This document shows, piece by piece, positions 1 to 50,043 of a DNA stretch of 50,043 bases. Numbering within the stretch: the stretch's first letter is position 1; the number at the start of each line of letters is the position of its first letter. This stretch comes from Deltaproteobacteria bacterium. GTDB lineage: Bacteria; Desulfobacterota; Desulfobaccia; Desulfobaccales; 0-14-0-80-60-11. The stretch is taken from the NCBI GenBank assembly GCA_026388765.1, contig JAPLJC010000197.1, positions 1 through 50,043 of the forward strand, written 5' to 3'. The notes under the pieces were generated by a model. The model made no database searches. It worked only from the letters and a program-made list of their open reading frames with translations, and was not told the origin of the DNA. Both the position numbers and the translations under genes were made by a program.

Positions 1-1599
1 CCATGCCTCTGACCAAGCTGCGCCAGGCGGTCATGTTTTTTGGCAAGGAAGAAAGTACGGAATCCCAAAAAGTCAGTAACGAATTAGAAATGATGAGGAG
101 TGGTGATGAAATTGGCGATTTGGCCAGCGCCTTTTTAGACATAGCCAAGAAACTTGATGAGACTCTGATTTCTCTCAAGAGGGCCAATATCGACTGGGAA
201 CGAACCTTTAATACGGTTCCAGACCTCATCGCCATTATCGACAAGCAGCATACCGTTATAAAAATCAACCAGGCCATGGCCGCTAGGTTTGGGATAAATC
301 CCCAAGATGCCGTGGGGTTAAAATGTTATACCCTTTTCCATGGAACTGATTCGCCCTTAAAATTGTGCCCCCATGAAAGGTTGCTCGAGGATGGCCAGGA
401 GCATATTGAAGAAATAACCGAGAAGAGGCTGGATAGTATCTTCTTGGTAACTGCGTCGCCCTTGAGAGACCAAAATGGCGAGCTCCTGGGTTCTTTACAC
501 ATGGCCAGAGATATCACTGAGCTCAAACGGGCGCAGCAGGAACGCTTGGAATTGGAGCGCCAGCTGTTGCAGGCACAGAAGCTGGAAAGCCTCGGCGTCC
601 TGGCAGGCGGTATCGCTCACGATCTCAATAACATCATAATGGTGATTCTGGGCAACCTGGAGCTGCTGGCGTTGATTAATCTACCGGAGAAAAGTATAGA
701 AAAATTGATCAACGCAGAGAAGGCCTGTGAACAGGCCCAGACCTTGGCTAACCGATTGCTCACCTTTGCCAAAGGGGGGCTCCCCATAAAAAAGATTCAT
801 CATCTGGAAGATTTATTGCATGAAGCGGCCAGTTTGGCTTTAAGCGGCTCCAGGTCAAAATTGTCCTTTGATCTTAGAGAAGATCTCTGGGCGGTCGGTG
901 GCTATCCAGGCGGAAAATATCAATGTGGAAAAAGAGGATATCTTGCCGCTGCAAACTGGTAAATATGTAAAAATAACCATTGCCGATCAAGGCTTGGGCA
1001 TCCAACCTCCCTATCTGGACAAAGTTTTCGATCCGTATTTTACCACCAAACAGAAGGGCAGTGGTTTAGGTCTTACCACCGCCTATAGCATTGTTAAGCA
1101 GCACCAGGGGCATCTCGCGGTAGAATCCGTCAGCGGCGTCGGCACTACCTTCTCGGTTTATCTCCCGGCTCTTGAGACAAATCATTATCCCGAGAAGAGA
1201 GAGGTTGCTGGGCCAATTATAGGCCAGGGGAGAATTCTGTTGATGGACGACGAGGCAACGGTTAGAGAGGTTTTGGGAAAGATGTTGGAAGAGCTGGGCT
1301 ATCAGGTAAGTTTTGCCACAGAAGGCAGCGAGGCAATACGATTATATCAGCAAGCTCAAGAGCAAAACCAGCCTTTTGCTGCAGCAATTATAGACCTGAC
1401 TATTCCAGGTGGTTTAGGTGGTAAGGAAACATTGGAACAAATTAAAAAAATAGACCCACATGTAAGGGCCATAGTTTCCAGTGGCTATTCAGATGACGCA
1501 ATAATGGCTGATTACCTCAAGTATGGATTCTCAGGAGCAATTGCTAAGCCTTATAATTTAATAAAACTTAGCCGCATATTAAGTAAAGTAATAAAATAG
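1..1599 (+). pseudogene. Hybrid sensor histidine kinase/response regulator, 5' partial and internally deleted
   Basis: The gene runs in from the left edge. It starts within a HAMP-like segment, followed by a PAS domain and a HisKA segment with the H-box GGIAHDLNN (His at base 618). Near base 890 the reading frame changes from frame 3 to frame 1. After the change come the G1/G2 boxes (ADQGLGI, GSGLGL) and a C-terminal receiver domain with phospho-acceptor Asp at base 1393 and the conserved Lys in AIAKPY. Known: these kinases carry an N-box with the Mg-ATP Asn between the DLWAV-like stretch and the VAIQAEN-like stretch. Here the two are almost adjacent, so about 30 residues including the N-box are missing and the frame is shifted. 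Inference: a dead kinase, although the receiver part could still be made from an internal start. The sensory input region is outside the window. Confidence 0.85.
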
Positions 1600-1902
1600 T
1601 ATATAAATAATCTCGTTGTGATAAGATCACGATAACTACTAATTAATTAAATAATTTATGATATTCTCGCTTCCCCTAAGATTAAATTATTATTATAAAA
1701 AACTTAACAAATTGTTAAAATTCAACCTTACTGATCTATAGCAACGATCTCCTCAGTCTCAAAAAATCTGATATTAATACCAACCTTTGACTCCACGCGC
1801 CAGCCGGATTACTCTGCAACGCTTCTTGATAAATTCCTGCCGCCAACCGCCGGCTTTTATGGTAAGATAACCTGGGTTCGTCAGGCCGCAAAGGATATTC
1901 GA
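1600..1902. other. AT-rich intergenic region
   Basis: About 300 bases without a gene. The first 190 bases are strikingly AT-rich compared with the flanks and include a small inverted repeat (GTGAT AAG ATCAC near 1618-1630). I see no clear terminator or RNA gene. It may hold the promoter of the downstream channel gene. Confidence 0.5.
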
Positions 1903-2961
1903 GTGGTTGAGATGCCGGGAGCCTTCATTCCTTCAGGCGGGAGGATAACGCTCCGCAGAATTTTAATATTGACCGCCATCCTGCTGGCTCTCCTCGTTTT
2001 CGGCAGCCTGGGTTTAGTCTGGCTGGAAGGCTGGAACTTTTTCGATGCCCTATATATGACGGTGACCACCCTGGCCACCGTGGGCTACGGGGAAATCCAT
2101 CCGCTGTCCCGGACCGGGCGATTGTACAACATGGCCCTGATCCTGGCCGGCATGGGGGTCCTGGCGTACGTCATCACCTCTCTGGCCCGGATAGTGGTGG
2201 AAGGGGAGATCCGGGAGGTTCTGGGAAAGCGCAAATTGATCAAGCATATCAAACGGCTCAAGGACCATTATATTATCTGCGGCTTCGGCCGCATCGGCGA
2301 GATCATCGCCCGGCAACTGCAAGAGCGGGGCGTGCCCCTGGTGATCGTGGAAAACCGGTCGGAAAAACTGACCCTCCTGGAGCAGTCCGGCTATTACTTC
2401 GTTGGCGGCGACGCCACCCGGGAAGAAGTCTTGCAGGAGGCCGGTATCGAGCGGGCCCGGGGCCTGGTCTCGGTGGTGTCCTCGGATGCCGACAATGTCT
2501 ACATCGTCTTGACGGCCAGAAGCCTCCGCTCCGATCTCTACATCGTGGCCCGGGCCGAAGAGATGGGGGCCGAAAAGAAGCTGCAGCGGGCCGGGGCCGA
2601 CCGGGTGGAATCCCCCTATGAGATGGGGGGCCGGAAAATGGCCTTCGCCATTCTGCGCCCCACCGTGACCACCTTCATGGAACTGGCCATGACGGAAGGG
2701 GTGGATTGGAGCATGGAGGAGGTCAGGGTCGGGGATGGTTCTCTGCTGGCCGGGGTAGCCCTTAAGGACTCCGGCATTCGTCAGAAGCTGGACCTGATCC
2801 TGGTGGCCATCAAGCGGGCCGACGGCGAGATGCTGTTCAACCCCACGCTAGAAACCACCATCCAGGTGGGTGACACCCTTATCGCCCTGGGATTGCGTAA
2901 AAACCTGGAGGCCTTGGAGGGATGCTGCGGTTTTGCTTTCTCACCACCGGCCACTAGCTAA
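1903..2961 (+). CDS. Potassium channel with TrkA-N/TrkA-C (RCK) regulatory domains
   Basis: A two-helix K+ channel subunit. There is a hydrophobic helix at about residues 17-40, a pore loop with the selectivity filter TVGYGE at 59-64 and a second helix at about 75-95. A cytoplasmic RCK/TrkA-N Rossmann domain begins near 122 with the GxGxxG motif in CGFGRIG, and a TrkA-C domain covers about 265-345. Known: such channels pass K+ across the inner membrane, and ligand or nucleotide binding to the RCK ring gates them. The start shown is GTG with AAGG 7-8 bases upstream; ATG at 1912 is an alternative. The gene is monocistronic, with a short spacer before the next gene. Confidence 0.92.
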   Translation: MVEMPGAFIPSGGRITLRRILILTAILLALLVFGSLGLVWLEGWNFFDALYMTVTTLATVGYGEIHPLSRTGRLYNMALILAGMGVLAYVITSLARIVVEGEIREVLGKRKLIKHIKRLKDHYIICGFGRIGEIIARQLQERGVPLVIVENRSEKLTLLEQSGYYFVGGDATREEVLQEAGIERARGLVSVVSSDADNVYIVLTARSLRSDLYIVARAEEMGAEKKLQRAGADRVESPYEMGGRKMAFAILRPTVTTFMELAMTEGVDWSMEEVRVGDGSLLAGVALKDSGIRQKLDLILVAIKRADGEMLFNPTLETTIQVGDTLIALGLRKNLEALEGCCGFAFSPPATS

Positions 2962-3022
2962 AAAGAGACCGGTCGCGTCGGCGGGACACCGGCGCCACCG
3001 ACCGGTTTAACGGGAGGACGCC

Positions 3023-3739
3023 GTGACTCAAGCAGGAATCGGACGCGGGGTAAAGGTTACCTACTTTGGCCATTCGGCCTTTAAATTGTCCGGGGCCGGA
3101 GTCAACGTGCTCATCGACCCCTGGCTCTCCAACCCCCTGCTCAATACGCCTTTGGAGCAGGTGGGGAAGGTGGATCTTATCCTGGTGACCCACGGCCATG
3201 GCGATCACGTGGGCGAGACGGTGCCGCTGGCCCGGAAGACCGGGGCCACGGTGGTGGCCATCCACGAGTTGTCGCAGATTCTGGCCGAGCAGGGGGTTGC
3301 CAAAATAGTGGGCATGAACAAGGGCGGCACCCTGAGCGCCGCGGGCCTCAAGATCACCATGACCCAGGCGGTCCATTCCTCCACCATGGCCGTCAGCGGC
3401 AAAATGGTCCCCGCCGGGGAAGCCAGCGGCTTTGTGGTGCAGTTTCCCAACGGCTTCACGGTTTATCATGCCGGCGATACCGCGGCCTTCAAAGACATGG
3501 AGCTTATTAAGGAGCTTTACCAGCCGGAACTGGCGATGCTCCCCATCGGCAGCCACTACGTCATGAGCCCCCGGGAGGCGGCCCTGGCCTGCCGGCTCAT
3601 CAGGCCCAAATGGGTGATTCCCATGCACTATAAAACCTTCCCGGTGCTCACCGGCACCCCGGAGGAGTTGATTGAGCTTCTGAAAGATGAGCCGGGGATC
3701 AAGGTAATTGTATTGAAGCCGGGGGAAACGGTAGAATAG
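3023..3739 (+). CDS. UPF0173-family metal-dependent hydrolase (metallo-beta-lactamase fold)
   Basis: The protein has 238 residues, typical of the UPF0173 family. The N-terminus GVKVTYFGHSAF and the metal motif THGHGDH at residues 56-62 define the metallo-beta-lactamase fold. Further ligands are seen in the VYHAGDT and MHYKTFP segments. The GTG start at 3023 follows a good Shine-Dalgarno sequence (GGGAGGA). Known: members bind two metal ions and hydrolyse an ester or phosphoester bond, but the physiological substrate is not established. It is probably a cytoplasmic enzyme. It stands alone, followed by a repeat-filled spacer. Confidence 0.88.
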   Translation: MTQAGIGRGVKVTYFGHSAFKLSGAGVNVLIDPWLSNPLLNTPLEQVGKVDLILVTHGHGDHVGETVPLARKTGATVVAIHELSQILAEQGVAKIVGMNKGGTLSAAGLKITMTQAVHSSTMAVSGKMVPAGEASGFVVQFPNGFTVYHAGDTAAFKDMELIKELYQPELAMLPIGSHYVMSPREAALACRLIRPKWVIPMHYKTFPVLTGTPEELIELLKDEPGIKVIVLKPGETVE

Positions 3740-3859
3740 CTGTCAGTTTTCAGCGGTCAGCTGTCAGCTAAATAATTAACAGCCCCAATTGGTTCTAAAA
3801 TGTAACCGCAAGCTTTAGAGCGCTGACTAAAGGTTGTGGCTCTAGGGCAGTTATAGCCC
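3740..3859. repeat. Short direct/inverted CTGTCAG-type spacer repeat
   Basis: Immediately after the hydrolase stop codon lies a run built on CTGTCAGTTTTCAGC and GGTCAGCTGTCAGC. The same words recur after lon (24414-24481). Nothing else is recognisable in this part of the spacer. Confidence 0.5.
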
Positions 3860-3932
3860 GTAGGGGCGAATCTTGGATTCGCCCGGATGAATATCGGATT
3901 CGAAGCCGGGCGATCACCAGGATCGCCCCTAC
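3860..3932. repeat. GTAGGGGCG...CGCCCCTAC palindromic intergenic element, copy 1
   Basis: The outer arms GTAGGGGCG (3860-3868) and CGCCCCTAC (3924-3932) are perfectly complementary. Inner arms made of GGATTCGCCC/GGGCGATC words can form nested hairpins. It sits directly in front of recJ and would add a spurious N-terminus to recJ if the upstream ATG were used. Related elements are at 10511, 11274, 16616 and 26948. Confidence 0.8.
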
Positions 3933-3943
3933 AAGGAAAACCA

Positions 3944-5650
3944 TTGCGCCGGAAAAAATGCTGGCAGGTGCAGCCGGAAAGGCCGGAGATGGTGCGGGAA
4001 TTGAGCGCCCGGCATGGGCTGCCGCCCCTGGTGGCGCGCCTGCTCCTGAACCGCGGCCTGAACGGCGCGGAGGAGATCCAGGCCTTTCTGGATCCCACCC
4101 TGGAGCGGCTGTATCCGCCCTTCGGGCTGGCGGATATGGAGGTTGCCGCCACCCGCCTGGGCCAGGCGGTGCGCCGGGGCGAGCCGGTGGCCGTTTACGG
4201 CGACTACGACGCCGACGGTATCACCGCCACCTGCCTGCTGACGCAGTTCTTCAGCGAATTGGGGCTGGAATGCTGCAACTACATCCCGGATCGCCTCAAA
4301 GAAGGCTATGGCTTGAAGGTGGGGGGCCTCCAGGAGTTGGCGGCCAAGGCCGGCTTGCTGGTGACGGTGGACTGCGGCATCAGCGACGCCGCCGAGGTGG
4401 CCTGGGCCCGGGACCACGGGCTGGAAGTCATCATCACCGATCACCACGAGATTCCCCCGGAGCTACCCCCGGCCCTGGCGGTGGTCAATCCCAAGCGGGG
4501 CGGCCCGGATTATCCCTTCGGTGAACTGGCCGGGGTGGGGGTGGCCCTGCTCCTGGCCCTGGGGGTGCGGGCCGAACTCCGGTCCGAGGGCTGGTTCAGC
4601 CGGCATCAGGAGCCTAACCTCAAGTCCTATCTGGATCTGGTGGCCCTGGGCACCGCCGCCGACGTGGTGCCCATCCTGGGGGAGAACCGCATCCTGGTGA
4701 GCCAGGGGCTCAAGGTCCTGGAAGAGAGCTGCCGTCCCGGTTTGGTGGCCCTGAAGGAAGTGACGCGGCTGGAGGGCAAACCCATCTCTTTTCGGGACGT
4801 GGTCTTCCGTTTGGCGCCCCGGCTCAATGCCGCGGGACGGATGGGCCAGGCCCGCTGCGCCCTGGAATTGCTCCGGTGCGACGACCTGGCCCAGGCCCGG
4901 AGCCAGGCCAATTATTTGCACAACCTGAACCGGCAGCGCCAGGCCCTGGAAGAGACCATGCTCAAGGAGGCCGCCGCCTTGGTGCGCCGGGACAAGCTGC
5001 AGCAGCGGCCGGTAATGGTGCTGGCCAAGGAAGGCTGGCATCCCGGCGTCCTGGGCATCGTGGCGGCCCGGCTGGCCGAGGCCTACCACCGCCCGGTGGC
5101 CATGGTGAGTCTGCAGAACGGCAGGGGACGTGGGTCGGCCCGCTCGGTGGAAGGGTTTCATCTGTTTAAGGGACTACAGGCCTGCCGGGAAGTCCTTGGC
5201 AAATATGGCGGGCATGCCGCGGCCGCGGGTTTTGATCTGGCCGCGGAGAATCTTGCCGCCCTGCAAGCCAGGCTGGAACAGGCCTTTCATGAGCAACTGG
5301 GGCCTGAGCCGCCGCGCCCCACCCTGAAGGTGGACGCCACGGTGCATCTGGCGGAGTTGAACCGGGAATTTTTCCAGCACCTGGAGCGGCTGCGGCCCTT
5401 CGGGCCGGGCAATCCGGCGCCGGTGTTCGTCTGCACGGGCGTGGAATGCCTTGGCTCCCGGGTGGTGGCCGAGCGGCATCTGAAGGTGCAGTTAAATCAC
5501 CAGAATTGCGTCATGGAGGCCATCGCCTTCGACCAGGCCAGCCATCACCCTCTGGCCGGAAACCTGGAAGTGGCCTTCAGCGCCCGTCTCTCCCACTACC
5601 AGGGCCGCTCAATCCCGGAACTGCTGCTGTTGGATTGGGGCCGGCCTTAG
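3944..5650 (+). CDS. recJ: Single-stranded-DNA-specific exonuclease RecJ
   Basis: RecJ degrades single-stranded DNA 5' to 3' in RecF-pathway recombination and in base-excision and mismatch repair. The DHH-family metal motifs are clear: DYDADG at residues 87-92 and DHH at 166-168. The DHHA1 segment GGHAAAAGF follows, then a C-terminal OB-like domain (LRPFGPGNPAPVF). I chose TTG at 3944 because AAGGA lies at a good distance and the protein then begins RRKKCWQV, like other RecJ proteins, giving 568 residues, the usual length. The ATG at 3887 lies inside the palindromic repeat and is unlikely. Acidic and basic RecJ landmarks are intact, so it should be active. Confidence 0.93.
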   Translation: MRRKKCWQVQPERPEMVRELSARHGLPPLVARLLLNRGLNGAEEIQAFLDPTLERLYPPFGLADMEVAATRLGQAVRRGEPVAVYGDYDADGITATCLLTQFFSELGLECCNYIPDRLKEGYGLKVGGLQELAAKAGLLVTVDCGISDAAEVAWARDHGLEVIITDHHEIPPELPPALAVVNPKRGGPDYPFGELAGVGVALLLALGVRAELRSEGWFSRHQEPNLKSYLDLVALGTAADVVPILGENRILVSQGLKVLEESCRPGLVALKEVTRLEGKPISFRDVVFRLAPRLNAAGRMGQARCALELLRCDDLAQARSQANYLHNLNRQRQALEETMLKEAAALVRRDKLQQRPVMVLAKEGWHPGVLGIVAARLAEAYHRPVAMVSLQNGRGRGSARSVEGFHLFKGLQACREVLGKYGGHAAAAGFDLAAENLAALQARLEQAFHEQLGPEPPRPTLKVDATVHLAELNREFFQHLERLRPFGPGNPAPVFVCTGVECLGSRVVAERHLKVQLNHQNCVMEAIAFDQASHHPLAGNLEVAFSARLSHYQGRSIPELLLLDWGRP

Positions 5651-5737
5651 AGGCAGTTTTCTGTTTTCGGTTTTCGGTAAAGGAACAAAAAAGGCCGCTC
5701 GATAAACCCGAAACTCGAAACTCGAAACTCATTTCTC
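5651..5737. repeat. Spacer of TTTTCGG / GAAACTC tandem words between convergent genes
   Basis: The spacer between recJ and the convergent TPR gene contains TTTTCTGTTTTCGGTTTTCGG and, 35 bases later, three copies of the seven-base word GAAACTC. The two halves are partly complementary and could form a long imperfect hairpin. Confidence 0.5.
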
Positions 5738-6481
5738 CTATTTTTTCTCCGCCAGCAGTCGCCGGGCTTCCCGGCGATCTTCCATCAGGGCCTCGGGGTG
5801 GAGGGCGTTTTGGCCATCCTGCAAAACTTTCTGCAGCTCTTCCCGGGCCTGGTCCTTTTTCCCCATGTCCAACAGGGTTTCGGCCAGGTAGAGGTGGTTG
5901 GTGCTGTTGCCCGGAGCCAGCCGGACCGCGGTCTCCAGATGCTGCAAGGATTTCTTCTTGTCTCCCACCGAAATGGGCCAGGACGGGGCCTCGAAATAGA
6001 TGCGCCCCAACACCCGGTGGGCGCCGGCCTGGTCATAGGTTTCATCCAGGATCAGAACCCGCTTAAGTTCATCCATGATCTTGGGGAGCAGCTTGAAGCC
6101 CTCCATTCTGGTACCCACGTCGGCCAGGCCGCTCAGATTCAAGGCCCTCCAGTAATGGCCGGCAACCCCAGCGGGTTCCTGGGCTAAAAGCTTTTCGGCG
6201 TACGCCAGGCCTTTGTTATAATGGCCGGCCCGCTGGTCTTGGGGGGCCAGGTCCCCCAAAATAAAGCAGGTTCGAGCCAGTTGGGTCAATAACCGCGGCG
6301 GCCCGGAGGGCAATGCTTCGTATAGGGCCAGGGCCTGCTGCGCCTTCTGGTAGTCTAAAGCGGGACTGGCCAACAGGGCGTCGGCCTGGGCCATCTTCTC
6401 CGGTTCGGCAGCCAGGCTGAAAGGGACAGACAGTAGCAGCAACGGGGCGATTACGGCCGCAATTTTGAGTGAGTATTTCAT
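5738..6481 (-). CDS. Secreted tetratricopeptide-repeat protein (TatT/TPR-like)
   Basis: The protein has 247 residues from ATG at 6481. It starts with a clear Sec signal peptide (MKYSLKIAAVIAPLLLLS, cleavage after SLAA), so it should be periplasmic. The remainder is helical with TPR-like units, including a YLAETLLDMGKKDQAREEL segment near residues 205-225. The GNSTNHLYLAETL and SWPISVGDKKKSL segments resemble the TatT component of some TRAP transporters, but there is no transporter gene beside it, so I only call the fold. A longer open frame to 6895 has no good start and overlaps the ssb promoter region, so the signal-peptide start is preferred. Confidence 0.75.
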   Translation of the reverse strand: MKYSLKIAAVIAPLLLLSVPFSLAAEPEKMAQADALLASPALDYQKAQQALALYEALPSGPPRLLTQLARTCFILGDLAPQDQRAGHYNKGLAYAEKLLAQEPAGVAGHYWRALNLSGLADVGTRMEGFKLLPKIMDELKRVLILDETYDQAGAHRVLGRIYFEAPSWPISVGDKKKSLQHLETAVRLAPGNSTNHLYLAETLLDMGKKDQAREELQKVLQDGQNALHPEALMEDRREARRLLAEKK

Positions 6482-6694
6482 AGATATTCTCAAGGTCCTC
6501 AATGGGGGATGGCTTTGGCAACCTAAATAGTGAATATATATCTTAAGGCCTGGATTACAAGGCAGAAAACTGTTAATGGCTGATCTCTCTTCACCTCTCG
6601 ATCGGCTAACTTGCCCGTCCCCGATAAGTCCTTGCCCGGCTCGCTTTTCTGTGATAGAGGATGATAATAACCGCAAGGCCACCAAGGAGGACAT

Positions 6695-7105
6695 ATGGCT
6701 GGGGTCAATAAGGCTATCTTGATAGGTAATCTGGGGGCGGACCCGGAGATGCGCTATACCGCCAGTGGCACTGCGGTATGCAAATTCAACCTGGCCACCA
6801 GCCGCAGATTCACCGGCAAAGATGGGCAGAAGCAGGAAAAAACCGAGTGGCACCGGATTACCGTCTGGGGCAAGCTGGCGGAAATTTGTGGCCAATATCT
6901 ATCCAAGGGCAAACAGGTTTACATCGATGGCCGGATCGAATACGGCTCCTATGAGAAAGACGGCGTCAAGCATTACACCACCGATATCATCGCGGAAAAT
7001 ATGAATATGTTGGGAGGCCCGGGCGCAGGCAACCGGGTGCAAGAACCGGAGCCGGGTTTCGGTCCGCCGGAAGGCGGCGTCCCGGAAGACGATATCCCAT
7101 TCTAA
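6695..7105 (+). CDS. ssb: Single-stranded DNA-binding protein
   Basis: Protein of 136 residues with the SSB OB-fold at about 1-105 (NKAILIGNLGADPEMRY, the WHRITVWGKLAE strand and KQVYIDGRIEYGSY). A short Gly/Pro-rich linker follows, then the acidic tip EDDIPF. Known: the tip recruits RecJ, RecO, PriA and other partners to ssDNA, and recJ lies only 1 kb upstream. The start has a strong AAGGAGG Shine-Dalgarno. It is transcribed away from the TPR gene, so the 210-base region between them carries divergent promoters. Confidence 0.96.
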   Translation: MAGVNKAILIGNLGADPEMRYTASGTAVCKFNLATSRRFTGKDGQKQEKTEWHRITVWGKLAEICGQYLSKGKQVYIDGRIEYGSYEKDGVKHYTTDIIAENMNMLGGPGAGNRVQEPEPGFGPPEGGVPEDDIPF

Positions 7106-7182
7106 GGTTAATTCTGGCCATCAGTGGGTGCATCTCCGGATCGGCGTAGTTCCTGAACTTTAATGATCTTCAAGATTGGGCA

Positions 7183-7857
7183 TTGACGCGTAATTTGACA
7201 AACCGGCGAGTCCTTAGAAAACAGATTATCGAGATGCTCCAAGCAGCCGATTTTCCGGCTTTGCTGGATTTGGCCGCGCAGGGGCAGGGGGTGGGTGAGA
7301 TACTGTTGCAATTTCTCTACGACCCCCATGACCTGTTGCATTGGCGGGCCCTGGAAGGCCTGGGCCATCTGGCCGGGGCCCAGCCGGAACAGGTGCGGAA
7401 GCTCATCAGCCGCCTGCTGTGGCTGCTGAACGAAGATTCCGGCAGCTTCGGCTGGGGCGCGGCCGCCGCCCTAGGGGAGATCGGCCGGCACCGGCTAGCG
7501 GTGGTGAAAGAGATCATCCCCATGTTCTGCGGCTTGCTGGAGGAGGAATTTTCCCGGGCCCCCATGCTCTGGGGCATCGGCCGCCTGGCGGAGGTTAGTC
7601 CGGACCGGCTCAATGAAGTTTTACCGATGATCGTGATTTTTCTCACAAGCCCTGAGGCGCAAGTGCGGGCCCTGGCGGCCTGGGCCCTGGGCAAGGCGGG
7701 CTATGCCGCGGTTGCCGGCGATCTCCAAGCCTTGTTAAGTGATGAACGCCCGGTGGCGATCTATGACCGGGGGGAACTGCGCCAGCTCACGGTGGCGCAG
7801 GTGGCTCGGGAAGCCCTGGCCTCTCTTAAAGGGCGAGAAACTCGAAAATTTAACTAA
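7183..7857 (+). CDS. HEAT-repeat protein of the DVU0298-like family
   Basis: Protein of 224 residues made of paired helices with HEAT-repeat spacing. Examples are HWRALEGLGHLA, the SGSFGWGAAAALGEIG segment near residues 85-100 and VRALAAWALGKAGYA. The sequence resembles a conserved family I know from Desulfovibrio (DVU0298), which has no assigned biochemical role; HEAT solenoids usually bind proteins. The start is TTG at 7183, without a strong ribosome site, so the N-terminus is uncertain. It may share a transcript with ssb (77-base gap). Confidence 0.7.
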   Translation: MTRNLTNRRVLRKQIIEMLQAADFPALLDLAAQGQGVGEILLQFLYDPHDLLHWRALEGLGHLAGAQPEQVRKLISRLLWLLNEDSGSFGWGAAAALGEIGRHRLAVVKEIIPMFCGLLEEEFSRAPMLWGIGRLAEVSPDRLNEVLPMIVIFLTSPEAQVRALAAWALGKAGYAAVAGDLQALLSDERPVAIYDRGELRQLTVAQVAREALASLKGRETRKFN

Positions 7858-7910
7858 AATTATCTGAGCGGCGTGCATCAGAACAACTACGACTGGAAAG
7901 GAATATCCCG

Positions 7911-8051
7911 ATGTTTACACTGATTGTGGGCTTAGCCATTGGCATCTATGTGGGCTACAAATATCCTCAGCAGGTGGACCAGGCGACGGATTTCACCAAA
8001 AAGACCATCAATGATATTAAGAATAAGTTCGGCAAGAAGGAAGCCCCCTGA
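7911..8051 (+). CDS. Small membrane-anchored protein (46 aa)
   Basis: A 46-codon gene with a good Shine-Dalgarno (GGAAAGGA, 9 bases before ATG). The product has one N-terminal glycine-rich membrane helix (MFTLIVGLAIGIYVGYKY) and then a charged amphipathic tail ending in KNKFGKKEAP. The layout is like YtxH-type or cell-envelope tether microproteins. It lies 53 bases behind the HEAT gene on the same strand and may be co-transcribed with it. No function can be assigned. Confidence 0.6.
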   Translation: MFTLIVGLAIGIYVGYKYPQQVDQATDFTKKTINDIKNKFGKKEAP

Positions 8052-8264
8052 GCCAACTCGGCCGCGCTTGATTACGGCGCCAGGGCCGTTACGCCCTTAG
8101 CAGCCGCAAAGCCATCAGAAACCGGTCTGCCCAAGGGGACGGGAGATTTGGGTTGCGCCCCATGAGGCTACGCCCGGCTTAACCAGGCCGGTGGGGAGAG
8201 TTATCTCTCTGGGTGGCCGCTCATTGGTCACCTGGTATAGAGGTTGGCTGACGGCCTGGTAATT
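8052..8264. other. Intergenic region with several stable stem-loops; possible structured RNA
   Basis: The spacer lies between the 46-residue gene and the convergent pgeF gene. It holds hairpins AGGGC/GCCCT (8082-8097), CCGGC/GCCGG (8174-8191) and GAGAG/CTCTC (8196-8209). Complementary ends CGGCC (8059-8063) and GGCCG (8215-8219) could close the whole as one RNA of about 160 nt. I do not recognise it as tRNA, SRP RNA, tmRNA, RNase P RNA or a standard riboswitch. It could also simply be termination structure. Confidence 0.3.
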
Positions 8265-9041
8265 TTAGGCTTTAAGGCCGATTACCGTCCCATGGCGGCC
8301 GGTGACTCTATCCCGGCGATAAGAGAAGAACTCAGCGGCGCGGCAGCGGGTGCAGAGACCGGCCAGGTCAAGATGCTCCGGTTGCAGACCGGCTGCCAGC
8401 AATTGGTCCCGGCTGAGACGCCAGAGATCGAAGTAGTTGGGCCGCACCTGGTAAGGCCAGAACTCCGGCGGAAATTCCCGGCGGAAATGGCGGAATTCGG
8501 CGCAGCAGGGGCCCAGACTGGGGCTGACGGCGGCGTACAGGTCCGCCGGGCAGCAGCCGAATCTTTCTTTGAGCCGCGTCACCGCTGCTCCCAAGACATT
8601 TTGCACCTGGCCGCGCCAGCCGCAGTGGACATTGGCCACCACCCGGCGACCCGGGTCGTACATGAGCACCGCCTGGCAGTCAGCCTGCTTGATGAGCAGG
8701 CCCACCCCGGGCCGGTCGGTGAGCAGAATATCCGCCGCGACCTTCAACTCCCCGGCCGGTCCGCCAGGGTTCCCAGCCACCACCGCCTCCCGGCGTCCGT
8801 GTTCCTGGGTGGCGTCGGCTAAGGCAGTTAGCCCCATCTCCTGCTGCACCAGACGGCGATTCTCCGCCACCGCCTTCCGGCGGTCCCCCACCGTCAGGCT
8901 AAGATTCAGGCTGCGATACGGTTCGGAGCTCACCCCCCCCTGGCGGGTGAAAAAGCCGTGCCGCAATTCTGTAAAAGCAGTCAGCAAGGGGCTTTGGTAA
9001 ATCCTGAGGCCGCCCGCCTCCTGTCGCCAGTATCCGGTCAT
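8265..9041 (-). CDS. pgeF: Peptidoglycan editing factor / polyphenol-oxidase-like laccase-domain protein (YfiH family)
   Basis: The protein has 258 residues from ATG at 9041, which has GGAG about 9 bases upstream. An upstream TTG would add six residues. Metal-site motifs of the YfiH family are present: QEHG, KQADCQAV and NVHCGWRG. The common GFFTRQGGVS N-terminal segment is also there. Known: PgeF removes misincorporated L-Ser-containing peptides from peptidoglycan precursors, and some members oxidise phenols or act on nucleosides in vitro. It is cytoplasmic. No operon partner is evident. Confidence 0.85.
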   Translation of the reverse strand: MTGYWRQEAGGLRIYQSPLLTAFTELRHGFFTRQGGVSSEPYRSLNLSLTVGDRRKAVAENRRLVQQEMGLTALADATQEHGRREAVVAGNPGGPAGELKVAADILLTDRPGVGLLIKQADCQAVLMYDPGRRVVANVHCGWRGQVQNVLGAAVTRLKERFGCCPADLYAAVSPSLGPCCAEFRHFRREFPPEFWPYQVRPNYFDLWRLSRDQLLAAGLQPEHLDLAGLCTRCRAAEFFSYRRDRVTGRHGTVIGLKA

Positions 9042-9195
9042 GGAAGTTTCTCCAAGCAAAATTGCCTGGCTGCAGCCTGAAAGCTGAAGCTGAATTCATT
9101 AAAAATCTACTCCGCCTTTGGGCAAAAGGCTATAATCTTTTGGCCTCCGGCGTCGAGCCAAGGGTGATTATCTTATTTGTTAAAGGGTGTTGAAC

Positions 9196-9918
9196 ATGAG
9201 TGGAAAAACCTTTTTAATCGTGCAGCACATGGTCTGGGAAGGGCCCGGGCAGCACCTGCTGGCGGCCCTGGGTGGGGCAGGGGTGGCTTACCGGGTGTTG
9301 GAGGCCTGGCGCGAACCCATGCCGGCGGCAAGTGAATTCGCCGGAATCATCGTCCTGGGAGGCTCTCCCAATGTGGATGAAGAAGACCGGTTTCCCTACC
9401 TGGCGCCGTTGAAGTCAGCCATCCGGCAGGTAATCGCCGCTGGCGGAGCCTACCTGGGATTCTGCCTGGGGCACCAACTCCTGGGCCACGTGCTGGGCTG
9501 CCGGGTCGGTCCCTTGCCCAGAAAATCGGTGGGTTTCATCACCGGCGAAATGACCCCGGAGGGGCTGGCGCATCCGGCTTTTCAGGGTTTCCCGACCCGC
9601 CCCGACCTCTTTAAGTGGCACGGCCAGGGGGTGCTGCCACCCTTGCCCCCCGGGATCGAGATCCTGGCCCGGTCCGCCGCGGCGCCGGTGGAGGCCCTGG
9701 GACTGGCGGGCAACCCCAAGGTGGTGGGGCTGCAGTTCGACAACCACGCCGGTCCAGCCGACGTGGAGAAGTGGCTGAAATTTGACGCAGCCTGGGCCCT
9801 GAGCGAGTCCGGGGCCGATGCCACGGCCATCGCGGCTACGGCCAGACTACAGGAAGCTGAGATGGGCCGGGAATTCCGCGGCTTCATGGACAATTTTCTT
9901 CATTTGGCCCTGGCTTAA
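9196..9918 (+). CDS. Class I glutamine amidotransferase-domain protein with altered catalytic triad
   Basis: A stand-alone GATase1 domain of 240 residues from ATG 9196 (AAAGGG Shine-Dalgarno). The nucleophile elbow GFCLGHQ places Cys at residue 90. The oxyanion strand IIVLGGSPNVDEED and the FKWHGQ segment are typical of GMP-synthase-like stand-alone amidotransferases. At the position where the family has a QFHxE-type motif supplying catalytic His and Glu, this protein reads LQFDNHAG. The aligned His is therefore Asp and the Glu is not conserved. Inference: hydrolysis may be lost or the neighbouring His used. The gene is followed by a good terminator. Confidence 0.8.
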   Translation: MSGKTFLIVQHMVWEGPGQHLLAALGGAGVAYRVLEAWREPMPAASEFAGIIVLGGSPNVDEEDRFPYLAPLKSAIRQVIAAGGAYLGFCLGHQLLGHVLGCRVGPLPRKSVGFITGEMTPEGLAHPAFQGFPTRPDLFKWHGQGVLPPLPPGIEILARSAAAPVEALGLAGNPKVVGLQFDNHAGPADVEKWLKFDAAWALSESGADATAIAATARLQEAEMGREFRGFMDNFLHLALA

Positions 9919-9950
9919 CGCCCAGGTTTTCGCTTCGGGGAATTGATCCG

Positions 9951-9976
9951 GGCGGTTCATGGAACCGCCTTTTGTT
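9951..9976 (+). terminator. Rho-independent terminator
   Basis: A perfect 8-bp stem, GGCGGTTC (9951-9958) and GAACCGCC (9962-9969), with a three-base loop is followed by TTTTGTTT. It lies 32 bases after the amidotransferase stop codon. Confidence 0.9.
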
Positions 9977-10189
9977 TGGCCGGGCTCCCAATTTGTGCAG
10001 TATTGCCAGTTTAGTCATGGTTCACTCCAAGGCCGCGCCAAACCAGCCCTTTATTCCACCAGGCCATCCAGCCACGGTGGGGCAATTAGAATCCTCCTCA
10101 AAAAAGTCACTCTTTCATTTAAGCAAATGCGGCAGAATGGCACCGAACTTGAAGTTTATGGGTAGAAAATTTACTCGCCTGAGGACCAG

Positions 10190-10351
10190 ATGAAACGCAA
10201 CAAATGCACCAAAAAAGTTGCCGCTCAGGACCTGAACCCCTTGACGAAACGCATTTTAGCCAAAATGGGCCCGGAGGGGGCAGAAATTCGCCGCCGCCTG
10301 AGTCATTTTTTCGAAGAACGGATCGCCCAGAGGGGGGAGGTTTCACGTTGA
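10190..10351 (+). CDS. Small basic hypothetical protein (53 aa)
   Basis: A 53-codon gene starting ATG 10190 with GAGGA five bases upstream. The product is soluble, highly charged and probably helical (RILAKMGPEGAEIRRRLSHF). The codon usage looks genuine. A TGGCAC-N5-TTGA sequence at 10138 resembles a sigma-54 site but lacks the key GC at -12. I do not recognise a family. Confidence 0.4.
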   Translation: MKRNKCTKKVAAQDLNPLTKRILAKMGPEGAEIRRRLSHFFEERIAQRGEVSR

Positions 10352-10841
10352 AGCTCTGAAGGAGGGAACTAACCGCTCCGAAGCCGAGGAGCCGGACACC
10401 GGACCAAGCTTGGGTTTAGGGAAACGTAAGTTTAGACTTTCGGATAAACAGTCTCGGTGTTTAGGGTTTTATCCCAAGGTGCGGCCCTAGATCTAAGAAA
10501 AGCCTTGCCCGTAGGGGCGCACCTGCGTGTGCGCCCTAATTTGAGGGCGGACCACCAGATCCGCCCCTACAGGGGATAAGTTACTTTTATGAGCACAACC
10601 TGGTATTAGCCGGTGCGGTGAAACCCTACGGATCGGCAGGGTCCCCCGGGAGTGGAAAGTGGTCTGAGCCGCAGTTCGGTGCGGGTTATGGCCGCCGCCG
10701 CGCACCTGGAATGAGCCCTTGTTCCATCATGAGGCCGGCAAAACAGCAGATTAAACTCCTCTTGCCGCCCTTTGCATTGACTGAGACTTCGGAGGTGGTT
10801 ATAGTTGGTGAGAATTCATAAAAAGGGCATAAGGACACCTC
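10352..10841. other. Long intergenic region without a supported gene
   Basis: About 490 bases. It contains the palindromic element at 10511-10570. The rest shows no convincing gene; the open frame beginning at 10618 has no ribosome site and no recognisable protein. The promoter of the lipoprotein gene should lie near 10760-10820. Confidence 0.5.
10511..10570. repeat. GTAGGGGCG...CGCCCCTAC palindromic intergenic element, copy 2
   Basis: Outer arms GTAGGGGCG (10511-10519) and CGCCCCTAC (10562-10570) are perfectly complementary. Inner words CACCTGCGTGTGCGCCC and GGGCGGACCACCAGATCC give nested hairpins, as in copy 1 but with different inner sequence. Confidence 0.8.
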
Positions 10842-11231
10842 ATGTTTTGGCTGCACTTGATACTGCTTCTGGGGCTGCTATCGGCGGGCTGTACTGAACA
10901 TGTGCTCTATCAGAGATTCGAAAAGGACATGTGGTCCAACTACGTCCATCTCAACCAAGTGCAGGTGGGCATGAGCAAGGCGGAAGTGGTGGGCATCATG
11001 GGTCAACCCCCCACCCGGGAGGACGGTGATTACCGCGGCGGCCACTATTCTTTTTTCTTCTACCTGACCCACAGCATGGACTTCCCCGATTCCAATACGG
11101 TGCGCGGTGGCTATACCCCGCTGGTCTTTAAGGACAATAAATTGGTGGGCATCGGCAAATTGGATTACCGCAGGGCCGTGGACCGTCCGGATGCGGGGAA
11201 TTTACCCAACCCCTCTCCTGGAAATCGCTGA
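10842..11231 (+). CDS. Small outer-membrane-type lipoprotein, SmpA/OmlA (BamE-like) fold
   Basis: Protein of 129 residues with a lipoprotein signal peptide ending in LLSAGC, so Cys17 would be lipidated. The mature part has the sequence VQVGMSKAEVVGIMGQPPTRED, cut here into VQVGMSKAEV and MGQPP, typical of the small alpha-beta SmpA/OmlA domain found in BamE and related envelope lipoproteins. The lack of Asp at +2 suggests sorting to the outer membrane. AAGGA precedes ATG. It is not next to other BAM genes, so a role in outer-membrane assembly is only a fold-based guess. Confidence 0.7.
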   Translation: MFWLHLILLLGLLSAGCTEHVLYQRFEKDMWSNYVHLNQVQVGMSKAEVVGIMGQPPTREDGDYRGGHYSFFFYLTHSMDFPDSNTVRGGYTPLVFKDNKLVGIGKLDYRRAVDRPDAGNLPNPSPGNR

Positions 11232-11273
11232 GGGCCTGGTAGAGCCACTCGAATACTGGCCAACTTCAGCAGG

Positions 11274-11296
11274 GTAGGGGCGGTCGCGCCCCGCCC
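11274..11296. repeat. Short GTAGGGGCG-type palindrome, partial copy
   Basis: GTAGGGGCGGTCGCGCCCC forms a compact hairpin (GGGGCG/CGCCCC) in the spacer between the lipoprotein and the convergent rlmN gene. It shares the outer word of the larger palindromic elements and may help end transcription from both sides. Confidence 0.6.
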
Positions 11297-11317
11297 TGGC
11301 TCATCTTTAACCGTTGA

Positions 11318-12349
11318 TCAGGCGGAGGCCCGCTCTCCCGCCAGCTGGCCGCAGGCCGCGCCGATCTCCTGTCCCCGGCTTTCCCGAATGAATACCGTAT
11401 AATTGGCGGCCCGCAGGATCTCCTGGAATTCCAGGATGCGCTCCAGCGGCGGCGGGGCGAAGCTCAGCTTGGGGTGGGAATTAAAGGGGATGAGGTTGAT
11501 CTTGGCGCGGAAGCCCGTGAGGAGCCGGGCCAGCTGTCGGGCCTGGGCCGGGGCGTCATTGAGGTCTTTGAGCAGGACGTAGGCAAAGGTGATGCGCCGG
11601 TGCTGGGGCAGGGGAAACTTGCGGCAGGCGGCCAGAAGTTCGGCCAACGGATAACGCCGGTTGACCGGCATGATGCGGTTGCGAATTTCGTCATCCGGGG
11701 CGTTCAGGGAAACGGTGAGATTGGCCCGGGCCTCCAAGCCCAGGCGGGGGATCATGGGGGCCAGACCCACGGTGGACACGGTCAGACGCCGGGATGAGAA
11801 GTTGAGCCCCCAGGGCGCGCTGATGATGGTGAGGGCCTTAACCACTTGAGCAAAATTGGCAAGGGGCTCCCCCATGCCCATGAAGACCAGGTTGGTGAGG
11901 GGCAGGTCCCCGGCAATGGGGCGCACCGCCATAACCTGCCCGACGATTTCTCCCGCGGTCAGGTGGCGCACCAGACCCCGCCTGGCGGTCAGACAGAAGC
12001 GGCACCCCTGGGCGCAGCCCACCTGGGTGGACAGACACAGGGTGTGGTGGCCTTCTTCCGGAATGAGGACCGACTCCACCAGGTTGCCGTCGGGCAGGGC
12101 GAAAAGGAACTTCCGGCAGCCATCGGCAGCCTCCTGCTCCTGCTCCACCCGGAGTTGCCCGATGAGGGCCTTAAGGGCCAACTCCTCCCGGAAGGCCCGG
12201 GCGACGTCGGTCATCTCTTGAAAATCGCTAACTCCCTTGTAGAGCCATTTGAGCACTTGCCGGCCGCGAAAGGCGGGCTGGCCCCAGGCGGCCATGAGCT
12301 GCTCCATTTCGCTCCGGGTAAATTCCTTCAGGTCGATGCGGTGGGTCAT
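11318..12349 (-). CDS. rlmN: Dual-specificity rRNA/tRNA adenine-C2 methyltransferase RlmN
   Basis: A radical SAM enzyme that methylates C2 of A2503 in 23S rRNA and A37 in some tRNAs, improving decoding fidelity. The protein has 343 residues, the normal length. It shows the SAM cluster motif CxxxCxxC at Cys112/116/119, the GMGEP motif, the STVGLAPMI segment, and the second catalytic Cys near the C-terminus (Cys333 in IGAACGQ). All hallmark residues are present. It is transcribed toward the lipoprotein gene. Behind its start lies a 14-base tandem repeat. Confidence 0.95.
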   Translation of the reverse strand: MTHRIDLKEFTRSEMEQLMAAWGQPAFRGRQVLKWLYKGVSDFQEMTDVARAFREELALKALIGQLRVEQEQEAADGCRKFLFALPDGNLVESVLIPEEGHHTLCLSTQVGCAQGCRFCLTARRGLVRHLTAGEIVGQVMAVRPIAGDLPLTNLVFMGMGEPLANFAQVVKALTIISAPWGLNFSSRRLTVSTVGLAPMIPRLGLEARANLTVSLNAPDDEIRNRIMPVNRRYPLAELLAACRKFPLPQHRRITFAYVLLKDLNDAPAQARQLARLLTGFRAKINLIPFNSHPKLSFAPPPLERILEFQEILRAANYTVFIRESRGQEIGAACGQLAGERASA

Positions 12350-12363
12350 TTAAAGGCAGTGGT

Positions 12364-12391
12364 CAGTTGTCAGTAACCAGTTGTCAGTAAC
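12364..12391. repeat. Perfect 14-bp tandem duplication
   Basis: CAGTTGTCAGTAAC occurs twice head to tail (12364-12377 and 12378-12391). The unit is itself made of GTCAGT/CAGT words like other spacer repeats of this window. It sits upstream of rlmN. Confidence 0.8.
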
Positions 12392-12496
12392 CGGCAATTA
12401 ATGGTTAGCAGTTAAGGGAGGCTGATTGGATAATCCTTTGTGATATTCTGTGACACGCGGCTAGTTCGCTGATATTCTGGCAACTGGCCACTGCTT

Positions 12497-12859
12497 TTAT
12501 TGTCCTTTGGCGCGCTCCAGGGCCTCCTGCCGGGATTTGCAGGCGATGCACATGGTGGTTACCGGCCGGGCGATGAGCCGTTTTTCGCTGATTTCACCGC
12601 CGCAGAGCTCGCAGTTGCCATAGGTGCCGTCATCAATGCGCTCCATAGCCTCCCGGATCTTGGTGATGAGTTTACGTTCCCGGTCCCGGATTCTCAGGGT
12701 GAAATTGCGGTCGGTTTCCAGGCTGGCCCGGTCCGTGGGGTCGGGAAAAGGCGCCACCGTACTGGTCATGTCGGTCCTGGTCTTGTCGGCTTCACCCAGG
12801 ATATCCTCAAGCCGTTCTTTTAAAAGGTTGCGGAAAAACTCCAGACGTTCAGTATCCAT
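12497..12859 (-). CDS. dksA: DksA/TraR-family RNA polymerase-binding transcription factor
   Basis: Protein of 120 residues. An N-terminal coiled-coil hairpin carries the acidic tip region DPTDRASLETD near residues 40-50. A C4 zinc finger follows (Cys83, 86, 104, 107; CELC and CIAC), and a C-terminal helix ends the protein. Known: DksA enters the polymerase secondary channel and, with ppGpp, tunes stringent-response promoters. The acidic DxxDxA type of tip is kept. The gene ends 14 bases before the moaC stop side, suggesting it is downstream in the same minus-strand transcript. Confidence 0.88.
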   Translation of the reverse strand: MDTERLEFFRNLLKERLEDILGEADKTRTDMTSTVAPFPDPTDRASLETDRNFTLRIRDRERKLITKIREAMERIDDGTYGNCELCGGEISEKRLIARPVTTMCIACKSRQEALERAKGQ

Positions 12860-12873
12860 ACTTTAACTCCGGC

Positions 12874-13375
<502 letters not shown>

Positions 13376-13383
<8 letters not shown>

Positions 13384-14413
13384 GGCTTGCCCCGGTCTGT
13401 CTCTCTGACCCCAGGCGATACGCCTCTTCCAACAGCTCTTTCTGCCTGGGATAGAAGTCGATGGTAGTGGTGACCACAATCTCCATCACCTGATCGCCGG
13501 TCGGTAGGCCCGGGCCGCCGGGAGCGCCGGCGCCCGGAAAGCGGCAGATCCACCCCGTCTGGGCGCCCTGCGGCAGTTGCACCGTCCGGTAGCCATCCAG
13601 AGTGGGGACCAGGAGGCAGCCTCCTCGGGCCGCCTCGGCAGAGGAAATCTTCACCCGACAATGGATGTCATTGCCGATGCGAGTGAAAAAATCGTCGGCG
13701 GCCACGTGGATGACCACCTCCAGATTGCCCGACGGGCCGTTTCTAAAGCCCTCGCCGCCCTCGCCGTCCAGACGCAGGCGGGTGCCGTCAACAATGCCAG
13801 GGGGGATGCGCAACCGGTATTCCAGTTTCCCTAAAGTGGAGCCCTGCCCGTGGCAATGGTCACAGGGCTGGGCAATGATCTGGCCCCGTCCTCGGCAGCG
13901 GTGGCATACCGGTCCGAAGCGCAGCAGCCCCGGTCCACCGTAGCGGCGGCCACGGCCCTGACATTGAGGGCAAGTGGCGTAGCCGCCTTTCGGGGCCAGT
14001 CCGGTCCCCCGGCAGGGCCGGCAGTTAAAGGTGCGCTCCACCCGGATTACTGTTTGGGTGCCGCGCAAGGCCGCGGCCAGAGAGATCTGTAAATCATAAC
14101 GAAAGTCGGCTCCGGGGGATTGGCGCCAAGGGCTCCGGCCGTCGGAGATGCCGAAGAATTCTTCATATAGCTCATCGGTTCCGGCAAATTTGGGCCGGTT
14201 CAGGTTCTGGGAGGCAGCCCGGGCCCGGGAGCGGCATTGTTGGATGGTTTCGTAAGCTTCCGCCAACTGTCGGAATTGGGCCGCGGCCTCGGGATCGTCG
14301 GGGTGGTGGTCCGGATGGTACTGGCGGGCCAGGGCCCGGTAGCGCCGGCGCACCGCCTCCACGGTAGTGTTGGGTGAAACTCCCAGAATGATGTAACAAT
14401 CCCTTAAGGTCAT
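13376..14413 (-). CDS. dnaJ: DnaJ-type co-chaperone
   Basis: Protein of 345 residues from ATG 14413. A J-domain with HPD motif (QYHPDHH) covers residues 1-70. A short linker follows, then a zinc domain with four CxxCxGxG repeats (CRPCRGTG, CPQCQGRG, CHRCRGRG, CDHCHGQG) and the C-terminal substrate-binding beta domains. Known: it stimulates DnaK ATPase and delivers unfolded substrates. The Gly/Phe linker is much reduced, and there is no dnaK beside it, so it may be a secondary DnaJ rather than the main one. A TTG six bases upstream overlaps the previous stop. Confidence 0.88.
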
Positions 14414-14415
14414 GG

Positions 14416-14823
14416 TCAATCTTCGGTTTCGGTCTCGGCGCCGGCGATCAGTCCTTCCACCATGGCGGCTTTATCCGGGTCGCCGGCTAGCTCATAGGCC
14501 CGCCGGGCAAAGCGTAATTTCCCCAGGTCCAGGGCCTGCTCCGCCAGTTGCCGCCAGGTCTGCGGGTCCTGACTGACGCCAAGGCGGCCCAGCAAGAAGG
14601 CGTCTCCCGTTTCCAGACAATGTTTTTTGATCTCTTCCAGACCTTGGGGGTCGCCGGCTTTTTGAAAAAATTCCAGGGCGTCTTCCCACCACCCCTCGGC
14701 CAGGAACTTTTCCCCATACTCCCGGCAGAGCTCGGGCTTGAGTTCCCGGTCATTGAGAAGCCGTCGCTTCTTCAAACATCCGGGCAACCCCTTGGGCAAC
14801 ATCTGCGTCGGATTGGCTAGCAT
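14416..14823 (-). CDS. Hypothetical helical (TPR-like) protein
   Basis: Protein of 135 residues from ATG 14823. It is helical, with paired segments such as FLAEGWWEDALEFFQKAGD and AEQALDLGKLRFARRAYEL that look like TPR or half-TPR units. The tail is acidic (GAETETED). It stops three bases before the dnaJ ATG, so it is the first gene of a likely operon with dnaJ, moaC and dksA. I do not recognise a named family. Position and fold suggest a protein-interaction role, perhaps with the chaperone. Confidence 0.65.
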   Translation of the reverse strand: MLANPTQMLPKGLPGCLKKRRLLNDRELKPELCREYGEKFLAEGWWEDALEFFQKAGDPQGLEEIKKHCLETGDAFLLGRLGVSQDPQTWRQLAEQALDLGKLRFARRAYELAGDPDKAAMVEGLIAGAETETED

Positions 14824-14931
14824 AAAAATGATTCTCTCTTTTGCGTATCGTTTATTTATAAAATATCTCAATTAGCTTGTAAACCGTAATGTTCTGGGGG
14901 GCCCAACGGAACCCGGGAGGCCGGGAAATAG

Positions 14932-14960
14932 TTGACTTTCCGCCGGCCATTGGATAAGGT
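14932..14960 (+). promoter_or_regulatory. Candidate sigma-70 promoter
   Basis: TTGACT at 14932-14937 and TAAGGT at 14955-14960 are separated by 17 bases. The -35 box is a near-consensus match and the -10 box is weak. Transcription starting near 14967 would give a GC-rich leader of about 150 bases before the next gene, including the 12-base palindrome CAGGGGCCCCTG. Confidence 0.4.
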
Positions 14961-15116
14961 ATTTTTGCATTTAAGGCTTTACCCAGTCACTTCCGGCGCT
15001 TTCAGAGACTACCAGTGAGGCTGCGTTTATCTGAAGCGGCAGGGCAGGGGCCCCTGAGACTGGCGGGGTCCGGTCAACGATGAACCCGAGGACAGACCTG
15101 CATCTCCCCTAAAGCC

Positions 15117-15749
15117 ATGATTAAGCGGATACTGGAACGGTTTCGACCAGACCGGGGCCTGCACAAGGCCTCAGTCAGAATCGATTTTTATCCGCAGGAC
15201 CAGGTGACTCCCTCCATCTTCTGGCACCGCAGCCAGGACCCTGAAAAAGATACCATTCCTCTGGTGATTTTCAGTTATGCCCGCATTTTGTACGAATTAT
15301 CGGAGTTGAACGAGGTTCGGGTGGCCCGGGAATTGATCGGCTTTCTCGACCAGGTGTGCAAGCGGGTGCTGACCAACGACGGCCCGCCCCGGCGGCCCCG
15401 TCTGCCGTTGGGGCAACTGCGCCTCATTACCGAGCCGGATCTGCCGGCGGTGCGCACCTACCAGTTAGAGTTGTATGAACTCCCGGGCGCAAGCTTCCGC
15501 CTGGAATATCGGGGCAGCCTGGGCAAGGAGGGCTTTTACCTGCCCGGCGCTTTCCTGGCCTTGCTGCAATCTTGTCTGGACCACCTGGGGGATGAGCCCC
15601 TCAGGCAACTATTCCGGAGTTTGAGCCGCCTACACGATTATTACCGCTATCGCCGCGACTTCTGGGATGGGGGGGCGCTGGCCTCAGGACCGGCCTTTGC
15701 CCTGGGGACCGAAGAGATCCGGCCCGAGCATGAAGTCCCCGATGTCTAG
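15117..15749 (+). CDS. Hypothetical protein (210 aa)
   Basis: The reading frame is convincing in codon use and composition but I do not recognise the family. The protein appears soluble and mixed alpha/beta, with a basic N-terminus (MIKRILERFRPDRG) and an aromatic, arginine-rich stretch SRLHDYYRYRRDFWDGG near residues 168-185. It has no signal peptide or membrane helix. It is flanked by a GC-rich leader upstream and a convergent membrane-protein gene downstream, so it is monocistronic. No function is proposed. Confidence 0.6.
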   Translation: MIKRILERFRPDRGLHKASVRIDFYPQDQVTPSIFWHRSQDPEKDTIPLVIFSYARILYELSELNEVRVARELIGFLDQVCKRVLTNDGPPRRPRLPLGQLRLITEPDLPAVRTYQLELYELPGASFRLEYRGSLGKEGFYLPGAFLALLQSCLDHLGDEPLRQLFRSLSRLHDYYRYRRDFWDGGALASGPAFALGTEEIRPEHEVPDV

Positions 15750-15858
15750 CTCACCGGCAATCTTGGCCTTTCCGGTTCAAACCCCAAGAGACCAAAAGGC
15801 CCCGGTACGCCGTGAACCATAAATAAACCAGACTTTTATTGGTCTTAATTTGTCAGGG

Positions 15859-16437
15859 CTAGGCTGAAATCCTTTGCAGCAGGCTGGCCTTGAGGCGGTC
15901 GAATTCTTCGGGGCTGATCACCCCGTCGTCCCGCAGACGGATAAACCCTTCCAATTCCTCCCGGAAGCGCTCCGGCGGCAGGAAGGGGAGCATATCCTCG
16001 GCCTCGGCCTCCAGGGTCGGGGGCGCGGCCAGGGCCAGGGTCCGAGGCCGGCCCGGCAGGGAGGTGGGAAGACCATCCTGACCTTGATACCGCAGGGTGA
16101 ACATGCCGTTGAGGAGGGCAATCTCCACGTTTTTACCGCTTTTGGCCGCTTCCCGCATCAAGTCGTGAAATTCACTGCCACCGGCGGCCATCTTTGCCTT
16201 AAAACCGCCCCAACGGCGGTAGAGGCGCCAGCCGATCCAGGCGCAAATGGCGGCAAAGCCCGCAAAGAGCCAGACGGTGAGACCCAGGAAGCTGGTCAGC
16301 CAGACTAAGAGAACGATCAGCACGAAGGGAATGGCAATGAGGAAGAGCAGCAGGCTATAGAAGTTGGCCAGATTCCCCAAGGAAGAGACCGAGGGATCGG
16401 CTGAATCCGCTTTAAAGCGCGAAAAAAATTTGCCCAT
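15859..16437 (-). CDS. Membrane protein with two N-terminal helices and C-terminal SHOCT domain
   Basis: Protein of 192 residues. Two close hydrophobic helices lie at about residues 25-50 and 52-72. A basic loop (RLYRRWGGFKAK) follows, then a soluble middle part, and a SHOCT motif at the C-terminus (RLRDDGVISPEEFDRLKASLL, shown in part as DGVISPEEFDRLKASLL). Known: SHOCT is a short helical oligomerisation or membrane-tether element found at the ends of many unrelated proteins. Topology suggests both termini are cytoplasmic. The role is unknown. Confidence 0.75.
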   Translation of the reverse strand: MGKFFSRFKADSADPSVSSLGNLANFYSLLLFLIAIPFVLIVLLVWLTSFLGLTVWLFAGFAAICAWIGWRLYRRWGGFKAKMAAGGSEFHDLMREAAKSGKNVEIALLNGMFTLRYQGQDGLPTSLPGRPRTLALAAPPTLEAEAEDMLPFLPPERFREELEGFIRLRDDGVISPEEFDRLKASLLQRISA

Positions 16438-16452
16438 CTTTAAAACCAGTTT

Positions 16453-16684
16453 TGAGTTTCGAGTTTTTAGTTTTTAGTTGCGACTGAAAGAACGCAGTGA
16501 AAGAATTGATTGGCTATAAGGTTATCACTTTTTTTCATAGTTGCAATAAAGAATGGCGGGGCCGGCGTCTCGTCTGGGCTAGGGCGCACCGCCGGATTAA
16601 AGCAAGAAGCGCCAGAGGGGCGATTCTCCAAATAAAAGGGCGACCCAGCGGGTCGCCCCTACTCGAAACTAAAAACTAAAAACC
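16453..16684. repeat. Spacer bounded by inverted TTTTTAG / CTAAAAA word arrays with an internal palindrome
   Basis: GAGTTTCGAGTTTTTAG-type sequence at 16453-16478 is mirrored by its approximate complement at 16662-16684, enclosing about 180 bases. Inside, at 16616-16662, is a member of the GTAGGGGCG family with a perfect GGGCGACCC/GGGTCGCCC stem. The right arm runs into the end of the M18 aminopeptidase gene and provides its stop codon. Confidence 0.7.
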
Positions 16685-18085
16685 AAAAAAAGCCCGGTAG
16701 GCCTTGAAGGTCATGTAGAGGTCCGCCTTGGAGGCCACCTCAAAGGGCGAATGCATGGACAACAGCGGGGTGCCGCAGTCGATGATCTCCAGGCCGTGGC
16801 TGGCCAGGTACTTGGCTATGGTGCCGCCGCCGCCTTCGTCCACCTTACCTAACTCACCCGCTTGCCAGATGACGCCATTTTCCTGAAAGACCCGGCGAAG
16901 CCAGGCCACGTATTCGGCATTGGCATCGCTGGTGGAATACTTGCCGCCACTGCCGCCGTATTTATGCACGCCGACCCCATAACCCAGGCGGTTGGCGTTG
17001 CGCTTTTCATGGACCTCGGGGAAGTCCGGGTCAATGCCGCCGGTGACGTCGGCCGAGATGGCCCGGGAGGCCAGCAACACCCGCCGGCGCCCCTGAGGGT
17101 TCTCCCCCTGGCGCTCCAGGAGGAGTTCGACGATCTCTTCCAGGATGCAGGCCTTGGCAGAGGTGTTGCCGTCAGAGCCGGTCTCCTCTTTGTCATAGAA
17201 CAGGGCCACGCAGGTATGTTCCGGCTCCTGGACATCCAGGATGGCGGCCAGTGAGGCATAGGCGCAGGCCCGGTCGTCCTGGCCGTAAGCTCCCACCAGG
17301 CTGCGGTCCCAACCCAGGTCCCGGGCCGGGCCGGCGGGCACCACCTCCACCTCGGCGCTGATAAAGTCCTCTTCGGTGATGCCGTAGCGCTCCTCCAGTA
17401 ATTTCAGGAAATGGAGCTTAAAGCGCTCCTTGGTCTCGGTATCGCCCACAGGCAGTGAGCCGACCAGGACGTTGAGCTTCTCGCCCTCGAAGGCGTCGGT
17501 CACTTTCTTGTCCATCTGGGCCTTACGGGCCAGATGGGGCAAGAGGTCAAGGACGGTGAAGACCGGGTCGGCCGGGTCTTCGCCGACCTTGAGCTCCACG
17601 GTGGCGCCGTCGGCCTTGAGGACCACCCCATGGATGGCCAGGGGCCGGGCCAGCCACTGGTATTTCTTGATGCCCCCGTAATAGTGGGTCTTCAAAAAGG
17701 CCAGGTCGGTGTCTTCGTAGAGTGGATATGGCTTTAAATCCAGGCGAGGGGAGTCGATGTGCGAAGCCACCAGGCGCAGGCCGGCGCTCAGGGGCTGCTT
17801 TCCCTGGACCACCAGGGCCAGGCTTTTGCCCTTGTAATTATAGAAACCCCGGGGTCCCGGGACCTTACCGGTGAGATCCACAAAACCCAGGGCCTGGGCC
17901 TGCCGGACGATTTCGTGCACCGCCTCGCGCTCGGTCTTGGCCCGGTCCAGAAAGGTCTTGTAATGGTCGGCGTAGGCAAAGATGGCGCCCCTTTCGGTCT
18001 GGTCCACTTTATCCCAGACCAGCTTCGGGGTCACCGCCAGCCGGTCCCATAACTGCTTCAGTTCGTCTTTTTCCTGGGCTTCCAT
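16676..18085 (-). CDS. M18-family metallo-aminopeptidase
   Basis: Protein of 469 residues, the usual size for M18 enzymes, which remove N-terminal acidic or neutral residues from peptides in the cytoplasm as large oligomers. Metal ligands and catalytic motifs are visible: ASHIDSPRLD, YGQDDRACAY, DKEETGSDG, ISADVTGG and the terminal LLSMHSPFE. All five metal-site segments are intact. The C-terminal codons GGTTTTTAG fall in the repeat array described above, so the last residues and stop codon are repeat-derived. It is a single-gene unit, divergent from tRNA-Leu. Confidence 0.93.
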   Translation of the reverse strand: MEAQEKDELKQLWDRLAVTPKLVWDKVDQTERGAIFAYADHYKTFLDRAKTEREAVHEIVRQAQALGFVDLTGKVPGPRGFYNYKGKSLALVVQGKQPLSAGLRLVASHIDSPRLDLKPYPLYEDTDLAFLKTHYYGGIKKYQWLARPLAIHGVVLKADGATVELKVGEDPADPVFTVLDLLPHLARKAQMDKKVTDAFEGEKLNVLVGSLPVGDTETKERFKLHFLKLLEERYGITEEDFISAEVEVVPAGPARDLGWDRSLVGAYGQDDRACAYASLAAILDVQEPEHTCVALFYDKEETGSDGNTSAKACILEEIVELLLERQGENPQGRRRVLLASRAISADVTGGIDPDFPEVHEKRNANRLGYGVGVHKYGGSGGKYSTSDANAEYVAWLRRVFQENGVIWQAGELGKVDEGGGGTIAKYLASHGLEIIDCGTPLLSMHSPFEVASKADLYMTFKAYRAFFGF

Positions 18086-18307
18086 TGGTTTGCATCCCCC
18101 TCAGGCCGATTTTCAAAGCAACCGGCACCCGAATCGATAAAATTAAAGAGCCTAGATGTAGGATTTGCCGTAAGCAGCGGGAAGTGGCGCGTCAATTTCA
18201 TAACACGAAATCATTTTGCAGACAATGGGGCCGGACAAATCCAGACCTTTAGGGAGTATCAGCTTGACTTGGGAGGGCAAAATTAATAAATTTAATAATG
18301 AAATCCC

Positions 18308-18391
18308 GCGAGAGTGGCGGAATTTGGCAGACGCACCGGATTTAGGGTCCGGCGGGATACCGTGGGGGTTCGAGTCCCCCCTCTCGCACCA
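18308..18391 (+). tRNA. tRNA-Leu (anticodon TAG)
   Basis: Acceptor arms GCGAGAG and CTCTCGC are paired. The anticodon stem CCGGA/TCCGG encloses TTTAGGG, so the anticodon is TAG (18343-18345). The T arm GGGGGTTCGAGTCCCCC is complete, and the 3' CCA is encoded. The variable arm is of the long leucine type. Confidence 0.96.
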
Positions 18392-18485
18392 CCCCGGCGG
18401 GGGAGTTTTTGGTAAGTTTTTGGTAAGTGGGCCGGGGACCCCCTCCTGAAAAAATCAAATTAATGGAAGATTGTGAGCTAATACT

Positions 18486-19811
18486 ATGACCCAAAACGCA
18501 GTAAAGGTAGAAGTTGAGGATTTGAGCGAAGTTAAGCGGAAATTAAGGATCGAAGTACCCTCGACTGAGGTCACCGAAGAAGTGGATCGAGCCTACCGGC
18601 AGTTGGGCAAGAGCGCCAAAGTCAAAGGCTTTCGCCCCGGCAAGGTGCCCCGCTCGATCCTGGAGATGTATTACCGTAAACAGATCGAGGAAGAGGTGTC
18701 CGACGCCCTGGTGCGCCGCTCCCTGAGCGAAGCCTTGAAGGAGAAGGACCTGGAGCCGGTTCACCTGAGCTGGCCTGAACCTCCTCCGGCCGCGGTGGCG
18801 GGTGAGGATTACCGTTACAGCGTGGAGTTGGAGGTCACTCCGAAATTTGACGTCGGGGATTACCTGGGGCTGGACCTGGCCGCCCCTGAGGTGGAAGTGA
18901 CCGACTCCGAAGTGGAGGCCCGGCTGGAAGAGGTTCGTCAGCAGAACGCCCTGCTTAAGCCCCCGGTGGAGAGCCGGCCGGCCAGGGAGGGCGACTTCGT
19001 CGTCCATGATTACCAGGCCTATTTCGCCGGCCAGCCGGCGGAGGCCGGTAAGGCCGAGGGCACCTACGTCGAGATTGGCAGCGGCAAGTTCAACGCCGAC
19101 TTTGAGAACCAGCTTATCGGCCTGACGGAAGGGGCGGAGAGCCGTATTGCGGTGGACTTGCCCGACGACTTCGCCAACCCTCTGCTGGCCGGTAAATCGG
19201 TGGAGTTTCAGGTGAAGATTCATGAGGTGAAGGAGAAGGTCGTCCCGGACCTGGATGACACTTTCGCCAAGGGCCTGGGCTGCAATTTTCAGACCTTGTC
19301 TGACTTGCGTGAGGCGGTGCGATTGGATATTATTAAGGGTAAAGAGCGGGAGCGGCAAGCCGTTTTGGAAAACCAGGTGCAGGACCAGTTGCTGGCCCGG
19401 CACCCCTTTGAGGTGCCGCCTTCCCTCATCCAACAAGAACAGGAGAGTCTCTTCCGGGAGCAGTGGGAGCGCCTGAGCCAGTACGGGGTGAAGCCGGAGC
19501 AGATGGACCACACCAAGATGCTGGAGGCCATCAAGCCCATGGCAGAGCGCCGGGCCCGGGTCAACATCCTGCTGGATCGCATTGCCGAGCAGGAAGGCCT
19601 CACGGTGGACGACGCCGAGGCGGACGCCACCCTGGCCCGCATCGCGGTGCATAACGGCCGGGACGTTACCGAAGTCCGCAAGTTCTACCAGGAACGAGAA
19701 CTCATGGGCACGCTGAAGCAGCAATTACGGGCTGAGAAGACCATGAAGCTGTTGCTGGATAAGGCCAAGGTCAGCACCGCCCCGCAGGCCGCCCCGGAGG
19801 CAAATGAATAA
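18486..19811 (+). CDS. tig: Trigger factor, ribosome-associated chaperone/peptidyl-prolyl isomerase
   Basis: The 441-residue protein has the three usual parts. The N-terminal ribosome-binding domain contains the signature [11 protein letters not shown] (consensus GFRxGKxP). The FKBP-like PPIase domain covers about residues 150-245 ([14 protein letters not shown]). The long helical C-terminal substrate cradle ends in an acidic tail. Known: it binds near the polypeptide exit tunnel and shelters nascent chains. It heads the clp-lon block; its stop overlaps the clpP start by eight bases (ATGAATAA). Confidence 0.96.
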
Positions 19812-20430
19812 GATGCAATTGATTCCCATGGTAGTGGAGCAGAGCAGCCGGGGAGAGCGGGCCTACGATATCTATTCCCGGCTCCTGAAGGACCGGATCG
19901 TGTTCTTAGGTACGGCCATCAACGACGATGTCGCCAATGTGGTCATTGCCCAGTTGCTTTTTCTGGAAGCGGAAGATCCGGACAAGGAAATCAACTTTTA
20001 CATTAATTCTCCCGGAGGGTTGGTGACCGCCGGGATGGCCATCTACGACACCATGCAGTACATCAAATCCCCGGTGGCCACGCTGTGCATGGGGCAGGCG
20101 GCGTCCATGGGCGCCCTGTTGCTGACAGCCGGCGCCCCTGGCAAAAGGTTTGCCCTGCCGCATGCCCGCATCCTGATTCACCAGCCTCTGGGCGGCTTTC
20201 AGGGGCAGGCCACCGACGTGGAGATCCAGGCCCGGGAGATCCTGCGGCTCCGGGAAGATCTGAATGAGATTATGGCCGGGCACACCGGCCAGTCCATTGA
20301 GCGGATCCACCACGACACCGAACGCGATTTCTATATGTCCGGTCAGGAGGCCAAGGAATACGGGCTCATTGACGCGGTCATCAGCCGACGGGAAGCCGGC
20401 AAACTTTCGCCGGTGCGGGAGCGTGACTAG
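19804..20430 (+). CDS. clpP: ATP-dependent Clp protease proteolytic subunit
   Basis: Protein of 208 residues with the catalytic triad Ser101 (GQAASMGA), His126 (RILIHQP) and Asp175 (DTERD). Known: ClpP forms a double heptamer that degrades proteins fed by ClpX or ClpA. The start overlaps tig; an in-frame ATG three codons later (19813) gives the commoner [10 protein letters not shown] start and cannot be excluded. It lies 240 bases before clpX. Confidence 0.97.
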
Positions 20431-20672
20431 TTCCCCCGCGGCGCTCATGAAATCAGCGACTAAGACCGATCATTAAGATCACAAAGGCAGCGGACGGCCA
20501 CGGGAAAATTGATGGCTGGAGTGAGCTCTCGACCGGTTCCTGCTTAATCTCTCAACAGAGATCAACTTCTGTGATATGATATACTGAGACAGGAAAGGAT
20601 TCTGTAAGTAAAGACAGCAACCAAATCCGAAACAGAGACAAACTGCTGACGGGTTTGGGGAGGTTTAACCCA

Positions 20673-21953
20673 ATGACCAAACGTGGCATCGACAAAAATG
20701 CCGATTTATTGTGTTCTTTTTGCGGCAAAAGCCAGGGCGAGGTGAAAAAACTCATCGCCGGCCCTGGAGTTTACATCTGTGATGAGTGCATCGAACTGTG
20801 CAACGACATCATTGCCGAGGAGTACGAAAAGGACGAAGCGAGACATTCCCGGCTAGCCATTCCGGAGCCGGCCAACATCAAGAGTCAGATCGATGAGTAC
20901 GTCATCGGCCAGGAAAGGGCCAAGAAAATCCTCTCGGTGGCCGTCTATAACCATTATAAGCGCATCAACGCCGGTACGGACCTGGACGGGGTGGAACTCC
21001 AGAAGAGCAACATCCTGCTCATCGGCCCCACCGGTTCCGGTAAGACTCTGCTGGCCCAAACCCTGGCCCGCATCCTGAACGTGCCCTTTACCATTGCCGA
21101 CGCCACTACCCTGACCGAAGCCGGCTACGTGGGCGAGGACGTGGAAAATATCATCCTCAATCTGTTGCAGATGGCGGATTACGACGTGGAGAAGGCTTCC
21201 CGGGGCATCGTCTACATCGACGAAGCGGACAAGATCGCCCGCAAGACCGACTCCCCCTCCATCACCCGGGACGTCTCCGGGGAAGGGGTGCAGCAAGCCC
21301 TGTTGAAGATCATCGAAGGCACCATGGCCTCGGTGCCGCCCAAGGGCGGGCGCAAGCACCCGCAGCAGGAATTCATCAAGGTGGACACCACCAACATCCT
21401 GTTCATCTGCGGCGGCGCCTTCAACGGCCTGGAAGACATCATCGGCGCCCGGATCGGCCGCAAATCCATGGGTTTTGGGGCCGACATCCAGAGCCGGTCC
21501 CAGCGGCCCCTCGGGGAAATCCTGGTGCAGGTCCAACCCCAGGATCTGCTGAAGTTCGGACTCATCCCCGAGTTCGTCGGCCGTTTGCCGGTGTTGGCCA
21601 CCCTGGACGAACTGAATGAAGACGCCCTGGTGCGCATCCTGAAGGAACCCCGGAACGCCCTGGTGAAGCAATACCAGAAGCTCCTGGAATTGGACCACGT
21701 CAATCTTAAATTCACCGACGAAGCCTTGGTGGCGGTGGCCAAAGACGCTATGAAGCGCAAGTCCGGAGCCCGGGGCCTGCGGGCCATCCTGGAACGGGCC
21801 ATGCTGGACCTGATGTATGAACTGCCCTCCTTGAAGGATGTGCAGGAGTGTCTCATAACCGAGGATTTTATCATCAAACATGCCGCCCCGATCTTGACCT
21901 ACCGGTCGGAGGGGGAGGTGACCTGGGATAAACCAGGGGTGGCGGTGCAATAA
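20673..21953 (+). CDS. clpX: ATP-dependent Clp protease ATP-binding subunit ClpX
   Basis: Protein of 426 residues from ATG 20673 (GGGGAGG upstream). The N-terminal zinc-binding domain has Cys14/17/36/39. The AAA+ module has Walker A GPTGSGKT (118-125), the pore loop GYVGED, Walker [10 protein letters not shown], and an IGF-type ClpP-docking loop reading MGFGA. Known: ClpX unfolds tagged substrates and threads them into ClpP. The 240-base gap before it contains TATGAT and TATACT words and probably its own promoter. Its stop overlaps the lon start by one base (TAATG). Confidence 0.97.
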
Positions 21954-24409
21954 TGATCTTTAGACTCCCCAAGTCCCGTGGTCCGGGGGATATGGACCGG
22001 CGCAGCCTCGTGACCGTGCCCATGTTGCCCTTGCGGGACATCGTCATCTTTCCCCATATGGTGGTGCCGCTGTTCATCGGCCGGGAGCGCTCCATCCATG
22101 CCCTGGAATACGCCATGGGGCAAGAGAAATTTATCCTGCTGTGCACGCAAAAAGACCCGCGCAAGGATGAGCCTCGGGAAAGCGAGGTCCACAAGTTCGG
22201 CACCCTGGCCTCCATTCTCCAGTTGCTGCGCCTGCCGGACGGCACCGTCAAGGTTCTGGTGGAGGGCAAGGGCCGGGCCATTATCCGGCAGTTTCTGCAG
22301 ATGTCCCAATTTTTCCAGGTGGAAGCCGAGGATCTGCAGGAGTTCTGGGAAATCACCCCTGAAACTGAGGCCCTGCGCCGGGCCGCAGTGACCGGTTTCG
22401 AGACTTACGCCAAATTGAACAAAAAAGTTCCCCAGGAGGCCCAGCAGAGCGTGGTCGGCCTGGACGAGCCCGGACGTTTGGCGGACCTCATCGCCGGCCA
22501 TATCGCCATTAAGGCCGAAGAAAAGCAGGCGCTCCTGGAGACCCTGGACGCCAACCGCCGCCTGGAGTCGGTCCTTACCCTGATCAACCGGGAAAACGAA
22601 ATCCTCCAGATCGAAACCCGCATCAAGAACCGGGTCAAAAAGCAGATGGAGAAGACCCAGCGGGAATACTACCTCAATGAGCAGATGCGGGCCATCCAAA
22701 AGGAGATGGGGGAAAAAGAGGACCTGAAGGGCGAAATTCAGGAATTGGAACGGCGCATTCGCCGCAAAAAGATGAGCGCTGAAGCCACCGCCAAGGTGAA
22801 GCACGAGATCAAAAAGCTCAAACTCATGAGCCCCATGTCCGCCGAGGCCACGGTCTCCCGCAACTACATCGACTGGCTGCTGTCGCTGCCCTGGCAAGAA
22901 CGCAGCAAGGACAGGCACAACCTGGAGGAGGCCGAACAGATCCTCCGGGAAGACCACTACGGCCTGGATAAGCCCAAGGAGCGCATCCTGGAGCACCTGG
23001 CGGTACAGAGCCTGGTGAAAAAGATGAAAGGTCCTATCCTCTGCCTGGTGGGCCCCCCGGGAGTAGGCAAGACCTCGCTCGCCAAGTCCGTCGCCCGGGC
23101 CCTGGGACGCACCTTCGTCCGTCTGTCCCTGGGCGGGGTGCGGGATGAAGCCGAGATCCGCGGCCACCGGCGCACTTACATCGGCGCCCTGCCGGGGAAA
23201 ATCATTCAGTGCCTGAAGAAGGCCAAGACCAACAACCCGGTCTTCTGCCTGGACGAAGTGGACAAGATGAGCACCGATTTCCGGGGCGACCCCTCCTCGG
23301 CCCTTCTGGAGGTGCTGGACCCGGAGCAGAACTTCGCCTTCAACGACCATTACCTGGACGTGGACTACGACCTGTCCGAAGTGATGTTCATCACCACGGC
23401 CAACAATCTGTACTCCATCCCGCCGCCCCTGCAGGACCGGATGGAGATCATCCGCCTCCCCGGCTACACCGAAGTGGAGAAGCTGTTGATCGCCCAGCAG
23501 TTCCTGATCCCCAAGCAGTGCACTGCCAACGGCCTGGCGACGGAGAATATCCAGTTCTCCGAAAACGCCATCCTCACGATAACCCGGCAGTACACCCGGG
23601 AGGCCGGGGTGCGCAACCTGGAACGGGAAATCGCTTCCATCAGCCGGAAGGTGGCCCGGGAAGTGGCCAGCAAGGGCAGAGACCACCAAGTCAAGGTGAA
23701 CAACCAGGCGGTGGCCAGGTACCTGGGGGTGCCTAAGTTCCGCTATGGCCGCACCGAAGAGGCCGATGAGATCGGGCTCACTACCGGTCTGGCCTGGACT
23801 GAGTTTGGCGGCGAACTGCTGCAAACGGAGGTAGTGGTGCTCCCCGGCCGGGGGAAACTCCTGATTACCGGCAAATTGGGCGAAGTCATGCAGGAGTCGG
23901 CTCAGGCCGCCTTGAGCTATGTGCGCTCCAAGGCTGAGCGACTGGGATTGCCGACGGATTTCTATCGCAATATCGATATCCACATCCACGTGCCGGAAGG
24001 GGCGATTCCCAAGGACGGCCCCTCCGCCGGGATCACCATCGCCACCAGCATCGCCTCAGCCCTCCTGAAGATCCCGGTGCGCCGGGACATGGCCATGACC
24101 GGGGAGATTACCCTGCGGGGCCGGGTGCTGCCCATCGGCGGCCTCAAGGAGAAGATCATTGCGGCCCATCGCCACCAGATGAAGACGGTGCTCATCCCCA
24201 GGGACAACGAAAAGGATATCAAAGAGATCCCGGCCCGCATCTTGAAATCGGTGGAACTGGTGTTGGTGGATCATATGGACGAAGTGTTGAAAAAGGCCCT
24301 GGTCCTGGACGATCCTGAGAGCCTGCTTAAGGAGCCGCTGCCGCCGGCCCCGGAGCCGGCCTTCCTGGCCACCGAAGTGCCCGGGGTGGAAGAGATTCAG
24401 GCGCACTGA
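21953..24409 (+). CDS. lon: ATP-dependent protease Lon
   Basis: Protein of 818 residues. The N-terminal LAN substrate-binding domain starts [20 protein letters not shown] coiled middle region follows ([12 protein letters not shown]), then the AAA+ domain with Walker A GPPGVGKT, and the C-terminal protease domain with the Ser-Lys dyad Ser691 (DGPSAG) and Lys734 (GGLKEK). Known: cytoplasmic homohexamer degrading misfolded and regulatory proteins. The one-base overlap with clpX indicates coupled translation, so ClpX and Lon are made in step. The protein ends in a short Pro/Glu-rich tail. A long open frame on the opposite strand is only a shadow. Confidence 0.97.
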
Positions 24410-24413
24410 AGCT

Positions 24414-24481
24414 GTCAGCTTTCAGCCTAAACCCTCTGTTAGATTAAGCTGATCGCTGACTGCTGATAGCTGAAAGCTGAC
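24414..24481. repeat. 13-bp perfect inverted repeat after lon
   Basis: GTCAGCTTTCAGC (24414-24426) and GCTGAAAGCTGAC (24469-24481) are exact complements separated by 42 bases that hold further GCTGA words. It lies five bases after the lon stop codon. It may serve as a transcription or mRNA 3'-end structure, but no T-run follows. Confidence 0.85.
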
Positions 24482-24526
24482 TTTACTATTGACAGCAGGG
24501 CCGCTATAAGCGACTATTACCGGGGC

Positions 24527-24602
24527 GGGCGGATAGCTCAGCTGGAAGAGCATCGGCCTTACAAGCCGGGGGTCACAGGTTCGAGCCCTGTTCCGCCTAC
24601 CA
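24527..24602 (+). tRNA. tRNA-Val (anticodon TAC)
   Basis: Acceptor GGGCGGA pairs with TCCGCCT (one G-T pair). The anticodon stem TCGGC/GCCGG encloses CTTACAA, anticodon TAC at 24560-24562. T-loop GTTCGAGC is present and CCA is encoded at 24600-24602. Confidence 0.95.
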
Positions 24603-24609
24603 ATTTTTT

Positions 24610-24701
24610 AGTTCAAAGTTCCAAGTTCAAAGTTCAAGGTTTTGGTAACTTCGGGTGGCAATCTTTTTTAACTTTGAACTTTCAACCTTGAACCTTGAAC
24701 T
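24610..24701. repeat. Quasi-palindromic AGTTCAA-word array between tRNA-Val and tRNA-Asp
   Basis: The left arm (24610-24641) is made of AGTTCAAAG/AGTTCCAAG/AGTTCAAGG words. The right arm (24670-24701) is the approximate complement (CTTTGAACTTTCAACCTTGAACCTTGAAC words). The two 32-base arms would fold the whole tRNA spacer into a long hairpin. Confidence 0.85.
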
Positions 24702-24712
24702 CATCATCCCTC

Positions 24713-24789
24713 GGGGGCGTAGTTCAGTTGGTTAGAACGCCTGCCTGTCACGCAGGAGGCCGCCGGTTCGAGTCCGGTCGTCCCCGCCA
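24713..24789 (+). tRNA. tRNA-Asp (anticodon GTC)
   Basis: Acceptor GGGGGCG pairs with CGTCCCC. Anticodon stem CCTGC/GCAGG encloses CTGTCAC, anticodon GTC at 24747-24749. The discriminator is G, as expected for Asp, and CCA is encoded. Confidence 0.96.
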
Positions 24790-24800
24790 ACGAAATTAAA

Positions 24801-24835
24801 GGGGTTAGCTTAAATTGGCTAACCCCTCTTTTTTT
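24801..24835 (+). terminator. Strong rho-independent terminator
   Basis: GGGGTTAGC (24801-24809) and GCTAACCCC (24818-24826) form a 9-bp stem followed by TCTTTTTTT. It ends the tRNA transcript. Confidence 0.95.
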
Positions 24836-25175
24836 GTCCCGTCATTTTCCTAGTGGCAGGTCGCGCCAGTGCGGCGCTGGCTAAAGCCTGCAGCTAACAA
24901 AAACACCCATTTGCATGCGAATCGATATTAACCATAAATTAATTTAAGTTTTTCGCCATTTGTGGCGATTAAGAACCATCAGACCTATAGTATAGGTAAT
25001 CCTGATTGGGGGAGGGTTGCCCTGAGCCCCGCAGTTATCCGCCCGTTGGAGTTTCACGCCAACCTATTCGCCAATGTTCAGGTTGATGGCTGGGATGTTA
25101 AATTATGTGAACATATTCTCCAATGCGGATGTGGGAAAATAATATTTACCTCGTAATAACAGTTAGTTAAATTAA
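24836..25175. other. Intergenic region, no supported gene
   Basis: About 340 bases. An open frame at 24962-25156 (GTG start, ends CGCGKIIFTS) has no ribosome site or recognisable family and I do not support it. The 3' end carries the sigma-54 promoter listed separately. Confidence 0.4.
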
Positions 25176-25191
25176 TGGCACCTGGATTGCA
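25176..25191 (+). promoter_or_regulatory. Sigma-54 (RpoN) -24/-12 promoter
   Basis: TGGCACCTGGATTGCA matches the consensus TGGCAC-N5-TTGCA at every defined base, with exactly ten bases between the GG and GC dinucleotides. The predicted start point is near 25203, 33 bases before the ATG of the next small gene. An enhancer-binding activator would be needed; none is in the window. Confidence 0.75.
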
Positions 25192-25235
25192 TTTGAAGCT
25201 GGCGTTGAGTCAAAGAATCGCCACGGGGTAAAAAA

Positions 25236-25343
25236 ATGGCCAGAAAACCGATGGATATCGCACACCGGATCTTGACCCATAATTTGGTGATCTTGTCAGT
25301 TGGCATTATGTTGGGCGTATTCATGATTATCACTGGAAAATAG
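25236..25343 (+). CDS. Small single-helix membrane peptide (35 aa)
   Basis: The 35-codon frame starts 45 bases after the sigma-54 -12 element. It encodes a short basic N-terminus (MARKPMDIAHRILTHN) and one hydrophobic helix (LVILSVGIMLGVFMII) ending TGK. The ribosome site is weak (GGGGTAAAAAA). Support comes mainly from the promoter placed just in front of it and the coherent membrane-peptide design. The product, if made, would sit in the inner membrane with a positive N-terminus inside. Function unknown. Confidence 0.45.
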   Translation: MARKPMDIAHRILTHNLVILSVGIMLGVFMIITGK

Positions 25344-25644
25344 AACCGCTGCTTACGGCCCGAATGAGAAATGAATAGCAGGTCATCCTAGACAGCCCGA
25401 ATGAGAAATGAATAGCAGGTCATCCTAGACAGCCGCCTATCCTGAACTCCCCTAGTCTCTCACTTCGCATTTATTAAGGCCGCCCTAAAGAGTGGCGGCC
25501 GGCCAGGAAACCTCGCCGGAGGTTCGAGCCGCATCGTTCCCCGGGTGAGTTCCCCCTTTTTAGCCCTCTCCTGCTTGACAGGATGACTCCCACCGCATAA
25601 AACATTTTGGTTGCCGACTACCTTAATCTAATCAGGAGAAGCGA
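25344..25644. other. Intergenic region holding a tandem repeat
   Basis: About 300 bases between the small peptide gene and paaK. It holds the perfect 37-bp duplication at 25359-25432 and otherwise shows no gene. The paaK promoter should be in the last 100 bases. Confidence 0.4.
25359..25432. repeat. Perfect 37-bp tandem direct repeat
   Basis: Two identical head-to-tail units starting CCCGAATGAGAAATGAATAG occupy 25359-25395 and 25396-25432. Only two units exist, without spacers, so it is not a CRISPR array. It looks like a recent slippage duplication. Confidence 0.95.
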
Positions 25645-26937
25645 GTGTACTGGGACGCGTCCATTGAAACCATAAAACCCGCGGATTTACAAGTTCTGCA
25701 GCTTCGACGGCTCAAAGAGACGATCAGCCGCGCCGCGCTGAGCCCCTTTTACGGCCAGCGCCTGGCGCAGGCTGGGGTGAGCGCCGCCCAGATCAACCGC
25801 CTGGACGATATTCGACGGATTCCCTTCACCACCAAAGACGATCTGCGGGCCCGGGGCCGGGAGATGCTCACCGTGCCCCTGACGGAGATCGTGCGGCTAC
25901 ACGCCTCCTCAGGCACCACCGGCCAGGCCACCGTGATCTATTACACCCGAGGGGACATCAAGGCCTGGGCGGACCTGGTGGCCCGCTCCATGTATATGAC
26001 CGGGGTGCGACCGGGGGACGTGTTCCAGAACATGATGGGCTACGGCCTCTTCACCGGCGGGCTCGGCTTCCACTATGGCGGCGAGCGGCTGGGAGCCCTC
26101 ACTATCCCGGCCGGCGCCGGCAACAGCACGCGGCAGCTCCAACTCCTGCAGCAATTCGGCAGCACCGTGGTCCACATCATCCCCAGCTTCGCGCTTTATC
26201 TATTGAACACCTTTGCCAAACACGGGCTCGATCCCCGGGACTTGCCGCTGCGCATCGCCTTCATCGGCGCCGAGCCCCATTCGGAGGAGATGCGCCGGCG
26301 CATCGAGGCGGCCTATGGCCTTAAGGCTTACAACTCCTATGGCCTCTCGGAAATGAACGGCCCGGGAGTGGCCTTTGAGTGCCCGGAGCAAAACGGCCTG
26401 CACGTCTGGGAGGATTCTTTCCTGCTGGAGGTGGTGCAACCCCAGACCCTGGAGCCGGTGGGTCCGGGGGAGGTCGGGGAACTGGTCTTTACCAATCTCA
26501 CCCGCCAGGGGATGCCGTTACTCCGCTACCGCACCCGGGACTTGGCCTCCTTTGACGACCGCCCTTGCGCCTGCGGCCGGAGCTTCCGGCGGCTGTCCCG
26601 CATCCAGGGCCGCAGCGACGACATGCTCATCGTCAAGGGGGTCAATATCTTTCCATTGCAAATCGACCAGGTCCTCATGGCCATGCCCGAGGTGGGCAGC
26701 CACTACCTGGTGGAAGTGAGCCGGGAGGATTTTAGCGACCTGATGCACGTCAAGGTGGAGGTGCAGGCGAATTTTTTCCAGGAGGATCTCAAATATCTCA
26801 CCCGGTTGCAGAAACGCATCACCGAGGCGCTTAAAAACGAACTGCTGGTGACCCCTCGGGTGGAATTGGTGGAGCCCAACATCCTGCCTCGTAGCGAAGG
26901 CAAGACCCAGCGGGTGGTGGATAAGCGCCCCAAATGA
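25645..26937 (+). CDS. paaK: Phenylacetate-CoA ligase-family AMP-forming enzyme
   Basis: Protein of 430 residues, usual for PaaK. It activates an aromatic acid with ATP and CoA through an acyl-adenylate in the cytoplasm. Motifs are the P-loop-like SSGTTGQATVIYYT, the YGLSEMNGPGVA adenylate segment, YRTRDL and the C-terminal hinge GRSDDMLIVKGVNIFP. GTG start at 25645 is preceded by AGGAGAAG. No other phenylacetate-degradation genes are adjacent, so the physiological acid may be phenylacetate, indoleacetate or another arylacetate made during amino-acid fermentation. Terminal Lys region (EGKTQRVVDKR) is kept. Confidence 0.9.
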   Translation: MYWDASIETIKPADLQVLQLRRLKETISRAALSPFYGQRLAQAGVSAAQINRLDDIRRIPFTTKDDLRARGREMLTVPLTEIVRLHASSGTTGQATVIYYTRGDIKAWADLVARSMYMTGVRPGDVFQNMMGYGLFTGGLGFHYGGERLGALTIPAGAGNSTRQLQLLQQFGSTVVHIIPSFALYLLNTFAKHGLDPRDLPLRIAFIGAEPHSEEMRRRIEAAYGLKAYNSYGLSEMNGPGVAFECPEQNGLHVWEDSFLLEVVQPQTLEPVGPGEVGELVFTNLTRQGMPLLRYRTRDLASFDDRPCACGRSFRRLSRIQGRSDDMLIVKGVNIFPLQIDQVLMAMPEVGSHYLVEVSREDFSDLMHVKVEVQANFFQEDLKYLTRLQKRITEALKNELLVTPRVELVEPNILPRSEGKTQRVVDKRPK

Positions 26938-26947
26938 ATTTTAGGCC

Positions 26948-26974
26948 GTAGGGGCGGGGTTACCGCGCCCCTGC
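26948..26974. repeat. GTAGGGGCG-type palindrome, short copy
   Basis: GTAGGGGCGGGGTTACCGCGCCCC in the paaK to tRNA-Ser spacer folds as a compact hairpin and shares the outer word of the other palindromic elements. Confidence 0.6.
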
Positions 26975-27013
26975 ATTGACAACCACCGGCGCGGATGGTA
27001 AAAATCAAGCAGA

Positions 27014-27100
27014 GGAGGGATGGCCGAGTGGCTTAAGGCGGCGGTCTTGAAAACCGCAGAGCGCTGAGCTCCGTGGGTTCGAATCCTACTCCCTCCGCCA
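27014..27100 (+). tRNA. tRNA-Ser (anticodon TGA)
   Basis: Acceptor GGAGGGA pairs with TCCCTCC. Anticodon stem GCGGT/ACCGC encloses CTTGAAA, anticodon TGA at 27048-27050. A long variable arm (GAGCGCTGAGCTC) is present and CCA is encoded. Confidence 0.96.
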
Positions 27101-27180
27101 AATAACCGACTGAATTTAAACGGGATAAGCAATAATATAATCGGGGCGCCAGAGCCCCAAATTTATGTCTGGTCTTGTCA

Positions 27181-27272
27181 GGAGAGATGACCGAGCGGCC
27201 GAAGGTGCTCGCCTGCTAAGCGAGTGTGGGGAGAAATCTCCACCGAGGGTTCGAATCCCTCTCTCTCCGCCA
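27181..27272 (+). tRNA. tRNA-Ser (anticodon GCT)
   Basis: Acceptor GGAGAGA pairs with TCTCTCC. Anticodon stem CTCGC/GCGAG encloses CTGCTAA, anticodon GCT at 27215-27217. The long variable arm GTGGGGAGAAATCTCCAC is a clear hairpin, and CCA is encoded. A T-run follows directly. It is the last housekeeping gene before the accessory island. Confidence 0.96.
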
Positions 27273-27410
27273 CTTTTTTTAGGTCCGCCAAAACCCGCCT
27301 TCCCAAAGGAGGCGCCAGCCCCGAGGCGAGATTGAGTCCTCACAACCTTCCCCAGCCAGGATCACGTCAGTGGTGAAGGTCTCACAGATTTCAGAGGAAA
27401 GGGGAGTTAG

Positions 27411-27608
27411 TTGCCCAGTCTTAAGTCCGGAGAGATTCTGGCCCTGGTGGGCCTCCTGCTGCTGATAGTGCACAACCTGGGGCGCCGCCAGCTGGTTAAA
27501 GCCGGTAAACCGGTCCGGGGTCTGACCCGTTTCTGGCTGATCTGGGGAGATCTGGTGGTGTTTCTGATCATCCTGGCGGGGCTGACCCTCATTTGGGCCC
27601 ATAAATAA
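27411..27608 (+). CDS. Small two-helix membrane protein (65 aa)
   Basis: TTG start at 27411 with AAAGGGGAG six bases upstream. The product has two hydrophobic helices (EILALVGLLLLIVHNLG and FWLIWGDLVVFLIILAGLTLIW) joined by a short basic loop with GRRQLVKAGKP. Both ends would be on the same side of the membrane. It lies between tRNA-Ser and the island repeat. I do not recognise a family. Confidence 0.5.
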   Translation: MPSLKSGEILALVGLLLLIVHNLGRRQLVKAGKPVRGLTRFWLIWGDLVVFLIILAGLTLIWAHK

Positions 27609-27663
27609 ATTGGCCCCAGGAAACGTCGCCTCAATCCTTAAATTTAAGACCTTCCTTCTAAAC

Positions 27664-29619
27664 GACTGCCATCTAATTGCGACAACTATCACTTTTGCTG
27701 TCCGGCGCGTCTGTGATAAGCTTGAAGCCCTGGGACCGGCATTTTCATTCGTTTACCAGTGATTACCCATGAAGCCTGCTGAAACCATCAAAGAGAAGAT
27801 CAGGCACAGCCTCCACTTGGAGCGCGCCCTGCGCTTGGTGTGGCGGAGCGCCCCGGGCTGGACCGCGGCCAATTTCGGGCTCATCCTGATCCAGGGCCTG
27901 CTTCCCCTGGTTTCTCTCTACCTGATGAAGCTCATTGTAGATGCGGTCACCGCCGGCTTGGTTGCCCCTGAAAAATCCGCGGCCTTAAGTAAAGTCATCC
28001 TCCTGATCGCCAGCGCGGCTGCCGTAGCTTTGTTTGCCGCCTGCTGCCGCTCCCTCACGGAGATTGTCAAAGAGGCCCAGACCCAGGTGGTCACTGACCA
28101 CGTGGCCGACGTCATCCACGGCAAGTCGGTGGCGGTGGACCTGGAGTATTATGAGGACCCCAAGTATTACGACACCCTGCACCGGGCCCAGCAGTAGGCC
28201 ACGTACCGGCCGACCAGCATAATGAATAGCCTGATGCAGTTAGGTCAAAGTGGCATCTCGCTTTTAGCCCTGGCAGGGTTGCTGATCTCGTTTCGGTGGT
28301 GGTTTGCCGCCATGCTCTTTGTGGCTACGGTCCCCGGGGTTTTGATGCGCTTGAAATACGCCAAACAGATGTACGATTGGCAGCGCCAGCACACCCAGGC
28401 TGAAAGGCGGGCCTATTATTATCACTGGATGCTCACTGACGGCAGCCATGCTCAAGAGATCCGGCTCTTTGGCCTGGGTTCGCTTTTCATGGATTGGTTC
28501 CGGGAGTTAAGAAAGAAGCTCCGGGTTGAAAAGCTGCAAATTTCCGCCAGACGGTCCTGGGCGGATTTGATCACCCAGGCTAGCGCCACCGTGGCGATTT
28601 TCGGAGCGCTGGCTTTTGTTGCCTTCCAGACAATTAAGGGGGCCATCACCATCGGGGATATGGTTATGTACTACGGGGCCTTTCAGCGGGCCCAGGGATC
28701 TCTTCAGGAAATCTGGACCAGTCTGACTAGCCTGTACGAAGACAACCTGTTTCTTGCCAATTTCACCGAATTCCTCGATCTCCAACCCAAAATGGCGGGG
28801 CCTCTCACCCCCACACCGGTTCCCCGCCCCATCAAGCAGGGCGTCCTGGTACAGGGCGTCAATTTCCAATATCCCACCGGAGAAAGAACGGTACTGGAGG
28901 ATATCAACCTCCAGATCCTACCCGGCCAGGTGGTGGCCTTGGTGGGTGAGAACGGCTCGGGAAAAACCAGCCTCATCAAGCTGTTGTGCCGGCTTTACGA
29001 TCCGGTGAGCGGCCTTATCACCATAGACGGCACGGACTTGCGCCAGTTTGATCCCAAGACCTTTAGGGGGGAAGTGAGCGTCATCCTCCAGGATTACGCG
29101 CATTACTGCCTGACCGCCCGAGAAAATATCTGGCTGGGGGACATCGGCCTGAACTCCCGGGATGAGAAGATTTTTGCCGCAGCCCGGCAGACAGGAGCCG
29201 ATAATTTTATCCAAAAGCTGCCTCGGGGCTACGAGACGGTGCTGGGTCATGAGTTTGAGGACCAGGGAGAGCTCAGCGTGGGCGAATGGCAGAAAGTGGC
29301 CCTGGCCCGGGCTTTCCTGCGAGAAGCCCAACTAATCATTTTGGATGAGCCGACGAGCTGGATGGACGCCCGGGCCGAATACGAGGTCTTTAAATCCTTC
29401 CGGCAAATTTATCAAGGCCGCATGGTTCTGCTCATCAGTCATCGTTTTTCCACAGTCAGGCTGGCAGATTATATTTATGTATTGGAAAATGGACGGATAA
29501 TCGAAAGCGGTACTCATAGCGAGTTAATTCAGAGGGGCGGCAAGTATGCGCGGTTATTTGAAATGCAGGCGAGTTCTTATCGCTAAAGAAAGTTTTACTA
29601 ACTTGGGAAATAACTGAAT
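27664..29619. repeat. Long direct repeat, left copy (about 1.95 kb, contains ABC exporter gene)
   Basis: From GACTGCCATC at 27664 through the spacer, the whole ABC gene and about 33 bases beyond its stop codon, the sequence recurs in the same orientation at 39252-41205. Identity is high at both ends and low in the middle. The two copies enclose about 9.6 kb of accessory DNA. Confidence 0.9.
27769..29586 (+). pseudogene. ABC exporter (fused permease-ATPase), copy 1, amber-interrupted
   Basis: A half-transporter of 605 codons: six-helix membrane domain at about 1-320, then the ATPase with Walker A GENGSGKT (from codon 393), Q-loop ILQDYAHY, signature ELSVGEWQ, Walker B LIILDEP and H-loop ISHRFS. 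Codon 143 is TAG (28195-28197), where copy 2 has GAG (Glu). The frame is otherwise intact from 27769 to 29586. Known: such exporters work as inner-membrane dimers moving lipids, peptides or glycans. Inference: a single G-to-T nonsense mutation, or readthrough or sequencing error. A second product could start at ATG 28222 but would lack the first membrane helices. Confidence 0.88.
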
Positions 29620-30100
29620 GTAACCTTCCTTTGCCAATTTCTTAGCCCCTGAGATTATGGTGCGAAATCCTGCCTGCTCTAATTGAAGCAAAATTGGGGT
29701 TATTTTCTTTAGAAGGCCAGCTCTTTTCGCCAGCAACAAGACACTTATGGTGCCTCGAACAGGAAGATTCAAGGACAGGGCGCAAATTCCTGGCGGCACG
29801 GTCATCAAGGATTACTTCGTACCCTGGGTTTTCATAAGCCCAGGCCTGAACCTCGGTCTCCCACAGACTAAGATTCCAGGCGATGACCACCGATGGTATC
29901 ACCTGCATTTCACGAACCAGTTCCTGCCCATGAGATAGCAGCCATTGTCTGGCCGGGTAATCTTTAGGCCCCTGGGCGATCTCCTGTACCACTCCGGCCG
30001 GCACTACGAGCTCTTCAGCCACCTGCTGGAGCAGAAAGAGATGGTTAATCCAGGCCAGGACGATGAGTGGAGAAGCATTTACCGCCCATTTTTTAGGCAT
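29554..30100 (-). pseudogene. DUF3368 PIN-like toxin, frameshifted
   Basis: Starts ATG 30100 and reads as a DUF3368 protein (NASPLIVLAWINHLFLL, VVPAGVVQEIA, ILDDRAARN). At about 29788-29792 an extra T (AATTTGCGCC where AATTGCGCC fits) shifts the frame. In the other frame the family sequence continues (CALSLNLPVRGTISVLLLAK, LLKKITPILLQLEQAGFR). The restored frame runs past the usual family end and overlaps the ABC gene by 33 bases, so the tail may be damaged too. Known: DUF3368 proteins resemble PIN-domain nucleases and pair with UPF0175 antitoxins. The start overlaps the antitoxin by eight bases. Inference: an inactivated toxin. Confidence 0.8.
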
Positions 30101-30347
30101 CTACTGCTTCCTTGGCAATTTCTTCGGGAGTCACCTGGAAAGGCGAGACTTTGAAACGATTGAGTGCCACCAGGAACTTCTGACGACTTACCCCCGCTAG
30201 TTCCGAAGCCTTGGATTGAGATATCATCCCCAATTCATACCACTTCACAGCGGCGGCAAGCCGCAACTCCCCGACAAATTCGGTGGGACTTGTCCTCAGG
30301 AAGGAAAAGGCATCCTCCGGCAGGTCTATGGTAAGTTGTATGGTCAT
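30093..30347 (-). CDS. UPF0175-family antitoxin
   Basis: Protein of 84 residues with the UPF0175 helix-turn-helix pattern: the MISQSKASELAGVSRQKFL segment near residues 41-59 is the DNA-binding part. The N-terminal beta strand (TIQLTIDLPEDAF) is typical. It is the first gene of a two-gene unit, its stop overlapping the toxin start (ATGCCTAA). Known: these are antitoxins of DUF3368 toxins and probably repress their own promoter. This gene appears intact while its toxin is broken. Confidence 0.8.
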   Translation of the reverse strand: MTIQLTIDLPEDAFSFLRTSPTEFVGELRLAAAVKWYELGMISQSKASELAGVSRQKFLVALNRFKVSPFQVTPEEIAKEAVDA

Positions 30348-30720
30348 GTGGGTACTCCTTACACAAATTCTACGCTATTTGATAGGATCTGGAAATATGT
30401 AAGTATATCAGGAATTACCGATTTTTTCTCAGGCCAGCACCGCCACTCCCTCACGCCCCTAAAAATCTATCACCTTGACTTTGAGACGCGGGGGTTCGCT
30501 GGGCTCCTGGGCAAAAGGAATGATGACTCCCCTTTCTCGTTATTCCAAGTAAATTCCTGCCGTCTCAACAGGTCAAGAAAATTTATCGTCGGCCATCATG
30601 GCCAAGTTACGGGATTGACAGTCTAACCCGTCAAACCATTGGTAATTGGAAAAACCTCCGGTGAAACTTGGGATCCACAGGGGGTGAAGGAGAGGGCGTC
30701 CAGAATATCCTGGTGGCAGG
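30348..30720. other. Intergenic region, no supported gene
   Basis: About 370 bases between the antitoxin promoter side and the next minus-strand gene. Open frames on both strands lack ribosome sites and recognisable sequence. The 5' part (30348-30400) should hold the antitoxin promoter. Confidence 0.4.
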
Positions 30721-31026
30721 TCAGATCTGCTCGCCTTCTGGGTGTAGGCAAGTTAAAGACGGTAACAGCGCCGGGAGTTCTTCCTTGGCCAGGGCCCCGA
30801 CAATATCATAGTTGATACCGAAATAGTCGTGCACCATCTTGTTCCGCATCCCGGCCATTTCCTTCCAAGGCAGGTGTGGGCGCGCCTGTTTTAACGGGGC
30901 TGAGAGCCTCTTCACTGCCTCTCTTAGCACTTGCAGATTGCGGAGCACCGCGTCCTGGGTCTTCCGGTCTACTAGGAACTCCTCATATGTAAGCTCCCCG
31001 GTATAGGAGATAATGCGCTGGACCAC
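30721..31026 (-). CDS. HEPN-domain (HepT-like, DUF86) protein, N-terminus probably lost
   Basis: A HepT-like HEPN protein. The RX4HXY motif is intact in RNKMVHDYFG, preceded by the usual RKTQDAVLRNLQVL segment. Translation from GTG 31026 lacks the first helix turn: the sequence upstream keeps reading in frame as RRDREYLADALEV back to 31062. There the codon expected to be ATG is AGG (plus-strand CCT at 31060-31062). Known: HEPN toxins cleave RNA and are neutralised by MNT partners that AMPylate the Tyr of the motif. Inference: start codon lost, perhaps a silent gene. It follows the damaged MNT gene. Confidence 0.65.
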   Translation of the reverse strand: MVQRIISYTGELTYEEFLVDRKTQDAVLRNLQVLREAVKRLSAPLKQARPHLPWKEMAGMRNKMVHDYFGINYDIVGALAKEELPALLPSLTCLHPEGEQI

Positions 31027-31051
31027 CTCCAGCGCATCGGCGAGATATTCC

Positions 31052-31392
31052 CTATCGCGCCTCTTCCTGGACCTCGGCCATGGACTCCTGGATGTTCAAG
31101 GCGATCTCACGATAGCGCCGAGAGGTCAAACTTCGCCGGAACGTTTCAAAGGTGACCAAATCTACCTTGCGCCCGAGCTTCCGCTCCAGATATTGGGACA
31201 GGGACACGAACTCCAACCCCAGGGGGCGGGAGAGTTCCACCAGCAGGTCCACATCGCTGTTCTCACCCGCGGCGCCGCGAGCGAAGGACCCGTAAAGGGA
31301 GAGGCGCACACGCCGTACCGCCGTCTGAGGTACGGCAGGGCCAGCCGCAGTCTCTTAAGCACTGCTTCCCGAGTCGTCGATAGCTGCTTCAC
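31052..31392 (-). pseudogene. MNT-type nucleotidyltransferase (MntA-like), frameshifted
   Basis: The catalytic part reads LSLYGSFARGAAGENSDVDLLVE, cut here to GSFARG and SDVDLLVE, matching the GSX10DXD motif. The N-terminal helix (STTREAVLKRLRLALPYLRR) is in a different frame, joining at about 31306-31312 in RRYGV; one base seems to be missing. From ATG 31309 only a truncated enzyme starting RLSLYGS could be made. Start of the intact gene would be GTG 31392 or 31398. Known: MntA AMPylates its HEPN toxin partner. The stop lies next to the HEPN gene. Confidence 0.7.
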
Positions 31393-31547
31393 GGTCACCG
31401 GCGGAGGAGAAAGAATCCATGAATCGGCAAAAAAGGCGCAATTTCTAACGGACACTACTGATTGGCAACTTAATCCTGGCCGCATCCACCTGGGATCGTC
31501 AACCCGATATTCAGTTAATAGCGAGTAATTCAGGGAAATCTTCGCGG

Positions 31548-31898
31548 TCAGGGGGCTTCGCGCTGCTGCTCTTCCAGGATCTGTTGCACTTGCCGCCGCA
31601 ACTCCGGCAGACGACGCCGAATCGTTTCCCACACCAGCGGCACGTCCACCCCAAAGTAAAAGTGAATGAGGCGGTCCCGCATCCCGGCCATCTCCTTCCA
31701 GGGCACTTCGGGATATTGTTCCCGGATAACCTCAGGCAGGCCCTTGGCGGCTTCGCCGATAATCTCAAATTTTCGGATCACCGCACTCAGGGTTTTGTCG
31801 TCCTCTTGAAAGGCTGCAACATCAAAACCCGCGGTAAATGCCTGAATGCTGTCAAGGGCCGCCAGAATATCCTTTAGGTATAAAACGGCATTTCTCAT
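31548..31898 (-). CDS. HEPN-domain toxin (HepT-like, DUF86)
   Basis: Protein of 116 residues from ATG 31898. It has the full HEPN helical bundle with [21 protein letters not shown] and the RX4HXY motif [10 protein letters not shown]. Its start overlaps the stop of the upstream nucleotidyltransferase by four bases (ATGA), the normal order for MntA-HepT units. Known: HEPN toxins act as RNases and their Tyr is modified by the partner. The pair is intact, unlike the neighbouring pair at 30721-31392. Confidence 0.85.
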
Positions 31899-32188
31899 AC
31901 CGGCACCGCCTGGGTCAGCGCCTCGTCCCGAATCTCCCGGCGCAGCGCCCGACGGGGCACTACGTCCACCGGACAGCCCAGCTTTTCTTCCAGGAACAGC
32001 CCCAGCCCCACCAGGTCGAACAGGGTGGCGCCTTCGGCGAAGTCCACCAGCAGGTCCACATCGCTGGTAGGGCCTTGCTCCTGGCGGGCCAGTGAGCCGA
32101 ACAGGGCCAGTGCCCGCACCCGGTACCGCTCCGCCAGTTCCGCTTTCAAAGGTCGGAGCAGGTTCATTACTTGGCTTCGGGTCAACAT
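31895..32188 (-). CDS. MNT-domain nucleotidyltransferase antitoxin (MntA-like)
   Basis: Protein of 97 residues. The GSX10DXD active-site motif is [19 protein letters not shown] with both catalytic aspartates, preceded by a helix ([21 protein letters not shown]). Known: MntA transfers AMP from ATP to the Tyr of the HepT RX4HXY motif and so silences the toxin. The four-base overlap with the HEPN gene suggests coupled production. It is the first gene of the unit; its promoter should lie within 32189-32300. Confidence 0.85.
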
Positions 32189-32461
32189 TGGTCACTACCA
32201 CATGAGGGGTTGAGGGAGGCGGCGGTCCGGTTGGCGGAGATCGACGCGACTGCCGCTCTCAAACTCCATTTTATACCTTTACCTTTAAGCGGCCCAAGGC
32301 TGGAGTCCCATCCCAATCTTTTGAGTACGCCTTCCCGGTGGCGGGATTAATCTTCATGAAAGGATTCCCGCCCTTTTACCCAGGCTGTGGATAGTTTATG
32401 GCGAACAGGCGGGGATAGTCAATCCTTTAATTAAGGGTGGCAAGGCTGCCCCTCCCTCAGG

Positions 32462-33514
32462 TTACTGGCCCTCGATCCAGTCTATCACCATTGCGGCGCT
32501 GTCGTGATCCAGTTCCTCCAGTTGGCTAACGTTGTGGCCTTGCAAGATTAGGCCGAGGTCGATGTCCTTCTCCGCACATCCTAAGCGGATGGCCTGCAGT
32601 TGATCCGGGGCAGCGGCCCGGGGCAGGAGACTGGCAGGCGAAGCTGGCGTCACGGGGGCCTCGGCCTTGGGGGCCCGGCCCCGTTTGACTTTGGTTTCTG
32701 GTTCGGGGGTTGCCGCTGTGGGCCTTTTTTCCTGAGCCTCCGTGGCTGGGAACAACTGTTCTGCCGTGGCCTGGCGGTCTTTGAGTTGGGAGGCCAGTCC
32801 CCGGAGAGCCGCGATGTCCTCCGAATCCCACTCGATTTTCGGTTTTCCCAAGACGGCGATCACCCGAGCATCGCTGATGCCGTAACCCGCTAAAAACTTC
32901 AGGGCCCTCTCCGTGGCCGCAGCCAAGCCTTCCTTGATGATGCCTTTCAACACCGTTTCTTTGGCCCGGTCTTTGGCCTGATCTGTGAGCCAGCGGGGTA
33001 CTCCCGCCAGGACCACATTGCGGATAGCCCGGCTTTGGGCCGCCTGGAAGGTCATGTCTTCGGCCCGGTCATCCTCCAGTTTCTTGAAGGCTCCATTACC
33101 CTTCTTTTTGCGAAAGACCCGGGAGACGGTGAAGCCTCGCTCCAGATCCACGACGTGGGCATTGAACACCCATTCCGTCGGGGTTTCATAGTATTCCACC
33201 GGCACGGCGCAGTTGCTCCACTCCCGGGCCACAGCCATGGCCAGACCGATGGAAGGGCCTTCGATCTTCTTGCCGTCCCTGGGAAAGGAATAATAAAAGG
33301 CATCCCCGGCAAATTCGGCTTCCCGCAGCACCGCGGCTACCACCTTATCCAGATTGCGGGGCCGTTGTACGGCCATGGCGGTATGAAATTGGGTTTGGGA
33401 TCGGATCAAGGGGACGGGAGGATTAGCGGTCCCGGCCGGATAGTTTTCAGCTTCACCGGTAAAGGGCTCCACTCCCGCAAAAGTGACAAACGCTTGGCAT
33501 TTAGTGATTTCCAT
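32462..33514 (-). CDS. Phage-type protein, putative recombination (strand-annealing) function
   Basis: Protein of 350 residues. The core (KIEGPSIGLAMAVAREWSN, DMTFQAAQSRAIRNVVLAGVP, ISDARVIAVLGKP) resembles a widespread family of phage/prophage proteins whose members I know as uncharacterised or putative recombinases. A low-complexity Ala/Pro/Lys linker and a small C-terminal helical domain follow. It is three bases downstream of a Cas4/RecB-like nuclease gene. Inference: the pair could be an annealing protein plus exonuclease, as in lambda Red-like two-component systems; other ssDNA-binding roles are possible. Cytoplasmic. Confidence 0.55.
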   Translation of the reverse strand: MEITKCQAFVTFAGVEPFTGEAENYPAGTANPPVPLIRSQTQFHTAMAVQRPRNLDKVVAAVLREAEFAGDAFYYSFPRDGKKIEGPSIGLAMAVAREWSNCAVPVEYYETPTEWVFNAHVVDLERGFTVSRVFRKKKGNGAFKKLEDDRAEDMTFQAAQSRAIRNVVLAGVPRWLTDQAKDRAKETVLKGIIKEGLAAATERALKFLAGYGISDARVIAVLGKPKIEWDSEDIAALRGLASQLKDRQATAEQLFPATEAQEKRPTAATPEPETKVKRGRAPKAEAPVTPASPASLLPRAAAPDQLQAIRLGCAEKDIDLGLILQGHNVSQLEELDHDSAAMVIDWIEGQ

Positions 33515-33517
33515 GAC

Positions 33518-34300
33518 CTATCTCCATTTGAGCGAGTATTTACAGGTCCAGAAGTAGCCGCACCACGAGGGGGAGCATACCCAGGAACCGGGATCGCAGG
33601 GCGGAAATAATCCCGCCCGGATCTGGGCCAGCAATAGATGTACCCTTAAGATTAAATTGGCCCAGTCCTCCGGCCCCCGCGTAGTGGGCAAGGACTGCAG
33701 TTTTGGTTCTTTGTTGTTCACCAAGATTTCCAGGCTGATCTTCTCCGGCCATTTCCCGGTGTGGTGGGCCACCAGCCCGGCATAAAAGGTGAGCTGCAGG
33801 GAGTGGTCGGCCTCCCCGCTGGACTTGCTCTTGTCGGCGGTCTTCAGGTCCGGCAGCCAATGCGCCTCGGTGAGCACGTCGATGGTCCCCTGGAGGGGTA
33901 AATCCAGACCCACATCGAGACTGAGCTGTTCTTCCACCAAGGTGGGCTGAATGGCCGGGGCCAGGGATTCCCGGTAAAGCTTGGTGAGCCGCACCGCCGC
34001 CTCTAAACCAGCGGTTAAGAGTTGCTCTTTCTCGGAGATTCGATCTTTGGGGATAAAGACCCCTTCTTCCTTGACCTGCTTCACGTAATGATCCCGGGCT
34101 GCGTCCTGGAGATCGCCTACCGGCAGATCTTCCTTGGTGTGCAGCTTCTGTTCGTGGTTGATCTGGGCGGCTTTGTGAGTCGCCGAGCCCCGGCGGGCGG
34201 CGATTCCTGGGGGGATGGTCTCACCTCGGAGATAGCGGCGCTCAAACTGCTGGGGGCACCTTAAGAACATGCCCAGCATCGATTGGGTTATAGCTTTCAT
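33518..34300 (-). CDS. PD-(D/E)XK nuclease, Cas4/RecB-like, probably Fe-S
   Basis: Protein of 260 residues. N-terminal SMLGMFLRCPQQFERRYLRG and GSATHKA provide one Cys and a catalytic His. The nuclease core has GTIDVL, the DLKTADKS segment (D-x-K) and QLTFYA, a RecB motif. A Cys cluster lies at the C-terminus (CDPGSWVCSPSWCGYFWTCKY, in which CSPSWCGYFWTC is the key part). One N-terminal plus three C-terminal Cys is the pattern of 4Fe-4S Cas4/AddB-type nucleases. Known: such enzymes are exonucleases on DNA ends. No cas genes or CRISPR array are present, so it is a phage-like repair or recombination enzyme. Confidence 0.75.
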   Translation of the reverse strand: MKAITQSMLGMFLRCPQQFERRYLRGETIPPGIAARRGSATHKAAQINHEQKLHTKEDLPVGDLQDAARDHYVKQVKEEGVFIPKDRISEKEQLLTAGLEAAVRLTKLYRESLAPAIQPTLVEEQLSLDVGLDLPLQGTIDVLTEAHWLPDLKTADKSKSSGEADHSLQLTFYAGLVAHHTGKWPEKISLEILVNNKEPKLQSLPTTRGPEDWANLILRVHLLLAQIRAGLFPPCDPGSWVCSPSWCGYFWTCKYSLKWR

Positions 34301-34331
34301 CTGATTTCTCCTCGAAAAACTTGTTAAACTT

Positions 34332-34583
34332 TTAGTGAAAAATCCCTTTGCCGCCCATTGGTCGTGATCGGCGTTGGCGGCACGCTTTCTTGAATATAGG
34401 GTCGGCTCGGTTTTTGATTTCTCCAGGGCCGCAAGGGTTTATCGTCAGTCCATTGGCCATCTGTAACCTGCTTCCGGGGTTTTCAGGAGGAAAGACCATT
34501 GCCAAACAGGCCTTTGGCTTTGGACCTCGATCTTGACCTAAAGTCTCCGATCTCCCGAGTTCCTCTGGTGGGTAAAAGATCAT
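34332..34583 (-). CDS. Small hypothetical protein (83 aa)
   Basis: ATG 34583 overlaps the stop of the upstream zinc-ribbon gene by four bases (ATGA), which is the main support. The product is basic and Pro/Gly-rich (SRLQMANGLTINPCGPGEIKN) with only two cysteines. It lies 32 bases before the nuclease gene in the same transcript. I do not recognise a family. Confidence 0.4.
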   Translation of the reverse strand: MIFYPPEELGRSETLGQDRGPKPKACLAMVFPPENPGSRLQMANGLTINPCGPGEIKNRADPIFKKACRQRRSRPMGGKGIFH

Positions 34584-34999
34584 TTTTTCTCTGTAGCCAA
34601 TTTTTCCAACTCAGCCAGTAGAGACCTCATTTGGGCTAACCTCTCATGCCACTCCATTTCAATTTTCTCCCGCGTCTCTCCCGGAAATTCTCGCGAGTTA
34701 CGGATCTTCCTCTCCAGATTCTCTTTATCCTCCAGGAGGGCAATATCTTCTTGCACCACCAACCGCGACAATTCCAGGGCCGGCTTGCCGGTGAGCTGCT
34801 CCAATCTGGGAATTTTCTCGGGGTCCAAGAGATCTACGGGCGGTATCACTAACAGGGCATTAAAGATATCATAAGTGCAACCATCGCAAATCGGCTCGGC
34901 TAACAGAGTCTCCCAAACCAGGAAATCTTCATCCACATGATCAGGACAAAAAGGACAACGATAACCCTCTGGCACCTTAACCCACCTAATTTTGCTCAA
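34580..34999 (-). CDS. Zinc-ribbon-like hypothetical protein with C-terminal coiled coil
   Basis: Protein of 139 residues. Two CxxC pairs (CPFC near residue 15 and CDGC near 38, separated by about 20 residues) form a likely zinc ribbon. The second half is a long charged helix (DIALLEDKENLERKIRNSR and EIEMEWHERLAQMRSLLAELEKLA-type heptads). It is probably the first gene of the transcript ending in the recombination pair. Function unknown; zinc-ribbon proteins near phage replication genes often bind DNA or polymerase. Confidence 0.6.
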   Translation of the reverse strand: MSKIRWVKVPEGYRCPFCPDHVDEDFLVWETLLAEPICDGCTYDIFNALLVIPPVDLLDPEKIPRLEQLTGKPALELSRLVVQEDIALLEDKENLERKIRNSREFPGETREKIEMEWHERLAQMRSLLAELEKLATEKK

Positions 35000-35954
35000 G
35001 ACGTCCTCCCTTAAACCGAAATTAAATCTCGACCGCGCCTGCTATATATTCAGATTAGGCCCCGAGAAATTAACCGCTAAGCCAATTTTTTTTTCATTTT
35101 TTTTGATAATTGAGTCGGCTACCTTAATTAGTTAAATAATTTCCATGTGTTATTCACACGGATTTTTTACGCCTCCCCAATATTCTGGTGATACTCCGTG
35201 CCGGGGGTAGCACTTCGACTTATGCTCTCTGCCGGTCACGGAAAATCTGCCGAGCTATCGGGCAGCTGATTGCCACAGACCATTACCACCCGGATTACCA
35301 TACCTGGAGGCCCCTGCCGTTCTGGAGGCGGCTAGGCGCCAGGTCTTACCGCGTGTGTAGGGTAGCGGCAAAGTGATCAGAGCTTGGCCAGCTGGGCTCC
35401 CTGCCCCCGCGGCAGCTCTAGCCTCGATTAGGGTGCAGGATTAAATGATCGCCTGCAAGTTACCGGTTCTGGTGGCCATAGCCGGGCCCGGGGTAGGCCA
35501 CTAACTCCTGAGGAGGCTCCAGGCTGGCGATTAGAAATCCGCCTCCACCCTGCTGGGAGCTCTTCCTGGATTTCAAGTGCCAGGGGCAGGGAATGGATTA
35601 TCTCAGGGAATCATCAGGGAAGGTTCGATCGGGCTGGAAGGGGTCTTTGAAGAGGAGTTCACCCACCGCATTGCCTTACATACTGGGGCTGGTTTCTTAA
35701 ATCGCCAACAGGTGGCTACCTGGGTGGGGGGGATAGCTTCGCCTCACCGCGGGTGCGGCCAGGTACCAGGGCCGCAGGGCGGTTGGGATGGCCGGAGACC
35801 AATCCGGCCTTGCCCATCTGGCCACCCCTGCTTGCCGGGTAGATCTAGGATAATCCAGGCCTGCTACCAAGGGCTAGTCCCGGCCGGAAAAAGCGGCTGG
35901 TCCGCCTGAATTAATAAAAAACCCTGCCCCTCCTGAATACGGGCACAACCACCC
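35000..35954. other. Long island spacer without a supported gene
   Basis: About 950 bases. The first 160 bases are AT-rich with long T-runs and probably carry the minus-strand promoter of the zinc-ribbon gene. The remainder is GC-rich but open frames on either strand are short, lack ribosome sites and match nothing I recognise. It may be eroded coding DNA. Confidence 0.4.
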
Positions 35955-36967
35955 TCAACCGCGGCGTTTATCCAACAATTTGCTCCTAACTCCCGAGCCA
36001 GGCGCCGGTGGGCCTTTGAGCTGGTAGTGCCCATAACTGATCCTCTCAATAATCCCTTGTTTAATCATCTTTTTCAGCAGGTTACCCACGTTAGCACTCT
36101 TTTTGCCCAGGGCCTGGGCGATATCCTGTTGTCTCAAGGGCTCAGATGCCTTTTTAAGGAGATCCACAATCTCCTGCCTTTCCGGAGTGAGATGATTCCC
36201 CTCGGTTTGCTCCCGAATCTCCCAAATGCCGGTGGTTTCATCAAATCTCAGGGCCAGCTCAGCTTCCTTCTGATTCCGGCCCGAAATCAAGAGGGTAGCC
36301 TCCGTTTGCAAGCGTTTACGATTCAAGAGGGCAATGGTATCTGCGGCGCCGGTCAGGCCGGTGGAGCCACTCACCCGATCAAACTCGTCCCCGGCCCCAG
36401 TTTTCCGCAAATGGTGCACCAAAACTATGGCAATTTTACGACTAGTGGCGATGTCTTTGAACTTAGAGATGATCTCATAATCGGCATGATAATTCCCCTG
36501 ATTCAGGTCGCAAATCTTTCCGAGGATATCAATCATTACCAGCTTGGTCTCCGGGTGCTTCACTAACCATTCGTCCAAATCTTTCAAGCCGCCAAGCGCA
36601 CGCGTGAGCCACTTGAATATTATATGAAGCCTATCCGGAGCAGCAGCACTGCCAAGCACCTTCTGAAGCCGCTGCTTCATATCAGCAGGCGTATCTTCCA
36701 GGGCTAAATATAAGACATCATGGGCCGGCACCTCAACCCCTAACACCTTGCCACCGCTGGTACTCCCAGGCCAATGTGCAGACACAAATAAGATTTGCCG
36801 ATCTTCGGTTTGGAGACCAGTAGGGTAACACCTTGGGAGATGAAGCCGGGCACAAGGGTGGTTGGCTCAGAAGAATCCAGGTCCATAATTTGCTGGGCCG
36901 TGTAGGTGGAGGGCCCACCACCATAACGTCTTACATGATCAGCTAAAGACATAATTTTTCTCCTCAT
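35955..36967 (-). pseudogene. RepA-like AAA_25 ATPase with C-terminal winged helix, paralog 1, frameshifted
   Basis: The first part (36967 to about 36750) has the N-terminal segment IMDLDSSEPTTLVPGFISQG and an intact Walker A SKPKIGKS. Around 36745-36775 the frame shifts, and the rest continues in another frame: GGKVLGVEVPAHDVLYLALE, Walker B KLVMIDILGKI, LVHHLRKTG and SGSTGLTGAADTIALL. A C-terminal winged-helix domain follows (ALGKKSANVGNLLKKMIKQG). Known: AAA_25/RepA-like ATPases act as replicative helicases or helicase loaders of plasmids and phages. Inference: inactivated by a single-base indel. Upstream sequence resembles that of paralog 2. Confidence 0.75.
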
Positions 36968-37167
36968 GATTAATTAGGCCTTCCAGTAAAGGGGAAGGCT
37001 GGCAACTCATTTTCTTTTTCACTGGGTAACCCCCTTAGTATCAGTCCTGATTCTCTCCCAGGACTTTAAGATTTTGAGATAATGATTATCTCCGGTATTT
37101 TTTTTGTGGACCACATCAGCAAGCCTAAAATATAAGATATTTAATACCTTGGCACCGATGGGTGGCC

Positions 37168-37386
37168 TCATTGATCTCGGGGTCTAGGCCCCCCCTGAGC
37201 GACCGGCTTGGTGGCCCCCATCCGCAGATTCATGGTCTCTCCGCTTAAACTTCTCGGAAGTTTCACTGACACGTAAAGATATAACCAGTGATAATGATTA
37301 GCCTTATGCCATAGATTCACTACTTTCACCGCATTTTCCGTGACCCCCACCCCCAGGCCGGCCAAAAGTTCATTGGAAATTCTCAT
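37168..37386 (-). CDS. Small hypothetical protein (72 aa)
   Basis: ATG 37386 overlaps the end of the ATPase gene by 17 bases and is followed by a 72-codon frame (VVNLWHKANHYHWLYLYVSV). Support is weak: no ribosome site beyond the coding overlap and no family. It may be translated by coupling or may be chance. Confidence 0.25.
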   Translation of the reverse strand: MRISNELLAGLGVGVTENAVKVVNLWHKANHYHWLYLYVSVKLPRSLSGETMNLRMGATKPVAQGGPRPRDQ

Positions 37387-38449
37387 CGCAAAGGGATTCG
37401 ATATCTTTGCTTATCTTGGCTGATAAACGGTCAATAGCCGCGTCTAACTCTTCCGGCGTCATCATCCGTTGCCTTTTCTTGGATATACGGCCTTCCACCT
37501 GCCAGGGTTTATGGGAGTAATCCATAAGGCAGTAATGCCCATGGTAGGGCTTCCTGATAATCCCTTGTTTACGCAACTGGGTGAGCAGGTTGGCCACATT
37601 AGTTTTGCTTTTACCCAACTCCTCGACAATGGCCTGGTGGCGCCAAACGCCCGGCTTTTCCCGGAATAGGGTCACGATCTCTTGCCTTGCCTGTGTTAGA
37701 CGCGATTCTCTTCCTGGACTCGGCCCCTCCCAACCGCCCGTAGTCTTATTTAAGGCCAACTCCAGCCTCTTACGATTACGGCCTAAAATACTGAGAGTGG
37801 CCCCCCTTTGGTAGGGCCGGCGATCCAAGATGGCAAAGGTATCGATCGCCACGATCATGCGGGTCGATCCGCTAGCCGGATCAAAGAAATCTGCCAAGCC
37901 GGCCTGCTGTGGGTGGTGCACCACCACCAGAGCGATCTGGTAGCTAGTGGCGATGGATTTGAGCCTGCTAAACTGCTCCTGACCGGCCTCGTCAGGCCTC
38001 TGCTTCCGGCTGCGGTACATCTCGATGAATACCAACCGGGTCTCAGGATTGGCGGTTAACCTGGCTTCCAGCTCCTCGAAGCCTGGCTCGTCCAGGTGCA
38101 TTGATTTGAAAACCATCTCAAGCCGAACCGGGCAATCAGCACCCTGGAGCATCTTTTTAAGGCGCTCCCGCGTCCGCGGCTCGGTGGCTTTGGGGGCCAG
38201 ATACAAGACCTGCTGGGCTTTTACCTCCGTGCCGAACACCTTGCCACCCCTGGCCACCTCCAGGGCCAGGCCCAGACCCAAAATAGGCATTCCCATTTTG
38301 GGTTCAGCTACCATTACGGTTACCCCTGGAGAAATAAATCCGGGAACAATGCTGGTCGCTTGCGGGGTCTCCCCTTCCCTAACCTCATCAGTTGCATGGC
38401 TGCTGGACTCCCGGTCAATAATTGTCTTAACTTGGTCAAATAATGTCAT
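37370..38449 (-). CDS. RepA-like AAA_25 ATPase with C-terminal winged helix, paralog 2, degraded Walker motifs
   Basis: Protein of 359 residues from ATG 38449 (AGGAG upstream). Same layout as paralog 1: PGFISPGVTVMV, nucleotide-binding region, HHPQQAG and SGSTRMIVAID, winged helix (ELGKSKTNVANLLTQLRKQG), plus a short C-terminal extension. The Walker A position reads AEPKMGMPILG where paralog 1 has SKPKIGKSYLC, so the catalytic Lys and Ser/Thr are gone; Walker B Asp is Glu (LVFIEMY). Inference: full-length but unable to hydrolyse ATP; perhaps only a DNA-binding relic. Confidence 0.7.
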   Translation of the reverse strand: MTLFDQVKTIIDRESSSHATDEVREGETPQATSIVPGFISPGVTVMVAEPKMGMPILGLGLALEVARGGKVFGTEVKAQQVLYLAPKATEPRTRERLKKMLQGADCPVRLEMVFKSMHLDEPGFEELEARLTANPETRLVFIEMYRSRKQRPDEAGQEQFSRLKSIATSYQIALVVVHHPQQAGLADFFDPASGSTRMIVAIDTFAILDRRPYQRGATLSILGRNRKRLELALNKTTGGWEGPSPGRESRLTQARQEIVTLFREKPGVWRHQAIVEELGKSKTNVANLLTQLRKQGIIRKPYHGHYCLMDYSHKPWQVEGRISKKRQRMMTPEELDAAIDRLSAKISKDIESLCDENFQ

Positions 38450-38637
38450 ATCCTGCTCCTCTTGATTAGGCCTGCCTTCTATTGGGCGGCCTATTAGTTT
38501 TTTTGGGCCAGATAATCTGCTTGTCGTTGTGGTCGGCTTCCTTCTCCGGCGACAAAATTCGGGATCGGAAGCTCCCGGCATCTGCCTGACCCTCTTCCCC
38601 TTCCCAATTATTCGATGATTAACACTTGGGACAGTAA

Positions 38638-38677
38638 GGCTAATTTCTTTGAGATTTGGCTAATTTCTTTGAGATTT
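38638..38677. repeat. Perfect 20-bp tandem repeat
   Basis: GGCTAATTTCTTTGAGATTT occurs twice in a row (38638-38657, 38658-38677), about 190 bases upstream of the paralog 2 start. It is suitable as a pair of protein-binding sites or iterons, or is a slippage duplication. Confidence 0.9.
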
Positions 38678-38837
38678 AGATAGGTTGAGGATTTTGGCTC
38701 CATCTTGGGGGGAATCTGCCCCAAAATTTATTTTCTTTCACCGTAATTTTTTTGCCTAAAGATAAAAAAGTTGCGGGAAAGGCTATCCGTACCCCTTGAT
38801 CGGGAACTAACTCCAGGCCTATTGGGAGGGGCTGGGG

Positions 38838-39030
38838 GATGGCGGTTTTTTCACCGGCGGCCTCGACCCGAAGGGCGGGCGGTACCTTCTTGAACTGGCT
38901 GAACGATCGCACGTCAAAGGTATTCGTGATCGCCACCTGCAATGATTACACGAAGCTTCCCCGGGAATACAGCCTGATTGGGTGGGATGCCATCCTTTTC
39001 GTGGACCCCCCGGCGTTGGCTGAAGGATGA
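38838..39030 (+). pseudogene. Fragment of an AAA+ ATPase (Ycf46/FtsH-like)
   Basis: On the plus strand the frame reads GGTFLNWLNDRTSKVFVIATCN, shown in part as TFLNWLNDRTSKVFVIATCN, followed by YTKLPREYSLIGWDAILFVD. This is the sensor-1/arginine-finger region of AAA+ ATPases, where family members have FLTWLNDHTSxVFVVATxNDxxxLPPE and RxDAxFFxDLP. The usual RxDR region is shortened to IGWDAI, and a stop follows at 39028. No Walker motifs are found upstream, so only a remnant of about 60 residues survives. Further eroded sequence may extend to about 39240 in other frames. Confidence 0.6.
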
Positions 39031-39251
39031 AATATTTTGGAAATTTACCTGCCTCAGTTTAGCGGTACTGAGGCTGCAAAGTAACGGCTGCCATAACTGG
39101 ACGATTTTGGGGGACCAGAGATCGGGTAAATCGCTATCGAGGCGGATTTTAACGTCAGGGTCTGCTACCGAAGAGCGCCTTTCCATATATCCAAAGAAAG
39201 TGGGCAATTCACCAGGAACTGCTTATATACTTTTCTTTTAAGCCCATCAAA

Positions 39252-41205
39252 GACTGCCATCCAGCGCGACAAGTATCACTTTTGCGGTCCGGCGCGTCTG
39301 TGATAAGCTTGAAGGCCTGGAACAGGCATTTTCATTCCTTAACCAGTGATTACCCATGAAGCCTGCTGAACCCATCAAAGATAAGATCAGGCACAGCCTC
39401 CACTTGGAGCGCGCCCTGCGCTTGGTGTGGCGCAGCGCCCCGGGCTGGACCGCGGCCAATTTTGGGCTCATCCTGATCCAGGGCCTGCTTCCCCTGGTTT
39501 CTCTCTACCTGATGAAGCTCATCGTAGATGCTGTCACCGCCGGTTTGGTGTCACCTGAAAAATCCGCGGCCTTAAGTAAAGTCATCCTACTGATCGCCAT
39601 TGCGGCTGCCGTAGCTTTGTTTGCCGCCTGCTGCCGCTCCCTCACGGAGATTGTCAAAGAGGCCCAGACCCAGGTGGTCACTGACCACGTGGCCGACGTC
39701 ATCCACGGCAAGTCGGTGGCGGTGGACCTGGAGTATTACGAGGACCCCAAGTATTACGACACCCTGCACAGGGCCCAGCAGGAGGCTACTTACAGGCCGA
39801 CCAGGATAATGAACAGCCTGATGCAATTAGGTCAAAGCGGCATCTCGTTGGTAACCATGGGAGGTTTGCTAGTCGTATTTCGCTGGTGGGTTGCTGCCAT
39901 GCTTTTGTGGCTGCGGTCCCCGGGGTTTTGATACGCTTGAGATACGCCAAACAGATGTACGATTGGCAGCGCCAGCATACCCAGGCTGAAAGGCGAGCCC
40001 ATTATTATCATTGGATGCTCACAGACGGGGGCCATGCTCAGGAGATCCGGCTCTTTGGCCTGGGTTCGCTTTTCATGGATTGGTTCCGGGAGTTAAGAAA
40101 GAAGCTCCGGGTTGAAAAGTTGCAAATTTCCGCCAGGCGTTCCTTGGCGGATTTGATCACCCAGGCCAGTGCCACGGCGGCGATTTTCGGAGCTCTGGCT
40201 TTTGTTGCCTTCCAGACAATTAAGGGGGCCATCACCATCGGGGATATGGTTATGTACTATGGGGCCTTTCAGCGGGCCCAGGGATCTCTTCAGGAAATCT
40301 GGACCAGTCTGACTATCCTTTACGAGGATAACCTCTTTCTCGCCAACTTTAGCGAGTTTCTCGATCTCAAGCCAAAACTCGTGGAGCCACCTACTTCAAC
40401 ACCTTTTCCGCGCCCGATAAAGGAAGGGATTCTCCTGAATCAGGTCAATTTCCATTATCTCACCGGGGAGAGAGGCGTGTTGGAGGATATCAGTCTCCAG
40501 ATTTTGCCGGGCCAGGTAGTGGCCCTAGTGGGTGAGAATGGCTCAGGTAAAACGACTCTTATCAAGCTCCTCTACCGGCTCTATGACCCGGTAAGTGGCA
40601 ATATATCCATTGACAAGATTGATCTGCGCCAATTTGATCCCGGCGACATAAGGCGAGAAGTCAGCGTCATTCTTCAAGATTACGCCCACTACTGCCTGAC
40701 GGCGCGGGAGATTATCTGGCTGGGAGACATCAGCCTAAACTCCCGGGATAACAAGATTTACGCCGCGGCCCGGCAGACAGGAGCCGATGATTTTATCAAA
40801 AAGTTGCCCCGGGGGTACGAGACCGTTTTGGGTCATGAGTTTGAGGACCAGGGAGAGCTCAGCGTGGGCGAATGGCAGAAAGTGGCCCTGGCCCGCGCTT
40901 TCCTGCGAGAAGCCCAACTAATCATTTTGGATGAGCCGACGAGCTGGATGGACGCCCGAGCGGAATACGAGGTTTTTAAATCCTTCCGGCATATTTTTAA
41001 AGACCGCATGGTTCTGCTCGTCAGTCATCGCTTTTCCACAGTCAGGCTGGCAGATTATATCTTTGTATTGGAAAATGGGAGGATAATCGAAAGCGGTACA
41101 CATAGCGAGTTAATTCAGAGGGGCGGTAAGTATGCGCGGTTATTTGAAATGCAGGCGAGTTCTTATCGATAAAGAAAGTTTTGCTAACTTGGGAAATGAC
41201 TGAAA
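39252..41205. repeat. Long direct repeat, right copy (about 1.95 kb, contains ABC exporter gene)
   Basis: Same-orientation counterpart of 27664-29619, including about 100 bases upstream of the ABC start codon and about 33 bases after the stop. It marks the right end of the island. Confidence 0.9.
39356..41172 (+). pseudogene. ABC exporter (fused permease-ATPase), copy 2, frameshifted
   Basis: Begins with the same MKPAEPIKDKIRHSLHLE start as copy 1 and has Glu (GAG 39782-39784) where copy 1 has a stop. At 39902-39906 the run reads GCTTTTGTGG where copy 1 has GCTCTTTGTGG: one base is missing, so the first frame ends at 39931. The rest continues in another frame to 41172 with Walker A GENGSGKTTL, signature LSVGEWQ, Walker B LIILDEP and H-loop VSHRFS all intact. 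Inference: independently inactivated paralog. No slippery heptamer suggests programmed shifting. A start at 39886 would give a half-length protein lacking the first membrane helices. Confidence 0.88.
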
Positions 41206-41983
41206 TTAACAATTCGTCAGAGCATTTCATTCATAAACCTGAATTATTCCGCAGGAAAAGATGGAAACCAGCATAACTATCTGATATAAAAGGTAGGATC
41301 TACTTTCCCGCCCCTGGCCAAAGCTCAGACTAAAATTTCATCGTCGGTTCGAGTTTGTTAACCTCTTGTTTAGCTTTCTTTACATTTATCCTCGCAAAAT
41401 ATGAATTCCAATGGGGTATCTATCGAAATTTATTGGTACTTCCAGCTTTGGTATGGAGCTTGCTTACATTTGAGGCAGGAGACAGGTGCCCTCACGCGCA
41501 AAACCGAGAAAATATCATCTGCATTAGAGATTGGGTACCGTCATTATCTGAAGGCAGCAAGGCGGGGGCAAGCCAGGGGTTTTATTGACCTCCGGCGCTC
41601 CACCATCTCAAAGACAGCAGACGGCAGGCCCCGGGCAACCTCGAGCCACCTTTAATGAACACGACCGGAAATTTTCCAGTTTGCACGAGAATCCGGAAAG
41701 CTCAACGAAAAACTTGCAAACCGGAATCCTTTCATTTAAAATTTCCATATGCATGGCGATACGAGAATTAAGGAAATTCAACCGGGCAGGAAAGTTCTTT
41801 AAATTGTGGTCAAGATCATCAAGTCTCAAACCGGCTTTTGATCTTAATGCTATGTCAAACAATCCATGTTTTCTGTGGCAAAATACCACCAAAAACTAAT
41901 TTAACTTACTGCTTTTATTGCGATTATATGATGTCCCCATATGTAATTTGAGGGACGGTAGTGTGTCCTGAGGATGGCAGCAA
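41173..41983. other. Island-to-operon spacer without a supported gene
   Basis: About 810 bases. Open frames near 41355-41655 and 41585-41899 lack ribosome sites and recognisable sequence. The last 100 bases should contain the promoter and leader of the exopolysaccharide operon, with an ops-like element at 41954-41964. Confidence 0.4.
41954..41964 (+). promoter_or_regulatory. ops-like element
   Basis: GACGGTAGTGT matches the RfaH recruitment consensus GGCGGTAGYNT at ten of eleven positions. It is flanked by GGAC/GTCC (41953-41956 and 41964-41967), which can form a hairpin. It lies 20 bases before the start of an RfaH/UpxY-type gene, in the presumed leader of the operon. Confidence 0.5.
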
Positions 41984-42541
41984 GTGTTAAGAAATGTTCA
42001 AGAGGGCAATCCACTTTCGTTGCAAGCACAGCCAGAAAACTTTCTACCCTGGTATATAATTCACACATGCAGCCGTCATGAAGCCAAGGTCGAAGCTGGT
42101 CTGACTATGAAAGGTCAGGAGGTCTTCCTCCCCAGAGTAATGGTGCGCAGCCGTCGCCAGGACAGATTAAGGATGCTGGAAGTGCCTTTATTTCCGGGAT
42201 ATCTCTTCGTGCATACCGACCTCAGTTACTCAGACTACTATCATATTATTAGGCAAGACGGAGTGGTCCGCATCTTGGGAATCAAAGGTCAGTGTACCCC
42301 GGTGCCCGAAGAGACGGTGGCCAGCATTCGGACGTTGGTGAACAGCGGCCAGCCAATCTTTACCTGGTCCAAATTAGCGCCAGGCAAACGCGTGCGGGTA
42401 GTAGACGGCCCCCTGGCTGGCGCAAGCGGGGTTATTTCGCGGCTTAAAAAAGGGAATAGGCGTTTGGTGGTAGGTGTGGAACTCTTGGGACGATCAATAT
42501 GCGCAGAGTTAGCTGAGGAAAGCGTTGAGGTTGATGAATAA
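41984..42541 (+). CDS. UpxY/RfaH-family transcription antiterminator (NusG paralog)
   Basis: Protein of 185 residues. The NusG N-terminal domain covers about 20-115 (WYIIHTCSRHEAKVEAGL, FLPRVMVRSRR, LFPGYLFVHTDL) and a KOW domain is near residues 130-175 (GKRVRVVDGPLAGASGVI). Known: such paralogs open surface-polysaccharide operons and bind polymerase at ops-type sites to suppress termination across the operon. GTG start 41984 has AGGA nine bases upstream. Its position at the head of an export operon and the ops-like element upstream fit that role. It is likely self-recruiting. Confidence 0.88.
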   Translation: MLRNVQEGNPLSLQAQPENFLPWYIIHTCSRHEAKVEAGLTMKGQEVFLPRVMVRSRRQDRLRMLEVPLFPGYLFVHTDLSYSDYYHIIRQDGVVRILGIKGQCTPVPEETVASIRTLVNSGQPIFTWSKLAPGKRVRVVDGPLAGASGVISRLKKGNRRLVVGVELLGRSICAELAEESVEVDE

Positions 42542-42919
42542 TCACTTCCAGGCATTGCCGATTCAGCATCAGCCTAATCAGACATTCTTAAGGTCACAGA
42601 ATATGAGTTAGGTTCCCTATAATTCTGCTAGTGGTTTGATTATTCGGGTGTGGCGGCCCTCCCCAGTAAGTTTACCCTGAGGAGATCATTTCCCCAATAA
42701 AAACCCAACCCCAGCAACTCCTGACCCAGTTAGGGCGGGAAACCTTGGTTAATAATTGAGACCAAAGGATTGCCCCTGGGGATCTTCTGAAAGTTACGTT
42801 TTTCGGAAATGTCACTTTAATGCATTCGCTACTGGGGAATGTGTAACAATTTTTCAAAAGCTCATTCCGGATGAACCGGTATTTTTTCCCTTCAGCTATC
42901 CGAATTATTAAGCAAATTT
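42542..42919. other. Operon spacer, 378 bases
   Basis: No supported gene. It lies between the antiterminator and the secreted protein. I see no strong terminator, and the region is rich in short inverted words. An additional promoter is possible. Confidence 0.35.
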
Positions 42920-43474
42920 GTGTCCCTCTTTCCGGCGCGGCGGAGTAAGCCTAAAAACATGTGGCAGCGGTTTTTTCAGGCATTTTTGATGGCTTTATTA
43001 CTTTTAGGCGGAGCGGCCTGGGCTCAAGGTCGAGATGACCTCCAAGACCAAGGGCAGCAGCAACCCTTACAAACCGATATGGTGAACAAGGACCAGCAAA
43101 GTCTCGATCTATCAATAGATAGGCATAATTCTAAAGCTAAAGACACAAAGGCTAAAGCTAAAGACAGAAAGGCGGCAAGGGTCACGGACATCAAAAAAAG
43201 TACTGAAAGTGGCAGTCCCAAGGCTGAATCTTTTAAGCCTTCATCCAGGCAGTATGGGATGTCTAACGCCCAAAGCAAGGGAGCGCAGTTTGGCACTTCG
43301 GGAAGGGGCCTTATTGGTAAGGGATATAACCAGTCCAGTATTTCTGGTTCGACGTCATTCTTGGACGGATATTTATTAAAATCCTTACATGATGAGGGCA
43401 TTTCAAGGAAAAAAACCAGGAATGCAGAAAAACCAAAAGATGATTTGCGCCTAAAAGGCAAGACTTCCTTCTAA
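42920..43474 (+). CDS. Secreted basic hypothetical protein
   Basis: From GTG 42920 (184 residues) or ATG 42959 (171 residues, beginning MWQRFFQAFLMALLLLGG). The shorter form has a clean Sec signal peptide with cleavage near AWAQG. The mature protein is hydrophilic and Lys/Ser-rich (SKAKDTKAKAKDRKAARV), with no Cys or globular domain that I recognise, and a more ordered C-terminus (SFLDGYLLKSLHDEG). Located between the antiterminator and the exporter lipoprotein, it may be a periplasmic or surface component of the polysaccharide system. Function unknown. Confidence 0.55.
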   Translation: MSLFPARRSKPKNMWQRFFQAFLMALLLLGGAAWAQGRDDLQDQGQQQPLQTDMVNKDQQSLDLSIDRHNSKAKDTKAKAKDRKAARVTDIKKSTESGSPKAESFKPSSRQYGMSNAQSKGAQFGTSGRGLIGKGYNQSSISGSTSFLDGYLLKSLHDEGISRKKTRNAEKPKDDLRLKGKTSF

Positions 43475-43644
43475 TTCTAAAGAGATTCCATAACCTGGGG
43501 CCGTCTTTCTGGTCAAGGTTGGGATGATACGAAAAAGCACCCATTTGGAGCAAATTAACCCTTCTCTTGAGTAATCTTAACTATCTGGACTCGATTCTGC
43601 CACCTTTTTATGAAGGACGCCCCAACCTTGAAGGAAGACTCAAA

Positions 43645-44829
43645 ATGCCCAAGAGACTGATCGAAGCATGTACAGCTCTTTCCGGCCGAAAAGTCGGAGA
43701 CGGAAATGATTTTTCACTAAAACAGCCGGCTGGAAGCCCTATATGGGGCTCCATCGTCCTTATACTCATAGGATTAGGTCTCATGATAGGTTGCGCCGCC
43801 CATCAGGCCCGCATGCAGGAGCTGGCCCAGGGTCCTTCGCAGCAAGTCCTCACGTCCCAGGCCTTATCGAAGATGCAGGCCCCGGACCCCAACAAGGAAT
43901 TGCAACAGCAGCTCATGGTGCAGGCATCCCGGGCTTCCCTGGTGAATTATAAAGATTATCAGGTGGGACCGGAAGATCAACTATCCATCATCATTTTCGG
44001 CCAGGACAATCTCAGCCGGGAGCTTCGGGTGAACGGCCAGGGAGAGATCGCCATGCCGCTGGTGGGGGTGGTCAAGGTAGCAGGCATGACTCCCCAAGAG
44101 GTCCAAAAACGGTTAGAGGAACTCTATAACGCCCGCTTCCTGGTGAATCCGCAGATCACGGTGACCGTCAAGGAATTCCGCCACCAGCGGGTGGCCGTCA
44201 CCGGCGCGGTGGCAAAGCCCGGGTCCTATGAAGTCATCGGACCCCGCACCCTGCTGGAAGTGTTATCCCTGGCCGGCGGGTTGGCGAGCCAAACCAGCAG
44301 CATACCAGCCGGGGACGTGATCACTGTTATCCGGCATCCGAACGCCCCTGAGCCGGCCGGGACGGGGAAGGCGGGGACCTCCCGGACTTCTACCCCGCTG
44401 GCAGAAACCGTGGTGGTGGTGATTGACATTCGTCGCTTGGTAAGCGGGCGGTCACCGGAGTTGAACATCCTGGTGGGCAACGGCGATGTCGTTGATGTCC
44501 CCTTTGCCGATACTGCCTATGTCATGGGGGCAGTTAAACAGCCGAAGAGTATCGCAGTCAAGGAAAACCTGACCGTGTCCCAGGCCGTGGCGTTGGCTGG
44601 AGGCGTCGACCCCCTATTAGCGTCAAGCAGTATTAACATTATGCGCTTTGATAAACAGGGAAATCCCACGAGCATTAAAGTTAATTTGAAAAGCATCATT
44701 GCCAGAAATGAGCCGGATATTCCGATTAAAGGCAGCGATGTGGTAGTGGTCAACGAGAGCACGGTGAAAATGGCTTTATATCTTTTCAAGTCCTTAATAC
44801 CTCAGCCCGCAATTCCCATTCCTTTTTGA
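43645..44829 (+). CDS. Outer-membrane polysaccharide export lipoprotein (Wza-like)
   Basis: Protein of 394 residues from ATG 43645 (AAGGA upstream); an earlier TTG at 43567 is less likely. The signal region is preceded by a basic stretch and ends at IGC, a lipobox with modified Cys. The poly-export domain follows (YQVGPEDQLSIIIFGQDNLS, GEIAMPLVGVVKVAG), then SLBB domains (VAVTGAVAKPGSYEVIG, AYVMGAVKQPKSIAV). Known: Wza-type octamers span periplasm and outer membrane as the exit channel for capsule or exopolysaccharide. It precedes the tyrosine kinase by 33 bases. Confidence 0.9.
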   Translation: MPKRLIEACTALSGRKVGDGNDFSLKQPAGSPIWGSIVLILIGLGLMIGCAAHQARMQELAQGPSQQVLTSQALSKMQAPDPNKELQQQLMVQASRASLVNYKDYQVGPEDQLSIIIFGQDNLSRELRVNGQGEIAMPLVGVVKVAGMTPQEVQKRLEELYNARFLVNPQITVTVKEFRHQRVAVTGAVAKPGSYEVIGPRTLLEVLSLAGGLASQTSSIPAGDVITVIRHPNAPEPAGTGKAGTSRTSTPLAETVVVVIDIRRLVSGRSPELNILVGNGDVVDVPFADTAYVMGAVKQPKSIAVKENLTVSQAVALAGGVDPLLASSSINIMRFDKQGNPTSIKVNLKSIIARNEPDIPIKGSDVVVVNESTVKMALYLFKSLIPQPAIPIPF

Positions 44830-44862
44830 CTTGGCATGAATAACTATCTGGAGATATAAGCG

Positions 44863-47148
44863 ATGTCAGGTAATGATCAGCATCCTATGGTACCGCCATA
44901 CTCTTCTCCCGTACCGTCTCCATACTCGTCTCCATCTCTACCTCCGCCGATGGACCATGGTTACGAGGTGGACCAGGGAACGAGCCTACAGGAATATCTC
45001 CATATCCTGTTGAAACGCAAGTGGTGGGCTATCGGTACCTTCCTCACCATCTTCCTGACAATAGCGCTTTATACCTTCATTCAGACGCCCATCTTCCGCA
45101 CTACCGCGACGCTGCAGATCACCCAAGACAACCCCGGCTCCCAGGTGAGCGTAGACGACAAGCTGTCCAAGCTCACCGGCAGTAGTGATACAGACAAGTT
45201 CCTGCAGACCCAATACAAGATCCTGCAGAGCTGGTCCCTGGCCCAGCGTGTCGTGCTATCCTTGAACCTGAAGGACCACCCTGATTTCAAGTCTATCCGA
45301 GAGCAAAAGCCGAGCACAACCGATGCTGAGATTGGAGATGCCATCACGGGCCTCATTCAGAAAAACATCGAGGTCACCCCGGTCAAGAATGCATACTTAG
45401 TGGAGGTGGCTTTTCAATCTCCTGATAAGGGGCTGTCTCAAAGGGTAGTCAATGCCATTGCCGATGAATACATGTACCTGTCCATCGACCGGCGCAATGA
45501 GTCCTTCGCCTTGGTAAGAAAGTGGTTGGACAAGCAGCTTATGGAAATGGCGGGCAAGGTGCAGGAAGCCCAGAAGAAGCTCTATAAATTCGGGCAAAAA
45601 ACCGATACCTACACCTTGGAAGACAAAGATAACGTCGTAGTCCAGAAATTCATCGATCTAAGAGGCTTGCTCACTAAGGCCCAGGCTGAGAAAATGGCCA
45701 AGGAGGCGCAATATCAGCAGATTAAGGCTAAAGGCCCCGACACCCCGCTGATTGTTAATAATCCTTTGGTGGCGACATTGCGCCAACAGTTGGTAGTCGA
45801 ACAGGCCAAGGTTTCGGCCATGCAGAAAGTTTTTCGGGGCGACCATCCGGACCTCCAGGCCGAACGGGCCAACCTGGCCGAATTACGGACCCGTCTCCAG
45901 GCCGAAGTCCAACGACTCCAGGAAAGCCTCAAGGCGGATTATGAAGCCGCCAACCGGGCAGAGAAGCTCCTGTACGAGAGTTTTACGGCCCAGAAAGGGC
46001 AGATGATTAAGCTGCAAGATAATCTCGCCGACTTTCAAATCCTGAAACGGGATGCCCAGACCAATGAGCAGCTCTATCAGGCCTTGTTGGCCCGGGTGAA
46101 AGAAGCCAGCATCGCCGGTACCATGGTGCCTTCCAACGTGGCGGTCATCGATCCGGGGCGGCTGCCGGACAAACCTTTCAAGCCCAAAACTAGGCGCGAT
46201 CTGGCCCTGGCTGCGGGTTTGGGTTTGATGTTAGGTTTGGGCTTGGCCTTCCTTATGGAGCATCTGGACGACTCCATTAAATCTCTGGATGACCTGGAAC
46301 GAGCCTGTGGTTTACCCTCACTGGGGATTCTGCCACTATTGGGCAGCAACGGCAGGTTAACCCTCACTCGTCAGAATAAAGCCAATACGTCACTGATGTG
46401 GCGTTATCTTCCCCGTCTCCAGCGGAGAAGCGAGGGCAGTGCTGAATCTGTAGATATGGATTTGATGGTTTACAAACATCCTAAATCCCAGGTTAGTGAA
46501 GCTATCTCCCAAATTTACTCTTCCCTCATGCTCTCCGTTTCGGGCCGGCCTCCATGCGCCATCATGGTTACCAGCCCCAATCCCAATGAAGGGAAAACCA
46601 TGCTCGTGGCCAATCTGGCCCAATCCTACGCTCTGAATGATCGCAAGACGGTCTTAATCGATTGCGACTTGAGGAAACCGAGGATCCACAAGATCTTCCA
46701 GGTCGAGTCCCAGCCCGGTCTGTCCAATTACCTCACCGGCAGCGCCACTCTGGAAGAGATTCTCCGCCCCACTGCCATCCCCAACCTGACCATCATAACC
46801 GCCGGGGCCCGACCTCCCAGCCCCGGGAATCTCTTGAACTCCGAGCTCTTCAAGGAACTGCTCAAGGAACTCCGCCAGCAGTTTCGCCACATCATCATCG
46901 ATACGCCCCCCGTGCTGGGTTTTGCCGATGCCCGGTTTGTCTCCCAACTGGTAGACGGCGTCTTGATAGTCGTTAAGTATGATTTCACCCACAAGAGCGC
47001 CGGCCGCCTGGCTCAGCAGCTCCTCAGCCAGGCTCCCGTCCTCGGGGTCGTGCTAAACTCGGTAGGCGTCCATGGACAAACTTATGGAGGCTATTATTAT
47101 TACTACAACCATTACAAATATTATTCAAAATACTATGAAGGCAAGTAA
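44863..47148 (+). CDS. Polysaccharide co-polymerase / BY-type tyrosine kinase (Wzc-like)
   Basis: Protein of 761 residues. A Pro/Ser-rich start precedes the Wzz domain with a first helix near 48-68 (KRKWWAIGTFLTIFLTIAL). A large periplasmic coiled region and a second helix near 445-465 follow. The cytoplasmic BY-kinase has Walker A SPNPNEGKTM (about 570), Walker A' VLIDCDLRKPR and Walker B IIIDTPPVLG. It ends in an eleven-Tyr tail (YYYYYNHYKYYSKYY). Known: cyclic autophosphorylation of the tail controls polymer length and export through Wza. All motifs are intact, and it follows the wza-like gene directly. Confidence 0.93.
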   Translation: MSGNDQHPMVPPYSSPVPSPYSSPSLPPPMDHGYEVDQGTSLQEYLHILLKRKWWAIGTFLTIFLTIALYTFIQTPIFRTTATLQITQDNPGSQVSVDDKLSKLTGSSDTDKFLQTQYKILQSWSLAQRVVLSLNLKDHPDFKSIREQKPSTTDAEIGDAITGLIQKNIEVTPVKNAYLVEVAFQSPDKGLSQRVVNAIADEYMYLSIDRRNESFALVRKWLDKQLMEMAGKVQEAQKKLYKFGQKTDTYTLEDKDNVVVQKFIDLRGLLTKAQAEKMAKEAQYQQIKAKGPDTPLIVNNPLVATLRQQLVVEQAKVSAMQKVFRGDHPDLQAERANLAELRTRLQAEVQRLQESLKADYEAANRAEKLLYESFTAQKGQMIKLQDNLADFQILKRDAQTNEQLYQALLARVKEASIAGTMVPSNVAVIDPGRLPDKPFKPKTRRDLALAAGLGLMLGLGLAFLMEHLDDSIKSLDDLERACGLPSLGILPLLGSNGRLTLTRQNKANTSLMWRYLPRLQRRSEGSAESVDMDLMVYKHPKSQVSEAISQIYSSLMLSVSGRPPCAIMVTSPNPNEGKTMLVANLAQSYALNDRKTVLIDCDLRKPRIHKIFQVESQPGLSNYLTGSATLEEILRPTAIPNLTIITAGARPPSPGNLLNSELFKELLKELRQQFRHIIIDTPPVLGFADARFVSQLVDGVLIVVKYDFTHKSAGRLAQQLLSQAPVLGVVLNSVGVHGQTYGGYYYYYNHYKYYSKYYEGK

Positions 47149-47320
47149 TTTAAATACGCTACTTTTAGCAACTCGAAGCGTGGGGCAGTGATGTCACAAA
47201 AATATTGTGTTCAACGGCACCCGAATTGTTCGTTAATCCATCAGCCATCCTGTCTCCCAGAACAACCAATAACCAAAGATCATCTAACGTTCCTATCGTT
47301 TATGAGCTGATAACCGGAAA
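47149..47320. other. Operon spacer, 172 bases
   Basis: No gene is evident. It separates the tyrosine kinase from the dehydratase gene; no clear terminator. Confidence 0.35.
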
Positions 47321-49354
47321 ATGCTCGCCCAATTTCACAATCGCCGATTCTACATCGTCCTGACAGCCGATCTGGTAATCTTCGTTACGGTCTTCATCGG
47401 GGCCTATCTGCTGCGCTTTGACTTCATCCTGGACCCATTCTACCGCGCTCAAATATTAAGATTGGCGCCGTTTCTCTTACCCGGCAAGACCTTAATCTTC
47501 TTCTTCTTTGGTCTGTATCGGGGCATGTGGCGCTACACCAGCCTGAATGATTTCTGGCGACTGGGGCAGGCCAGCCTCTTATCCATGATTTATTATATTG
47601 TCGCCACTCTCTGTTTTTACGGCTTCCAGGGCATCCCCCGTTCGATTTTCCTGCTTGACGCCATTCTCACCTTTCTCGTGATTGGCGGGCTACGCATAGG
47701 TATTCGCCTTTTCTACAGGGCTGCCAACAGTTCCGAAGGACTGTGGCCTTTTTGCTACTGGAGCCTCAGGAGTCCCCGGTCAGAAGCTAAATCCGTCCTC
47801 ATAGTGGGTGCCGGCGGAGCCGGTGAAAAGATGCTCCGCGAAATTTTCGACAATCAGCACCTGGACTACCACGTGGTGGGCTTCCTCGATGATGACCGCA
47901 CCAAATGGGGACGGAGTCTGCACGGGTTGCAAGTCTTTGGCGGTGTAGACATGCTTCCTGAAATTGTCGGATGGGAAAAAATTAATGAAGTCCTCATTGC
48001 CATCCCTCGCTCCACCGGCGCCCAGATGCGGCGTGTCATCGAGATATGCAAGAGTTGCAATGTTTCCTACCGGACCCTGCCGGAAATCGGCGCCATCATA
48101 GACGGGAAGGTTAGTATCAAAAGCTTGCGTGATGTGAAATACGAAGATTTGCTGCGCCGCCCCCCGGTGAGACTGGATATCGCGGAGATAAGCTGCTATC
48201 TGCAAGAGAAACGAGTGCTCGTGACCGGCGCGGGGGGGTCCATCGGCTCGGAGCTGTGCCGGCAAATAATCCGGTTCGACCCGAAAGAACTTATCCTGGT
48301 GGATGCCAGCGAGGTGAACCTCTTTAACCTCCAGATGGAGCTGAAGCATGAACTGAATTTCCACCAGTATCAGTGCATCCTCAGCCGGGTGCAGGACCAG
48401 CCGCTGATGAACGATGTCTTCAGCAAATATCGGCCGCACCTGATTTTTCATGCCGCGGCTTACAAACACGTCCCCTTACTGGAAATAAACCCCTGGGAGG
48501 CAATTTCTAACAATGTGTTGGGCAGCCAGGTCGTCATGGATCTATCGCTGCAATACGGGGTGGAGCGTTTCGTGCTGGTTTCGACGGATAAGGCAGTGCG
48601 TCCGACCAATGTCATGGGCGCAAGCAAGCGCCTGGCAGAGCTTATTTTGCAGTCCCGGCAAGGAAACGGCGTGCGCTTTATGGCGGTGCGCTTTGGCAAC
48701 GTTATCGGCTCATCGGGATCGGTGCTCCCCCTTTTCCGGCGGCAGTTGGAACAGGGTGGCCCGATTACGGTGACCCATCCCGAGGTGACCCGCTACTTCA
48801 TGACCATCACCGAGGCGGCCCAACTTATCCTCCAGGCAGCCGGGCTGGGCGAAGGGGGAGAAATTTTTATATTGGAGATGGGAACGCCGGTCAATATCGC
48901 CAAGATGGCGGAGGAGCTGGTGCGGCTCTCGGGTAAGAAACCGGGCAAAGACGTGGAGATTATCTTCACCGGTTTGCGGGAGGGGGAAAAACTTTACGAA
49001 GAACTCATCACCCAGGGCGAAGGCGTCGTAAACACAAAGCATGAAAAGATCATGGTACTCCGGCCCAACGGCTGGAATGGCAAAAACAGCCAGGGTGAAT
49101 TTACCCAGTGCCTTGACGCCGCACTCGAAGACCTCTACCGGATCGTCAATTCGCATGATGCGCAGGCCATCAGGAGCAAGCTTGGAGAAATTCTCCATGA
49201 ATACGTGGCGCAATGTAACATCCAGGATGTGCTGCAGTTGAATCGAGCCGCAAGCGATGCCGTATCGCCAATCAAGGCGCTGGCCGGTGGAACGGCAGCT
49301 CAAGATGAGAGCGCGCCTGCCCCAGACGGCAAGAAAGTGGCGCTGGTCTGCTGA
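47321..49354 (+). CDS. Membrane nucleotide-sugar 4,6-dehydratase (CapD/WbpM-like)
   Basis: Protein of 677 residues. Four membrane helices lie at about 10-130. A first Rossmann-like domain follows (VLIVGAGGAGEKMLREI), then the catalytic SDR domain with NAD motif TGAGGSIGSE at 302-311. The SDR active site is non-classical, Met432-x3-Lys436 (VMGASK), as in WbpM/PglF/FlaA1 dehydratases. Known: these convert UDP-GlcNAc to 4-keto-6-deoxy intermediates for surface sugars. It is the first sugar-modifying gene of the operon. Confidence 0.92.
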   Translation: MLAQFHNRRFYIVLTADLVIFVTVFIGAYLLRFDFILDPFYRAQILRLAPFLLPGKTLIFFFFGLYRGMWRYTSLNDFWRLGQASLLSMIYYIVATLCFYGFQGIPRSIFLLDAILTFLVIGGLRIGIRLFYRAANSSEGLWPFCYWSLRSPRSEAKSVLIVGAGGAGEKMLREIFDNQHLDYHVVGFLDDDRTKWGRSLHGLQVFGGVDMLPEIVGWEKINEVLIAIPRSTGAQMRRVIEICKSCNVSYRTLPEIGAIIDGKVSIKSLRDVKYEDLLRRPPVRLDIAEISCYLQEKRVLVTGAGGSIGSELCRQIIRFDPKELILVDASEVNLFNLQMELKHELNFHQYQCILSRVQDQPLMNDVFSKYRPHLIFHAAAYKHVPLLEINPWEAISNNVLGSQVVMDLSLQYGVERFVLVSTDKAVRPTNVMGASKRLAELILQSRQGNGVRFMAVRFGNVIGSSGSVLPLFRRQLEQGGPITVTHPEVTRYFMTITEAAQLILQAAGLGEGGEIFILEMGTPVNIAKMAEELVRLSGKKPGKDVEIIFTGLREGEKLYEELITQGEGVVNTKHEKIMVLRPNGWNGKNSQGEFTQCLDAALEDLYRIVNSHDAQAIRSKLGEILHEYVAQCNIQDVLQLNRAASDAVSPIKALAGGTAAQDESAPAPDGKKVALVC

Positions 49355-49773
49355 ATCAGCAAGGACTCGGAGAAAAGATTACGCACCGCTGCAGGTTCGG
49401 CGGAAAATTGGGGCGCCACCTGACACCACCTAAGGTAGCCTTTACTTCTGAATGCTCATTTGGTGGTGATCAAATAGGTGTGACCTGAAGCCGAACGCTG
49501 TTATAAAAGAGACAAAGTGACTTTGCCGTTCGGGGTCTTCTTAAGATGCCTGAAGTTCAGAGGGATTTCCTGATGCAGCCGGCCCTCGGTCTCTCTATGA
49601 GTCGATAGTGCAAACCGGACAGAGTCGCCAACTATTTCCAGGGGAAAAACGTCCAGTATGTAGCATATACAAAGGTAATTAGTTAAATGCCCTGAGAAAT
49701 ACGTTATAAAAGCCTCTCGAACTTACGAATTATTCAGATGATGGACCTTTCCTGAAATAAAGGGTATGGAGCT
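49355..49773. other. Operon spacer, 419 bases
   Basis: No supported gene. It contains CCGAACG (49491-49497) paired with CGTTCGG further right, enclosing AAAG/CTTT words, and a GGTAGCCT core (49434-49441) like the ops core. This may be a promoter or termination region inside the polysaccharide cluster. Confidence 0.4.
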
Positions 49774-50043
49774 TTGCGCAAGAAAGTGTTAGTTACCGGG
49801 GCTGATGGATTCATTGGCAGTCATCTAGTCGAAGCCTTGTTGGATATGGGTTGTCAAGTTAAGGCCTTTGTCTATTATAATTCCTTCAATTCCTGGGGCT
49901 GGCTTGAATCTATCAGTGAAAAGAAGCTTTCGCATATTGAAGTCTTCTCAGGAGATATTAGAGATTCAAATGGGGTCAGAAAAGCAGTAAGGGGTGTGCA
50001 GACCGTCTTCCACCTATCTGCTCTGATCGGCATTCCCTTCTCC
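49774..50043 (+). CDS. LegB-like NAD-dependent 4,6-dehydratase, 3' partial
   Basis: The first 90 codons of an extended short-chain dehydrogenase: NAD motif VTGADGFIGSHLVEALLD, then the diagnostic VYYNSFNSWGWLE segment, GDIRD and VFHLSALIGIPFS. The YNSFNSWGWL segment is what I associate with LegB-type dehydratases of the legionaminic (nonulosonic) acid pathway. The start is TTG 49774 with AAAGGG nine bases upstream; ATG 49766 is out of frame. The active-site YxxxK lies beyond the window edge. Related UDP-sugar epimerases cannot be excluded. Confidence 0.72.
   Translation, partial: MRKKVLVTGADGFIGSHLVEALLDMGCQVKAFVYYNSFNSWGWLESISEKKLSHIEVFSGDIRDSNGVRKAVRGVQTVFHLSALIGIPFS

Follow-up and report, generated by a model that had tools for sequence, protein, structure and literature searches.

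A putatively decaying accessory region between two mosaic copies of an ABC exporter gene in a deltaproteobacterial genome

At the wzy locus of Salmonella Typhimurium DT8, repeats in the same orientation allow loss of DNA by recombination, and a circular form is found there; the repeats are 113 bp long, perfect, and noncoding, and excision has been demonstrated by PCR and by repeat deletion (PMC12074656). In Mycobacterium tuberculosis, duplicated PE/PPE genes swap tracts by homologous recombination, and this conversion has been seen directly between outbreak isolates (PMC12046097). The locus described here resembles both systems. It lies in a 50,043-nucleotide stretch of deltaproteobacterial DNA, the whole of which we refer to as the window, that corresponds to contig C181 of a 3.7-Mb draft genome in 263 contigs. 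Like the wzy locus it has repeats in the same orientation, but these are 1.95 kb long, 89% identical, coding, and mosaic, and the excision that they would allow is predicted from the sequence. Like the PE/PPE genes, its duplicated genes appear to have swapped tracts, but here the exchange is deduced from mosaic ancestry that crosses genera and, unlike PE/PPE conversion, it may include import from outside.

Sequence comparison places the repeats at 27664–29620 (copy 1) and 39252–41204 (copy 2), both on the forward strand, with 9.6 kb of DNA (29621–39251) between them. This confirms the description in an earlier note on this DNA of same-orientation repeats of ~1.95 kb that carry ABC exporter genes and enclose ~9.6 kb, and its other descriptive statements also hold: ARAGORN and Rfam find twin tRNA-Ser genes shortly before copy 1, and family matches agree with the toxin–antitoxin, HEPN-MNT, and phage-like genes that it listed in the interior. 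Each repeat consists of one ABC exporter gene with flanks of ~105 bp on its 5′ side and ~35 bp on its 3′ side. Because the repeats encode only the exporter, and no insertion sequence with a transposase, the arrangement is not that of a composite transposon. The gene in copy 1 (27769–29586, forward; ~605 codons) has an in-frame amber codon at 28195–28197, gene position 427, while the gene in copy 2 (39356–41172, forward) is frameshifted by one missing base at 39903/39904, gene position ~549. PF00664 (ABC_membrane) and PF00005 (ABC_tran) are found in one gene, which, judged by these domains, is a fused permease–ATPase of the MsbA/peptide-exporter superfamily. It does not qualify as the MsbA lipid A exporter itself, since the intact homologue in a relative (G014) scores 277 bits against an NCBIfam equivalog cut-off of 602, and decoding of the amber as pyrrolysine was rejected as well, a search of the genome for PylS giving only a subthreshold match of 22.5 bits versus 178. 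The differences between the copies are mainly synonymous (dN/dS 0.14), which indicates that both genes were under selection through most of their history and that the lesions are either recent or errors; some of them could be assembly errors. The same genome holds a third copy of the gene, a shredded remnant at 7655–7986 of contig C17 (locus L047, G000:C17), ~0.8 kb from a tyrosine recombinase (integrase) gene and close to further genes that resemble phage or plasmid replication genes.

Taken together, our analyses make it probable that the window contains an accessory region in decay, with a recombining copy of a roaming ABC exporter gene at each end, and that ordinary homologous recombination could delete it. 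The gene content of the 9.6-kb interior, which lies on the reverse strand except where stated, shows a patchwork, as far as family matches and reading frames reveal it, of toxin–antitoxin cassettes and a phage-type recombination/replication module in which several genes are broken. From 29621, which immediately follows the last base of the repeat, the sequence is homologous to the toxin–antitoxin cassettes of two relatives (G002 and G013). The toxin gene (29626–30124), a PADLOC PDC-S70 match of DUF3368-like type, changes frame near 29785, relatives' versions being open, and is followed by a gene matching the UPF0175 antitoxin family (PF03683; 30093–30347). Two pairs of neighboring HepT-like and nucleotidyltransferase genes come next. 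In pair 1 the HEPN gene (PF01934; 30721–31026) neighbors an MNT nucleotidyltransferase gene (PF01909; 31052–31398) that is split near 31306, again with open versions in relatives, while pair 2 (31548–32188; MNT at 31895–32188, HEPN domain in the open reading frame 31548–32201) looks open. Beyond a protein without a family match (34580–34999), whose cysteine pairs CPFC and CDGC suggest zinc binding, lie two genes for AAA_25 (RepA-like) ATPases. The first (35955–36967) is frameshifted between 36740 and 36785; the second (37370–38581), which shares short DNA stretches of 71–73% identity with it, is apparently its diverged duplicate, and beside it is a perfect 20-bp tandem pair at 38638–38677. The last interior feature is the remnant of an AAA ATPase gene on the forward strand (38827–39185), whose counterparts in relatives, such as that at locus L117, are open. 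Homologues of this gene occur once or twice in many genomes of the family, in varied places. The suspicion that a repeated 170-bp element at 38827–39059 might be an RNA was discarded, as Rfam gives no match and relatives show it to be part of the AAA ATPase gene.

The phage-type module comprises a gene resembling those for single-strand-annealing proteins (32462–33514; phrog_3657) and a PD-(D/E)XK exonuclease gene (33518–34300; PF12705 and phage exonuclease families), both of which look intact. Genes of the same two types are neighbors in Gordonia phages, at ~28% identity to those of the window, and in the uncultivated viral contig IMGVR_UViG_3300033149_003577, where they are adjacent in the same order and ~40% identical. 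Within the phylum the module was found in only one other of 297 genomes. No phage structural gene or integrase was recognized among the window genes scanned, no viral contig encoding the second AAA_25 ATPase was found, and a search of a plasmid collection with the interior returned weak AAA matches only. As a unit the island is present in none of 22 family genomes, among which only single cassettes recur. Outside the repeats, eight long open reading frames (16676–18085, 18486–19811, 20655–21953, 21953–24409, 25645–26937, 43567–44829, 44863–47148, and 47321–49354) are open, which argues against a general indel error, the integrity of flanking and interior genes being compared here by reading-frame length only. 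Overall, the interior looks more like a graveyard than a working island.

Recombination between the two copies could delete this interior as a circle, as the earlier note proposed. The geometry that it relied on is sound: the copies have the same orientation, and they share eight identical runs of 50–137 bp, compared with a minimum of 23–90 bp for RecA recombination as cited in PMC12074656; however, no joined scar was found among the 22 family genomes, one per species. Deletability of this kind would be an ordinary consequence of the bounding repeats rather than the product of a dedicated mobility system, and the idea of excision is itself one of ordinary bacterial recombination. A further element of the proposal, that the scar might be a hybrid ABC gene free of both lesions, fails on the chromosome because of the order of the lesions. 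In the chromosomal scar, the 5′ portion of the gene would derive from copy 1 and the 3′ portion from copy 2, such that the frameshift persists if the crossover precedes the amber, the amber persists if the crossover lies beyond the frameshift position, and both persist if it falls between them; the chromosome would in every case retain a damaged ABC gene. The circle receives the complementary portions and escapes both lesions only if the crossover falls between them, a distance of 122 bp in which identical runs reach no more than 11 bp, and an intact ABC gene on an excised circle is consequently unlikely. As for rescue by conversion, which the earlier note also raised, to remove one lesion without gaining the other a conversion tract must have one of its ends within the same 122-bp stretch.

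These observations bear on the alternative of a reversible switch, in which RecA-dependent recombination between the ABC copies would regularly excise the island. In its favor, the repeats share an orientation and eight identical runs of at least 50 bp, and in Salmonella Typhimurium excision and a detectable circle result from a repeat pair of 113 bp (PMC12074656). We nevertheless regard the switch as unlikely: neither scar nor circle was seen in any genome examined (22 family genomes), the copies differ by ~11%, no single crossover restores the chromosomal ABC gene, and the genes of the interior are decaying.

The reading of a decaying region between recombining gene copies also draws on the ancestry of the copies themselves. 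Along the gene, the two are 96.6% identical in segment A (gene positions 1–415; dS 0.10), 84.5% in segment B (415–590; dS 0.42), 95.1% in segment C (590–960; dS 0.19), 75.8% in segment D (960–1476; dS 1.40), and 95.0% in segment E (1476–1816; dS 0.16). Segment D, which in copy 1 spans 28729–29243 on the forward strand at the start of the nucleotide-binding domain, is thus ~515 bp of sequence 76% identical to copy 2 within a gene that is mostly ~95–97% identical between the copies. In trees of segment D, copy 2 groups with the gene of G014, a member of a different genus, with support of 100/99, and a clade of the two copies is rejected (p-AU 2.9e-5); in trees of segment A, the two copies group together with support of 97/96, and a clade of copy 2 with G014 is rejected (p-AU 3e-5). 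These p-values are somewhat optimistic, as the segment limits were chosen after viewing the identity profile. In segment B, copy 1 hints at an affinity with the genes of G010 and G017, and the clade of the two copies is not rejected (p 0.07). A tree-free clustering test points in the same direction: 118 of the 201 differences between the two genes fall within one 480-bp window, against a maximum of 81 in 5000 shuffles, although uneven constraint along the gene would cluster differences too. Because the copies are alike over most of their length (dS 0.10–0.19) but not in segment D (dS 1.4), these trees and distances show that recombination among members of the ABC gene family shaped both copies. 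The ~105-bp 5′ flank is common to both copies and absent from relatives, which favors duplication within this lineage. A simple recent duplication of the entire 1.95 kb is rejected by the segment trees; duplication as the earlier note envisaged it is too simple for the mosaic ancestry. Gene conversion between two older copies may have homogenized everything outside segment D, or a younger duplication may have been followed by replacement of segment D of copy 1 from outside; with six genomes, the two routes are indistinguishable. The locus offers a clear, tree-tested case of terminal genes, paralogous or imported, that exchange sequence while the accessory region between them decays.

A single-crossover (Campbell-type) integration, in which circular DNA brought its own copy of the ABC gene, crossed over with the resident one, and left hybrid genes at both ends, could also bring a foreign-looking segment between two such copies. 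The ancestry of segment D does differ between the copies that bound this foreign-looking DNA, an element of this type would be a possible source of the phage-type annealing-protein and exonuclease genes, and homology stops abruptly just outside the gene. Against this, the mosaic shows at least two separate divergent tracts rather than one switch point, the two copies have similar short flanks, which means that the incoming copy would have had to come from the same locus, and no ABC-bearing replicon was found, the viral and plasmid collections having been searched with the interior only. We therefore consider integration by this route improbable. That the assembly turned one ABC gene into two copies around unrelated DNA, through strain variants or a mis-join, is a very slight possibility, for although the contig belongs to a draft assembly of 263 pieces and short-read graphs struggle with an identical run of 137 bp, so that a mis-join of the copies could occur, the ~200 differing positions are of purifying type (dN/dS 0.14), each copy has its own distinct flanks within one 50-kb contig, and eight long flanking genes are open.

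The surroundings of the region also distinguish it from an integrative island at a tRNA gene. The two tRNA-Ser genes, with anticodons TGA (27014–27100) and GCT (27181–27272), lie on the forward strand, but the last 12–20 bases of each occur once in the window and thus mark no attachment site; the genome has 19 matches to the tyrosine integrase family (PF00589), none of them on this contig, and there is no serine recombinase among the scanned interior genes. Neither an integrase within the element nor a repeated tRNA 3′ end is therefore present. Between the tRNA genes and copy 1 is a small membrane-protein reading frame (27411–27608, forward), homologues of which (loci L101, L102, L105, L110, and L114) come after tRNA-Ser(GCT) in G020 as well as in four genus g3 genomes. 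In genus g3, tRNA-Ser(GCT) and this small reading frame are separated by an MFS transporter gene of 1.4 kb, which indicates that the spot is variable. On the right flank, a gene matching RfaH/UpxY-type antiterminators (41984–42541, forward) leads an exopolysaccharide cluster.

A single intact homologue of the ABC gene is found in each of five relatives (G002, G010, G013, G014, and G017). In all five it is the same 605-amino-acid gene, 78–88% identical in DNA, but, unlike in the window, it stands in unrelated surroundings (loci L043, L044, L007, L045, and L046) and is accompanied by no interior island. Its neighbors, named from their translations rather than by family searches, are valS and a molybdopterin gene in G002, hemL and a transporter gene in G010, a DegT-type aminotransferase gene and sugar genes in G014, moaA in G017, and a secretin gene cluster in G013. 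Homology between the loci of any two relatives is limited to the coding region and at most ~15 bp outside it, and this is true even of G010 and G017, whose ABC genes are 92.5% identical. Two of the sites can be compared with unoccupied counterparts. In G010 the gene lies within a 3.7-kb insert between hemL and the transporter gene, a pair that without the insert is spaced by ~290–400 bp in many relatives, as also in the genome studied here, and in G002 the two genes that neighbor the ABC gene of G014 are only 8 bp apart with no ABC gene between them (the DegT–rmlA empty site). These comparisons point to an exporter gene that has changed place in every relative examined. A broader conjecture, that the gene moves through genomes of the family as a lone unit and that islands such as this one arise when two insertions meet and recombine, is doubtful. 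The insert in G014 also contains an epimerase gene and that in G010 contains dispersed repeats, and the term “lone gene” thus applies to the shared part only. Two MITE-like families of dispersed repeats of 120–140 bp, represented at L043 (3248–3396) and L044 (9590–9713), occur in many copies in genomes of genus g3, and one of the two has a palindromic core.

Follow-up and report, generated by a model that had tools for sequence, protein, structure and literature searches.

How does a specialised NusG paralog find the operon in which its own gene lies? How paralogs of this kind are recruited has been stated to be unknown (PMC7593976), and a 2024 paper on the structure of the ops element asks whether non-template-strand hairpins with other loop bases recruit other elongation factors (PMC11001881). 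Both questions bear on the window analysed here, a stretch of 50,043 nucleotides from a member of the Desulfobaccales, in which an ops-like element lies in front of a gene for a UpxY-family NusG paralog. The likely answer for this locus is that positions 41943-41968 form a pause-and-load site of the ops/JUMPstart class for the UpxY-family product of the next gene. The genes concerned are as follows.

41984-42541, forward strand: UpxY-family NusG paralog (NF033644, PF02357), 185 aa, GTG start
42920-43474, forward strand: small ORF that matches neither Pfam nor NCBIfam families and is not UpxZ
43567-44829, forward strand: Wza-type polysaccharide export protein (Poly_export, SLBB)
44863-47148, forward strand: Wzc-type chain-length determinant/tyrosine autokinase
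47321-49354, forward strand: CapD/PseB-like nucleotide-sugar dehydratase
49774-50043, forward strand: first part of an NAD-dependent epimerase-like gene which runs off the contig, assigned by sequence only

With Wza, Wzc, CapD-like and epimerase genes downstream, the site heads an exopolysaccharide operon. An RfaH/UpxY-type gene had been predicted directly after the element, and the protein proves to be of the UpxY type, scoring 103.2 bits with NF033644 against a cut-off of 100. It falls below the cut-offs for RfaH (TIGR01955, 88.8 versus 144.5 bits) and LoaP (NF033641, 89.1 versus 125 bits), and its score with the NusG model is also below cut-off. GAGGAT at 41970-41975 fits as the ribosome-binding site of the gene, which is the only close upxY gene in the source genome. 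No upxZ gene stands beside it, the next ORF being that at 42920-43474. The region just upstream of the polysaccharide operon carries a recent duplication, comprising two stretches with ABC-transporter genes (27679-29586 and 39266-41172) which lie 11.6 kb apart and are 93-94% identical over the blocks checked.

The KOW domain of the UpxY-family protein is all-beta in the AlphaFold2 model, albeit with low confidence (about 45-70), and the best PDB matches of the model are NusG and RfaH. When the protein is aligned with RfaH, none of the base-reading residues H20, R23, Q24 and R73 is kept (G39, M42, K43 and D92 in the window protein), and the autoinhibition interface residues E48 and F130 are replaced by V and I. 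The residues with which RfaH reads ops are thus absent, and any reading of the loop must therefore use other contacts. The tip of the beta-hairpin, by contrast with these positions, is SRRRDR-like and near-invariant in the order; the corresponding loop of RfaH contacts upstream DNA through R40 (PMC11001881), which fits a GTAA box placed in the upstream duplex. Monomorphic, cis-encoded RfaH homologs have been reported in a preprint to be active without ops (PMC13015549). The window protein resembles them in its predicted beta-type KOW domain, in lying beside the target operon and in missing the ops-contact residues, but differs in that its gene is accompanied by a conserved ops-like site. The leader that holds this site contains the following features.

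41902-41918, forward strand: TAAC at -63 with CTGCTTTTAT, a probable promoter-proximal block, extended -10-like
41922-41948, forward strand: possible leader RNA hairpin, AUUAUAUG pairing with CAUAUGUAAU
41943-41947, forward strand: GTAAT box at -22 to -18 from T11, in the upstream-duplex position
41953-41956 and 41965-41968 (span 41953-41968), forward strand: GGAC/GTCC bracket with complementary arms
41954-41964, forward strand: ops-like element GACGGTAGTGT; the RNA 3' end at the pause is predicted to be T11 (41964), and the next base is G (41965)
41955-41962, forward strand: predicted non-template-strand minihairpin, with pairs A2:T9 (41955:41962) and C3:G8 (41956:41961) and loop G4-G5-T6-A7 (41957-41960)

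As the original prediction had it, GACGGTAGTGT agrees with GGCGGTAGYNT at ten of eleven positions, the sole difference being A for G at position 2, and its end lies 20 nt before the GTG start. The pause had been placed at 41962; the predicted pause base is instead T11, at 41964. The non-template hairpin of E. coli ops, as resolved by cryo-EM, has the pairs G2:C9, C3:G8 and G4:A7 (PMC11001881), and by sequence the window has A2:T9, C3:G8, G4/A7 and T6. The single mismatch to ops thus keeps the hairpin pair, since A2:T9 replaces G2:C9. Other sites have a G:C pair in this place, and the change of G2 to A matched by T9 may represent one compensatory event by which the 2:9 pair was kept, an argument which is suggestive only. 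The DNA folding energy of the window minihairpin is about 0, that of most relatives tried being -0.3 to -2.1. The consensus-pause bases T-1 and G+1 are present, whereas -10 is A in the window and G in all 45 other sites, and the window pause may therefore be weak. The proposal that GGAC and GTCC bracket the element stands in so far as both arms are present, and arm complementarity is seen in most sites. The arms do not co-vary, however, over 21 sites (permutation P=0.53), and the bracket was dropped as a conserved stem.

An 11-mer with one mismatch is poor evidence when taken alone. The window contains seven such matches against 5.1 expected, and the genome 539, fewer than the 814 of its reversed control; at chance level in both, the bare 11-mer was given up as evidence. 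The position of the site within a larger pattern is another matter. GTAA-N9,10-CGGTAGYNTGYC has a single match in the source genome, which is the window site, and the form with a GAA loop has none there; across 395 genomes the same GTAA-containing pattern is at noise level apart from the known sites. In a matrix built from 45 sites with the window excluded, 41964 ranks first in the window with a score of 19.2, the runner-up reaching 9.2, and the best score on 20 random sequences of 50 kb was 18.0. The window site is thus confirmed to stand above chance in its context, immediately before UpxY, with GTAA at -22 and at the top matrix position. It might be argued that the class is real elsewhere and that the window copy is a chance match or a decayed, non-functional one, as it alone has A at -10 and two of the random sequences reach 17-18. 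We regard this as most improbable for a site which lies so close to the UpxY start, leads the window by 10 bits, retains GTAA at -22 and TAAC at -63, and has its G2A change paired.

A site serving to load UpxY ought, according to the original prediction, to be conserved before orthologous upxY genes, and this is what was found. The order yielded a set of 16 UpxY loci after removal of one (L015) as a housekeeping NusG, preceded by a secE-like gene. A scoring site lies no more than 110 nt upstream of UpxY in 11 of the 16 and at about 360-500 nt in two more, making 13 in all, and the opposite strand of the 16 loci has no equally good match. The recurring core in these leaders is GC-GGTA-GC or GC-GGGA-GC, or has a 3-base loop, GC-GAA-GC or GC-GGA-GC; it is followed by one or two bases, then T, then usually G (G or A). 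Regular expressions for the core showed enrichment close to the gene, with seven and five matches in 11.4 kb at 0-120 nt upstream of UpxY, two of the seven coming from duplicate loci, and five and 11 matches elsewhere in the loci on both strands. No site lies beside the UpxY gene in L012 and L016. In the latter case a site (L132, G006:C23:94414-94439) is found at the head of a polysaccharide gene, at a distance of about 5.5 kb from the site-less UpxY paralog. At another locus (L013/L104, G012:C54) a single upxY gene has a site on either side, one about 50 nt before the start of the match and the other about 430 nt past the stop codon. Genome G012 has three UpxY paralogs, whose sites have the loops GGA, GAA and GGGA, the GGA site being without a GTAA box; these three sequences suggest that the different loops might act as an address code. 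As a separate observation, GGCGGTAGTCTGTCC, which is ops-like and without a GTAA box, recurs before unrelated genes in several genomes of the order (L125, L127, L133, L136), for example before hydrogenase-linked and HEAT-repeat-like ORFs.

The conserved part of the element extends beyond the core. GTAA lies exactly at -22 in 12 of the 16 sites of the order, which were picked by the core without using GTAA; the exceptions include L013, with GTAT at -22, and L132, with GTAA at -23. The -22 register holds for minihairpin loops of both 3 and 4 nt. It is therefore the distance to the pause base which is conserved, and not that to the hairpin, as would be expected of a signal measured on RNA polymerase. 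As judged from these leaders, ops is only part of the element, which also takes in a GTAA box 22 nt before the pause base.

This architecture invites comparison with E. coli, in which ops/JUMPstart likewise lies in the leaders of polysaccharide operons and has the same hairpin pair positions and T at the pause base. The JUMPstart of the K-12 rfb operon, AGCTGTAAAGCCAGGGGCGGTAGCGT followed by GC, carries GTAA in the -22 register too, and both matrices rank it first within its 3 kb stretch. That of waa, on the other hand, has GTTG in place of GTAA and a low matrix score, which shows that not every E. coli JUMPstart possesses the box. Beyond the GTAA register and the ops part, the rest of the 39-bp JUMPstart sequence is not common to the window. 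The Desulfobaccales sites differ further from ops in their variable loop (GGTA, GGGA, GAA or GGA), in the A at position 2 of the window copy, and in the adjacency of the factor gene to the site in many loci. The Rfam JUMPstart family (RF01707) gave no match at the gathering threshold, and none when E was relaxed to 10 over 41880-42000; neither JUMPstart nor any other credible Rfam match was found in the window and 24 other loci.

The association of site and factor extends well outside the order. A strict pattern, GTAAYYGANNGGGCGRAGC, has 13 matches in 198 Desulfobacterota genomes, against one for the reversed control, and the neighbours of these matches are mostly polysaccharide genes, judged by sequence. 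T occupies -1 in 12 of the 13, though this position is three bases beyond the end of the pattern. A close UpxY (E 1e-18 or better) is encoded by every one of the 11 genomes with a strict site, as against five of 24 without one (Fisher P=1e-5, a value which is only indicative because the genomes compared share ancestry to varying extents). In several Desulfobacterota genomes the site and upxY are far apart or on separate contigs and the site heads an unlinked polysaccharide operon, which points to action in trans. Many UpxY loci of the Desulfobacterales have no site within 3 kb. An alignment-based scan added 80 UpxY loci (of at least 475), on which the Nitrospirota and Acidobacteriota sites rest. 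In the UpxY loci, 30 matches reach a matrix score of 16 or more, all of them on the gene strand; 26 of these were used in training or duplicate a site that was, and the independent part is therefore the four untrained loci L043, L073, L076 and L078, which score 19-31. The usual place of the site in Nitrospirota and several other phyla is about 80-460 nt past the upxY stop codon, before polysaccharide genes. Separately, one acidobacterial locus (L086) has an exact ops 11-mer, GGCGGTAGCAT, just upstream of the UpxY ORF, preceded by an AGAGTC...GACTCT hairpin and without a GTAA box. The site class recurs at polysaccharide operons across several phyla, a distribution wider than we found described.

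Sites of this kind might instead be duplex-DNA regulatory elements of polysaccharide operons, such as a promoter or activator box, with no relation to elongation. The leaders do contain features of such appearance: a TAAC block lies at -61 to -63 in 13 of the 16 leaders of the order, several of them have GTAA or TAAC both at -22 and near -63, and at -62 the TAAC block resembles a promoter. The TAAC...CTGA-type block, seen at 41902-41918 and in relatives, could represent an extended -10 promoter or an activator site, and may well be promoter-proximal. A duplex-DNA role for the site itself is nevertheless very unlikely. High-scoring sites are restricted to the operon strand, the T at -1 is not demanded by the pattern that finds it, the core is hairpin-compatible with a variable loop, and the sites track the presence of UpxY across genomes. 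Their register, moreover, is that of the rfb JUMPstart, and JUMPstart acts after initiation.

A second alternative, unlikely though less so, is that UpxY binds an RNA hairpin in the nascent leader, as LoaP does, and that the resemblance to ops is secondary. Across 22 sites leader hairpins are enriched (mean z -1.33 versus -0.40 in control stretches, p=0.004), and GC-GNA-GC could fold as RNA too. There is also the precedent of LoaP of the Bacillota, which binds a hairpin in dfn RNA, no pause being seen there (PMC12691694). LoaP resembles the window protein in being a specialised NusG paralog with a recruitment signal in the leader, but differs in binding an RNA hairpin and in the family cut-off which the window protein does not reach. 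Against an RNA signal, the leader hairpins vary in position and sequence and the window's own is not significant (z=0.12), so that a consistent leader RNA hairpin has moderate support over the set and none for the window alone, and was set aside. The outer stem is without covariation, there is no Rfam match, and the distance from GTAA to the step from T to R (G or A) is fixed, as expected if the polymerase sets the register.

A pause-and-load site read on the paused polymerase is thus the preferred interpretation. Given the architecture of the site and the E. coli structures, pausing, hairpin formation, binding and antitermination would be expected here. RNA polymerase transcribing the leader would pause with T41964 at the RNA 3' end, and the exposed non-template strand would fold into a small hairpin, AC-GGTA-GT. 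The N-terminal domain of UpxY would read the hairpin loop whilst the basic beta-hairpin tip, of the SRRRDR type, would sit on the upstream duplex at the GTAA box. Once loaded, UpxY would stay with the polymerase as it transcribes upxY itself and the long polysaccharide operon. In Bacteroides, UpxY is reportedly encoded as the first gene of the polysaccharide operon and acts on its leader, according to studies of 2009 and 2024. The window locus is similar in that a factor of this family is encoded first in a polysaccharide operon, and differs in belonging to another phylum and in having no UpxZ beside the gene. Contacts of UpxY to upstream duplex DNA have been reported, as cited in PMC12691694.

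The suggestion that the factor loads itself, site and gene being side by side, suits the source genome, where one UpxY gene is matched by one detectable site. Self-loading fits as the natural reading there, and the genome would represent a closed loop of one factor and one site acting in cis. The arrangement is not universal, however, since other lineages have the site after upxY or in front of unlinked operons, from which it follows that the factor can act in trans.

More tentatively, JUMPstart/ops may be one example of a loading signal which is ancient and shared by several phyla, and whose two parts, the GTAA box of the upstream duplex and the minihairpin of the non-template strand, are read at a fixed distance on the paused polymerase. 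The loop (GGTA, GGGA, GAA or GGA) would serve as a changeable address, the UpxY paralogs of a single genome each being kept to their own operon by a different loop. The window would be an example in which self-loading occurs in cis only. This wider view is possible, though we hold it with some doubt. The 2024 Bacteroides UpxY study may already answer part of the recruitment question for that phylum. The site class may also explain why some JUMPstart sequences have a conserved portion upstream of ops. Furthermore, it supplies conserved sequences with factor genes adjacent, including different loops within one genome; with such concrete sites and neighbouring factors, the recruitment of NusG paralogs encoded in their own operons and the recognition of hairpins with other loops are both open to direct bench tests.
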